A stretch of DNA of 64,000 nucleotides from positions 50,177,885 through 50,241,884 of the forward strand of contig CAIIXF020000001.1 in assembly GCA_903813345.2 (NCBI GenBank), read 5' to 3'. The notes under the pieces were generated by a model. The model saw only the letters and a program-made list of their open reading frames with translations. It had not been told where the DNA came from and searched no databases. Made by a program: the position numbers and the translations under genes. How positions within the stretch are numbered: the first letter of the stretch is position 1; each line of letters opens with the position of its first letter. The DNA is from Owenia fusiformis. Lineage: Eukaryota > Annelida > Polychaeta > Sabellida > Oweniidae. Of the stretch, positions 1-64,000 are shown piece after piece.

Positions 1-653
1 AAGAGTGGATGGAAAAACATTAGAGCTGTCATGTTCAATACGATATGATTATATCGATAATTGGTAAAATCTGAATTGTTATTTGACTTTGGTGGGCCTT
101 ATCTGGGGTCTATCAAGTACACTTATCTTAAATGGTTTATTATAGCACAGTAAGTGAAATGTAAAGTCTGCTAAATCTATATTGTTGTTAGGATTTCTAA
201 GTAGATGTTTCTCATAATTAACCTAGTAATATCCCATTGCAAAAACCAGAACGCATATGATCGTTGGGGTCGTTGAGAGAAAGACTGCAAGATTAGAGAT
301 ATAATCTCAAAAATTCCAAGATCTTAGACAAATAAAATCTTAGACACTTTAGACAAATAATTTTTTTGAAAGTAAAAGGTCCGTTGGCCTATAACAAAGA
401 GTCATAAAAAACTTCAAAATTTTGATAGGGGCTAACCATGGATGATAAGACAGGATAATGTAAGCAGTCACCCTAGTTACAATATGCTACCATCTGTTAG
501 ATTCACAGACATTGCACAATCAAAGATACAATTGACATTGACAGTGACAGCGATAATAAGCGCAGCGCCAAATTATGTTATAGAAAAGGCTTTATGCACC
601 ATGGACGTACCATAGTCATATATTAGACTTGCAGTTTTTGAAAATATTTGAAA
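1..653. other. Intergenic / 5' flank of the class B receptor
   Basis: AT-rich sequence without a convincing open reading frame, tRNA or complete repeat. Short direct repeats of a 'ttagacaaataa' motif occur near 320-362. A possible splice acceptor (cttgcag) ends at 634, just before the receptor start, so part of this region may be intron or leader. No TATA box could be assigned. Confidence 0.5.
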
Positions 654-3506
654 ATGGATAAACTTTATATTGTGACAATTTTAATTTCAATTTGTCATGT
701 GCAATTGGCATTTGAAGCAACTCGTGAAACCGGAATTTTTCAATCGACTGACAGTGAGAGTGCTGCTTTTGCCCAAAGAGATGGCCCACAAGATGTGTTG
801 GATAAATACACGCAATGTAGGGCCACGAGAGATTTGGATTTTGGTGCAATCGAAGTGGTTACTTCTTGTCCTTCAAATGACGGAGTTGCCATGTATGGAT
901 CCAACAATATGTTGTGCAATAATCCATCAACAAGTGGTGTACTCACTGCTATTCCCGTCACTGGCCAAACTGGAATCGTTTTCCGGAACTATTATTGCGC
1001 CCTATGCCATGGGGAGACTCTTGCGTCATTCTGGGAGGTTGATATGATGTGCAAAGGACTTCCACATATAACGGAGACACCACATTTTAGCGTAAAACCA
1101 TCAGAACTGGAGGAATATTTGGAGGGTCGTTGTACCATGCTTAGCATGGACCCACCATCTTGGACATACATTAAGCAATGTAAGTCATCGACCCCTACAA
1201 CGAAATCAATTCATAAAAGACAACTAAATGGAAACCCATTCTTTGAGATTGGAATAGCAGTCGCATCGTTTTCGATTCTGATGAACTTTGGTATAGATGG
1301 AAAAGCTCATATATTACTGGGAACGCAAGAAGACCACGATGTTAGACATTTGACGCAGTGTAACAGTGAGGAAATATACGATCCATTCAAAGAAACTTGT
1401 AGAACAGTTCTATGCGCTCATGATTTTGTTCCTATTGACGGCAAGTGCGTGCCAAAACTTCCTATTGCAATTGCACCATCCGCCTCTGAAGCAGAAAATG
1501 TTCGTGACCGCACCAGAAAGCAGCGTGTGTATCTCGTGATGAATATGCTTGTCCAGGTACAATATGAGATGTATGCCATTCTCTTGCATGGTGATTATAC
1601 AGAACTAATCGCACAGGGGTTGTCTGCACTTTTAGATGTCGCGGTTGATCGTATATCAAACATCATTGTTCACCCTGCCGATTTTGACCGAACGGGACTT
1701 AATGCCTCGCCTAACAAGCCAATTGGCAACAATACGAATTCAGAAAATAAAACTTTGGCGGAGCTCAGGAAAATACCAATTGCCTTTGTAGAAGTCAAAA
1801 TTACATTCTCATTAGGCGTCGAAAATAATCACAAATCAATTGATGCTGTCATTGAAAAAATGAATCGACTGATTGAAGATGGTCTGTTTGAGTTGGACCT
1901 TGGGGCGCTTATCGTAAAGGTCACAGGAGTGGAAGAACATCTTGGTGGGATAGTGCCCAAGGATGACACTTGGTGTGTAGATGGAATGAGAAGACTATAC
2001 CTGGACAAAGAATTTGACATTGGTATGTCAGACGGAAACAGAACCAATATTTACATACATGAGACGGATACACTTTATGAACATGGCGATTTTGATTTGA
2101 CATTATGCGTAAAGGGTGAATACTGGAAAGAAGATATCAGTGGATTTGTGTTCGTCTGTGAAAAAGTCCCGATGATAGTTAATGATGCGTGCGCACGTAT
2201 TGAACTTGATTCGGATGACAACTATGAAATTTTACCCAATCGTTCTATCGTGTTATCAGATACGATGTACGACTTGGACAGCTATCAATTTACTATCAAT
2301 GGGAGTGTGGTTATTTGCGTTCCACCTGATTATTATAAAACGAAAACCAATGTGGTCAACAGTTGCATACACAGTGTCACATTTGCGTACTTTGATATCA
2401 TTCAGCGCTATCTAACTCTTATTTTCAAAACAGTGTCCATCGTTTCTATTTTCATAACTATCGTTACATACACTATCTTTAAAAAACTGAGAAACCTCCC
2501 TGGGTGTAATGTCTTAAATCTTGCGGTTGCTTTGTTCTTTGCGGAGTTATTCTTTCTGTTATTCGGCGGGGCGTTTGTCAAAGAACACATCATTTGTTCT
2601 ATTGTTGCGATTGTCATCCATTACATGTTCCTCAGTGCTTTCTTCTGGATGAACACCATGGCATATGACATGTATTGTACATTTGCTTCAAAACAGATGA
2701 CGGTCCAACTAAGAGAGAAGACACAATATTGGTGGCGCTATATGCTTTACTCTTGGGGGTCTCCTCTCCTGATCTGCCTCGCATGTGTCATTATTGAATA
2801 CACGAAAATGTTTCCTTCTGTCAGAATAGGATATGGTAGGCCTATCATTGACATGGACACACAGACTAACATTACAAAAGAGACAACCTCTGATACAATA
2901 GGTATTAGATACGGCTGTTGGATCAGAGAGCCCCTTGCAACATTAATTGTATTTGGTGGACCCATCACATTGATTTGTGTTACCAATACAATCCTCTTTA
3001 TATTCACTATTTTTCGCTTACGTCAGAACTCAAAATTCAACCGCTCCCTGAAGAGTAAAAATAGACGTAAATTCTCCGAGTCATCTGTCACCAGTGTTTC
3101 GTCAAATGACGTCATGTTGTACCTCAGAATGTCATCATTCATGGGTTTTACTTGGATATTTGGCATCGCATCATCTGTTGTGAGTGGTCTTGCGAGACCC
3201 ACCGAACCGATTTGCTACCTCCTCTATACTATGAACTTGCTGTTCATTATTTTCAATTGTCTTCAGGGTGTCTTCCTCTTTGTTGCATTTGTTTGTAATC
3301 GTAAGGTTATTAAGTTATACAAGGACCTATTCTCAAGGGTCTTCTGTAAACAACAAGATCGCGAAGGTGGATCTTTCTCGCATAGGAAATTGTCCAAGAG
3401 AGATTCAAATATTTCGATTGTGTCTCTAAGTACGTCTTCATCTTCAGTTTTCAGTGACGACTCTTCAGTTACGATCACGTCATTCAAAAGGATATACGTA
3501 GACTAA
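654..3506 (+). CDS. Methuselah/adhesion-type (class B2-like) G-protein-coupled receptor, single exon
   Basis: A 950-residue plasma-membrane receptor. The first ATG after an in-frame TGA (639-641) is at 654; an upstream TTG at 648 is not a plausible eukaryotic start. Residues 1 to about 22 form a signal peptide (MDKLYIVTILISICHVQLAF). The ectodomain (about 23-584) is Cys-rich, with a YYCALCHGE motif near 113-121 and a second Cys cluster (EIYDPFKETC) typical of Methuselah-like and related invertebrate receptors. Seven hydrophobic helices follow at about 586-608, 619-641, 646-673, 696-716, 764-789, 821-842 and 853-881. RNLPGCNVLNLAVALFFAEL at TM2 is the class B2/Methuselah signature. The tail is Ser-rich (a phosphorylation-type tail). 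I see no GPCR autoproteolysis (GPS) site before TM1: the expected Cys-Trp box and HL/T cleavage motif are absent, which favours Methuselah-like over a cleaved adhesion receptor. Several N-glycosylation sequons are present. The ligand is unknown. The gene is intronless in its coding part, and no neighbour shares its strand within 5 kb. Confidence 0.88.
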   Translation: MDKLYIVTILISICHVQLAFEATRETGIFQSTDSESAAFAQRDGPQDVLDKYTQCRATRDLDFGAIEVVTSCPSNDGVAMYGSNNMLCNNPSTSGVLTAIPVTGQTGIVFRNYYCALCHGETLASFWEVDMMCKGLPHITETPHFSVKPSELEEYLEGRCTMLSMDPPSWTYIKQCKSSTPTTKSIHKRQLNGNPFFEIGIAVASFSILMNFGIDGKAHILLGTQEDHDVRHLTQCNSEEIYDPFKETCRTVLCAHDFVPIDGKCVPKLPIAIAPSASEAENVRDRTRKQRVYLVMNMLVQVQYEMYAILLHGDYTELIAQGLSALLDVAVDRISNIIVHPADFDRTGLNASPNKPIGNNTNSENKTLAELRKIPIAFVEVKITFSLGVENNHKSIDAVIEKMNRLIEDGLFELDLGALIVKVTGVEEHLGGIVPKDDTWCVDGMRRLYLDKEFDIGMSDGNRTNIYIHETDTLYEHGDFDLTLCVKGEYWKEDISGFVFVCEKVPMIVNDACARIELDSDDNYEILPNRSIVLSDTMYDLDSYQFTINGSVVICVPPDYYKTKTNVVNSCIHSVTFAYFDIIQRYLTLIFKTVSIVSIFITIVTYTIFKKLRNLPGCNVLNLAVALFFAELFFLLFGGAFVKEHIICSIVAIVIHYMFLSAFFWMNTMAYDMYCTFASKQMTVQLREKTQYWWRYMLYSWGSPLLICLACVIIEYTKMFPSVRIGYGRPIIDMDTQTNITKETTSDTIGIRYGCWIREPLATLIVFGGPITLICVTNTILFIFTIFRLRQNSKFNRSLKSKNRRKFSESSVTSVSSNDVMLYLRMSSFMGFTWIFGIASSVVSGLARPTEPICYLLYTMNLLFIIFNCLQGVFLFVAFVCNRKVIKLYKDLFSRVFCKQQDREGGSFSHRKLSKRDSNISIVSLSTSSSSVFSDDSSVTITSFKRIYVD

Positions 3507-3601
3507 TATCCAAAATATTCCATTTGTATATAACTTTTAACTGTATATATTTTATCATGGACTGATCTTATCTCACTATATTGACATGTACTATTGTATT
3601 A

Positions 3602-3607
3602 ATTAAA
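3602..3607 (+). terminator. Candidate polyadenylation signal (ATTAAA)
   Basis: ATTAAA lies about 95 bases after the receptor stop codon in an AT-rich stretch. It is the common variant of the poly(A) hexamer. No perfect AATAAA occurs close by. Position fits, but there is no transcript evidence. Confidence 0.3.
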
Positions 3608-3747
3608 ATAATGATTGACGGAAAGCTGGTAGTTTGTCTTTTACATGATCATATCAAGATACACATGTTGATATAAAACCTGGAAAAATGGAACACCTTT
3701 GATTATGCAGACGAAAGTGTTCCTTTTGAGAGGCATTCACGTTACGG

Positions 3748-3957
3748 AACAGGGCCTCAATAAGTGGGCCTTTTTGGGCATTACTCGGCCTTTTTAGGCC
3801 TTTAATTTTTGACTTCAGGGAAAATTATTAAAAATGGGCCTTAACTTTTCAAAATCTGGGCCCACTTTTTGGTTTTTAAGTGCCCAATCTTTTTGCAGAA
3901 ACATTTTTTCCTGACTTGAAATGTGTTCCCCCTTGTTAGCTTTCAGATCCGCCACTG
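3748..3957. repeat. Degenerate hAT-like MITE fragment
   Basis: Starts with CAGGGCCTCAATAAGTGGGC and ends with AGATCCGCCACTG, close to the AGATCCGCCCCTGG end seen at 17965-17980. The right 50 bases (TGACTTGAAATGTGTTCCCC onward) match 17930-17980. Boundaries are approximate and no target-site duplication could be read. Confidence 0.4.
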
Positions 3958-4009
3958 CTTAATCTACTTACTTAGAAATGATGCAGTGATAATTATGACA
4001 ACGTAGATC

Positions 4010-4101
4010 TCGACTTAGTCTTGCCTCAAGACTATGTAACCCTCCCTGTGTTCTTCACATTCAACTTGTTGGGAAGGTGAAGTACACAGGAGGGGGGGGG
4101 G
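4010..4101. repeat. Dispersed repeat with AGTCTTGCCTCAAGACT palindrome and poly(G)
   Basis: Contains a near-perfect palindrome AGTCTTG-C-CTCAAGACT, then a stem-like pair (AACCCTCC and GGAGGG) ending in a run of ten G. A related copy, in a different arrangement, is at about 17150-17240 (GACAGTCTTGAGGCAAGACT plus a G tract). The two copies support a repeat family. Type unknown. Confidence 0.4.
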
Positions 4102-4550
4102 CATAGTATTAAAGCAAACCCAATCTCGACTCTCAAAGGAAAACAATAAAGATTCGATAGCGATATATTAGGTCATGCTATAATCATTTCTAGTATCCCA
4201 GATTGATTGTTTTTATGTTGCCTCACCTGGTTGGTGAGAACTGATAGTAACAGCAGGGAGTATGTCTCATTTCCCAACACCTCTGCGAGATGAGTCAGCA
4301 TGCAACAGCATATGTTTATGTAAACATGGTCTGCATCCACGAGAGGAAATATCATATTCTTGCTCATCTTCATCTTTTGCGATTTCGCAATTCACTTAAG
4401 TATACATTCTCCTACATAAGTTTGGAAAACGATTCCCATCGCAATAAACCCATCCGAAAATATTACAAATTTTTCTTTTTTTATGGGAGAAGGTGTTGGA
4501 ACACTGGATCATATATTGGGATATTGGGGATTTATTTTCTTATGACATAT

Positions 4551-4702
4551 CGGGCCCGTAGCAAAAAAAGCAAGGGAGGGGGGAGGTTGGAGGGTCCCCC
4601 CCTAGGCAAAAATTCTTTCAAAATCATGCAGTTTTTCACCATTCTGAGCGCTTTTTTAGTGAATTTGGCCATTTTTGGGTCAAAATCCTGGTTACGGGCC
4701 TG
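4551..4702. repeat. Short MITE with CAGGCCCGTAGCC-type ends
   Basis: Begins CGGGCCCGTAGC and ends GGTTACGGGCCTG, an imperfect inverted pair. The interior AAATTCTTTCAAAATCATGC is almost identical to copies at 6550, 39052 and, inverted, 53740. No convincing target-site duplication remains (acatat left, catgtt right). Confidence 0.65.
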
Positions 4703-5011
4703 CATGTTTTGTTGAGCATTAGATTTCATAACACTTTTAGTCTTTCCCTCGCCTGGCACTTGTGATTACATAGTACCACGGTGAATATTATACTTTAACG
4801 TGCCTTCATTTAAAAATTGAAGTTGCGCAAACTACCCATTTCCGAGTAATGTTTCATTTCTTTCCATAAATATTACTTGTAACAACACACATGAGATATC
4901 ATGATCATTTGAAAGGTACGGTGTTGAAAAAGGTGAAAATATCTCGAAATACTAAGTAAATGTAAATTAAAGGGACTTATCAAAAGGGGATAGACACGAG
5001 TTGAGAGTATA

Positions 5012-5171
5012 CCAGGTCGTTCAATAAGTTCACGGAAAATGCTTTTTTGATATTTTCTCATGAAATCTTCACATAATGTACAAAAAATACTGAAATGATT
5101 TCATGGGAAAATATCAAGAATCTGTGGAATGAGAGCATTTCATTTTTCCGTGAACTTATTGCACGACCTGG
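5012..5171. mobile_element. Mariner-type MITE, 160 bp, TA duplication
   Basis: Terminal inverted repeats CCAGGTCGTTCAATAAGTTC and its partner differ at one position over about 28 bases and are flanked by TA on both sides. The interior is itself largely palindromic, so the transcript would fold into a single long hairpin. There is no coding capacity. TA duplication and this end sequence fit Tc1/mariner non-autonomous elements. Confidence 0.75.
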
Positions 5172-6489
5172 TATAAAAGAAATTGTCACAGTATTACAAT
5201 AGGCTTTGCTCCCCTCATTCAACACCATGCCCATTTTCAAGAAAGTTCAGGAAATAATTTTCAAACATAAATAATCAATGAGACTCATCTTAATACATAT
5301 ATTTATTTTCATGTGTATTTCTAAACTTTTCGGAAAATGAGTTTCGAGAACATGGCTTCCAACTTTCAATATTCTCTTTCCCGTCTCATTCCTTCAAAAT
5401 GATTTTATTGTACTATTTGTAATATTATTCCATCGAAGAAGAAACATAATTCAATTAAAATACTTAGTTTCAACTATTACGATGTACACTATCATACTTT
5501 GAACACTCCCATAATACCTCATACATATAGATTTTTGTAAAATAACATCATGTGGCATTTTATACTCCCTCTGGGGTTATAGCCAATATAACCAGTCTAT
5601 TTATGTTACGTTGAATTTAAAAAAATACTATTATTAGAAAATAAACGATTTGTTGAATTTTAGTTATTCAACGAACATTATTCTTGGGAAAGCGTATGTA
5701 GCCTTGAACAGTTTAACCAATATTCTTATCTCCAATCTGATACTTTCTTCCAGTTGAAATAAACAATAAGTCAGGAATCTTCAAAACGAGCCCACCCAGT
5801 ACACGAAAAACGTTTATATCCGAAAAGTAAACGCATCTTGTCTTTGTTATCTCTCAGTCTTAATATAATGGCGTATTATAGAATAAGGGACTCTACCATT
5901 TTCAAACTAGGTTTTTATTATAGACATAGATATAGTGATTCGAAAAATGTAATAAAAATGGTAGGTTCATGGATTAGTTATTTCATGAGAAGCTTCTGAA
6001 AAGATGTATGACATTATCATCTGATTTGTATGACATCATCATCTGATTTGAACATTTGAGGCGCCATTGATCACGTGGTCCAATGGTCAACATAAATTCG
6101 CAACCCCATCATCCGACAATACCAGGACTTTAAATAAAATGCAATGCAAGGGAGAACGATTTACCACCGAGATAAACTCAACAAGAACCGCGATCCGTGG
6201 ATAACAGTTCATATAAATTAGACCTTGGTTGCCTAAGTAACCGATTCTTTAACTTAGACCTTCCCGAGACATTGATATTTTGAACAAAAGGTATCTTACA
6301 TAGAAACATGCAACTGTAAAAAGTAGTTTAAAGTGAGTTATTTTAGATAAATCAAATGCGCATGTAACAACAGTCAGCATATCAGTTGAGAGAAGATAAG
6401 TTGTACAAGGTTGAGCCGACATTGAATACATCTGTTAGGAATACCAAAACCAATGTACTATTGCATCTAATTATTTTCTTATACACCTG

Positions 6490-6600
6490 GAAAAGGCCCG
6501 TAACCGGGGGGGGGGGGGGGCTGGGAAAGCGGAAGCCCACCCCTCTGGCCAGAAATTCTTTCAAAATCATGCAGTTTTTCACCATCTCAAGCAAGCACTT
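6490..6600. repeat. Truncated CAGGCCCGTAGCC-family MITE with poly(G) tract
   Basis: AGGCCCGTAACCGG is followed by a run of about 14 G, then the family core AAATTCTTTCAAAATCATGC. No matching right terminus is present, so the copy is truncated. It is a member of the family whose complete copy lies at 38989-39199. Confidence 0.55.
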
Positions 6601-8140
6601 TTCGCATCCATATCTTTTGCCAAAAGTGTAAAAAAGCTCCCCTGGTAAAAGCGGCCACTAGGTAAATCCTGGCAAGTGAAGCCTACACATTTCGGAGATG
6701 ACCGACATTTTGCAAAACTGACGTTTCCTATTATTCTGAGGGGGATGTTTGGAGGGGTATGGCTTGAATGTTGAATAGTATGAATTTATTTTGTGTCCTC
6801 TATGTTTTAAGAAAAGTTTTGAGAAAATAATGAAAAAAGTGCAAACATATTTTTTTCTTGTTCAGTGCCATTTTGGGGAGGTCATCTCCACGTACCAATA
6901 AAAGGGAAAGACCAGCCCATATGTTCAAACGAAAAGGTAAGAAAGGAGACATAGAAAAGCCTGTCAAACGAACAAAAATCTCAAGCAATGAATCAAACAC
7001 ATAAAACAATGTCCACTACACCAACATGTATGGTGGATATAAGAACAACTATCACAATTCCAATACTCATCAATATTCTCACTTTCCAACTTCTTGACAA
7101 CAAAGTCGGAAGTATTTCATAGTATTTCTATTTCAAGCAATGACAGCTCGGTGTTGTGTTCCGAGCTATATCTGTCCATCAAATTAATAATCTTGGCGAG
7201 ATTATAAGGTGTTAAGATCCAATTAAGATCAATTTTGAAGAATCCAGACATGCGTTGCTGATTTTATTTAGCGTTCCTGGATATACTGATACTTTCACAA
7301 TTAGGTAGAAGTTCATATTATTGAAAATGATGTTTAAGCGAGTGCAAAAAATCAGAATTTAAAAACATGTATGGTGTCATTGTCTATTAATTATTTCCTG
7401 TCTGTTGCAGGCTATTTGGCAGACTCACGGAATTATTTTTAGGTCAATAAAACAATCACCATTCACTGTATATGAGGCTACATAACAAAACGAGCTCACG
7501 TTTTTTGTTCTATGAAGGCAGAATCAGATTTAGCAAGTCTTCATCATCATCTTCATCATGATCTTTTGACCAAAATTGTTTCAATTTTAGAATATTTTGG
7601 GCTCTTAAGTCATTTAATCCAATTGGCCTTATTGTGTACATGGCTAATGTGGTCAGTTGGTCAGTGTAACATAGACCAAAATATTACGTTTTTGAAATGT
7701 CAAACTGTCATGTATGTATCCGTGCACTTTTAATAATGGAAATTACCAATATTTTTGTAAATTAGTAGCCAAAGGCTTGAAGTCACCTCGTTTTAATATC
7801 AATCAAAGGCATAACGCCAATAGTAGGTAATAGTATAGTTATTTATTCCATACAGATGGGCCATATTTTTATTTCTTTAAATTGCCATTTCGTTCAACAA
7901 AAAACTCGTGTCATAGCATCGCGATTAAGATGTTTTCAACTTAAAGTCACTTTTTAAATTAAAGTGAACGACCTCAAACTATCAAAGTTACTCATGTAGA
8001 ATTGGAAACAATTAATAACATTTTTTTGGATGTCTAAATGAATGAATCATCATCTACTAATAACAAGGCTCTTTACATACTTCAGTACCATGTTGATTCA
8101 GAAGAGAATTCCAGCAAAGGAAGTAGAATGATAAACATAA

Positions 8141-8149
8141 TATATAAAG
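8141..8149 (+). promoter_or_regulatory. TATA box of the EF-hand gene
   Basis: TATATAAAG lies about 190 bases before a strong donor site (CAG/GTAAGT at 8339/8340) that would end a non-coding first exon. Transcription would start near 8170. This is inferred from spacing only. Confidence 0.45.
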
Positions 8150-8169
8150 CAGCAGTAAACACTTAGACG

Positions 8170-8339
8170 GCAGTTTTTGAGAGTAAAGACAGTGAATAAC
8201 ATAGCGAACAAACCGCACAGACTGGCATTTAGACTAAATAGACCAACTTACAAATACAGAAATAGACTGAAAAGTGGAACAAATATTCCTGTTTAAACAA
8301 GAGATTTTAGGATAAGTAAGGATATAAAGCAAATACCAG
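8170..8339 (+). other. Probable 5' non-coding exon 1 of the EF-hand gene
   Basis: Bounded by the TATA box upstream and by ATACCAG/GTAAGTTAC at 8339/8340, a near-consensus splice donor. The next acceptor in the same direction is CCATTTCAG at 9842, just before the coding start at 9870. The start of this exon is only estimated. Confidence 0.4.
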
Positions 8340-8579
8340 GTAAGTTACATTTGCAATGATTTCACTTTTAAGTAGATATTTTTGTGAATATTTATCCAAA
8401 CATTGAAACAAATCATGCTATTATCTGTATCGCGTATGTTAATCTATTAATTAATTCAAATCTCAATCAAGCATATTTGCCGAAAATGACTTATATGGAT
8501 TCACAATAGGTAGGTATAGCCTACCGATACTTGTCGAGTAATTAGAAAAAAATCTTACGAATTATTAGATTATATTGAG

Positions 8580-8693
8580 CACAGAGAACTATTTACATAT
8601 GATTTGTATAGTTTTAGTGTTATTTTACCCCAAAAAATTATACAGTTATAAACATTAAAAACGATGCAGATCATATGTAAATAGTTCTCTGTG
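8580..8693. mobile_element. hAT-like MITE, 114 bp, 8-bp target-site duplication
   Basis: Perfect 24-base inverted repeats (8580-8603 CACAGAGAACTATTTACATA and onward; 8670-8693 its complement) are flanked by a perfect 8-bp direct repeat ATATTGAG (8572-8579 and 8694-8701). Eight-base duplications are typical of hAT elements. It sits in the first intron of the EF-hand gene and has no coding capacity. Confidence 0.85.
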
Positions 8694-9842
8694 ATATTGA
8701 GGATTGAACCACGTTCTTTCATTTGTATACCACCCTTTAGAGCTTAGTCATAAAAGTCAAAGAAAACGACATTAGTGCTCTATACCATGATAATGTCAAG
8801 GGGAGGAAGATGTTCCACTTGCTGCAAAATTAATCATTATTATTACCCCGACTGAAAGGAATGTTTTGCTCAGGGAGAATTTTCCAGACAGCACGTACAA
8901 TATGTTAAGTAGTGATTTTAAAGTACTTCTTAACATGTATACATGTAGTATAACATATTGGTTTCAATTATGGCATTCTATCTTGGTTGTTTAACAAAAT
9001 ATCAATTCGCAAATTAGAAACAATTTAATTCCCATCTAAGTCAATTACACAATCAATATAGAGATAGTCTTTGTGCCAAATGCCAACTTCCTCTAATCCG
9101 CTTTTAAGGTACTAGTAATGAAAAACAAGATAAGATATCACTTGTTTTAACATACCTATGCTATCTCCATCTTTAAGAAAACAACCATTGGATTAACAAA
9201 CCTGTTTTTATAATGATTCCCAAGTTTCTACACTGGGTCAAACCGGATGAAGGTTTAACTTATAACGTATGCAAAAATGTATTGCTTAGTGAAACATATA
9301 AATTGTGGAAGGCCAGATGACCTAAGTATTTTGTCTATGTTCTCAGTTATTTGCTGTTTGTTAGGAGTAAGGGGTATGCATTTCACGTTTGACTGTTTGA
9401 GTTTATTAGTCAATTTCGAAGCTAGCTGTAATCTTACCATTTCAGTTTCAAGAAAATTGTTATAAACTAGGCCAATATAGAAAATACTTTTCTTATTCCA
9501 AAGCATTTTCAAACATCATAAGGAATGTTTATCAGGGATGTTTCAGCACGAGTGCTAGTGATTAATATGCACTGCCCACACTATTTATTCATGAATATAC
9601 TCTCGCATGTTTTTTTAAATGTTGTATGTTTGAAAAAGGATAGACTTGTTTTAAAAAGTCAAAGGCACATATACGTATATGTAACTGATTTAAACAAACA
9701 TTTCTCTGAACTTTGATGATATGTTTCACACTATAAACCATTCACTTTTGGTATTTTCCAGAGTAAACTGCATCTGGTTTCTAGAATTTCCTCAGCGTAG
9801 CTTGAATTTTATCAAGTAATCTATTTTGGCATTCCATTTCAG

Positions 9843-9919
9843 GTCAGCGTTGTGAGAGCATAATTTGCAATGGCCCAGAGAAACATAACTGCGGGCAACT
9901 TAGCCGCGAGGAGAGTCCC
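9843..9919 (+). CDS. EF-hand gene exon 2 (first coding exon; ATG at 9870)
   Basis: The acceptor CCATTTCAG ends at 9842 and the donor GTAAGT starts at 9920. Bases 9843-9869 are leader; coding starts at ATG 9870 and gives MAQRNITAGNLAARRV plus two bases of a Pro codon. It joins in phase to 10323. Confidence 0.72.
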
Positions 9920-11158
9920 GTAAGTATTTTATAACTTCTATGAGTGTAATGATAAACGATGGTGAGAGGTTGTACTTGTGTCGTTTTGTGATGTAAGTAA
10001 GTAAAGTGATACTAAATATATGTCTTTTATTGACTCTCTGATGTCGAACAATCACATATTGATCACTAAAGAGTACACTAGAGATCACGCTTGTGAGAGT
10101 TCAAACGTATATAGGTACAAGACATTTCAAGACTTACCTTTCCAGTGACAATAGTTTACCAATTTTGATTAAGCAGAAACGGCCCAATTAAACTAGATAG
10201 TATTAGTACAACAATGAAAGCTTACTCAGAAATATCTGAAAATTAAGTATATGAGATATGTTGTATATGTTTTCATTTTATCCCATCCAATGTTCCTAAC
10301 CATATCTATCATTCTTTTCCAGAAAACACATTGTTCAGATGTTTGAGAAATACATGGATAACCAAGTGCGTCATCTTGAGAAAAACGATGCGATCAATAT
10401 GTTAATGAAAGAGTATTCTTTAGATCACACCCAAGCCGAACAAATATTTCTGACATTCGATAAAGACAAGAATGATCTCCTCAGTATTTGGGAATTCCAA
10501 CATTTTTATATGTGTGCAGGCAACAAGTAAGGATTATTACGCGCCATATTTTTATCCTCTATGATATTCTTCTTATTCATTTGTATTCTCATGTATTATT
10601 TGACGATTCTTTTTACACGTATCTTCCCCTTTTCCTCATTGAATATCCTAATATAACAACTCCAGTATATAATGCCATGATAGCCAACTCAACTAACTTG
10701 CTACAGTGGTGGTATTTAATTAATTAAACATGCGTATATATGAAGAATAATAAAACTATTTCAACTTAATTTAGACATTTTCCCCAGTGGTCATTAGATA
10801 TTATTTGCAAATGTTTATTGTTCTTCTTACGAATATCTCTTACTCTACTGATATAAAGATGGCAACCCTGTTTCATTCCAGCTCTGCAGAGATAGTAGAG
10901 AAGTTTATGGCACTCGATACCGACGGTTCTGGAATACTCGAGTACGATGAGGCCGCAAGAGGTCTCGCTTCTATGAAAACAGCAGATGGCAGGGCTCTAG
11001 CTCCACAAGAAGTAGATTTCTTTCTTAAAACAGCCGCTGATGAAAATAACAAAATCAATTTGGGAGAATTTGTAAATCTTCTGGCCAGGTTGAAACTGTA
11101 TAGGGCACCGGCACCAAAACCAGGACAAAAACTGAAATATGTGAAGCCTTCTAAATAG
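9870..11158 (+). CDS. Small four-EF-hand calcium-binding protein (spliced gene, 176 aa)
   Basis: Joining 9870-9919, 10323-10526 and 10882-11158 gives 531 coding bases and a 176-residue protein; all junctions are GT-AG and in phase. It belongs to the calmodulin superfamily and has four EF-hand-like units. The loop at 63-74 (D-K-D-K-N-D-L-L-S-I-W-E) and that at 97-108 (DTDGSGILEYDE) keep all calcium ligands. The first unit (about 25-36) is degenerate, and the fourth (136-147, AADENNKINLGE) has Ala instead of Asp at position 1. Two calcium sites are therefore expected. The C-terminus is a basic, Pro-rich tail (RAPAPKPGQKLKYVKPSK). There is no signal peptide, so the protein is probably cytosolic. 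I cannot assign it to a named orthologue; it is not calmodulin, troponin C or centrin by sequence. It converges with the calmodulin-like gene ending at 14984. Confidence 0.78.
10323..10526 (+). CDS. EF-hand gene exon 3 (EF1 and EF2)
   Basis: Acceptor TTCTTTTCCAG ends at 10322; donor GTAAGG starts at 10527. The exon encodes KHIVQMFEKYMDN onward to CAGN and holds the canonical loop beginning DKDKND. Length is 204 bases, with two bases carried over at each end. Confidence 0.8.
10882..11158 (+). CDS. EF-hand gene exon 4 (EF3, EF4, stop)
   Basis: Acceptor TTTCATTCCAG ends at 10881. The exon encodes SAEIVEKFMALDTDGSGILE and the rest of the protein to the stop TAG at 11156-11158. An ATG-initiated frame starting at 10787 upstream is not needed: the splice acceptor and phase explain this exon. 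Confidence 0.82.
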
Positions 11159-11346
11159 ATCTTGTTTTAAAAACAATGCCTTGTGACAACTTTTTCTAAC
11201 ACGTCACTCAATTCCGGAGAGTGTGTCACAAAATGTACAATCTTGTTACTTAATTGATTTATAACAGCTGATGAACTGTTTTACTAAGTCGATTATCACA
11301 TTTGAAAATATTGTTGATATGTGTAAATACCATGTGGGATATTGTA

Positions 11347-11352
11347 AATAAA
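11347..11352 (+). terminator. Polyadenylation signal AATAAA
   Basis: A perfect AATAAA lies 189 bases after the EF-hand stop codon, followed by T-rich sequence. This is the expected end of that transcript. Confidence 0.6.
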
Positions 11353-12216
11353 TTTTTATCTTGAAATGCATGCAATTATTTTATTTTATATGTCATTAGG
11401 ATCTTTTTATGTTATGTTACATACCTCGCGAAGTGTTTGTATGGGCATCTATGGAGCTGAAGGTCGGCTAGCTATATATTCTTGTTGTATATAGCCGCCG
11501 AAATCCTACCCCGAACCCCCCCCCACTTAGAGGAATCCTAGGAGGGGAATCCCGGGGACTATAGATTGCACTTACACCCCTGCAAGTCTGGCAACCTGAA
11601 GTTTAGAGCATGTCTAGGTTTGGGGAATTTTACTAATAATTTTTAGATTTTTGATTACTCCGTAATTTGGAACCTTCTTTATATAAACATAAAAATTAAG
11701 ATCACAATTTTACATCGAAATAATTTGTTTTCATATTTTGAAACCAAATACTATGCAATATAATCCGACTCGTCATTTTGTACCAAATTAGCAGAAAATT
11801 GTTTAATACAGATTGTGGGTATAACATTTCAAACATGGAATACAATGTTCAGACTTACCCTGCGTGCAGAGTCTAGTTAAACTACACGAAGCACTCTTTT
11901 AAGAAGTGAAGTCAAACGAATGCAAAGGGTAGTTCAGACTCCATCCTTCATTCAAAGGACTTCATTTATTACCTTATTCATATGGAAAGAAGTGAAATGC
12001 CCTTGGACCAAGGATGTTCAGACTCCGATGCCTTCTTCTTCGGTCTGTTTTTTTTGCTTTCCTATATTATGTAGCTTTTCTAGAATAAAGTATCTGTTTA
12101 AGATTATCAATATTCTTGTAAAGCAAAATGATATTGTTTTTAGATGTGGTTAAAATTGTGAACTTTTCAATTTGTGTCATATCGTTCCTCTTGATGTGAA
12201 CTTATACGAGTATATA

Positions 12217-12848
12217 CAGGGTGTCAAATAAGTCTGTTCTCCCCCCTTAACTTTTTTATCTTTAAATTTATCATACTTTCCCATATATCATTTTGAAGCT
12301 CATGAAAAATGCTGATCACCCTCAAAAAATCAATCATTAACTCCTCCAAATAAAATTGCTACAATGTTTCTTGTGAGGCTGTAGTTGACCTTTGATTACG
12401 TCAAAACAAGTAAAATTACCAGGTATAGTGAATGAAAAGTGAAAAGTTGATACTGCAGTGACAATGCCAACATTGGGTGATTTCGATGTTTCTCAATATC
12501 ATTACAGAGTAACATGTGTTACATTCAGGGGAGCCTTTGAAGCAGGGGCATCTTTAATCACAAAATAGTTGATAACACCTAAAATTAAACGTTCTGAATG
12601 ATTTATACAGGATCATATCCTCGTAGAATTGAGGCCCTCCGGGCTGCTGGGGGAGACATACAGACTATTAAAAAAGTGAAATATGGACATCACTAAAAAT
12701 ACTCTTAAAAATTTGGAATTTAACCAATCACTCTGAAATTTGGTGTGTGATCAGCAAATTAAATTCCCTTTAAGATGATATATACCAACTCTATGTTATC
12801 TCTGAATTAAAAAGTTAAGGGGGGAGAACAGACTTATTTGACGCCCTG
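12217..12848. mobile_element. Mariner-like element, 632 bp, 41-bp inverted ends, TA duplication
   Basis: Ends CAGGGTGTCAAATAAGTCTG and its partner are inverted over about 41 bases with one mismatch and are flanked by TA. The interior has no intact frame; near 12612-12675 a plus-strand reading gives RIEALRAAGGDIQTIKK, which resembles the tail of mariner-type transposases. It is best read as a decayed, non-autonomous Tc1/mariner element. Confidence 0.75.
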
Positions 12849-13016
12849 TATATACATGGACCTCAGTGCTCTTAATTTTCAATAATATCCATACACTGGG
12901 TAAAAACCTGAATTCATGAAACATAATACGAAAATAATATTGATACAATCACACATATCCGAGGTATAGTATCATATCTTATACGATCGTTACGATACTT
13001 GTTCTTTGATACTATA

Positions 13017-13160
13017 AGTTATTGAATGATTTGAAGTGCAATACAAGATATATTCTGCTCGAGAAATTCTGTATTGGAACGAGACAAAGTCGAGTGCCAA
13101 TACAAAATATCTAGAGAAGAATATATCCCGTATTGTACTTCAAATCATTTATATAACGTT
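13017..13160. repeat. Palindromic MITE, copy 1
   Basis: GTTATTGAATGATTTGAAG on the left is answered by CTTCAAATCATTTATATAAC on the right, with further inverted pairing inside (TGTATTGGAACGAGAC region). A second copy with the same ends and interior lies at 61733-61853, which shows a dispersed family. No coding capacity. Confidence 0.65.
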
Positions 13161-14983
13161 TTTATGGTATGATCAATTAGGTCAATACATTTGAGTAGCA
13201 ATACAGATTAGCACAGCACAAGAACTGACCAATCAGAGGGCTTCATTTTACAGATAATACGATAAATATGGAGATTATGTAGCTGGTAGCATCTATTGGG
13301 TAAAAACGGATCTATTTACTCCGTTATATTCTGTTTCTCAATATAAATGATTCGTATACCAAAATCTGAAAATTAACAGTTGCACATGATTTATACTTAT
13401 TGTATTTTATTTACAACAAACAACGCATTCTATATTACATAAAGTTGAATAAGTGTAACTATAATTTTAAATTACATGTAGTAAATTCAATAAAGAAATA
13501 AAACACTGCACGCTCACACGATAACTAATTATGGAAATATTTAGTCTGATCGTTTTATGACCCCCAGTAACAAGCTTCTGAGTATGTCTGTAAATGTCTC
13601 TAAATGTTATTGAACATGGACCGTGTTCTATGCTTCAAGATGACCAGTTGTGATGTAACTACAAAATGTATAGAATAACCATGTAAAATGGAATAAACGC
13701 AACCGCGTTAAAAGGCTGAATGAGGCAAGATAGAGGATTTGTTTTAAAGGAATACATTTAGCTTTACAATGGGAATCAATATATAAACTATCTAAAGGGT
13801 CAAATGGAAGCAATATTACATGATCATGATCGTTAATTTATAACCATGAGTCAGAGTAGCTTGACAAGGGGGAACATTGGATAAATAATATGCATCCCTT
13901 TAATTCTAATCCTCCTTTCTAATTATATCTTTCAATTTGTGTAATTATTTGGCATAACAATGTCCTAGAAACTAGATTCTGGATGAAGAACAGAAATGTC
14001 TACAGTAGCAGTTGTATGCAGCACATCCTTATGTATACGCTAGCATTCAGAATCCAAGTCCATGTTATCAGTCGGTTATGTTCGGCGAGTAGTATCAAAG
14101 AATCTTGCCTAGTTTTGGCCATGAACACAAAATTGCTCTTAGCTGTGACACAATATTGGAAGTACATTTAAAGGCATATGCTTTTACAACATTTACTGCT
14201 TTACGAGGATATGCTTTTTACCAATTGCTAAATAATTATGAAGAAAATCTGTGAAACCATTTTGGGATAATGTTGTAAAACGTTGACAAACGTCCATTAT
14301 AGCTTCAATGCTATACACGTGTATATGGTACATAAACCCTGACCAGAACCGTACATACTGCTGAGGTGACATGTACATACAGTATAATCATTCGTTCAAA
14401 TATGATTGTCCGCCCGGACTATAATATTGACTGTGCAGAAAGTCACAAGGACTTGCAATTAAATGGGTCTACTGTAGACTGGAATTCCTGACAGTTGGAG
14501 ATCTTACAATTTTACGTAATATCTCTTTATCTGGTAATACTAATGGTAATAAAAATACAAGTTGATGCATAGAAACAATGAATGACTCAATATGAAGCAA
14601 AACGAGCAATTCTTGAATAAAACAACTGTTCAACACTCAGCAAAAAAGTAATCTTGAATAATGCATGATGCCAGCCTGACATTGTTGGAACAATAGCTAT
14701 GTTGTTATAGACATCATCATGACATATCATAATCTTTTATATTGTTCATTCTCACTTTGTCAAAAGAGACACTTCTTGCATTTATGATCCCAGTATTGGC
14801 ATATACTTCCTATGTACAACGTTTTTTCTATCCTATTTTCCGAATTCAGTTAAACTAGATATTATACTGGCTGTCCTGAGCAAATGTAATCACGTGATGT
14901 GCTGCACTGGCTCTCATAAGCATGCGCACGAGCATGCTCATTGTAAATCTTGGAATGTGGAAATCATCGTTTACGTCCAGTCG

Positions 14984-15015
14984 TCAATTTTCTTGGGACA
15001 TCATTCTTACGAACT
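14984..15015 (-). CDS. Calmodulin-like gene, last coding exon (exon 6)
   Basis: This 32-base exon was found by phase and homology. On the minus strand the acceptor GTTGCAG precedes AG-TTC-GTA, and with the G from the previous exon it reads [10 protein letters not shown] then TGA (14984-14986). Canonical calmodulin ends EEFVQMMTAK, so the match and the intron position (after VNYE) are convincing. Confidence 0.75.
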
Positions 15016-18000
15016 CTGCAACATACCATCATTCTCATTAATACAGGGTGGTCAAAAAATGGAAATCATTACGCCAGTTTACTAATATCTTTGTTATTTT
15101 AGGAAATAATTTCGATATTTTACAAAATTATACACATTCAATTTCCTGCCAACCTACCGATGACCACCAGATTGACATTAACAATGTTACACAGCAAGTG
15201 GCCACTATTGCGCTAAAGGCAACTCTGCACACTTCGTCCAAAATGTTCTTACCTGTGACGATACGGCAAAAATAGAGTGTATGTTAATGACCCCATGACA
15301 ATCGGAGGAGGTCATGAAGTAAAGGTGATAAGAAATTGAATGATGTACAAATGTGTGAAATACCAGGGAGTAATTTGTTAAAATGACAAAGATATGAGGA
15401 AAATACAGGGTTTCCATTTTTGACCACCCTGTACAGGGTATACACTTATTTAATTTTTTAAATAAAGAATGAGATATATCAAGAACTGAAATAACGTAGT
15501 GTTATATGTCTGATATAATTAACATTATTGGCGGATATACTTGACAATACGGAAATATTTTGAATTTTCGAATACAGTCAAGTCGTATTCTCCATATTGT
15601 CTAGACATGTAGACATAGGATTGCGAGTATAACCGTGACAGTGACTCCTCATGGAAGAACTGCTTATTGTACAGAAAATATGACTGATTCAGTTGTGTAC
15701 CTTCATAATTAACCTGTCCATCGCCATCCATGTCTGCTTCGCGGATCATCTCATCCACTTCCTCTTCTGTTAGCTTTTCACCTGAAGAATTCAAACGTTA
15801 ATCAGGAAGACAGAAAGAATTTTTATTTAGTAGAAATACACAAAAGAGCACCTCCACATAGTCTACATTTTTACATTACATTTTTTTAGTATACACTAAT
15901 TATGCTTTTAATGTCACGAGATCAACTAATCCCATTATTTCCATAAACAATAATGGGATTAATATTGCAAGAGATTCGATCATGAAATGAATGATCATAC
16001 TCAGAAAGTAAGGGCACAACCACATACTTTACGTTACTATATTACAATGGATTCAAACAAAGCCATGTAATTATAACATTCCAAGAGTTTTTCTCCAATT
16101 ATTGTTTTTCTGTGAAATTAATTTTCTATGAATATGTAAGCCCATGTACCAACAGCACAGTATGCAAAAACACAATAGCGTAATAGTAGCCAGTCACATA
16201 GGAAAACAAATCCCCGATATTCCAAACTACTAGTACAAAGGAACACTGTCTGACAATCCTTGATCCACAGTCGTTCTGGAACCGTTATCACAATCCAGAA
16301 CCACTAGGGACTCAGGGACATTTCATTTCATTCATATTACACAATCAGAAGAGCTAAAATCATCCTTGCTGAAAGGGTATTTTACAAGTATATAGGCATA
16401 AATGAAGTCCTTTGAAGAAGGATGAGCTAAAATATTTCCAGTACTTTTGTCATCAAAAAATGCTGAAGATACTAGAATTCATTAGTCTCGAATGATGTTG
16501 GATGAACATATTAACAGAAATTGCATGTAGAAACCTATTGTATCGACCACTTACATTCATTTGATATGCGTTCATGGTGAATAGGGAGGAAATTCAGTAA
16601 TCACTAATAGAAAACAGCATTTAGTAATGGTGATGTGATTTACAGGGTAGCTGTAGTGGTAAAGGTGTATGTGCCATTGCTAGCTGTTTTCCTTTGGGAA
16701 ATTAATGATAATAGTAAATGGCTAGGTGGTTTCTTAACTGCATGTTATTTGCAAATGAAATAGAATTACTTATGATTTAATATTGTTGTTAAAGTTCATC
16801 ATCACTAGCTATGACATATACATTCGTCTTGATGCATTTCAAATAAAACCGAAGATAACTCAAGATGAGTTACTGCTCTCTAAGGATTTAAACCTCATCT
16901 AAAACATCACCCTCACCTAAAGATGTCATAAGGAACCGTAGTTCAGCTGCACTTATAAACCCATTTCCATCTTTATCGAGGAGTCGGAATGCTTCGCGGA
17001 TTTCGTCCTCTCTGTTTGATCGGTCCTGTTTCACCATCATGATGAGGAACTCTTCAAAATCTATTGTTCCAGACCCTGTAAACAAAGTATTATATTGTAT
17101 TTCAAGCTGATGAATTCAGGACATAATGAAGACTGGAAGATGTGTACTGTAACCCCCTATGTACACCACCTTCATTTTGTTGTTTTGGGGAAGGTACAGG
17201 GGGGGGGGGGGGAGGGAGACAGTCTTGAGGCAAGACTATAAAATATTCTCCATGAAAATTGAGAAAACTAGACTTGGTCTACAGATCGTTTCCACGTTCT
17301 ACTTAGGGTTAAAAGTGTGGTTTATGTGGTTTAAAGTGTGGTGCCATTCTGTCTACCAAACGTTGCTTTTTGTGCAATTATCATTGATTAAACAACGTTT
17401 CTCTCATGACATTCATATTTTTTAATCATGCTGTCCCCTCAGACAAATCTATGATGATAGGATATTACATGGTTAACAATATAGATTTCTGATGCATATG
17501 CCGTATGAAGCATCTAGTGTATTGGAATGTTGATTTATGTTCTGTAGATGTCGCTGTGCGAATCATTTAGCGCATCTGTAAAGTCGATTTACAATATTTG
17601 CAGATGAATGTCGATGGAATGTTTATTTACATATTTATTTGTAGACGTATGAATCGTTTAGCGTAACTAGAACGTTTTTACAACATGTACAGTAGATATC
17701 GTTGTATCTGTGTGTAGATGTCGCTTTGCGAAGCTTGTCGTATATATGTATGTCAATTTACAATATGTAGATTTTAGATGTAGTTGTAAAAATCATTTAA
17801 CGTTTCTTTAAGTTGTTGTTTACAATTATGAAGATGTCGTATAAACCACCTAGTGTGCCTGTATTAGATGCTGATTTGTAGGTAGAGATGGACAAAACGA
17901 TAATTGATATTTTCAAAATTAGTTTTTCTGACCTGAAATTTGCTCCCCCCCCCCTTGTTGGTTCCCAGATCCGCCCCTGGGTTAAATAAACATTGCTGAT

Positions 18001-21000
18001 GCATCATTTGTTTAAGATTTCGCTAGAAAGTGCCCTTAACAACCAAAATATCAGACAAAATATTGTTATTTTTGTGGTGGATTTAGATTTTGAAAAATAA
18101 ATGATTTCAAACATTTATTTTCAGAAATGAGACTAATCCAATGAAGTATTTAAATGATTGTTAAATACATTCTCAATTATATCTAATTCATGGAATTTAA
18201 AAAATATCAATTGTCGTAAAGAGGTAGCTGTCGACCCAGAGCTCCAGAAAGCTAGAAGAGAAGTTCATATAGTTCACCCTATGCAGACAGAGCCTGTGGG
18301 AAATATTGGGTGCGGAGCAAATGAGCGGAGGGTGCGGAGCTAACGGTTATTTTTGAATTTAAATTTGGGATATTTCTGAAACTAAGCCGTTTTGGGACTT
18401 CAAATATACCAAGATATGTGTATTTGACACCAAATATCAATACAATTGTGAAAATAGTAGTGCAATTCATTCTATAGCGACGCAGTGTGCCTTAAACCTT
18501 TCCCAGACCTATATATTTTGAAATTATCCTTTTAATACTGAGTCCCCAGCATTCATAAAAAATGGTGTTCAAGGTGCACTATCTATACAAATTATTTTTG
18601 CATCTTGGAAGCTTAGAGGGGCTCATATCTGAAGAACATTTCCGAATTTTTATAAAATCACACAGATACTGCCTGGCTTCCAAGATGCAAAAATAATTTG
18701 CATGGGTAGTGTATCTTGAACACCATTTTTTATGAATGCTGGGGACGCAGTATTAAAAGGATAGTCTCAAAATATATAGGTCTGGGAAATGTTTAAGGCA
18801 TACTGCGTCGCTATAAAATGAATTGCACTACTATTTTCACAATTTTATTGATATTTGGTGTCAAATACACATATCTTGGTATATTTGAAGTCCCAAAACG
18901 GCTTAGTTTCAGAAATATCCCAATTTTAAATTCAAAAATGACCGTTAGCTCCGCACCCTCCGCTCATTTGCGCCGCACCCAATATTTCCCACAGGCTCTG
19001 TCTGCATAGGGTGTAGTTGTAACAGTATGAAACTGTCTGTATACATGCGATTGGTTTGTTTTACAAGAACATATTATGGACAGCATATTAAGAATACCAA
19101 AAGACAGTATACCATTGTACAGCTAAAACGACACAAGATTATATGCCACGCAATCATATTCAAAATATCGATTTATGGTACCAGAACACAAAATCAAAAA
19201 TAGGAAAAGAAAATGATTGATTTACAGCTTGAATTGATCATGTCGACTAATCAATCAACCGCTATTCCATATGGACTCCAGAATCAAAGGTGAACACACA
19301 ACCCATTCCAGCGATACCCTTTGCCTATGAATTGCAATTGATCATGAAACAAACTTGATATTTCTATCAAGGACATCCATCACACATTGATAAAAAAGAA
19401 GACAAGCAATTGCAAGAACATGATATGTGCAAATATAAACCAACGAGTTGCTTATCTGGAACTTAAATCGAACAATACCAAAACGCGCTAGTATAACTTG
19501 AATTTGCAAGGCCAACATGACATGAAACAAGAAATGTAGGCAACAACAGAAATTGATGGGTTCAACAATTGGCGTAAAGACGTTCATGATTAGTTGTTCA
19601 AATGAACTTTCTTGGATATTGATGAGTTGGCGAAAAGCATTTATTATAGAAGTGTGGACTATGCGCCAACTTTGTTATGGTAAGAGCCAGCAGATTTCGG
19701 TATATGTTTTCGCCTTGCAGTAAGTGAAATAAAGCTGCGTTTTGTTCCGAGCATTCTCCGAAGCACATGGATTTAGAAAATATAGAATGTTCGATCAAAC
19801 ACATTCAATACAAGGCGAAAAGTTAACAAATATTTTTACCGAAATCTGCAATACTAGGTAGTGCTAGGTACCTAAGCCAAAAGGGGACATCTGAACAAGG
19901 CTGTGGATACTAGTATTAGACGAGGGTCATGGGCTAATCCTTTGTGTTGTGGAGAGCTACTTCTGTCCGCCACAACTCAAGCAAAAATATCGAGAACCAT
20001 ATATTTTATGCAAGAAAAGCCAAACTACTTGCTTTATGCACACGTCGTATGTACTTGTACGTCTACAATCTTTAATCAATTTTGAATTTAGATGATACTT
20101 TTAGATGTAGCCCATATAGAAGGAACCTAATTAAAACATGAATCCACACTTTTGAGTATTCGCAAATAGCATTCATTTCACATAAAACCTCCTAAAAGAG
20201 CAAAATGCTGAATTTGAGAAAATCGTATCAACATCAAAACAATATCCCAGATTTTTGAATTGTTATTGCCTTGTTAGGCGCACTGATTATGTTTTCATTT
20301 TTCTACCTATCATGAGATGAAGAATTAATAAAATCCTCAGATGGAGTCCTCTAACCGGATATGAAATGCAAGACATGGCTGAAAGTTATCAGCCTCTCAT
20401 TAGAGGGCTGTGGAGCTTCTCATATACAAAATAATTGCTCTTCAAGAGGGAAATGAGTTCCAGGAATATACTGATGTAGTATAATGGTACTCAAGAGGCT
20501 ATTGAATCAGAATTAAATTAAATAGACTACTATCTTAGATAACTTGACTTAATTTAAGATATCAATCATAATTCAATCATTTAATCAATTCGGTGTTGTG
20601 TATTTGTACTTTTACAAGGATACCACGAGTTTAATTTATAAAGAGTTAATTTGGAAGGTTATTTTACTTTACCTTTATCCTCCAAGATTCCAAAGCAAAA
20701 TAATACATAAATAATATATATGCAGTAATTTCTTTATCGGGAGGTCTGGTGTTCTTTCAAAAGTAATTTTTGTAATTTGGTCATTTTACTCCGGCCTATT
20801 GTCCACTAGCCTTGCCCAAGTCGGTCTCTTTTACTATCTTGATTTCTATAATTCAAGATCAGATAAGTAAAAAAATACCGACTTGGGCAAGGCTAATTGT
20901 CCACCACTACGTACAACACTCTAAACAGGACTAAAGTATACATTTTAAATGCTGGCTTTTTAATGGTAGTTTTAAGAGATTTCGATTCTGAAATGAATGC

Positions 21001-24000
21001 TATGTCACCGTGGCTATGTAGCTACTTTCTATGAAGAAGAAAATTCTGTGACTGCAATTCCCATTGAGAAGTTACATTTGAATCGACCTAATCTACTGTA
21101 ATCTACGTAAGGCTAGATCAAGATAGAAATTATCTTTTACTAAAAAGCGGAAATGAAGCTCTCTTTTAAGGAAACGAAATCAAAGTATTGAAACGAGTTG
21201 CAAGTCATGGGGTTCACAGGAAGTTGTTGGTAAGATTTGAACCTGTCTGGTTCTCCAAGAAAAACAGCTCAACTTGTAAGCCCAACGCAAAAGCTGAATA
21301 TCCTGTTAGGCTTTAATGTTACCTGTGATATTAAGATCTCATAGAGCTCATAAGTTTACCTCAGCCAAGAAGGAGCTTCTGTTTACGTTATAAGTTTGAA
21401 GATGTATAAATACAACAGGAAGTAAGGTCATTTATACAGATTCCGATTGCATTAGAACTGCTCCCAATAACAGACTAGCAGAGATCCATTGCGCTAAAGA
21501 TAGACCTTATACGTTCACATTTCTAAGTGCGTTGTTTCATCTGTGCGCCACCCTTGTTAAATCTTATCTGATGATTAACATTGTCTCTCATCAGTTATCT
21601 CAGAGAACCATGTTTCCTTCGCTTCATAGCGAGAACCAAAATAGAAAGATTCAAATCGCGGTAAGACGTTCATGCATAATATTTTCTGCCATAACATGTT
21701 GTCCATTTTCTCAAATCATTAATTATGACTACTTGAGCTTATGCAATTGGCGCAAGATAGTTGTTAAGGATTATACCGTATTATTTAGTCAAGTCAATAC
21801 GGTGCTGGTCGAATAAGTTATTAAATCAGAAATAGCCTCCATTTAGATGATGACCTTGAAGGTAAAGAATAAGAGCTCATAATAGAGGATCGTTTCCAAA
21901 AGTATACATGTGTCTGTGGGTGCTTTGCCCATTTTCGAAAAACACACGGGCATATTTCTCCTTTAATTGTAGAATAATGTTCTTTGTAATTCTGCCATCA
22001 ATTCTATCTTTAATTTCATCTTAGACTAGATAGCCACATATCATTCTAACAATGACATTCATTTCCCCTCCAACCTCTTCGATCTTACTTTGCTTCCGTT
22101 TTCCACAACATCATTGATAAAATGTGATTTACTTCAATTACCTTCACAAATCGTATGTGGTTATGTAATCGAATACATTAGAAATAATAGTTCCATCTCT
22201 CTATGCTATATGATACCTCTAGATATTACTTTTGTAGTAAAACGTGTAAACCATTTATCCTGTTTTTTCTAATAATCTTTGAAGAAGACACTGCGACTAA
22301 GATATATTAGGTATTATGTTCTGTATAATATAGGTTAGTTTAAAAGTCAGTTTGCTAGTTGTTCCATTGTCTTGCTTATATGTTATTGCTAACTCGAATT
22401 GTTTTTCTATACAAGTAGTTGCTTGGTCTATACTTGCTATTGGGGTTAAGTTGTTTCTGTTACATTTTTTCAGTTTCGACATTTATGAAAAGCTTGTACA
22501 TATAAAACTGGTTTCTAAGCCAGGTTATCAGGTTACCATGACAATGAGATCTCCAAGTATTGTATTGTATTGTATTGTATTGTATTGTATTGTATTGTAT
22601 TATATTGTTTTGTATTGTATTGTATTGTATTGTATTATATTGTATTGTATTATATTTATTGAGGCAAAAGAGGACTCCGTATGACTCGTTGACATTGTCA
22701 CATTTGGGTACTGGGGGAGGAAGGGAGTGGTAACATACTTACCATCAGCATCTACCTCATTGATCATGTCCACTAATTCGTTCTCAGTTGGATTTTGACC
22801 CAGAGATCTCATGACTGTTCCCAATTCCTTGGAGCTTATCGTACCATCCCCGTCCTTGTCAAACATTCTAAATGCTTCTTGGTACTCTAAAAATAAAACA
22901 ATAGGGTGAAAAACAAAAACAAAAGGGAACGAATATTCAACTATTTCGCTCACCATAGCAAACCATTTCTTCGATCGTTCATAAGTGAGGTTAAAAAGTA
23001 CTGGAAGCAAAACGCGTACGTGAAACCTGACGAGCAAGCAGAAAATGACGTGACTTGACGTCACTGTATTTTACTTGATACAAGGTAGCTATCTTATTCA
23101 CGGGCTGAGAACATCTTGTTCTGTAGATTATCATGGGTAAGTGATACAGTGGAAGTTCTCGTTCATGTTCATCGAACGATATGTTCTCTCCCTGTTGCAT
23201 TATGAAGCTGGATAATATTGGTAATATTTTCAAACGCTTTTTAGTTCAGGCCAATCAAGCGTGAAGAAAATTGTGTAGAAAATCATTTACTCGAATAATG
23301 TATGGCTCGTATATTTTGCACTGGAAGTTTGGTGAATGAAGCTTTAGCTAGGCCAATGCTGTATGTATATTCAGATGATACTAAGGAGTTAAGGAGTTAA
23401 GCAACACGTTTTTAGAGAGCTTGAGCATAAACGTGTAGAATTATGATACTCTAGTTTTGGGGTTAGTTCTCCCCTTTGTAATATTTACTTGCCCGATTGT
23501 GTGTAGAGGTCTAAAGAACAAGTTGCAATTATGTCAACGGTACAATTGGAAGGGGAACAATAATCCATAGAAGGTCATAATATTACACGTCAACGTTCAC
23601 GTTTTCATAAAGAGGCAAAGCTTCACCTCACCTCCATACGTTCTCAAACGTCAACGTGTACAAGTACGTAAAGATACTAGCCTTTGACTCAAGTCTCATA
23701 ATGTGTAACTTGTCTTTCCTGCATATAACGATTCTTGATATTTTGACCGGAAACGCCATACTGAAGTTTTAAAGTCGTTCACCTCCATATTATTTGACTA
23801 AAGTATTTTGCAGGAATACAGTTGCTTCAACTATGTTCATTGCATTAGAATCCTTATATGTAAACGTTCTTCACTGATCATTCACATCTCTTAATTGACA
23901 GATTCGGGTTTATAACTGCATACAGTTGGACTGCAATTGCAGAATATGTCAGAAATTGTTTTGAAGGTTTTTATTTATGTCTTTTCAAGACGTATCTCTT

Positions 24001-27000
24001 TGGAAATCAGCACGTGTCTGTTAAACAACTTATCCAATGATTTGGATGTTCCTGATAACGAGAGCTCGGCATTCATTAGTCTCCGAAAATGTCATCTCAA
24101 ACAAGGATTACTCTCGTCTTATGGAAAGTTTATCATTATATTTTAATCCGGGAACGAAGCCATTTATTTATTTACATCGTGTTAATATGTCAGAGAAACA
24201 AGAGACAACGTAATGCCTGACTAATACATACCTTTTATATCTTCCTCTGTGAGTCTCTCTACCTACAACAGAAAAAGGCAATATAAAATCATCAACTGCT
24301 TCCTCTAATCATAAGGGTTGCATTTCCTTAAACAATAATAACATATTCATTCAGTTTAGAACAGTTCCGCTATCATGTCTTTCAGACCCTCCTCTATCAA
24401 TTCAACAGTCACGCGATTTCGTGAGACAAAATAGGCACGTGGTACAATGAGCAATAGTTGCATACGGGATAAGTTGCTCTTATAGCATGACATCCAAAGT
24501 GATGTATTCAGTATAAGACAACAGTTTTTAAAATGGTTCTAAAAACATGTGTGGAACGAGAATACATGTAGATGATACCAGTATATTATGCAACGTTATA
24601 TAAAACTTTAATTGACATTCGGTATCATAACATGATTTCATTTGTCATTACTATCAAAAGCTACATATTTTAACTACAAACACTAACTAAACTAATGATC
24701 TCGTCCTAATAAGAAGAGTACCCGTTGATACGTTAACGAGTCTGTAATCATGATATAGTTCATGTACGTTACTTAGCAGGAAATGACAATATGGTTGCCT
24801 TGCGATCCATGTCACATTATGTTATCCATGTGTATAATATCATTATGCTAGTATATATGTATTTATAATCATTATGTTGGTATATGTAAGACTTTGTATT
24901 AAATAGTTCTACGTTGATTAACATAATGTCACAGAAAGGTAGGCGTATACTATTAGAATTTGCTGACTTGTAAATGAAGATACCACGAGTTTAGCAGGGA
25001 GTTTAGTTACAAGGTAGATGAAGCTCTCTTTTAAGAAGACAAAGGGGACTATGAAGACGGAGCTTTATATGATTATGTACTATTCGATTTCTACATATAA
25101 GTCAATTCTAACTGACTAGAGTGTTTAATTGAGTGTCGTGGGGAAGGGTGGGAAGTAGTGGGGTAGAATGCCCATGGGGTAGCGAGTGTGGTTTGGGTTG
25201 CCTTCGTCTCAGTTGATTAATCAGAAAATGAACTCGAGGCAATAGCAACAACTAGGTCTATATCCCATCAGATTTCTAATTAGAAATTGTCAGTAAGACA
25301 TTAATAGAACTTGTAATTCAATACAATTAATTACGAATATTGTTCAACATTTCAGTAATTATTGGTAGTTATTTCCCTGTGTATACTCCAGGCGTATTTC
25401 AAGTTCCTGGCATTATGTTTTGTAATGTCTATTGGAATGGAATGAAGCTAACGCTCTGTATGAGGTTGAAGTGGCATATTCAATGTAGCATGTACAAGTT
25501 ATGTTTTGCTATGATGCAATTTAGCAAATAATCATTGACTATAAATGTATATGTCGGTTGATATACAGTATGTTTATGTAAAATATTGTAATAATATATG
25601 TAGCCGGATAAACTGGTGTTCACGGCATTAAACATTCATTCGATCATCTATTTTGCTAGGCATTTTTTATGACTTTAACATGACATATTCGTCAAGCATC
25701 CTAGTTAATCCAATTTGAAAACTCAAAATGAAACAAAATAATGAAGTTAAACTTGGTACAGTTTAAGGGAATTTGGCGTTTTACCATAAATAGAAGGATG
25801 ATAATCTTGACCAACGTACGTTGACATGAATATACCTGCCTGAAACAGATTATTTTAAAACGATATTTGTATGACAAGAAAATGGAAAACAATTCCTTTC
25901 AAAATTTTTTTTTTCATTTAAGTATATCTCTAGGATAATTAGCTTCTCTGCTTCAGCAGACAGCGATATGTTGTAAATCGCAAAAAATTACAACTGACAA
26001 ATGATGGATATACTTCCTTAACGAATCAACTTTAGTTCAGGTTCTTCAAGAAATATAGTTCTATATCGACACTAAAATGTTCACATTGACTTGGAAGATC
26101 CAGCTCTGTTTCTTACCATGAAATCATTAGCAGTCATGTTCAAAATATAGATAGGTCTACCACGAGTGTTTTATCAACAAAGATATTGCAGACATAATAA
26201 CCCCAATTTCCTGCTATTATATATCGGTAATTTATTTAAGGATCGAAGAATCCTGTGTAATTCTTTATTAGAACTTTAAAAGCATGAGTGCTTGCAGTAA
26301 CTAAGCCGTACACATAACAGGGGCGTAGCCAGCTTTCAGTCAGGGGGGGGGGGGGGGGGGTGCGATCGTGGCACAAGCAAGCCAAACTTTTTTCAAGACT
26401 TGTTTGAATTTTACAAAAATTGATGGAACTTCCTTCAAAATGTGAATTAGAGTAATCATTTATTTCATTCATTTAACATCATCCGTATCGAGAGGTCGGC
26501 TTTTAATTGGGGTTTGGGTTGTATGTGCGATCCTCTCTTTATCAAGTTTATTATCAAGAAAATATGTGTCATTCATTTTCTTCCAATATGTCTTTAGGGG
26601 TATGTTAAGCCAGAATTTGCATTTTTACTCAAAATTCGTTGGCATTACTCTTTGAAAAAAGCTTCTTAAATATACTCCTGTACATTGCTGTCTCTTGGTA
26701 CATATATTCCCGATGGATAACCCAAATGTGTACATGTAAGTGAGTATAAAACAAACTAGAAAAAGTGACGAAAAAATATAGAAGGAAGAAAATGAGACCA
26801 GGAATAAAGGAAAATTACATCACAAGCTGGTATTAATCAAAGGCATTAACAATTTGTTTCTCAGTATAAGAAGGTTTCAGCTAGAAGGTAAATCATAGTG
26901 AACTGTCATTTTATATCTTTCTGAGATAAACTTGATTATGTTCATTGACTGTAATATATCTAAGCCATAGTCTTGGATCTTCTTCATTCCGCTCTTGGCT

Positions 27001-30000
27001 AGAATGATCAATCACTGTGTTAAACTGATTTCTTTGATTTTATCTGTCATGTTCTTGTATTTGAGGAGTGCCACCCAAAATCCCATAATAAGCCAGTGTA
27101 ATAAAAAGTTGGTGTAGTGTAATAACCGAGATGAGACATGTGACATTGAAAACAGGGTCATATTGTCATTTACTGTTAAGTGTATGATAATAGATATATA
27201 ATTATTATATCATTGCTAGAAATTGTATGATTTGATTGGTCGATTAAGTACCATTTGATCAAAAAATACCATAACGTATTTCACAGCTTCCTCAATTTTA
27301 GAATGATAAAAGACGTATTGCCCGGCGTAATAAATAAATGATTATAGACAATGTCTAGCTATGATATAATAAAACAAATATTTCATTCTATATTCGGGCA
27401 ATACCTGTTGCACTTTCAATGATTTTTTGCAGCTTAATATGTTTGTTTTTGGGACCAAATACCTTTTACCTTGTTTTGATATTTGACGTTCTTTGTGGGA
27501 GTTTATGATAGTTGGAATCACAAATTGCCAATATAATGGCAATTACTAATTACATTCATATAGGTCTCTACAGTACATCATATATATATATATGATTATG
27601 GCTATATAGAATGTGAGCCTTTCTACAAGGAAAGATGGAGGGATCGATAATAAATTTGCAGAAAAATTACAATGATAAGCTCTTCCAAAATGTTTCTTCG
27701 GGCAACCTTTTTTATTGTTTATCCTTAAAGAAAAAATTACGTTCATACAATAATCTTACTTATACAATATAGTGATTTGGTTCAATTTTAAATCACCAAT
27801 TCTTATGTGTTTCAAAGAGTTATCTCTGCAATGGTGACCCACGATCGGAAATCATGAAGGCATAGTTGCTTTAATAGTGATAATCTATTAATGGAGTGAT
27901 CGCTTAACAATGTGATTGATAATGACATACGGCAAAATGTTGCCCTGGCTACAGGATCGATCTGTAACATATATACTATTGAGCCATTATGTAAAGCTGA
28001 TAACGTTGTTACTTCCATGGTAAGGCCTTTAAGATATATATATTTTCGCATCGTTTGGCCATTATAAAGCGCATATAGTTTTCCATTTAGTTTGAATGCA
28101 TAACTAGTGATCAAATACACACAATTAAGTAAACTCCGGATACATCATTGTTAATTAGAGACAATTATGGTTCAGAATGGTTCATTTGTGTCTATGGAGA
28201 CCATGTCCCATTTCATCCTAACGTTAAAGGGTTTACGCATAGCGTTCAGCAAATAGAACTCTCGTTGTTGGTGTTTCTCACCGTTTGGTATAAAAGGCGC
28301 GGACAAATACTCAGGGGTACACAGGTTGAGGTCAATGTGCAAAGACGTCTGCCTGTTTTTGTAGTAATAGAATTGAAGTATAAATCGGCACACATATGAA
28401 AAGGACATTTTTACGAGCATTTTGTCTAATCAATTGAACATTTTATTATTGAAGTTTCAGGATCTTCTATTTGTATTTTTTTGAAAATTATCGGTTGAAT
28501 GAATGAAACTAAACATTTGTGAAATTCACAGAGCAAGAAGATCTCGAGGACAATATTTCTAAAATGTTTTTGATTTTTGAAAAACGGTCAGGAAATCCAC
28601 TCGGGGCCTTAGTAAAAATTGATATGTATGGGATTTGTGGTAAAAAATCGATGCGTTACATTTTTTCAAGTCTCTAAAAGCAACTCTTATTATTTGAAAA
28701 ATAAAGAAATCGGTTATTGTTTTGTAAATTTCGCCATGACAATATTGTGCAGTTAATTTTTTTTTGAAATCAGACCTAAATTAGAAGGTTAAATAAAGGT
28801 AAACTTATTGCTTGTCTCATTCGCCTTCAAAACCTTACACAATTTTGAAAACCTTAAAAGCGTTCATATAAGACGATTTGAACTGTAGCCGCTAGGCAAT
28901 TGTAACGTCATAAAAGCACACGTTTCAATGAATAAAATGTGAAATTTTAGTAAAATTCTGATCAGTATTTCAAAAGTTATTCTGATTTCAACGAACCGTG
29001 TAAGCGTGAAATGTTACGCCTTACAGCGTATCTGACGATGTCGGAGTACATTTAACTTAAAAAATATGGTAGATCCCATCATACTTTTCAAGGAAAAATA
29101 ATTTCAGTGAAATGCGAATAAAAAATACTTCAAAATGATATATAATACACATAGGGGAACATGGGGCAAAACGGCCCTCTGGGGCAAAGTGGCCCATCGA
29201 AATATCTTTTGAACTATAAAAAGATGGTTCTTCAAAAGTCACAAAATCGAATTTTGAAATATCTGCCACCTTCTCGAGCGTCCATTTTTAACCAAGCAGC
29301 GTCTCGCTTTACGTAAGAGGTAATTCTACTTTTCACCCTCTTTTTTGGAAATTACCCCTCTCACGAGAATCTCTAAAAAATCCGGCAACAATAGAATATC
29401 GTTTTGATTTAACATTTTACATAGAGTGTGCACATTTATTATTTATTTGTAAAAATTTCGAGCTTCAAATATTAGGCAAATTAAAATGACGTCTATTTGA
29501 AAATTCACATGTCTTTGGGGCAAAACGGCCCACACATGTTATAACATACAAAAATCTTATTGTGCAAGAACATTTGGTTTTCAAATGTAACAATTTTAAC
29601 ACATATCGAATGACTAGAATTATGGTAGGGGTTAAGAATACTTTATCTGTCAAAGGTTTGAACGTCTGAGATAAGATGTTTGTGGACGAGTCTTGTAATT
29701 GATTAATTTTGGTTTCAAAACCCATGTAACAGAGGGTGGGCCGTTTTGCCCCACCCATGGGCCGTTTTGCCCCACTCTCGACAATATTTTTGACCATTGA
29801 AAAATCACAGAAGATAGTCCTAGGAAAGTATAAAACATTCGAAAAATGTAAACCACAAACCATTAATAAAGTGGAACATCAAAGTGCGCGATGATTGACA
29901 TATACGAAAATACCCCGTACAGAACAACTTAAAATTAAATTTTTTGGGCCGCTTTGCCCCATGTTCCCTTAGTTAGCTTTTTAAATAAGGCAGATATTAA

Positions 30001-30594
30001 CGCTTAAAGCTGAGATTAGCCCGTATTTCCCGAATTGTCCCCAGGTCCGTGCACGTCATAACAAGGATTTATAATGGCTCGTGCCAATATAAATTATCCT
30101 TTGGATAATTCACCCTCTAAATTGTAAGTTTTTCTACCCGTGGATCGTTCTCGATCATCAGAGAGTCAATTTTAATAAACTGGAATTTACCAAAGTCCCC
30201 TAATTTCTTAAAAATAGACCGAACCAGAAGAATGTTTTGAAGCCGCCATATTGTTTTATACGGGAGTACGGGAATAAGAAACTGACAAGATGTTTTCAGT
30301 AAAAATGTAGGAAAGACGACATACATACGTATACTTTCAAATCATATATGGCATACTTACCATTCGCTGGACCTCCAACTGTTCACGTAATTTCTCTTCT
30401 TGAGACTTCTGTCCATTGTTGTTGTTGGGACCTGCTCCCTGTGGCGCAATATCACTGGGAGGCGGAGGCCCTTGATTACTGTACGAAGCTTGACTTTTCC
30501 CTTTACTCTGACTCTTGCTTTGTCCTTGACTCCTACTCTGACTTTTACTCTTACTTTTCCCACCATAATCACCGGAACTCTTTTTATTCGACAT
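14984..30594 (-). CDS. Calmodulin with a 77-residue N-terminal extension (spliced gene, 226 aa)
   Basis: Exons 30594-30361, 24262-24232, 22886-22743, 17075-16917, 15781-15701 and 15015-14984 join in phase to 681 bases. Residues 1-77 are a low-complexity Lys/Ser/Gln extension with a PPPP run, NNNN and a short charged helix-like segment. Residues 78-226 (149 residues, the usual calmodulin length) align throughout with calmodulin. The four loops at 98-109, 134-145, 170-181 and 206-217 all keep the Asp/Glu ligands, so four calcium sites are expected. Relative to calmodulin the central linker is one residue shorter and altered ([16 protein letters not shown]), and the C-terminus is one residue longer. 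Exon sizes 31 and 144 match the classical calmodulin exons 2 and 3. It should act as a calcium sensor binding target helices; the basic tail could localise it. It is clearly not troponin C. The gene spans 15.6 kb with repeat-filled introns. Confidence 0.85.
15044..15431. mobile_element. Mariner-type MITE, 388 bp, in the last intron of the calmodulin-like gene
   Basis: Inverted ends CAGGGTGGTCAAAAAATGGAA and its partner are flanked by TA (15042-15043 and 15432-15433). No transposase frame remains. It lies only 29 bases from the 3' splice site of the last coding exon, so the insertion left the acceptor intact. Confidence 0.78.
15701..15781 (-). CDS. Calmodulin-like gene, exon 5 (EF4 loop)
   Basis: An 81-base exon. 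The acceptor AATTCTTCAG and donor GAAG/GTACAC bound a reading of [20 protein letters not shown] then DGQVNYE. The calcium loop [12 protein letters not shown] is completed by the first codon of the last exon. Confidence 0.85.
16917..17075 (-). CDS. Calmodulin-like gene, exon 4 (EF2 end, linker, EF3)
   Basis: A 159-base exon between TTTACAG and TTTAG/GTGAGG. It reads [20 protein letters not shown] then [20 protein letters not shown] and so on to MTSLG. It carries the altered central linker. Both ends are phase 1, matching its neighbours. Confidence 0.87.
17150..17240. repeat. Second copy of the AGTCTTGCC/poly(G) repeat
   Basis: AACCCCCTATGTACACCACC, a spacer, GGGGAAGGTACAGG, a run of about 14 G and then GACAGTCTTGAGGCAAGACT. 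It resembles 4010-4101. It lies in the intron just upstream of exon 4 of the calmodulin-like gene. Confidence 0.4.
17880..17980. repeat. hAT-like MITE right end with poly(C)
   Basis: The right terminus reads CAGATCCGCCCCTGG, preceded by a C tract and TGACCTGAAATTTGCTCCCC. The same arrangement occurs at 3905-3957. The left end is not clear. Confidence 0.4.
18275..19013. mobile_element. Foldback element, 739 bp, CAC ends, 5-bp target-site duplication
   Basis: Two arms of about 335 bases are near-perfect inverted copies around a short loop (about 18612-18676). The ends are CACCCTATGCAGACAGAG, and the flanks carry the direct repeat TAGTT (18270-18274 and 19014-19018). Both arms contain the same small open frame because they are copies. 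There is no transposase. CAC ends with 5-bp duplications are known from Transib/ProtoRAG-like elements, so a link is possible but unproven. It lies in an intron of the calmodulin-like gene. Confidence 0.8.
19690..19850. repeat. Short inverted repeat, about 160 bp
   Basis: GCAGATTTCGGTATATGTTT plus CGCCTTG at 19690-19717 is answered by CAAGGCGAAAA and ACCGAAATCTGC at 19811-19850. This is an imperfect foldback; no duplication was identified. Confidence 0.45.
20807..20895. mobile_element. MITE, 89 bp, perfect 19-bp ends, 9-bp target-site duplication
   Basis: TAGCCTTGCCCAAGTCGGT at 20807-20825 is perfectly inverted at 20877-20895. The flanks carry ATTGTCCAC on both sides (20798-20806 and 20896-20904). 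A 9-bp duplication suits Mutator-like elements; an 8-bp hAT with a chance extra match is the alternative. Intronic and non-coding. Confidence 0.85.
22557..22655. repeat. (TATTG)n pentanucleotide microsatellite
   Basis: About twenty units of TATTG/TATTA within 100 bases. It lies roughly 90 bases downstream (in gene direction) of exon 3 of the calmodulin-like gene, inside the intron. Likely polymorphic in length. Confidence 0.9.
22743..22886 (-). CDS. Calmodulin-like gene, exon 3 (EF1 and start of EF2)
   Basis: Exactly 144 bases, the size of exon 3 in animal calmodulin genes. The acceptor is TTTTTAG and the donor is GATG/GTAAGT. It reads [20 protein letters not shown] then [20 protein letters not shown] and so on to EVDAD. 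This block is the most conserved part of the protein. Confidence 0.9.
24232..24262 (-). CDS. Calmodulin-like gene, exon 2 (31-base micro-exon)
   Basis: A 31-base exon between TTGTAG and AAAG/GTATGT that reads [10 protein letters not shown] plus one base. Calmodulin has ADQLTEEQIA here, and animal calmodulin genes have a 31-base exon 2 at this place. Phase 0 at the start and phase 1 at the end fit both neighbours. Confidence 0.85.
26319..26361. repeat. hAT-like terminus with poly(G) run
   Basis: CAGGGGCGTAGCCAGC is followed within 20 bases by a run of about 18 G. The terminus resembles the CAGGCCCGTAGCC family; no right end was found nearby. Confidence 0.45.
29153..29970. mobile_element. Terminal-inverted-repeat element with GGGGAACATGGGGCAAA ends, about 0.8 kb
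   Basis: The left end GGGGAACATGGGGCAAAACG pairs with GGCCGCTTTGCCCCATGTTC at the right, with TA on both outer sides. The motif GGGCCGTTTTGCCCCA or its complement recurs at least four more times inside (about 29170-29200, 29515-29532, 29735-29775). One minus-strand frame of 132 codons crosses it but has no recognisable domain. Likely non-autonomous. Confidence 0.6.
30361..30594 (-). CDS. Calmodulin-like gene, exon 1 of the coding region (N-terminal extension)
   Basis: Starts at ATG 30594 and encodes 78 residues: [20 protein letters not shown] and more Ser/Lys/Gln repeats, then [12 protein letters not shown] and [18 protein letters not shown]. The donor CGAATG/GTAAGT follows directly after codon 78, an ATG. 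A splice acceptor (ATTTTCAG) at 30657-30658 precedes the start, so an upstream non-coding exon is likely. There is no signal peptide or membrane segment. Confidence 0.8.
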
Positions 30595-30656
30595 TGGATA
30601 TAAGTCGATTGGTAGGTTTGCCTTAAGGTTTGTTTGTTAGCTTCTTGATTCCTTAT
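30595..30656 (-). other. 5' leader of the calmodulin-like gene after a leader intron
   Basis: The acceptor AATTTTCAG/ATAAGG on the minus strand (AG at 30658-30657) opens a 62-base leader before the ATG. The first exon and promoter lie further right; a possible minus-strand donor TTTC/GTAAGT is at 32455/32454, but I could not confirm it. Confidence 0.45.
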
Positions 30657-32003
30657 CTGAAAATTTTAAAGAAACATAAGACTATTTATTCCATACTTAG
30701 TAAGCTCTCGGGGAGATAACAGCGGCGAGATATGTAAAAGTTATACCTGACATTTCCCGTTCAATAATAGCGACAGATAAAATAAGTTGCTGAGCGCTTA
30801 TAGTCTTTTTCTACTTCGTGATAAACTAAATTTTATCAATTTCAAAATTATGGGATTGATCAGTTCGCCATATCTATTTTTTCAACATGTTCAATTCCAT
30901 TGTGCAGTTGGATAAAATGGATCTAACAATTCAAACAATTATTTTTAGAAATTTATTGATAACATCTTCCTTAATCCTGAGGCTAGTTGTTATAAGATAA
31001 ATCTCGTTTCTAATACGAGAAATCAAACTGTGATTGAAAAGGGTATATTTTGAGTTATTCCATACTCAAATATTTTTCCCTCACAATAAACAGAAAACAA
31101 AACTGATATTAAAAAAATCCCGTATCAGATATCGGGGATATCGCCCTCGGTCTTTCCTCGCCCCTTCCTTGGCCAATATCATATTTTCTCTCGGAATAAA
31201 AGTCATATTCCATCCCTATTAAAAACCTCTATATTTATCCAGACAACAAGCGTCCACTCAGTAAAGTCATCAATCTAAGTCTTCATCATGGTCAAATACG
31301 CATATTTGATACAAGTGAGCAGCACAATTATTAGATTGACGTATTAAAACCAGCGTAAAGCAACATTTGTCTCAGAGATCTATAAAATGATAAGTCGGCG
31401 TATACGGTATATGAGAGCTCGTAATAAATGAGATAATTCACAGGTATTATAGTTAAATATAGGATTTAACAGACACCCTTGGAATGGGTAAATTGTGAAG
31501 AATTCTTCTTCTCCAGATTTCTCAGCATGACGTGAGCTCGAATGTTTTCATTCACTCGAAGCATAACTGATGTAATACTCCACTTAATTAATAGGCGTTT
31601 TTCTGCTTTTCTGGATGATATTTCCGACCATAATTAACAGAGGAACTAATTCTAATTCGAGGTTAATCTTAATCATTTGTTATTTTACAAAATATTTTAT
31701 ATTTAGCAATTGCCTACTTTAAATCCTTCTCGGAAAAATTAAAATCTTACAAATCCAAATGAAAAGGTTTGCATACATTTAAAAAAATCCTCAATATTGC
31801 AACCCGTGGGTGTACATGCCCAGTACACTCAGATGAAGCTTTCTTTTAAAGGTAGCACCTCAAATCATGGACATGTACATTTACACTAAACTGAAATGCT
31901 CAAAAACGACAATGATTTAGTCTAGCGTACTCGTGCTGAAATCAAACATGATGACTTTGGCGCGTTCACGTTCGATTGTAGTTCACGTAATTTTACTCGT
32001 CAT

Positions 32004-32137
32004 TAGGGAGTTTAAGCTTGCACTGTTTTTTACAACCTAAACGCGAACAGAAGATATTTAAGCGATGCATTCGTATTGGTGATTGGTAATACGTATATGT
32101 TGGCGTTTCGATTTTATATACAAGCTTAAACTCCCTA
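32004..32137. mobile_element. MITE with TAGGGAGTTTAAGCTTG ends, 134 bp
   Basis: TAGGGAGTTTAAGCTTG at 32004-32020 is perfectly inverted at 32121-32137. The interior is non-coding. No clean target-site duplication can be read. Confidence 0.6.
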
Positions 32138-32744
32138 TTATGTGGACAAACAACTTACTATTACAGTAGGTTGCATCGAAAGGAAAATGGTTTTGTTTCC
32201 GGATAAGCCAATTGTGTTCGTATCGTTCTGAACAAGAAAGACAGACAGCCTCCCATAAACATCAACTGATCAGCCCCTGAGTCAAGTAGTTTAACAGGCC
32301 TAAATATGTACAATGTGATAGAACACGTATTAACTTGTAAGAGGCTATCAGGTAATTAAGTATGTAATGCGTTAAGTATTCAGATTACGGAATAGTAAAA
32401 GCCAATCCAATCCCACAGGTCAGTCTCGGATAGCAGCTCAGTAGATCTACTTACGAAATAGGTTTCTGACGCCATAGGCCATTCTAGATGATCTTGTTTT
32501 TGAAATACAAAACGTAACATGCGGAACAACTAATGTAATTACCCTAAAAATAAAAGAGGATTCCTCATTAGGTAGAGAAATTGTGTATTTAATTTTCCCC
32601 GATGAAAGCTAGGTTGACGTAAAAGCTTTGAGTAGAGAGGTGAAACTGAAGCAAGAATCAGGGCGAAAGATAGATTATATACAAAGGGGTTGAGAAAATA
32701 TAAAGAGGGCTGTATAGACAAGGATTCTGATAAGGGGATATATA

Positions 32745-33703
32745 CAGGGTGACCCCAAAAAATGCAACCCTCCATTTCGTCAATATTTTTCTTAAATGGA
32801 GGGTTGCACACAAGGACTTCATTCAATGTGGGATCCTCTGGCAAAGTTTCAATAATCATAGTCTTATATTGATAGAGCTATGGTCGTTCCAAAATATGCT
32901 CCAAATATCGTCCATTTCCAATGTTAGGTTTTCAGATGAATCACATTCCCTTCTTTCTGAACATGTAAACTCGAGAAATAATGTGTTCTGGGATCACAAA
33001 TTCCAGATGAAGTGCTTCAAAGGCCCCTTCATTCTGTTAAATGCACAGCTTGGGCTGCCAATTTCCAAACATGAAATCATCAGCCCCTTTTGGTTTGAGG
33101 TTGATAATGCCAACACTGTTACTGTTAACACACAGCGCAATATTTGCGTTCCCAGGAAGTTCTAGGCAGTTCTGGAGTGGCATAGAGGCTTCAATAGACA
33201 AGAACAGTGGTTCTAGAAGGATGGAGCTTCTCCTCAGACTTCTAATGATAGCATAGCCTGGCTCACTAGTCATTTCTATGAGAAGATGATCTCTCCTAGG
33301 ACAGAGAACCCATGGTCATCCCACAGTCTTGATCTCAATGCCCCTGACTTCTATATATGGGGTTATTTCAAGGATAATGTGTATGAAAATAACCCTACCG
33401 CAATTGCAGAACTCCAATAAACAATGGCTGCAAAAGTTTGAGCCATACCCATGGGGAAGAATGCATCCGTGTTATGAGCAGTTTTCCTTGAACATTGCAA
33501 GTTTGTTTTCAGCGAAATTGACGACATCTGGAGCATATTTTGAAACAACCATAACTCTATCAATATAAGACTATGATTATTAAAACTTTTCCAGAGGATC
33601 CCACATTGAATGAAGTCCTTGTGTGCCAAATTTCAGAGCAATTTATTTCCATTTAAGAAAAATATTAAAGAAATGGAGGGTTGCATTTTTTTGGGTCACC
33701 CTG
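32745..33703 (+). mobile_element. Decayed mariner-like transposon with long inverted ends and transposase remnants
   Basis: TA-flanked ends CAGGGTGACCCCAAAAAATG and partner. The inverted arms are long, about 175 bases each (32745-32920 and 33515-33703). Between them the plus strand shows transposase motifs in order: FSDES (about 32929), WFEVDNANTVTVNT (about 33090), an in-frame stop, KDGASPQT (about 33210), SHSLDLNAPDFYIWGYFKD (about 33315-33380) and VYENNPTAIAELQ, then stop. These match the second and third acidic blocks of Tc1/mariner DDE/D transposases. The N-terminal DNA-binding part is missing and frames are broken, so the element is dead. Confidence 0.8.
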
Positions 33704-35262
33704 TATATGCAGCCTGTTGTCTGTTAGTGTGAGGGGTAGGGGGGCGGAACTTAGAGAAATGGGCATTATGCGGGTTAGCCATACGGATGGTGAGGGCCTG
33801 GATGACGTTCAGCATATTGTCGAGAGAGCATGAACCGTGCAGTGTGTGAGACAAAGGACGAACGGTATGTTTCTGAGTGGACTGAAAAGAACGTCAGATA
33901 AACGATGATACAGAGAAAACGCTTTCGATCCCCGATAAACGCTAATGCAAAAATTTACTTATCCAAATTGAATTTGGTTTTGTAATTGGTAATCTCCTTT
34001 CTCCTTTAGCATCTCAGTGCACGTCAGCATGATTTGCTGCGACATTTGGGTTTTTGGGAGTCATGGATTTCCATGGATCACCAAAAGACCGTGTTAGTTT
34101 CTTGATTAATCCCCATCCAGACCAATCAGCAATTTAAGTTTCCCTTCATCGTTTATTGCCTCATTGATGGCCCAGGGGTAAAAATAAATTACAAGTATAG
34201 AATAAATTCGATTTTTCGTTCGATTAATTGTGAAATATAGCTCGGTTGCGACGTTGGACATTCAATGGGTAATTCCAAGATGAATAGTGAAACTATTGAC
34301 ATAATAATCCGATAAGATAAACAACTGCCGACTCGTATAAGTTTCAATTGCTTTGACAAGACACACGGGGTATTGCTATCCCATCATGCGTAAATGTCAG
34401 TGACACCATATGTCATATTGAAGACGTAATTATGTGTCAATTTATAAATCCAATAATTCAATAACTCTTTTGGGACCTCTATTTCCAAGTTCTCGACCCC
34501 TGAAGTCACGGAAACGATAAATCCATATCGTATTAACTTATTTATTTTACTCTTTACCATACTGTATCACCAAATGAGTTATTAAATGCATATTGGGAAG
34601 ATCACAGATTGAGAGATTGATCAAATGATTAACTGGACTATTGATAACGTGTCATTTTAACAAGTCTAGGTTATCAATAAATGGTCACTAATAGGCGGTC
34701 TTTTGGTCTCACGATCGCGAATTAAAAAAACGAGCTGCAAAATTCATTCAAAGGGCACTTTTTAACACATTTGACAAATCACATTTTGATATATGCGTAT
34801 TTCGTAGTAAGGGATGAGTCCAAAGACCTGTCACGTGATCATCAATATTACCGGAAGTAAAACCAATAGTACCCAAAGAGCCCAAGAGGAATCCAACTAA
34901 ACTGCATATTCAGTTGTATACATGGATGAATACCAGCATCCCGCTTGTTAATTTGTCTGCATTCCCGTATCTATAGCGGTATATGGCTTACCTCTGAAGC
35001 TATTTTTGTCTCGGAACTAATGGCATGCAGCCATTCAGCATCCTATAGAGTGTGGAACATAATGCAATTCAATTAAAAACACGATAAAAGTGTTTTGTTA
35101 ACCACATTGTATGCTATAACCTACAACATTTACGTATACGAAAGCTAAAGCCATGGTTACAGTAAACCGTCCTCATGTTAACACCTAAAGATTTTGACAA
35201 TTAGATTCACCTTATGTCAAACTGCCTCACATTGAGTTGGCATGTTAGATCATGTTGGATGA

Positions 35263-35797
35263 CACTGGTGATCCACTCAATTACGCTGGTTACCAAAACG
35301 AACCGTTTTGGTAACAAAATGTCGGAACGTCGAGGGTACGATTTTTCTTTTTTCCTTATTTCACGCGTTGTAGGCAGAATACCCACGACTTTTTTTCTCA
35401 CAACGTGCATCAGTATCATATGTGTTAGAAAATGTACATGTTTGTGAAAAAATAGCTCAGAAGACAACAGAATCGTCGATTTACTTCCTCACTTAAGTTA
35501 CATAAACGGTTTGGGTTGAAAGTGCAGATCTTAACTGTTTTTCGAAAAACCGTTTATGTAACTTAAGTGAGGAAGTAAATCGACGATTCTGTTGTCTTCT
35601 GAACTATTTATTCGCAAATATGTACAGTTTCTCAAACATATGATACTGATACACGTTTGTGTTAAAAAATGTCGTGGGAATTCTACCTACAACGTGTAAA
35701 ATAAGGAAACTTGAAAAATCCTACCTTCGATGTTCCGACATTTTGTTACTAAAACGAACCGTTTTGGTAACCAGCGTAATCGAGTGGATCACCAGTG
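35263..35797. mobile_element. Foldback element, 535 bp, CAC ends, 5-bp target-site duplication
   Basis: The ends CACTGGTGATCCACTC and their complement enclose two arms of about 250 bases. The inner 55 bases (35458-35512 and 35547-35601) are perfectly inverted around a 34-base loop. The flanking direct repeat GATGA is at 35258-35262 and 35798-35802. Small frames on both strands are arm copies. There is no transposase. Confidence 0.82.
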
Positions 35798-37585
35798 GAT
35801 GAGAGTGAAAGGGGTTAGAAATACCCTAAAATATGTATTTTAACATAGTATGGTGTCTGTAAATACGTTGGGTTCAAGACTGAAACGCATCCAAAAATGA
35901 TCTGTCTAAGGATTCAAAGAACGATGCAATATATGAGACAACCCAAATGACCACATTTTGATAATATACAGCACAATTAAATGTCTTAGTTAATTATGCA
36001 GACAAAATGAAGTGGACTGAGTTAGGGCTAATTGAAGAGCTGATTACTTCGGAAAGAACAATCATCATTCGTACATTCGCCAAAGCCGACGAGCCGAAAT
36101 AAGATAATTAGTGCTTACAGAAGCCGATGTGGGTTTCCTACGGTATAATCACATGTGACTACTACATTGTATATATTACTTGTAATATTGGCAATGAGAG
36201 TGATAAATTTGGTAATTCGCTACACGTCTCCCCTTCTATAGCATACTGTTCGTCCCCTGAGTTGGTCACTGTAAATACCATACCACAATCACTAGCATTT
36301 TACCTGGGAATTCATTGAGATGTGGGTATAGGTATGGGGATATATGAAGGATAGCTGATTATTACACCGATATAGGATGTTACGTACTGCTACAATTAGA
36401 AGCCGCTGCTGATGAAGGTGTAGGATCTCTACAACCGATCATAATTAAGGTGACATGAAATGCTGTCGTAATTTTATAAGCAATCATCTAATGATCGTGT
36501 ATTTATACCTGATGTAATAAAGACTTTAGGAGTAGCTTTTCAAGGTGATCTGTTGCAATATTAGTTCGTATCATGGCCTGTCACATTCCTTTTCATGAAA
36601 ATCTGGAGACATTTTTCTCATATTTAGAGACATACACCCCCTTATCCTATACTTAGTAGTTAGGCAAATAACATGCGGGAATATAATTGATATCTGAAGT
36701 GAGCTGTATGTCCCTGTGTATATTCCGCACAGCAATCCTCGAGAATTTCGTTCAGCACATGTAAGTGCATTTTTCATCCTCATAATCTACGTAGGCTAAA
36801 GGATAAATGATAACCCTATAATATGTTCCCCCTCACATCCACGTAGAGGGGATGTCAGGATTTAAGGGTCATGGTGCAAGACTAAGATATTTTCTCCATC
36901 TTAGTTGGATATCCTATTTTTTGTTATTGTGAAAAATAACACATTTCTGCATCTTCTGCCTCTGAACAATTTAGCATGCATAAGATGGATCAAGAATATG
37001 TCTACTGTACTGAGTCCCAATCGTGGACCGAAATTTTCGATACACCGGTATAACCGAGAGGGAGATAACAAAAAATGACATGGCTAAAGGATTAAAGTCG
37101 TCTTACATCCAGTTCATGCACTGCCCCAAACCCTTTACTATACAGTCCCCCATCTTTGTTGGTGAAATTATATCGTGGGATTTTAAGGTTATGCAATATG
37201 GCAATTCATGACGCGCGTTTAACCACCCACTGCATAACATGCGTTCGTAAATCTGCCGTATTCAGCCTAGGTGTATATAATTGCACCCTTCATATATTAA
37301 TCTCACCACTTACATACCTAGCACATTTTTATAGATCATTATCACGATCCATTAATGTTATTTCGTATAATGCACTATAGATCAATCATTTTATGGCGAA
37401 CGATCCAACACGAAATAATTAACTTCGATATATATTAAAATGTCACTGTTGTTTGATATCATTTAGCTACATGATTGTATGCCTACACTCTGCTGTGTGA
37501 GCTTGAGAATGGGTCGATTGACATTCTACACTGACTGTCGAGGAGCTCATCCAGAAATGCGAGATCTGAAATACGACGACTGATC

Positions 37586-37625
37586 CCACCCGGCGCGGCG
37601 ACATGGCGACGCCCCGGGATTTTTC
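37586..37625. other. GC-rich patch in AT-rich DNA
   Basis: CCCACCCGGCGCGGCGACAT and the following GGCGACGCCCCGGG stand out sharply from the AT-rich surroundings, with six CpG in 40 bases. It could be a promoter core or a fragment of a GC-rich repeat; no gene was found next to it. Confidence 0.3.
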
Positions 37626-38988
37626 GTCAACGAGTTCTCTACAGAATAATTTAATTGAATCGCTACTAAACTGTGGCTTGTATCTAATGTGGACAATGTA
37701 GTTGTTGTTGTTGTTTTCGAAGACATAGTCCTAAATATTAGTTATCGCTTTTGCGACACGAACCAACTGAAAGTGAGAATAGCTTTTCTGATATAATACC
37801 CCTTCAGTCAAAGCTTAAGATGTTCAGATGCAAGATATCCTGATCTGAGTCTTCATTATACAAAAAAAAGTAAAACCAAAATTGTACAACTTTGTAAATC
37901 AAGAAAAGAGTACCTGAAAAGGTCTGTCGCAGGTTTGTTTACTCAAACGGACTTAAATTCCTGTACGAATTTCTACACGATGAAAGTATTATCAATAAAT
38001 TTCTCGGGGTGTCTTTTCATGTCAATGTAAAACACTGTATTTGAAACATTTGAAATAAAGTGAATTGAAAAAAAATTCTCAGTTCTGAGTCCTGACACAA
38101 TTCCGATACAGCCCGTTCCTATGCAAATTGCCAGTACCATAGTCAGCTACAGGGGTTTGAAAGCCTCGAATGATCACTTAATATCACCGATGGAGAAAAA
38201 TTCTGACCTTCACTTGAGAAATGAGTTGTTTACAAAAATAAGCATTACATTTATCCCCCATTTAGCCTATGCCAAAACAGGCGAATTTTGGGTAAAATCC
38301 TGGAAAACTGGGCCTCTTGAAATTTTAAGTTTGAAAAACAAAACAGAGAGGGGATAAGAAGAGGAATGAGAATGGGAAACAAGAGAATTAAAAAGGGTTA
38401 AAATAGACTTGGCTTCAGAAGGATATTTCAGTTGTTTGGGTTAAGCAATTTCAAATGCCAATTCAGGTATCTGTAACTCACTTCTTATACCTGTTCACCT
38501 TGTTATTCGTTTAACAGCTATACAATATGACCTGAAATTACGTCTGAGCATTCGTCTTTTTTGACGTTTTGGGTTTAGTGGTTGTATGAACAAAAACGCA
38601 CTTGAAAAGGAAACTTTGCACTATTATACTGATTTATGAAATAAAGATAAATTCAAAATGAAAGATCAGTTATGAGGAGGATTACCACGGAATTGTTTCA
38701 GTAAATATTCAAGGTCCATAATAAATTGTTCATAAAGATATTAACTGAAGTTTCATCATGGACAACAACTGTAGTCCATGATTTCACTGGATATCCAGTT
38801 CTATTAGCTTTTTGTCCCGAGTATCTCATGGGAGGAAGATTCGAAGACTGAGTTCATTAAAGTGAATATGATATTTTCTTCATCCTCGGGTTGCATTACC
38901 GACGCAGTCGCCAAGGATACATGACATTAGGTATATCCATTTCCAATAGTATCATTTTGCTTCTTTAAAAGAAAGCGTCATCAACCAC

Positions 38989-39199
38989 CAGGCCCGTAGC
39001 CAGGGGGGGTTCGCAGGGTTCGGGCGAACCCCCCCCCCCCCCTGGACAAAAATTCTTTCAAAATCATGCAGTTTTTGACCATTTTGAGCACTTCTCTAGT
39101 TATTTTAGCCTAATTTGGGCCAAAATTGTCAAATGTGAACCCCCCCTGGAAATTTTTGAAAATTGAACCCCCCCTTGGCAAATCCTGGCTACGGGCCTG
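38989..39199. mobile_element. Complete CAGGCCCGTAGCCAGG MITE, 211 bp, 6-bp target-site duplication
   Basis: CAGGCCCGTAGCCAGG at the left and CCTGGCTACGGGCCTG at the right are perfect inverted ends. The flanks are AACCAC on both sides (38983-38988 and 39200-39205). Just inside lies a run of 14 C, and further pairing (GGGGGGTTCG / CGAACCCCCC) occurs. Core AAATTCTTTCAAAATCATGC is shared with other copies in the window. Ends resemble hAT elements, but the duplication is 6, not 8. Confidence 0.85.
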
Positions 39200-41850
39200 A
39201 ACCACCAATGTACCAGGCCCTATACTTCAGGCTAGTATGAGCTTTCCATATTTCAGCCAAGTTTTCCTTCATAAACCGTTGTCATAGACAAAGTTCAAAT
39301 ACATACAAAGCATTGTATTCAAAGCGGTTTTCTCTCAACGAAAAATTATACAACAACTCGATTTGACAAATGCTCCGAACGTCCAATCACATTTTTTACA
39401 ATGGAACTAATAATACTACTACTGCAATAAATCAAATTGATTATAACCGATGTCCAAGCAACCTAAACCATGAAGGCCAGGGAAAAGGCAATGCGGACTC
39501 ATATGTGCTTTTATTTTATTACTCGTGGACTTTTATGGACTCATGAATGCATGTATGTCATGAATGATGGTTCGAACAGTCGTATTTGAAGAATGTATCC
39601 CACCATGTGCTTTAGTAGTCTCGGGATTTAGAAGATGTTTCAACTGCATGGTGTATATGTTATCTGTAACCTGCTTGCCTGCCAGGAGCAATGGATGCTT
39701 TATCTGGAATGTCTTACGAACTGCTCATTTTCCAGTTGAATATATATCTCATCTCAGTACGTACTCAACATACTGAGCTAGTACTTCGTGTAACAGCATA
39801 TTGCGTAGAAAATGCATATTGCTAGCAATTTTAATGAATGTTCCTACATCGTAGGTAAGCTTTATAGGTGAGATAGTACTTGTGTTAATAGCTAACATCA
39901 AGCGGCAGACAGTATTCCGAGCTACTAGTATAGTTAAATCCGTTAATATATTACTAATCCATACAATATGTAAAGCAGTATATACCTTACCTTTCGTAGT
40001 CTGTAATCATTCCTTGTCCTTAACAAAGCGATTAATCCATGTTCGTTCGATCTTGTCTCGCGGTGGTTGATACAGCTTGCGTGGTAAGGTCTACGGTGTT
40101 ATGTAGCCACTGCCAGAAGTTGGAGGAGGTATCGGCGGTGATTATGTCGTCCCACGGCAGTACACAGGTAGATTCTGATAATCCATAGAGGATCAATGTT
40201 TTAGCTGCACCAGAGGAATCCGCACTCGTAGCATACAGCCAATAACCAAACCTCCACGCAGTAGTATATATAAGTAACTAGTAAGGCAGAAACACAGCAC
40301 TATCCGAGCAAGGCAAGACCCGCTTGTATAATACCGAGAAAATTATGTTTTCCGTTGAAAGCCGTGGAACATAGTGGAAATAAGTGGAATTAGAAAGGTT
40401 TTAGTAAAAAGGCATTATGCTATTTCCACATTTGAAGAACACGACAAATTGTGCTCACTATTTCAATTTCTACAGATAACGTGTAGAACGGGTTTATGTA
40501 ATATGTCATCTTAAACGTTGGTAAGATCGTCTGCTATATTGCAACTCCATGCTACTAATTCTTGTAATATTTTGATAAGACGGGGTAGAGTTCTTAAACC
40601 ACAACCCATTTTTTGCCCAAGCGAAGCGGCGATTCACCTCAAAGAAGGGCGGGTTAATGCAAGTGTTATCCATTCGTCATTACCACAGTTATGCCTTATA
40701 CTTATCTTATCAAAGAACATACGAGAGCGTGTTAATTTTCGAATATATCTAGTAGGAAACGGCAATTCCACGTTGTAACAAATATCATTGAAAAAAACAT
40801 GTTCTCTTAAGTCAAATTTGGAGAGATTTTTATCTTTTAGATATAGTATTCACGTTCAATAACGCAAATGCGAGGAGGTAGTTACCAGTTTCACCACCAG
40901 GTGGCTCGCTCGGGTCAGATAGCATGGCGGGTATAGTAGAAAGTTCCCTTTAACTTAAATCACATCTGTTTTAGTGGTTCAACCCGAACTAGAAGTCACA
41001 TTTTCAAAAAAGATTAAATTTTCAAAGTTGATAAACACTTTTCGAAACCATATTTTTAGATGTATTTTTACATGTAGATTTCAAATATGACATCACTTCG
41101 ACTGAATTTTTAATATTTAATGACGTAAATCAAGATCATTTCTACTCGCATCTACTCTATTGTATGACAAATGCAGTATTTATTCAAAGTAACATTCAAT
41201 TACTTATTTTAAGTCAAAAGGCAAGTCAAAATTTGACACTGAAAAATATTAATCTTAATTTTTGACTTTGATCGATCCTGGCTACGCCCAATCCTCCGAA
41301 CGCAGGGTTTCAGACGTCATCCAATAAGTTCCCCCTTCTTCCTGGAGGAATAGTACGATAGTACTAAACGTTTTTACCTACTTAAATAGATTTCTTTTGA
41401 AATAAAGGTGTAATTTGAAATGAGAATTTTCGTATTTGGTTTACCATTTTGAATTTTGAAGATATGTGATGTATGAATTACTCCCAAATACATTCAACTA
41501 ATTATAATGTACGTAGGCCTATATATGCGTCTAATTTCTCGTATTCGGTATCAATTTCGAATTCGCAGAGCATAAATTGACACTCTATCACTTACGTCCC
41601 ATTGCCCCCACCTTATTCACAAATCCTAACCTATAACTACATACCAATGCATTCTAAATTCGTGGAGATGCCAGACTTCTTACAAGGCTTAAATGTTCCT
41701 TGTTTGGTTAAAGTTGTAGCTTAGATTTTCGAAAATTGACCGCCATTTTAAAAAAAAGATGGGGTTTTAATTTTACGTATAACCACTTTTAAAACATTTT
41801 ATACTATCACATAAAATCGGTTTAGTACTATTAGAGGTATTGTCCAAACA

Positions 41851-41886
41851 GATACAGACTGACTGACGGACAGACAGACGGACGGA
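41851..41886. repeat. Simple repeat (GACT/GACG/GACA)n
   Basis: Degenerate four-base tandem GACTGACTGACGGACAGACAG over 36 bases. Confidence 0.6.
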
Positions 41887-43312
41887 TTCTACCCCAGTAC
41901 TGCCTCGGCCTTCGGTTGTTGGGATAATCATATCAATTTAGATCATTGATATGAGTGCTTCATTCAGTGTTCAGTGCTGTGCGAACTTTATAATGTAGGT
42001 AGACAATTCAAGTAGTTGTATCAGCACCATTGATTGACTGGGTCGCCATGGATCTGCCGAGGTAGAAGCCCCGAACAAACTTTATCCAAAAATTACCCAA
42101 GAAGCTAAAAGTGCAATGGTGCAATTGTTAGAAAAATAAATCTTAATTCGATCAGTACTTGTAGATAATATCTGAATATACATCAAACTGATCAAGCCTC
42201 CTTTCAAGTAGTACTGTACGGTGTCATAATTATGCTACAAAATGAGTCGGTTACCAACTTGTTTTTAACTGATTAACATGGCAGAAATGAACATTAGGCC
42301 TATGTTATTTGAAGCGTATTTCGAAAATTTTGAAGCCACCATTGATGACGTAATTTGTTTGGCGATTTTGATCAATCAGAGATGTATGTCTTGTCAATAC
42401 GGGTTAACATTTCAAGCGTATGCCTTTGAACTCTCGGGTTATTCTTCCTCTTGCTTGCTCCTGTGCAATATTATAGAGCCATCTTTTTTAGTGTAAAACT
42501 TCCTTTATGGTGCGTTGCATGTCTAAATCCTATAAGCCTAATTCATTAACTGCCGTCTTTCTCTAAGGCATCTAAAGGCGACGAATTTGCTATTTGCTGC
42601 TGAATACCAATAATGATTCCAAAAGTCTTCGACATCAAAATAATATTATATATAACACTAATTACGACATCACGGAAATCCCTTGCTGTTGGAAATAAAT
42701 TGTAAATTGAAACTAAGAATATGAAATAATCCCCAAAATATCGACACGTCTTGTTTTTGCACTTTTTGGTCTGACGCGTTAGCTGACGCGTTAGCTGAAA
42801 TAATTAAATTCATATGTAAAATGCACATATAAAGGGACCAAAAAATAAATCAAAATAAGAATATTGAAAAGCATTACTGGCGTAAAAGAATAAGGCTTGC
42901 ATCCCAAGGAACAATGCGGCCTATTCATCATCATCAAAATCCCAAAAATACAATACGTGTTGAATACACACGTTCAACTTTGCTGGAAACTCAGAAATTT
43001 CTTTGAAATCGACATAGTATTTTTATCTTTTGTCACTTTGATTTTGTAATTTTGTCTCGGGTGGTAAAATCGTCAAAACTATACATCATATACAAACGAA
43101 GCACATTGAATTTCTTTAAATGCTATACTCTTCCCGTCTCCATCTATTGGGCATTCCGAATGCCTTGATGTTTTTTAAGATTAACATCCTTACAATATAT
43201 ACTGCTGACATCTTTTTTCCATCAGAAACCAAAATGAGATACAGCTACTAGAACTTCTACAGATTGAAAGTTCGTGATTATTCGCAAAAAGGAAATACAA
43301 TTGTAAATACCA

Positions 43313-43400
43313 GGGGCGGATCCAGGATTTTGCGTTAGGGGTGGGCGCGTTTAGAATAGGGGGGGGGGAGGGGTAATGGGGGCTCTCCCCCAGAAAATTG
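43313..43400. repeat. hAT-like terminus CAGGGGCGGATCCAGGA with G run
   Basis: CAGGGGCGGATCCAGGATTT, then a run of about nine G and CTCTCCCCCA. The end sequence is typical of hAT MITEs in animals. The other end was not found. Confidence 0.45.
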
Positions 43401-44227
43401 AACATCATTTGGTGCATTCTGACCAATTTCAGAGTGTTGGTCCAATTCCCAGTCTTTGAAAAGGCTCCAAAGATAAAAGTTTGGAGATTCATATCGGATG
43501 ATCTTTCAGCATTTGGAGCATGTTTTTCGAAACAATTGTGACCATAAGAAGAAGACCAAAAAGGTAGAATGAAAGAAGACGGAGTTATTAACATTTGTTA
43601 ACATAAGCTATGTATAAGCGCATATATAAATGGATAGAGCTGCGCAACAAATGATGACGTAGTACACACCCGTTGTAATAAGTGCGTTGCGAACTCTTAT
43701 AATCCCCAGGAATCCAATAACCAAAACAGAGGATTGGCATCAATATGGTGAACTGAATTCAACATTGTTTTCATCAAAAGCCAATTTTTGAAATACGAAA
43801 ATTATTCATATATATTTTACATAACTGTTTTTTTTGTTAACATTTTTTTATGCAATTAAAATATTGTGAAACCTAAACACGTTGTGTATATATCATTTTG
43901 TTCCAATGAAGTTCAGATAGATGTTTCATTTCATTCCGAATATAATCATATCAAGAACAAAAAAGTGTCTGATGTGGTTTCTAAAACAATATAGAGAAAA
44001 TTATTATTATTTTTTGATGACTGGTTTAAGAGAAACATATGTTCAATTCAGTTCACCATATCGATACTAACCCTTTCATCAATATTCTCTAAAAGCATAC
44101 CAGAAAATGGTTCAAGTTTTTATAAGAATCCTGTTGTTTTGTAAACTTCTTTGACTCAGTGTCCTTTTGACCATAAAAAGAAATGTATTGTCTATATGTG
44201 GTTTTCAGATGAGGAACATTCACTTTA

Positions 44228-44285
44228 ATTATATCTTATCTTATATCTTATCTTATCTCATCTTACATGTCTTACAGCATCTTAA
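44228..44285. repeat. Degenerate (ATCTT/ATCTTA)n simple repeat
   Basis: TATCTTATCTTATATCTTAT and following units over about 58 bases. Confidence 0.6.
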
Positions 44286-45161
44286 AAATTCCGCAAAGGA
44301 TGCAAAATTACCTTTATAATTCAAAAGCCATTTAATGACTTTTCATCCAAATATACTTTCATCGCGCAATATATGATACTATTGACGTCAAGCTACATGC
44401 TTTTGAAAAATATTTGAATAAGACGTGAATTTCCGGTAGGTAAAGGTTGGTTGAACGTAATTGTTAGAATGTTTTAAAGGCGGGTGTTTACGCAGCTCTT
44501 GGGATTACCGTTAACTGATCTCTTCCTACGAATTATATTGATCCCATAATAAAAGGTATTTCGACTCTTTCTATTATCTTTGAAGGAATAATGCGAGTAA
44601 ACAAGTAAGATTTCAGATTATCTGTTTCTTCCGAATGATTTTGTATTGTTGATATCAAGTTTCCGTTCTACAAACAATAGAATGATCCATCGCATACTCA
44701 AGTTAATTACACATACTTTATATTTCATTCCAGTAGTCTTTTATTTGTTCAGCACTCATATTCCGCACAGATAACTTTTTAGTGATTTGCCATTCTCCAT
44801 AGCATGCGTTTGTCTTTCAGTTTTACCTCTGCGGATGATGAAGTTGGCGTTGGTATCACATTTCACATGGGTAAATTTTTACATTGTAGTATTTATACCC
44901 TTTAAACTCTTGAAATCATTCCCTTTTTGAAATATGGTAAGTCATAAAATATTAGAAGAAAACTTGGCGTAGGATTATTTTCATCTCATTAGACCATATT
45001 TGCGATTAATACGCATACAAGCATCATACAGGGTGATTGAAAAATCCTGAACACAATTACAATTCTAATTATCATTATCTTATCTTCGTCCCTTGTATTG
45101 TAAGTCCGGTCCGAGAATAAAGAATTAACTTTAGGGGGTTGTTTTCTGTTGAAATTATAAT

Positions 45162-45321
45162 AAAACCTGTGTAAGTGGAACACTTTCGTACCTCGAAATA
45201 GTGTTCCATTTTGGAGACCCTCCACTTGCAGAAAATCATTACATATTACGTAATTGATAAATGTTAAATGTTCACTTTTAAAGGTGTCCCATTTACAGAG
45301 GTGTTCTACTTTACAGGTTTT
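45162..45321. repeat. Imperfect inverted-repeat element, 160 bp
   Basis: AAAACCTGTGTAAGTGGAAC at 45162 is answered by GTTCTACTTTACAGGTTTT at the right end, with a few mismatches. Internal GTGTTCCA repeats suggest further folding. No duplication was identified. Confidence 0.45.
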
Positions 45322-46435
45322 ATGGTGCATATTCAAATGTGATAAAGTCAAAATTAAGAATCAAATAAAACAGAATAAACACTATGAATCACATATGAAT
45401 CTGATACTTTTTTTCAAAAAATTATATAAGTCTATGAAATATTTTGTGATGTTAAGTGGGGAGTTTTCACAATCAATTGCGCAATTACGTTTTAAAAGCA
45501 TCTCTCAAAACAAACATACCAAATATACAGGTCACACTTTTATGCGCTAAATTAACATGTAATAACGATCAGAAGGAAGTGTCATTTAACCTTTGTTCTA
45601 GATGGCTGCTTTTTAATCACCATGTATTTAAACAAGATATACTGGAATCGCCTTCTGTAGAGACAAACGGATAAAAACCGATGCATTTGAAGAATATATT
45701 ACCAAGGAACTAGTCAGAAACCACAATTTGTGTAAAAGGGATAGAAGCAGGTTCTAAACCTACATGAGGTAAAGTAGTAGTGAAACTAATTAAAATAAAA
45801 AAAGTTCAAGATTGTCATATAAACTGTAGGCATTATCAGTACAGATAAAAAGATTTGGATTCGCTTTCGGGAAAGGTACAAAAATGTACAAGACAAGCAA
45901 CTTCAATTGAAGGACTGCGTGTTATGATTTCATCTCCAGTACATGTCAAATACAGGCTGGGACAAATTACCAAATTAAAAAAAAAAGTGAGGTTTGTAAT
46001 TTATTTTTTTGTATTCGATTTTAATATTTAACATTAATTCTTATGTTTCCTCTTGTAATTTGTATTTTCTATTTACTGCTGCACGTTAAAGCAGTACGTA
46101 TATGGAGGAGTAATTTTAAATAGTTGATGTTCGGCATTTTTATGCATTTATTGAGTGAATGTTATCAAAAATTGATCGTATCTTGCATTTCCAAATATAG
46201 AAATGTTGTCATATTATATTAGTTATGATTTTTTAAAAGAAATGGAATAGATATCGATAAAACTAGATAAAAGCAAAAATAGTAAAGGTCTTAAAACAAC
46301 TCTAACTGAAGAAGCAAACCTCAATAATATTCATCAATCTTTTGAAAGCTCTTGGCCACATAATATGGAAATCACTTTTTGTTTAATGGTAAATACAGCG
46401 AGGTCTTAGTTTTTAATTGCTTTTTAATCACTTAC

Positions 46436-46493
46436 AGCATTCACTTCTTTTATAGCCTTTGGTGAGTAGAGCAGCGTCCGATATACGAAAAGT
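46436..46493 (+). other. Splice acceptor and leader of the class A receptor
   Basis: TTTTTAATCACTTACAG ends at 46437 and is a good acceptor. An in-frame TAG at 46467-46469 shows that the sequence between it and the ATG at 46494 is leader. An upstream non-coding exon is therefore likely; 44821-44870 (TTGTCTTTCAG before it, GTAAAT after it) is one weak candidate. Confidence 0.4.
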
Positions 46494-47639
46494 ATGACAA
46501 CTACAATCTCTACATTTGTCACTGACATGGCCAACAGTACAACAAACGACACATCCGATGATGCCAACGTATCTGATAGCACTTTGACCGAGGCGCCATA
46601 CAACATGTGGGCAGATCCTGATAATTATGTTGAACATCGTATCGCTGTAGCACTTTGGAAGTATCTGTGCCCAGTAGTGATCCTAATTGGTGTTGTGGGA
46701 AGTGTATTGACAATCATGGTGATGCAAGGGACTGGAATGAAGCGGACTACACCCAGTGTTTACCTTACTTTCCTAGCCACTGCCGATGCCCTCACACTTC
46801 TGACCGGAGCTCTCAGACACTGGATTAACTACAGTTGGGAGATTGACATCAGAGATCTGATGGCCTGGATATGTAAAACACATCACTTTGTTCTTTACTT
46901 GTGCATTCATCTATCCGGCTGGTTGCTGGTCGCCGTCAGTATTGACAGGGTCATTACGGTATATTTACCATTGCAGGCGCGGTTCATCAGCACCAAACGC
47001 AATGCCCTTATCATATCCACCACTATGGTCATCATTCTCGGAGCCATTAACTCACATTGGTTTCTTACTTACTCAGTCTCATTCAACTATGGTGAATTGT
47101 ATTGCCAATTTCAACCCATTTTCGAGGATTCTTTTGATTTACGAGTATGGATGTGGGTTGACCTTGCACTTTCGTCCGCACTGCCGTTCTTGATTCTAAT
47201 TGTGTCAAATATCATGATATCAGTGCAGCTGGCAAGAGTATCTAAGCAACGGAACGAGATGGGAAGCGGTGGGAACGACAATTCACGCTCGATGACGGTA
47301 ATGCTCCTTAGTATTAGCGTCGTGTTCGTCTGCCTAACACTCCCGATGGCCGTTTACCTCACAACGCAAAGTTTCTCTTATGAATACGAAAACTCACAAG
47401 CGATATGGAGGGATGAGATGACATATGCGATTGTAAGTAATATCGCATATATCAATAACGCTATTAACTTTTTCTTATATTGCGTTTCGGGAAGTAAGTT
47501 TCGTGGAGAACTTGCCAAACTGTGTGGTAAAAAGAAATCGCGAAAGGCAAATAACCAGAGCATGTCGGTGACAAGGATGACAGGCGTCTCGGAGTCAAGG
47601 CAATCGGTGAAAACGGTGACCTCTGAATTGCAGAAATAG
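46494..47639 (+). CDS. Class A (rhodopsin-like) neuropeptide receptor, FMRFamide/GPR139-like, single exon
   Basis: A 381-residue receptor of the plasma membrane. The start is the first ATG after an in-frame TAG (46467-46469). The N-terminus has three glycosylation sequons (NST 14, NDT 18, NVS 25) and no signal peptide. Helices lie at about 57-78, 89-111, 127-156, 171-191, 219-245, 268-290 and 310-331. Hallmarks are ATADALTLL in TM2, Cys127 and Cys204 for the disulphide, DRV at 151-153, FVCLTLP in TM6 and NNAINFFLYCVSGSKFR in TM7, where NPxxY is replaced. That TM7 pattern is typical of the FMRFamide, TRH and GPR139-type group. In TM1 the usual Asn of the GN pair is Ser (VVGSVLTIMV). The tail is basic and Ser/Thr-rich, suited to arrestin and kinase control. 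The peptide ligand cannot be told from the sequence. Confidence 0.9.
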   Translation: MTTTISTFVTDMANSTTNDTSDDANVSDSTLTEAPYNMWADPDNYVEHRIAVALWKYLCPVVILIGVVGSVLTIMVMQGTGMKRTTPSVYLTFLATADALTLLTGALRHWINYSWEIDIRDLMAWICKTHHFVLYLCIHLSGWLLVAVSIDRVITVYLPLQARFISTKRNALIISTTMVIILGAINSHWFLTYSVSFNYGELYCQFQPIFEDSFDLRVWMWVDLALSSALPFLILIVSNIMISVQLARVSKQRNEMGSGGNDNSRSMTVMLLSISVVFVCLTLPMAVYLTTQSFSYEYENSQAIWRDEMTYAIVSNIAYINNAINFFLYCVSGSKFRGELAKLCGKKKSRKANNQSMSVTRMTGVSESRQSVKTVTSELQK

Positions 47640-47988
47640 AAAGGATGAAAAGACTCAACTTCAATTTTAGTTGGATGGCATCTAAATAGATATAACTTTG
47701 CCGTCATTAAAACACGGAAACCCCAAAGCATTTCTGGCATTTTCACCTTGTTTGAAATGTACATGTATGGTTATATGTTTTATACGGGTATACCTTGTGT
47801 AATATGTGTAAGAGTGAGGTGTGTATTTGTATACATATTTAGTTTATTCACATCGATGTCACAATGTTTAGACCTCCATTTTATAGTATCTTGCTTAGTG
47901 TCATTACTCCGTACATTTTCAGAAGTCATTGGCGTAGGCAAGCATGAGTCAGTCGAGGAAAATGTATTACCAACATTACAGACACACA

Positions 47989-47994
47989 AATAAA
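47989..47994 (+). terminator. Candidate polyadenylation signal AATAAA
   Basis: AATAAATAAG lies 350 bases past the receptor stop codon; an ATTAAA at 47706-47711 is an earlier alternative. Neither is supported by transcript data. Confidence 0.35.
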
Positions 47995-48654
47995 TAAGGG
48001 TTATCTACTGGAAGGTTTTCTAAAAGCCCATCGTTTATCCAGAGGGAGATATGCATATCTACCTGATTTTAATTTAATACATTTAATACTGTAGAATGAA
48101 GTCCAAAGGTATACCTCCTTGGCCTCGCCTGATATAGATCCTGTATCTAAACTAAGTGAGGCAACAGTCTAAAGGAAATTGTACCTTTGAATTTCATTTT
48201 AGTAGAACAAAGCGTGGGAAAAAATATTTCTGAAAAATGATGGTACGCCCATACCAGATTTTATTTGTGGTATTAAAATATTCTAATATCCAACAAAAAG
48301 GCGTAAATCGGTATGATAAGTGCGTCTAATGGACTCATTCAATTGTTGGACCAAAGATCGCCAACAACATATATTGTATAAATATTGGACAGTAGCACAT
48401 ATGTCTGTTTATTTTATGTCGACTTGAATTAATTTTAAATGAGTATTGGTTTTTGTCTCATCAACACTCAAATATAGGCCTATATAACGGAACCGTCGTA
48501 GACAAATGTTCTCGCAACCATACTTTCAAACACAATTACAGACTCAATACTTTCAAGATAAAATACTTTCAATACAAAAAAAACATTACAAATAATCCAC
48601 CCCTCTGTAAAGCTGACTACAGGTAACTAGTAAATACCAAACACTTATATTATG

Positions 48655-49095
48655 CAGGCCTGTCAACTGTCCCGCAATTTGCGTATTTGTCACGCATTTG
48701 CTGAAGAATTTGAAGTCACGCCAGTATTTTTTGCGTGACAGAAAATGTCACGCAAAATACGCATTTTACCTGGTAATTGTCAAGCAAAAATATTTCTGTA
48801 GACATTTTTTCGAAATATGTTTACGATACGGTAAAAATACGAACGCCGGAAAAAACCGAACACAATTTGTTCGGATTTGTCACGCGAATCCCGTATGTGT
48901 CACGCATGTTCATTGGAAATTTTTCGTACCTACCCTAGGTGTTCAAAGTTTGGCAAAGGTGCTCAAACTTTGGCCAAAGGTGTTTAAAAGTTGGCCAAAG
49001 GTGTTCAAAATTTGGACAAAAGTGTTCAGATTTGGACTTAGGTGTCCAACATTTTGAAGTCACTCATATTAGGTGGTCCCAAGTTGACAGCCCTG
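48655..49095. mobile_element. CAGG-ended element, 441 bp, 6-bp target-site duplication, with internal minisatellite
   Basis: The left end CAGGCCTGTCAACTGTCCC pairs imperfectly with GGTCCCAAGTTGACAGCCCTG at the right. ATTATG flanks both sides (48649-48654 and 49096-49101). The interior has repeated TGTCACGCA motifs and, at 48937-49055, six units of about 21 bases (AGGTGTTCAAAGTTTGGCAA type). Non-coding; hAT-like with a 6-bp duplication. Confidence 0.78.
48937..49055. repeat. 21-bp minisatellite, about six units
   Basis: Units such as AGGTGCTCAAACTTTGGCCA and AGGTGTTTAAAAGTTGGCCA repeat with changes. It lies inside the element above. Confidence 0.8.
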
Positions 49096-49712
49096 ATTAT
49101 GTCTTATAAACTATTCAAACTGACACTCTAATAAACTAATGGATGTCCATTATCTCTTTTATGTTTCTAGAATAAGAATAATACAATAGGAATAATACAA
49201 TACATTCGTTTGTAAGTAATTTCAATATGTAATGATCGTGTAAAACAAATAACAAGCCAACACACCTATACGATCTAAGAAACAGATAAATGCATTGAAG
49301 ACCGGTCTGTAAACAATACCTTATACAATAATAAAAATCCCATCAAGTATCAGGTAATGGCACCAATGCTTTTAGCCTGACACCCAGGTACTCTATTTAA
49401 ATCTTTTATAGAGTCTATTCCAGAAATAGATACAGATATATGAATAGAAAAACTTGGCGTTGGTAAACAATGGGGTCCTTCTAATATTGGCTTTCTGTCC
49501 ATCATGGTGATTTGATAATTACGTACTCGAGAAACAACCATAATTCATTATGTTCCATATCATTTTCCGATGGTATGTTTGAATACTAAATGATAAATTA
49601 TATATCAACCATTTATTATGAAAAAATCTATAAGTATACTATTATGCGATTTTTTTTTATCAATTCTTGTGTTTCAAATTAAAGTACAATTGCATAATTG
49701 ATTATTGGGAGG

Positions 49713-49882
49713 CAGGCCCATAGCCACCTTTTGCCAGCGCCAATGTGTTCAGTTTTTAAGAAAATTCCAATTTCTAATTTTGGCCCAAAATCATTTGAGA
49801 AGTGTTCAAAATGGTGAAAACTGTATGATCTTGAAAAAATTACCCAAGGGGGGGGGGAGAACGGGTACTGGTCATGAGCCTG
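49713..49882. repeat. CAGGCCCGTAGCC-family MITE in inverted orientation
   Basis: CAGGCCCATAGCCACC at the left and GGTCATGAGCCTG at the right. The interior TTCAAAATGGTGAAAACTGT is the reverse complement of the core in the copy at 4551. A run of nine G lies near the right end. No duplication is readable. Confidence 0.6.
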
Positions 49883-51504
49883 ATTTCTTCTCTAAGAGGA
49901 GATCATTCTGATGCTCACAGCGTCTTCTATCTTCCAATTTCTTTTGAATAAAGAAGAAAAATTGCCATCCAGTTGCGTATACGTAAAAATGGAGAATAGA
50001 AGAGGAAATTCGAAAATATCAAAAGTATGATGAGGATTTCTGATGGACGAGAGCGTATGAAAATTTGGTTGAATTTAATAAAAGAGAGAGATTGAATGAT
50101 TTGATCAAAGAAAAAATTTGAAGGAATCTATATCACGTAATGTGCAATATAGCTAATTTTAGAGAACCCATTTCTGTTCAAGATTCATTTACTTCAGTTA
50201 TATCCGAACTTTCAAAATGACTATAGTGCGACGTTATGTTTATGCGTATATTTGTGATTTTTGTCCCATTCAAATGAAGGTTTTTCTGACTCTTGACTTG
50301 ACGTTTACTCAACTCACATTCGGATGCACATCGTACATACTCACTAACGATGGTGAACAATCTCCAATTGGAAATGAATAAATTGCCATTATTTGTGTGG
50401 CATGATGACATAATGAGTAAACTGTTTTTACATTCCCATTATAGATTACGAACCTGGTTTCCAACACGCTGGTGTTGAACCTTTTTCTCGGAAAAGAAGG
50501 AAATCATCTGATCGTTTTTATCCAGGATTTATGAACGATATACTTCTTCGTTTTCAACTCCATGGACAAATGCAGACAGCTCCACATTATCATTGATCGT
50601 TTTTTTCTTTGAAACTAATACGCGTTGGAGAGAAATCCAAATCTTAGTGATCATGAAATAAATATGAATAGACGGACTGATGTGAATGAAATTAATAGAA
50701 AATATCCAATATAAATATTGACCAGTTATAATGATAGGTTAAGATCAATATTATAGACCTACCCAATTATTAATTCAATTTTATCTTGTAATTGACTCTC
50801 TTCCAGATTACTAGATTTGAATAAAATGTATTTACATTCCTGATAGTGGTTGCTCAAGTTCAAGTTCGTGAAATTGTATATTTTTCCTTTTATTATTTAG
50901 GGATGTTGAAAAGGATGAATTCCCAATTCTAGTGGATGTTTTGTTAAAAAGCACTTTTATTTATTTTTCAATGCAGATGGGGTGTGTGTAACTACAGTAA
51001 AGTTATGGATACCTTTGCCCCTACAGGCGAGTTGTCTGAGAGTACCTAGAGGGGATGTGTTTGGGATAACTATCATTTATAAATGAAAAATTATGAAGAA
51101 ATAGAACAAGCTTGTCTCACTTTTGATAAAACAGCTTTATTTTCACATATCATACACTTTATATTCAATAGTTTTATTTCGCAAGAGCGAAAACCTCTTT
51201 AACAACGCTTCTTACTGGTTACAATGGTTTAACTTTTAATTACAGATAAGTAAAGTGAACGTGTATGTCTTGCACCATGCCCCTGTCTCTCATCTCCTAC
51301 TGCCTATAATATTCAACCAACCTGTATTAGAGAGACTGTAGACGCTGTGTAGAGGGGAAACCATAGGGGTCTGATGCAAGAATACATCATCGGAAACTTA
51401 AATGAGACCTAGATGAGATTTTTTTCTTTTTTTTCTTAAACTTTATAAAAATTCTATGAAAGAATAACTGCAGAGGGATATATTAACAAGTCATTAACAT
51501 ATAT

Positions 51505-51640
51505 TAACATGCAAAATGTCACCATCTGCCACAAAAAAGTTAGAGACTATAACAATCATGGGCTTTCAACTAGAATCTAATTGAAAGCCTATGATAACAA
51601 TATGTCACCACTTCTGGTGAAGTGTTGGTGACATAATAAC
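51505..51640. repeat. Dispersed repeat TTAACATGCAAAATGTCACC, copy 1
   Basis: Shares TTAACATGCA, AATGTCACCA, ATAACAATATGTCACCACTT and GGTGACATAATAA with 58601-58722; 62455-62527 is a shorter relative. The three copies define a family near the anoctamin gene. Confidence 0.6.
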
Positions 51641-51660
51641 TAAAACGAATTTAATGTGAG

Positions 51661-51857
51661 AGTGAAATGTACAATCTATAAATGGAATGTACACAAGTGA
51701 TAGATACAGTTCATAGATGGAATGTACATGAGTGAAATATACAGTTCATAGATTAAATGTATATGAGGGAAAGATACAGTTCATAGATTGAATGTGCATG
51801 AGTGAAAGATTCAGTTCGTATATGGATGGAATGTGCACAAGTGAAAGATACAGTTTA
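51661..51857. repeat. 35-bp minisatellite, five to six units
   Basis: Units at 51661, 51696, 51731 and 51766 are each 35 bases (AGTGATAGATACAGTTCATA and GATGGAATGTACATG type). The fifth has a four- to five-base insertion and the sixth is cut off at the TA where the mariner element starts. Confidence 0.85.
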
Positions 51858-51859
51858 TA

Positions 51860-52916
51860 CAGGGTGATCAATAAATAAGGTAAAAGTATCTGACATTTCT
51901 TCAGATTTTACCCAATCCTCATAAAATTTTCACAGAATAATGTTCAAACATTACTGAATTGATATATCAAGTTACAGATCAAAGTGATGTGATTGGTTGA
52001 AGTCATAGTTGCCATAGCAACAGAAAGCATGAAGACCCGGGGCAACTATCAAATATCTAAATTTTCAGTCGAAACGCTTTTGATAATATATTTCAAATCA
52101 CAATTAAAATGACATATCATATTCTTATTTTATACTTCATAACTGCCACTTAATGTCCTTTGTTTTTAACATATAGTTCATGTCTTCTTCTCCAGTCTAT
52201 GAACACCTTTTAAACCCATTTTCCCATAGCCTGCAAATTTACAAGACAGCTGGCCTCAAGTCATCCCATGAGAAACTCTCTAAACTCCCTCTTCAGCTCA
52301 CCATGACGGTAAAATCATAAGGGGACAAGTCAGGAGAGTAAAGTACATGACCTTACAGTGGGAAACCCAGTGAGTCAATGGTTTGTACCTAAGAATAGCA
52401 TTGTGAGACGGAGCATTATCCCAGTGCAATGTGAAACGTTTTGCAGGCCTCTTAGTCTTAGCTTCTTCCTCTTTTCTCTCATCAAATGTCTTCTGTGAGT
52501 ATTGGTTTTCATAATTGACCTGTGTCATAGACTTTCTATGATCACATCAGTTTTCATTATACATGTATATTAATTTTTTCCATGACGTCAAACATCAAAT
52601 TTGCAAGAAAATATGTAACAATGTAAACAAAGTATTAATACAATTACTGCTGGCACCCACGTTTATTTCTTTTCAGTTTGAAAAAGATGTGCTTTTTATC
52701 ATTTTTTGTTCAAATTGGACGCAATGAAATTGCCCCGGGTACCCCCAACTCCAGTTGCCATAGTTACTATAATATTAACCAATCAGATGGCATAAGTTAT
52801 ATATTTATATGTTTTAATTTAGAAATGTACAAGGTATATTCTGACCAAATTTCAGGATGTTTGGACCAATATTTACAAAATGCCAGATACTTTTACCTTA
52901 TTTATTGATCACCCTG
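51860..52916 (-). mobile_element. Decayed mariner-like transposon, 1057 bp
   Basis: Ends CAGGGTGATCAATAAATAAG and partner are flanked by TA (51858-51859 and 52917-52918). On the minus strand at about 52298-52528 a transposase fragment contains RFTLHWDNAPSHNA, the second catalytic-Asp block of mariner transposases, followed by a frame break. The rest is not coding. The transposase direction is minus. The element is inactive. Confidence 0.78.
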
Positions 52917-53625
52917 TATATGAACTCTCAAATCTTAAACATTCCTTCAGATATATGTAGACCACCTCTCATTTATCATTTCTTTGAAAAAGCTCTCTCT
53001 ATTTAATAACAGTTAATATGAAGAAATCTTCTGAAAACTGTTCATAATGTTATTAATACAACATGTTTCATCACCATGGTAACCTACTAGGCAAGAATAT
53101 AAAACGCAATGTCAGACAGTGCACAATACATGCATACATCACAGTGTAACATTTATCACTATCTACCCCAGTTTTACTTAATAAATGATAAATGAATCAT
53201 GGAAAAGTTGACAGGATTAAAAAAACTGTGAAAAAGTTGTGAAGCACACTACCTAGCATTGTATCATAAACATTGTATTTTAAAAACCATACCTTCAAAT
53301 ATAAATATAACATATAATATATCTATTTAGTATCACAAATTTTAAATAAGCATAATCAATTTGACACAAACATTCATATTGAACAACTGGGCCATATTAA
53401 GCAATAAGATAAGATATAAATGAGGGTTTCATTATACATGTACAAAGCTATTGCACTATGAAAGACACTATGCAAGTTAGGGAGTACATGTAAGTGCATC
53501 TGTGTGCCATCTCGTTATACCAACTCCAGCCAATGAGGGCATACAGACAATAACAGCGCAATAACTCTATATTTTATGGAAAACCAAAAGATCGATAATT
53601 ATTTTGAATATATCTATGTAATACC

Positions 53626-53800
53626 CAGGCCCGTAGGCAGCTTTTGCCAAGGGGGGTTCACTTTTTAAAAAATTCCAGGGGGTTCAAATATGGCCAAAAT
53701 CACTCACCAAAAGTGCTCAGAATGGTGAAAAACTGCATGATTTTGAAAGAATTTTCGGCCATGGGGGTTTGCTTGAAGGGCATTGTTATGAGAAATTCCT
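53626..53800. repeat. CAGGCCCGTAGGC-family MITE, truncated
   Basis: CAGGCCCGTAGGCAGC, GGGGGGTTCAC and then the inverted family core GGTGAAAAACTGCATGATTT. The right terminus is missing. Confidence 0.55.
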
Positions 53801-56800
53801 GTATGATTTTACCAGAAGTATTTGAAAGGGGATTAATAGTACAATAACGTCATTTCTAAGGGCAATATAGTGAAATATTGGACCTTGGGCCTTCGTTAAC
53901 GACCAGGACTGAAACAGCAAGAAAATTTTACGCATTGAACGATATCTAATTTCCCGGGGAAAATTGCCGGTCCAGAATATATTCTAGACCGGTCCATATG
54001 GACTACCACTATGACGTCACACATTTCTCAGGTCCATATAGTAAAATGAACGCCTTCTAAACTAGCAATAAAACCCCTAGAACTGGCCAGGCAAGGTGGT
54101 AATAATAATTATTATCTAACCTAAAATAGTGTTAAGAATGAGTTAGATTTAAATAATTAATATTGAAAGTTGTAAAATTATACATACATTTTATGTAAAA
54201 TACATGTACCTATATATCTAATTGTATATATATTTATGAGCCTTTGACATAAAGAAATATATTTTTTATTATGCACCTTTTCTAGATACTGGAATCTGAT
54301 TGGTTTTAAGCTGCTGGTAATTTGGCCATATCTGGCACTTTAATAAACTGACCAATACTTTTCTAATACTTGCTTTTTCGCTTTGGTGTATATATAGGTT
54401 TTAAAAATGTGTACACTCAAAAGCTTGGCTGAGAAGGTGCATAATAAAACAAATACTAGGTGATCAGGAGCTGGATATGGCCAGAATATCTATCCTTGAA
54501 AATATATTGGGCAAGGCATATCTTGAAAAGGTATTCCTCCATATCCAGCTCCTGAACATCCAGTATTTGTATAATATCGCTCAAACACATTTTCAGGTGT
54601 TTAGATTATCTCAAATTGCTTTGGTAAAATTATCCACTGTGATTGTTGGTCAATTTAAGTGACTGATCACATGGGTAATGTCTTTGAGTAATGTCTCCAT
54701 GGTAACGCTGGTCTCAACACCATCAAGATTATCTTCTGCTATTGTGTCATCAGTTTCTCATCTGAACACTCACCGTCACTATGTGCTTACTAGTATGTCA
54801 CAATGTGCTTGTCACTTGGTGATTTTTTAGTTTATCACTGTTTGATTTCTTATTTTGTCACTCTGCGACTGGTTAGATAGTCACTGTGAGATTATTAAGT
54901 ATGTTCTACTAAGATAGCACACTCTGTATCTATGGTTACACTGTCACTATGGTCATACTCAGTATGTCACTATGTGATTAATACTTTGTATGTTGTCACC
55001 ATACAATCATGTGCTAAAGCGTCAGCTGACCAAGTGATGACACGCTCTGTGTAATGTGATGACACATTCTGTGCTGGATGACACTTTAAATCTGTATGTT
55101 CTCCAATTTGATTGGGATAATGTATTTCCAAGTTATACAGTTGGAACTTGGAGTGTGGTTGAGTCTGGTTTAGCATCATCTGCACCATCAGCTGTCTGTA
55201 AGACAAATAAACATAAATTAACACATGTATATCAAATGTATATATGGATCACTAACTCAGGGTCCATCTTAAAATATGGCTGTCATTTCTAACATGAACT
55301 TTCTTGAGATAGCCCATGTTTCAGCTCATTTAGAATTTTTTTTGTCTTCTAAATCATTTGTTTGACACATTAACTTGGTGAAATGAGGTATAATCACATA
55401 CAAATCACTACACTCAATTTTGAGATGGACAGCTTAGTATATGATCCTCGTTATACTATACAAGACTATCCATTAGCCTTGTACATACTTTACACGATAC
55501 AACATCACAATTGTAAATTAATACTTCCATGCCTAGTAACAAAACTGAAGGAGATCCAAAATACATGTATAAATAACAAACACCCCATAGTCATGTAAGG
55601 GTTAAGTAATGCAAACTGTTCAAATGGTAACATTTACAAGATGAAATCCCAGAATTCTATAAGTCTGATTTAGAAAGTGTGTTATGTTGACATATTTGCT
55701 GAACAACAAAACAGAGGAAATTACATTTGAATGATCTTTTTCAGCTCATAGGCAACCGTACCAGACATAAGTGCTGAATGGATTCATTTCAATCCTTGCC
55801 TTAATTCAAGTCGTTAAAGCAATAGCAATGCGTATATACCCATATGCATTGGATATAATAGTTACAGTAAAGATTTCATTTTTCATCAATTAATCTGTGT
55901 AATGAAATAAAAATAGATCAATTGAATATATTTTAACCCGAGACATAAATCTTTATAGATTTATACTTTTTCTTTTTGTCTTCATCTCATTATTTTTTAC
56001 AGTAAGTTGTGTCAAAAATATAATGCGATAGTAAGACTTTCAATTTACATATTTACTTAGTGTTTCAGAAGAAATTAGAATGCATAAAAAATCAACTGAA
56101 TTCGCAAATCATCAAACCACAACAATACATGCACTCTAAGAATTTGCAACATGTATACATGTTGTACTTAGGTGAAGAAGTAGAAAATCTTAAACAGAAT
56201 TTAAACAAATACAAAAGTCAGCATGCAAAAGTACAGAAAACTAGAATTCTACTACAGTACTAATAAACATAAACATGCACAAACACACAAAGGATGCATT
56301 TACTTTTGCACAGCAGAAAACTATAGTGCAATACAGCCTTCTTATTTTAAATAAGCACTTCATAAGTCACTTGGAAAAATTGTAGGGGGACCATTATGTA
56401 TGCGGAACATTCTTCTACCTCAAGGTTCAATCTTATTATTAGAGCATCATGGGTATAACACGTCACATAATGAACAAATATAAGGCCAGGAAAAATTCTT
56501 AAGCTTGTGTCAGGTCATCAACTTTTCTGATTTTTCCTTTTTTGTATGAAAAATTCTGAATGCATCAAAAAAAGAAGATAAAATAGTTCCTCGAAAATAT
56601 TTTTTCAAAAAGAGCACATTAAGTACCGTATGCATATGCATTTCATAAGCAGTTTCAAAATTGAAAATAATACAAAGTGTACATTGTATAAATTGTACCA
56701 GAGACGATACCCTGTCTCCTCTTTTTTCTTAAAATTTTTAGATGACATGTCACCTGATCCAGTGATGGGAAACATTTTTCCTGGCCCTCATATATATGCG

Positions 56801-57568
56801 CAAAAAGGTAGATGCCTGAAGGGACAATGTGACATTTATGCTCAAATAATGAGATAATGTGAATTGTTCAGAATCGAGATAAAAAATTACATTGAACTCA
56901 ATATATCAAACCACAATTCTTCATTTTCAAAAGATGATACTAAACAAATCAAAACAAGAAGTCATGCACACAAGTCAGCTTCAACACCAAAAAAAGATAT
57001 CCTGGTCTCAAGGAATGCAAATCAGTGTTTATGGCAGCACTAAACCAAGGCAACACAGTATAGCAACCTGACAATAGTGGATTAGGACTAATGCTCCTGG
57101 TACTGTAAGTCCAATTCCTGTACAATGCCTAGATAGTAAACAAAGGCTAAATGAAAAATATTACACAGTCATACCCTTCATGGTTTTTTCCGTAAAGGTC
57201 ACATTTTCATTGACATTAAGCTTTTGTTTTTGCGAAACATTGTTGGAAGAAAATGAGATCATTTTGAGGAAATCTATGACAGTTTATTGGTGAAACTGTT
57301 CAAATATTATGACAATGCAAAAATTCTGAATGCATCAAAAAAGAAGATAAAACATCCAGGAATGACAAGTGTTATTTTAATTTAAAGACCTTATCCTTAT
57401 GTTTCACAGAGACAGAAATAAATATAGATAAATATAGATAAACAAGAGCAATTTAAAGATATGGCATATGAGTCTGTATCTTAAATAAACTAAGCTATGG
57501 AGAACATTAATTTAAAAGTTATTGATTCCCCTATAAGGGCCCTAAATGTCTGTCTAGCCTAATTCAAT

Positions 57569-57662
57569 TAATTGAAACATTTCAATAATGTGAACCATTT
57601 TAATAAATTGGACCATTTCATAATTTGAACCATTTCAATAAATTGGACCATTTAAATAAATC
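57569..57662. repeat. Short tandem repeat, about 19-20 bp units
   Basis: Variants of TTGAACCATTTCAATAAATT repeat four to five times with substitutions. Confidence 0.65.
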
Positions 57663-58115
57663 TGACGATGTGTTCTGCTTTATCTTCAATATGTTTTGGA
57701 TGAATACACATCTACTCAAAAGCAGACTGAAGCATTCAAGAGGTATGTGAAAAGTGAAGAAAAGGAAAACCCTTTTCCTGAATAGGTTTAAGTAGAAAGT
57801 TAAGGTATGAACAGCTGGACAGACAATAACAGTGTAGGACCTAAACTGAACTTAACAATGAACATTTTAACAGTACAATATGCTTAAACAAAACAATTCC
57901 GTTTATACTAGTATGGTGTTCTATACCAATGTGAATGGGCAAAGGCATTGTCAGAACATGCAGTGTAATGTGTGGACAACAAAGCAGAATTTGTGCTGAC
58001 TCTCTGAGATTTCTTCCACACCTCTAAATTACTTGGTATAGAGTGTTTTCCAGCAAGCTAAAATTATAAGTAACACACTCAAACATTTAGTAATATCTAG
58101 CACTAAGCATGACAT

Positions 58116-58255
58116 GCATTCAGCCACATGTAAGCCATGCTGATGTAACAGCATTCAGTCACACGTAAGCCATGCTGATGTAACAGCATTCAGTCACATG
58201 TAAGCCATGCTGATGTAACAGCATTCAGTCACACGTAAGCCATGCTGATGTAACA
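58116..58255. repeat. 35-bp minisatellite, four exact-length units
   Basis: Four units of GCATTCAGTCACACGTAAGC plus CATGCTGATGTAACA. Units alternate ACATG, ACACG, ACATG, ACACG, which suggests that a 70-bp pair was duplicated. Confidence 0.92.
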
Positions 58256-58600
58256 ACAGCTCATACAAAAATGCAATTCATAATGTTTTGAGAGAAACCA
58301 ACAGTACAGACAATACAGAATATTTAAAACATCAAATAGTTTCATGAACTCATAATATAGCATGTTAAATACATCAACTTGAAATATAGTTTGTGTTGTG
58401 TTTAGTCTCACAAGGACCTCCTATTGAAACTTATCGTTTGGATGGGTAAGTTTTTTCAGATTTCCTTGTCAAATTACTAAACAACAAATATCATAATCCC
58501 CGACAACAAAAAATATTTCTTGTCAATTGTACACATATTGTTGAATTTCTCTCATCTTTAAGATCTGACCACCTACATTGGTACAAAAAATCTAACAAGG

Positions 58601-58722
58601 CATTAACATGCAAATGTCACCACCATTCGTTACAAACACAAACCGCAAACCGCCGATCGTCAACTGCCATCACAAAAAATGGAGACCATAACAATATGTC
58701 ACCACTTGGTGGAGACATAATA
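58601..58722. repeat. Dispersed repeat TTAACATGCAAATGTCACC, copy 2
   Basis: Same start and end motifs as 51505-51640, with a different middle (CAAACCGCAAACCGCCGATC). Type unknown. Confidence 0.6.
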
Positions 58723-59720
58723 AAATCAGAAGCAAGTCTGTCGCAAAACGTCATGACAACATATCATGACAAGCATCAATCACCCACACAGCATATACTT
58801 GTAAATACTTAGTGCTATGCCTTCTTGTCATGGCTCAAAGTCAACATTCTACCAACTGCTTGCATTTTTGTTTTAACAGCAGATCCCATGGTCTCTTCTC
58901 CTAGCTGATAGTTTAATGAAAAACAAAACATTAAAGGGACAATGTCAATATTTTAATGTACCCTCTTAAACATAATTAGTAACATCTTGTGGGGGGGAAA
59001 TTCATTAAATTGCATTATTAAAGGTACTAAAGCTTTAATATTGAATGAAATCAATTTTTAGTTTTAAAAATTGTTATGTTCCATTATTACATTTTTAGTA
59101 GAGGGGAAGAGCCAATCTGAATGCTATTAATTATGTTATGGGACCCTAAAATATTGACTTGTTCCCTCAGATGGCCACCTTAGTTCTGTATACTTCTGCT
59201 CATATGAATTGTGTCTATATTCTCAAGATTAAAGGAATGTATATAATAGAATTAGAAATGAAAAAGTGGCTATTCAGTATCAAAACAAACATCGATAGTT
59301 AACAATATTCACTACAGTACAATATTTAACAGAAATTATAATCATAATACAATATATATATAACAAATTATAGGTTTGCACTACAACAGTTTTTAAAGGA
59401 TTTTTGTGAAATAACATGTTCCATGCACTAACAATGTATTTGATACTAGAATAGTACGAATGTAATGCATATTATAAAGAGTTATGCAGCTTCAAAAGCT
59501 TTTTGAATTTATCATACACAGAGGTCGAGATAAGCTGTCACCATTTGCCATTTGCGAATATTTTTAGCACCTGACGAAGATATTGATCTAAATATTTGCA
59601 ATGGTGGTGAAGATCTTTGTACTGAACCTATCCAAGAAACAGATATATTATCGGGAAAATTCCTTAGTTTTCAACTTTCATTTCATCCATGAGATGGCAC
59701 AATTATTTTTGTTTCAATGG

Positions 59721-60436
59721 AAAGGTCCATGTGCAGTATGGCAAGTCATATCTTTCACCATGAGTTCTTTCTGGGTATAAATACAGTGTTTTTTATTAAA
59801 ACAATATGCTTTCTTTCAAGTGAAGTCCCCATAATGATAAAAATATCAATCGAACAATTCCAAAAATTATAAATAGGGACCCCATGTCAACAATTTTTTC
59901 AAAATGTTGAACTTATTTGCTCAAAAGAAGATCTTCTTTTTCTGATTTTTATTGCATGAAAACATTATTCAACAAGGGGTCTAAAACATCTTCAAAAGTA
60001 GAATGGTATTGAAAGTCTAGTTTTGAAGATATCAATTTTCGATGACCAAAATCATGCTGAAAACAATGGATAGCATGAGTTTTCCCTTTGGGAAAATAAC
60101 ACGGGAAATGTGGTTTTTAACTTTATCGCATTTAAATAACCATCCCCTTTTCAGAAGTTATTCATATAGTGTAGAAGAAACTTTTGATACATTCAAATTG
60201 AGAAAAACAAGATCCTCTTTAGAAAATAAGCCTAACATTTTTTAAAAAAAAGTGAGAAGGTGGGGTCCTAATCCATAATTTTTCAAAGAGTGGGATTGAT
60301 ATTTTACTATCATGGGGACGTCACTTTAAAGAAAACATATTGTTTTGATAAAAACCACTGTATTTATACCCAGAAAATACTCATGGTGAAAGATATGACT
60401 TTCTAAAATCACTTGCCATACTGCACATGGACCTTT
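59721..60436. mobile_element. Foldback element, 716 bp
   Basis: AAAGGTCCATGTGCAGTATG and GCAAGT at the left are answered by ACTTGCCATACTGCACATGG at the right. Arms continue with GGTGAAAGATATGACTT, GGGTATAAATACAGTG and ATTATCATGGGGA pairs. Arm identity is lower than in the other two foldbacks. No clear target-site duplication was found. It lies downstream of the anoctamin gene. Confidence 0.7.
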
Positions 60437-60731
60437 AACACAGGGCAACTTCATAAGATCCATTGCGTTCGGTATTTTAATGAATCAGTTGTGACGACAA
60501 AACCTGTTTTCGAGTCAATGCAAATTCAACATTTGCTCATATCTGGAAACTTGTTTTGTTCGTTTTTCTGTTGCATTCATTCTATCTGTTTGTCATGCTA
60601 CATTCAAAATTTTCAAAATGCCTTGGTTGACATACAGTAGCGTCAGGAGGACGATGATATGTGAAATTTGTTTGAAGTACGCTTTTAATATCTTGATAAA
60701 AAATATTTTGGCGATTAATTTTTCAGAGTGC

Positions 60732-61013
60732 CTAATATTTTTTGAAAATATTAGCAACATTGGCTAATAATTTTTTCAACTCATCCGGATCCCTGTTATA
60801 CACTTCATTGAAATCTGATTGGTTGATACTTGAGTCACCATTGGCATATTGCACAAAACATATACGCCATTTAACACCTACCAAAACAAGGGCCTCGGAG
60901 TCCTGCAGTGCCTGTTTGGCTAGGTATTTCTCTCGCTTTATCTTGATTTCTAGACTCTCTGGAACATCTGGCACCATGAAGTCTATCAACCTCCCAATAC
61001 CAAACACAATGTG
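60732..61013 (-). CDS. Anoctamin-7-like gene, last visible exon
   Basis: Acceptor TTATTTCAG, then [20 protein letters not shown] and [18 protein letters not shown], which follow the ANO7 C-terminus closely. The frame runs on to a TAG at 60732-60734 with a charged tail (ending NIFKKY). A possible donor TTTTG/GTAGGT at 60882/60881 means the exon could instead end at 60882 and splice to an unseen tail. Confidence 0.75.
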   Translation of the reverse strand, partial: HIVFGIGRLIDFMVPDVPESLEIKIKREKYLAKQALQDSEALVLVGVKWRICFVQYANGDSSINQSDFNEVYNRDPDELKKLLANVANIFKKY

Positions 61014-63433
61014 CTGAAATAAACATAGAATTATCTTCAGTTTAATTTTACCTCATTGATGACTATCATTCCATAAAAAAATTATTTCCCCGAAACTGAA
61101 ACAATAACTTGCATGAGACAATTTACAGACCACCTAATCAGTTCTAATCTTTTAGTTTGACAATAATGTTGTTTTAACCTTGTCAAACTTTATTATCTGA
61201 ATTAATGTATAATTATATACGAGCCTGGCCATAGGAAAACCGGTCTTATCACAAAAATTAAAATTGTTCAACAGAGCCAAAATTGTGCCCAAGATTAAGA
61301 GGGAAATGTGCTAAATTCAAATCCAACATTTTGGTCTATATATGCAAGGAAAAATTGTTAAAACATAAGTCATGGCTCATTTGAAAGGTATCTTTGTGCT
61401 TTTTAAGATAAACAAAAAATCAGAATATTGAAAAAATCTGTGATAAGACCCCTTTTCCTGTGGCCTGGCTCATATATATATCTGAAATAAATGGTACTAG
61501 CCGTATAAAAATGTCAATGAATGTATATAAATGGTTTTACCTCAAACAGTATTACAAAGCCCAGTCTGAGAGCCAGTAAATGCCAGTAGAACAATGAATA
61601 CTCTCCGTTATCGTCTCGGAACCCTTTATATCTAAAATAAATGTTCATGTTTTTTAATAACTTGCTCTCAAACTATTTGTACAATTACCTAGTGGATTCA
61701 TTTTAACTTGGTAACTTGGTAAAATATTGTAAGTTATTGAATGATTTGAAGGGCCATACAGGATATATTCTGTTCCAGAATTCCGTATTGGAACGAGACG
61801 AAGAATATCGAGACAGAATATATCCTGTATGGCACTTCAAATCATTCAATAACGTTTTTATCGTGTGATCCTCTGTATTGCTACGGAGATTTTACAGATC
61901 ATACGATAATTCATTATGCATTATGTTCAAATATTTACAGCATGGGTGATTGCTTCGACTAAACAAATGTACATTCATTGTCAAAAACAAAGTATGTGTA
62001 TGTACATAAAGATGTACAGAGAAAGCAGTGATAGCTCCATCAATTCAGATATCTTCCAAATAACCTTCTAATATGTGGAGATTATCATATTGTACTTTAG
62101 ACGAATGAGTTTTTGGTAAACAACATTAAAATAAGATGCCTAAATGTGTGAAATCTTAGTTTTTTGACTTATTGCTGGCTTGCATTCTAACAATAAGAAA
62201 TAAAAAAAAACATATCCAAAAATCAGACCAAATTATCTTGATGTACCTGCAAGTTTGAGATAGTGTTCCATTGGGTGATGTAGCCAGTGAGAAGTTCACA
62301 TAGCCCTTTAGTTCAGAGTCATACTGGTATCTGTAGAGTATCTTGGGCAGGAACTCCGATGTGAATGCTATCAGAAACGCCTAAAACGCAGAGAGTACCA
62401 TATAGAGATTGAAAAGTAGTTTTTAGCAACACAAATTCAACTATAAGACAAGGTTTTAACATGCAGAATGTTGCCACCTGCCATTTATTACAAACATCAA
62501 ACACCATCCACTTCTGACGGTGACATACAAAACAGAAAGTTACTCATGAGAAATGCAGATCCAATTGAACAAAATATATTTCATCAAATCACTTATCATT
62601 GTGAACATTTAATGATAGAAATAAACAGTTGTGAACATTGTCTTCTATTTGCAAAACCTAACTACAGTATAATGTAATATATATATTTTTTTTTTCTAAT
62701 TTATTTATTTCACTTCATTGTTTACATATACAGTACATACAGTATAATGTAATATACTGGTATGACACCATAAGTTGAACGCTTTTTAGAGGAACCAAAG
62801 ATATTCATTTACACAGGTGTAACACTGTATTACTATTACTGTACATACATTGCTGACTACAGCCAGTTGAGCTAAGGAATCCAGGAGAGTGAACCAGACC
62901 CCTATATCTTGAGCTCTTTCCGCAACAGGCCGTCGATTCTCTGTCACAAACTTGGCAGCATCAAGGCGTATTTCAATCCAGTTGTTTAAGAGAGCAAATA
63001 GTGGTGCTAGGGGAAATGCAGCCACGAATATTGTGATGAAACCAAATTGGAGCACTGGAAAATATATATTTCCTTATTATCATTCAACCATGAACCAAGA
63101 GTATAATATTCATGCGCTAGCAAAACTACCCTAAGAATACTCTGAGATATCCAAAATATATCTCAAATAAAGTATTTAAGGGAAATTAAATGTGATATAA
63201 TTTTATGTACTTGTGGACAAAAAATACAAGACTAGAATTATCCCTTGTTAAAAAAAATGAAGACAAAGCTATTGTTTTGAAAATAAGTTTGATATTATGG
63301 TTTTGTACCCATTTCTAGATATTCTGAGAATAGTCCCTCATCCTCTATGAGCTCATAGTCTTCCTCCCAGCGAGATTTCTCAACATTCTTCCCTGTCCCT
63401 AATTTCCACTTCCGCAACTGAGCCTTCACCTTC
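60732..63433 (-). CDS. Anoctamin (TMEM16) family, ANO7-like, C-terminal part
   Basis: Five exons (63433-63309, 63054-62849, 62380-62247, 61631-61541, 61013-60732) give about 278 residues of the C-terminal transmembrane region; the 5' part is beyond 64000. Anoctamins are calcium-dependent phospholipid scramblases or chloride channels. The sequence reads [47 protein letters not shown], then the helices of the C-terminal half. The acidic residues that bind calcium in TMEM16A as E702/E705 (EYLE) and E734/D738 (EIRLD) are all present, so calcium gating should be kept. Conserved Cys ([16 protein letters not shown]) follows. The wording [13 protein letters not shown] with [11 protein letters not shown] fits ANO7 better than ANO1-6. 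All junctions are GT-AG and in phase. Confidence 0.9.
61541..61631 (-). CDS. Anoctamin-7-like exon ([12 protein letters not shown] block)
   Basis: A 91-base exon between TTTTAG and TTTGAG/GTAAAA. It reads [20 protein letters not shown] then [10 protein letters not shown], the start of the last transmembrane helix region. Confidence 0.88.
61733..61853. repeat. Palindromic MITE, copy 2, in an anoctamin intron
   Basis: GTTATTGAATGATTTGAAG and CTTCAAATCATTCAATAAC are perfectly inverted. Interior CAGGATATATTCTG and CAGAATATATCCTG pair as well. Copy 1 is at 13017-13160. Confidence 0.75.
62247..62380 (-). CDS. Anoctamin-7-like exon ([13 protein letters not shown] block)
   Basis: A 134-base exon between CGTTTTAG and TTGCAG/GTACAT. 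It reads [20 protein letters not shown] then [20 protein letters not shown] and SQTC, with an NGT sequon in the extracellular loop. Confidence 0.9.
62455..62527. repeat. Dispersed repeat TAACATGCAGAATGTTGCCACC, copy 3
   Basis: A short diverged relative of the repeats at 51505 and 58601, in an anoctamin intron. Confidence 0.4.
62849..63054 (-). CDS. Anoctamin-7-like exon (pore-lining helix and EIRLD)
   Basis: A 206-base exon between TTTCCAG and AGCAAT/GTATGT. It reads [20 protein letters not shown] then [20 protein letters not shown] and [19 protein letters not shown]. The Glu and Asp of EIRLD are calcium ligands. Confidence 0.92.
63309..63433 (-). CDS. Anoctamin-7-like exon (most upstream visible)
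   Basis: A 125-base exon between TTATAG and GAAATGG/GTACAA. It reads [20 protein letters not shown] then [20 protein letters not shown], with EYLE carrying two calcium-binding Glu. The next upstream exon was not seen before the window ends. Confidence 0.88.
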
Positions 63434-64000
63434 CTATAATGAACATGCACATCTAATATTAGTCCTGATTCACCTACATTTTAGTAGTTTTGGCTCAGGT
63501 ATCTTAAACACAAATAAAATCTGAAGAGTACTTGTGAGGATTTCCTACATGCACTTTTTCATTTCAATGTGCTTTGATCAAATGCAAATTTCTATCTTAC
63601 AAATCTAAACAATGCAGATTAGTGTTCTATTTAATAACAATCATTATTTATGTTAGGACACATCATACTGATACATGCATATTATCTACTCTTCATCCCA
63701 AGCTAAACCTAATTAAAGCTTTAATATAAATTATAGCAAATCTGCAATAGTATCCTATTATATAGCATTTGGGAGTGTTAATAGTTTTCAGCGCAATGGC
63801 AGCTAAACAAATTGAGAGTGTTTTTGCATGCCTGTTTATTTTTTGATTTCACTGATTCAGCTTGGCTTTTCCTGAAAGTCTGGCTGTTTCCTGATCCCTA
63901 AGATAAACACTCAAGTGGAGAAAAACTTGGGATATAAAAAGTGTAAGAAATAGTTACACTTCAAGTGAGATACTGTTAGCATTACAGGAAAATATCAAAC
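63434..64000. other. Anoctamin intron, nothing further seen
   Basis: AT-rich sequence with no exon that could be joined in phase on the minus strand. The gene continues beyond the window. Confidence 0.5.

Follow-up and report, generated by a model that had tools for sequence, protein, structure and literature searches.

A calmodulin-like gene of Owenia fusiformis with a putative basic N-terminal tail joined at the probable ancestral start codon

The locus and its gene model

The window analysed here is a 64-kb stretch of DNA from Owenia fusiformis (G000:C1:50177885-50241884, in an assembly of 498,259,871 bases and 525 contigs), whose minus strand harbors a calmodulin-like gene of six exons. 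Direct reading of the sequence and subsequent splicing yields 681 bases that encode 226 amino acids without an internal stop, with GT and AG bordering every intron. The exons comprise 234, 31, 144, 159, 81 and 32 bases, the last including the TGA, and their borders proved identical to those given in a preliminary description of this DNA. Exon 1 (30361..30594) covers codons 1-78, i.e. a 77-residue extension rich in Ser, Lys and Gln followed by Met78, and its 3' border reads CGA-ATG/GTAAGT, the slash marking the donor site. Across intron 1 of 6.1 kb follows exon 2 (24232..24262), the counterpart of the 31-base exon of calmodulin genes, which has equal length in the paralogs L001-L005 and L008 introduced below. 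Exon 3 (22743..22886), which measures 144 bases in L001-L005 as well, encodes EF-hand 1 and the beginning of EF-hand 2, while exon 4 (16917..17075) supplies the remainder of EF-hand 2, the linker and EF-hand 3 and is bounded by an extra intron, at the position of which L005 also has an intron. Exon 5 (15701..15781), with a counterpart of likewise 81 bases in L005, encodes EF-hand 4, and exon 6 (14984..15015) contains the stop.

Upstream of exon 1 lies a putative 5' leader (30595..30658, minus strand) of 64 bases devoid of ATG, which begins at an Inr-like TCAG at 30658. A TATA-like AATAAATA is situated 32 bases further upstream (pair 30690/30658), and the spacing is right; since the minus strand of the 64-kb window contains 19 pairs of this type, it is a weak candidate based on motif only. 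Within intron 3, a long inverted repeat was spotted by eye at 18262-19010, with its arms around 18.98 and 18.32 kb, which may be a small transposable element.

Several other features occupy the window. The plus strand carries probable exons of another small EF-hand gene at 10300-11155, convergent to the calmodulin-like gene, whose Pfam EF-hand matches are weak, one just at the curated cut-off and the others below. Two long frames without a stop, also on the plus strand, correspond to a secretin-family receptor (642-3503; 7tm_2, E 2.6e-23) and a rhodopsin-family receptor (46470-47636; 7tm_1, E 5.3e-24). Finally, a weak Anoctamin match on the minus strand (60735-61052; 22.2 bits versus a cut-off of 28) perhaps represents one exon.

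The calmodulin-like body

From Met78 onwards, the spliced frame encodes a body of 149 residues, in which four 12-residue calcium loops start at residues 98, 134, 170 and 206 and all match the canonical pattern, in full agreement with the 149-residue body and four intact loops proposed earlier. The body shares 75.5% identity over 147 residues with human calmodulin and 69-76% with the five modelled calmodulin copies L001-L005 of its own genome. Pfam assigns four EF-hand_1 stretches among 14 families matched in total; the sole family reaching the tail, Sigma54_CBD from residue 63, is below cut-off and surely spurious.

Among the best 60 of 616 PDB matches, the main match invariably starts at query residues 76-82. 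Fifty-eight of these 60 are named calmodulin or calmodulin fusion, and the other two are engineered proteins, namely RCaMP and a fusion of myosin light chain kinase, myosin-X and a fluorescent protein. No natural centrin or light chain is found among these best 60, which argues against an identity as centrin or myosin light chain. An assignment to CaBP/caldendrin was likewise rejected, as the EF2 loop is canonical and the linker is one residue shorter than that of calmodulin instead of being lengthened.

The phase-0 intron directly behind the start ATG, succeeded by exons of 31 and 144 bases, is that of the calmodulin gene lineage, and the four canonical EF-hand loops are those of a true calmodulin. 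On the other hand, true calmodulins are near-invariant proteins of 149 residues without an added domain; because the body is only 75.5% identical to the human protein and, given translation of exon 1, would carry 77 additional residues in front, it is classed as calmodulin-like.

Paralogs and the ancestral start position

With 150 of 164 candidates scored, a calmodulin query of the genome gave at least 70 matches at the level of exons with E values up to 0.001, and ten paralog loci were taken for comparison, of which L001-L004 are arranged in tandem on C8 and L005 resides on C10. A calmodulin-like 31-base exon is present in six of the ten (L001-L005 and L008) and is followed by a 144-base exon in L001-L005. 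The next exon is undivided in L001-L004 (243 bases) and split into 162 and 81 bases in L005; the window gene has its split at this position as well, with parts of 159 and 81 bases, and is one codon shorter.

Upstream of the 31-base exon, within the 6.5-8.4 kb searched, the pattern ATGGTRNG occurs exactly once each in L001, L002, L004 and L005 and reads ATGGTAAGT (ATG/GTAAGT) every time, at a distance of 0.7 to 3.8 kb from first exon to 31-base exon. L003 has no ATGGTRNG in the range searched, and this start pattern is hence not universal among the paralogs, as the more distant L008 illustrates as well. In the whole window, ATGGTRAGT is limited to three sites, one of them being the donor of exon 3. 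Given that ATG/GTAAGT recurs in the same phase in four of the five close paralogs, this comparison of sequences places Met78 very probably at the ancestral start position. Two tenets of the preliminary description are thereby sustained: Met78 as the old start codon, in view of the single upstream ATG/GTAAGT of these four paralogs and the 31- and 144-base exons of L001-L005, and the calmodulin gene layout of an intron behind the ATG followed by exons of 31 and 144 bases, which is seen in the paralogs and in the window gene. The frame before the start ATG is closed by an in-frame stop 6, 16 and 13 codons upstream in L001, L004 and L005, respectively; it is open for 46 codons in L002 and for 77 in the window gene.

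A tree of 12 rows calculated to find the sister paralog left all nine inner branches unresolved. As some of its rows are only fragments from tblastn output, the intron position common to L005 constitutes the only hint of kinship. In L006, L007, L009 and L010, no calmodulin-like 31-base exon was found and the first exons were not recognised; ATG/GTAAG occurs upstream in L007 at 5.8 kb and in L009 at 5.7 kb.

The more diverged calmodulin-like paralog L008 (G000:C5:15.37 Mb) retains the 31-base exon (EGVLTEQDIR). Its 15 kb of upstream sequence contain no ATG/GTAAG, a single ATGGTGTG, and two frames that end at donors after 55 and 53 open codons, none of these candidates being convincing; L008 may possess an unusual N-terminus as well. 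L001 and L004 (G000:C8, about 36.77 and 36.71 Mb) differ at 17 synonymous sites but not in protein sequence across the 139 codons that were compared, and their last exons differ (EFVTMMTSK and EFIKMMMSK). Within the tandem cluster, both flank two copies with signal-peptide-like leaders, L002 and L003.

Translation of the N-terminal extension

The 78-residue product of exon 1 contains 16 Ser, 11 Gln and 10 Lys at a net charge of +7, with +8 residing in residues 1-41 of the extension; computed composition and charge thus bear out the low-complexity, basic Lys/Ser/Gln-rich stretch of 77 residues noted before. Fifteen codons ahead of Met1 stands an in-frame stop, TAA. Considering both strands of the window, ATG-started phase-0 frames of at least 78 codons end at 3 of 52 GTRAGT sites; the exon 1 donor is one of the three, and the other two fall within the long frames of the two receptors (GPCRs). 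In simulations of 5,000 runs each, the probability of 78 open codons amounted to 0.024 with the exon's own composition and to 0.0046 with that of the flanks. In light of these values and the 3 of 52 sites, the openness of exon 1 is unusual, albeit not statistically overwhelming. Moreover, a genome search that skips simple repeats found no second copy of the extension or its flanks, and hence no sign of a repeat or a donor gene. An origin of exon 1 from a repeat or transposon is accordingly unsupported within the reach of that search, and the only other protein match, at E 7.73 and 26% identity, does not qualify as donor of the tail. We infer that the extended form is transcribed, and its translation appears somewhat more probable than not on the basis of the sequence.

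A different possibility, which we regard as rather unlikely, is that the gene employs two promoters, the long form arising from the exon at 30594 and a short, near-canonical form from a first exon inside intron 1. A candidate for such an alternative first exon is the ATG/GTAAG at 26117..26119 on the minus strand, 1.9 kb before exon 2, which is preceded by an in-frame ATG 18 bases upstream (MTANDFM). The recognised first exons of L001, L002, L004 and L005, which lie within 0.7 to 3.8 kb of the 31-base exon, are in accordance with this placement, and PMC10777021 provides a precedent in MYL1, a single gene that gives rise to the two light chains A1 and A2. However, the donor GTAAGA at 26119 differs from the GTAAGT of the four paralogs, and we estimate that chance alone would produce an 8-mer of this kind roughly once in several introns of this size.

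It is also unlikely that the extension represents the ordinary, untranslated leader of a calmodulin gene that is open by chance, with synthesis starting at Met78 and either transcription beginning inside the exon or the upstream ATGs being skipped. Stops are scarce in several frames of low-complexity DNA rich in purines, and indeed frame +1 and one reverse frame of exon 1 are open too; the above-mentioned value of 0.024 obtained with the exon's own composition is consistent with such an explanation. In codon usage, the extension scores -0.229 in frame, no better than the -0.189 of frame +1, and 6.9% of 846 overlapping non-coding window-frames match its score or better. Four coding stretches used as positive controls, which were drawn from the training set itself, reached -0.072 to 0.379 in frame. 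Since the score does not separate the extension from non-coding DNA, codon usage was discarded as proof of coding. Furthermore, the context of Met1 is weak (C at -3, T at +4), and an out-of-frame ATG 28 bases past Met1 has a strong context (A at -3, G at +4) and opens a frame that runs to its end across Met78. On similar grounds, a start codon without Kozak context, the CaBP paper casts doubt on an extended calneuron 1 (PMC2873350). An untranslated extension is opposed, in turn, by the leaders of L001, L004 and L005, which are closed within 6 to 16 codons, and by the fact that a transcript initiated upstream of Met1 would meet two out-of-frame ATGs of strong context before reaching Met78. The earlier proposal that a former leader turned coding is therefore upheld in part: homology of the start position, 77 open codons and the single-copy nature of the exon speak in its favor, while codon usage, the weak Met1 and the strong out-of-frame ATG do not.

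Very improbably, exon 1 is part of a different transcript without a junction to 24262, and the calmodulin-like gene begins elsewhere. This reading draws on the 6.1-kb span of the intron and on a splice model derived from sequence alone but is countered by the phase-0 ATG at the end of exon 1, precisely as in the start exon of the paralogs, and by the consensus donor and acceptor.

Signal-peptide-like leaders in two tandem copies

In L002 and L003, the frame of the exon that precedes the 31-base exon continues past the start position into a signal-peptide-like leader. The respective first exons lie on the minus strand at about 36765044-36765130 (L002; locus G000:C8:36762000-36770900) and about 36735635-36735718 (L003; locus G000:C8:36733000-36742900), and their junctions read MLRRNIMRVLMTTICVILLTNKITGSLA-M/ADQL... 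and MLRRNMHALVVIICVILLTNEITGALA-V/DDRL.... Signal peptides are composed of three parts, namely a basic start, a hydrophobic core and small residues in accordance with the -3/-1 rule. Both leaders feature a basic start (MLRRN), a hydrophobic core with a 12-residue hydropathy of 2.59 in L002 and 3.43 in L003, and small residues at -3 and -1 (SLA and ALA). The ancestral ATG is replaced by GTG in L003, which consequently depends on a start further upstream or on a different first exon; in L002 the ATG is retained and offers a second possible start.

Between the two leaders there are 5 synonymous and 9 non-synonymous changes (dS 0.281, dN 0.159) in addition to a length difference of one whole codon. 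In a simple simulation of neutral drift that departed from the L002 leader and imposed 14 substitutions plus a single forced deletion of 3 bases, 39% of 20,000 runs remained open with Met1, and a core as hydrophobic as that of L003 emerged in 0.08%. Since a weaker signal-like leader (hydropathy of at least 2.0 and the -3/-1 rule) was kept in 10% of runs, the simulation is suggestive of a retained signal-peptide-like leader, not decisive. The bodies of both copies are intact down to the stop, and body dN/dS ranges from 0.13 to 0.19 across the five pairs with L002 or L003 as a member. Only these two copies were found to carry the leader exon, and the first exons of L001 and L004 yielded no match at E 0.001; judged from these sequences, the leader may hence have originated as a new exon, not by conversion of an existing leader.

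With such a leader, a close copy of calmodulin would have become a protein of the secretory pathway with cytosolic copies unaltered in the same cluster. Work on oyster shell formation and on extracellular calmodulin in Dictyostelium contains the terms calmodulin-like protein, signal peptide and secreted, and a protein of this secreted type may well have been published before. Among the titles and abstract openings surveyed, mostly outside subscription journals, none describes the window gene or the fusion of an N-terminus to calmodulin at its start-codon intron. Tentatively, at slightly short of even odds, the start-codon intron may be a recurrent point of entry for new N-termini that was used at least twice independently in this genome, for the basic tail and for the signal-peptide-like leader of L002 and L003.

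Proposed mechanism and significance

Taken together, the best reading of the window gene, to which we assign a probability of roughly 0.55, is that of a diverged calmodulin paralog with a disordered basic tether. In ordinary calmodulin genes the first exon contains the leader and the ATG only, and here it would have become coding upstream of the ATG. Owing to the phase-0 position of the first intron directly behind the ATG, whatever open frame lies upstream is continuous with the body, and thus a tail could be gained with the sensor left intact. The predicted product is a four-site calcium sensor on a disordered, basic tail rich in Ser, Lys and Gln, with a charged, probably helical stretch connecting the tail to helix A. 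The tail is polar with few hydrophobic residues and contains 13 overlapping Ser-Lys/Arg pairs as well as 5 Ser-Gln pairs. This composition, along with the analogues light chain A1 and centrin treated below, leads us to favor a disordered tether for a polyanionic surface, most likely one such as actin, membrane or RNA, where serine phosphorylation could tune the tail and the lobes would bind their targets upon a rise in calcium.

Calmodulin ranks among the most conserved proteins, with a body that permits few alterations. Through a phase-0 intron immediately after the start codon, duplicates can acquire a tether or a secretion signal while the sensor remains unaltered; if confirmed, this would constitute a simple route for re-targeting a universal calcium sensor. 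Such an intron also bears on the annotation of calmodulin genes, whose prediction in the absence of transcripts is difficult according to the abalone paper, as their first exon contributes the start codon only (PMC6171432).

Comparison with known systems

With canonical animal calmodulin genes, represented by L001, L004 and L005 of the same genome and by abalone CaM A-D (PMC6171432), the window gene shares the intron behind the ATG and the succession of a 31- and a 144-base exon, and with their products the four canonical calcium loops. By contrast, its body shares only some 75% identity with human calmodulin or that of its own genome, its linker is one residue shorter, its leader is open for 77 codons, and its exon 4 is divided as in L005 instead of whole (243 bases) as in L001-L004.

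Regarding the mode of action of the tail, we favor myosin light chain A1 as the best analogue. PMC10777021 describes this MYL1 product as an EF-hand protein that binds actin through an N-terminal tail, some 40 residues long and enriched in Pro, Ala and Lys, in which the first residue and adjacent lysines are important for the binding. However, the body of A1 is a myosin light chain rather than a calmodulin, and the tail of the window gene is rich in Ser, Lys and Gln instead. Centrins, according to PMC8622359, feature an unstructured, positively charged N-terminal region of 20-25 residues, and in two of them this tail is required for calcium-induced self-assembly; the tail of the window gene is about three times longer and its body of the calmodulin type. 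Caldendrin, the long form of CaBP1, combines a calmodulin-type EF-hand body with a long N-terminal extension that is confined to mammals according to PMC2873350. CaBPs differ in their longer linker between EF2 and EF3 and their inactive EF2, whereas the window gene has a canonical EF2 and a shorter linker.

Calmodulin-like proteins with N-terminal extensions also include human CALML6 and nematode cal-1. Long-tailed calcium sensors are already known as a kind, to which the window gene would add a calmodulin-type variant.
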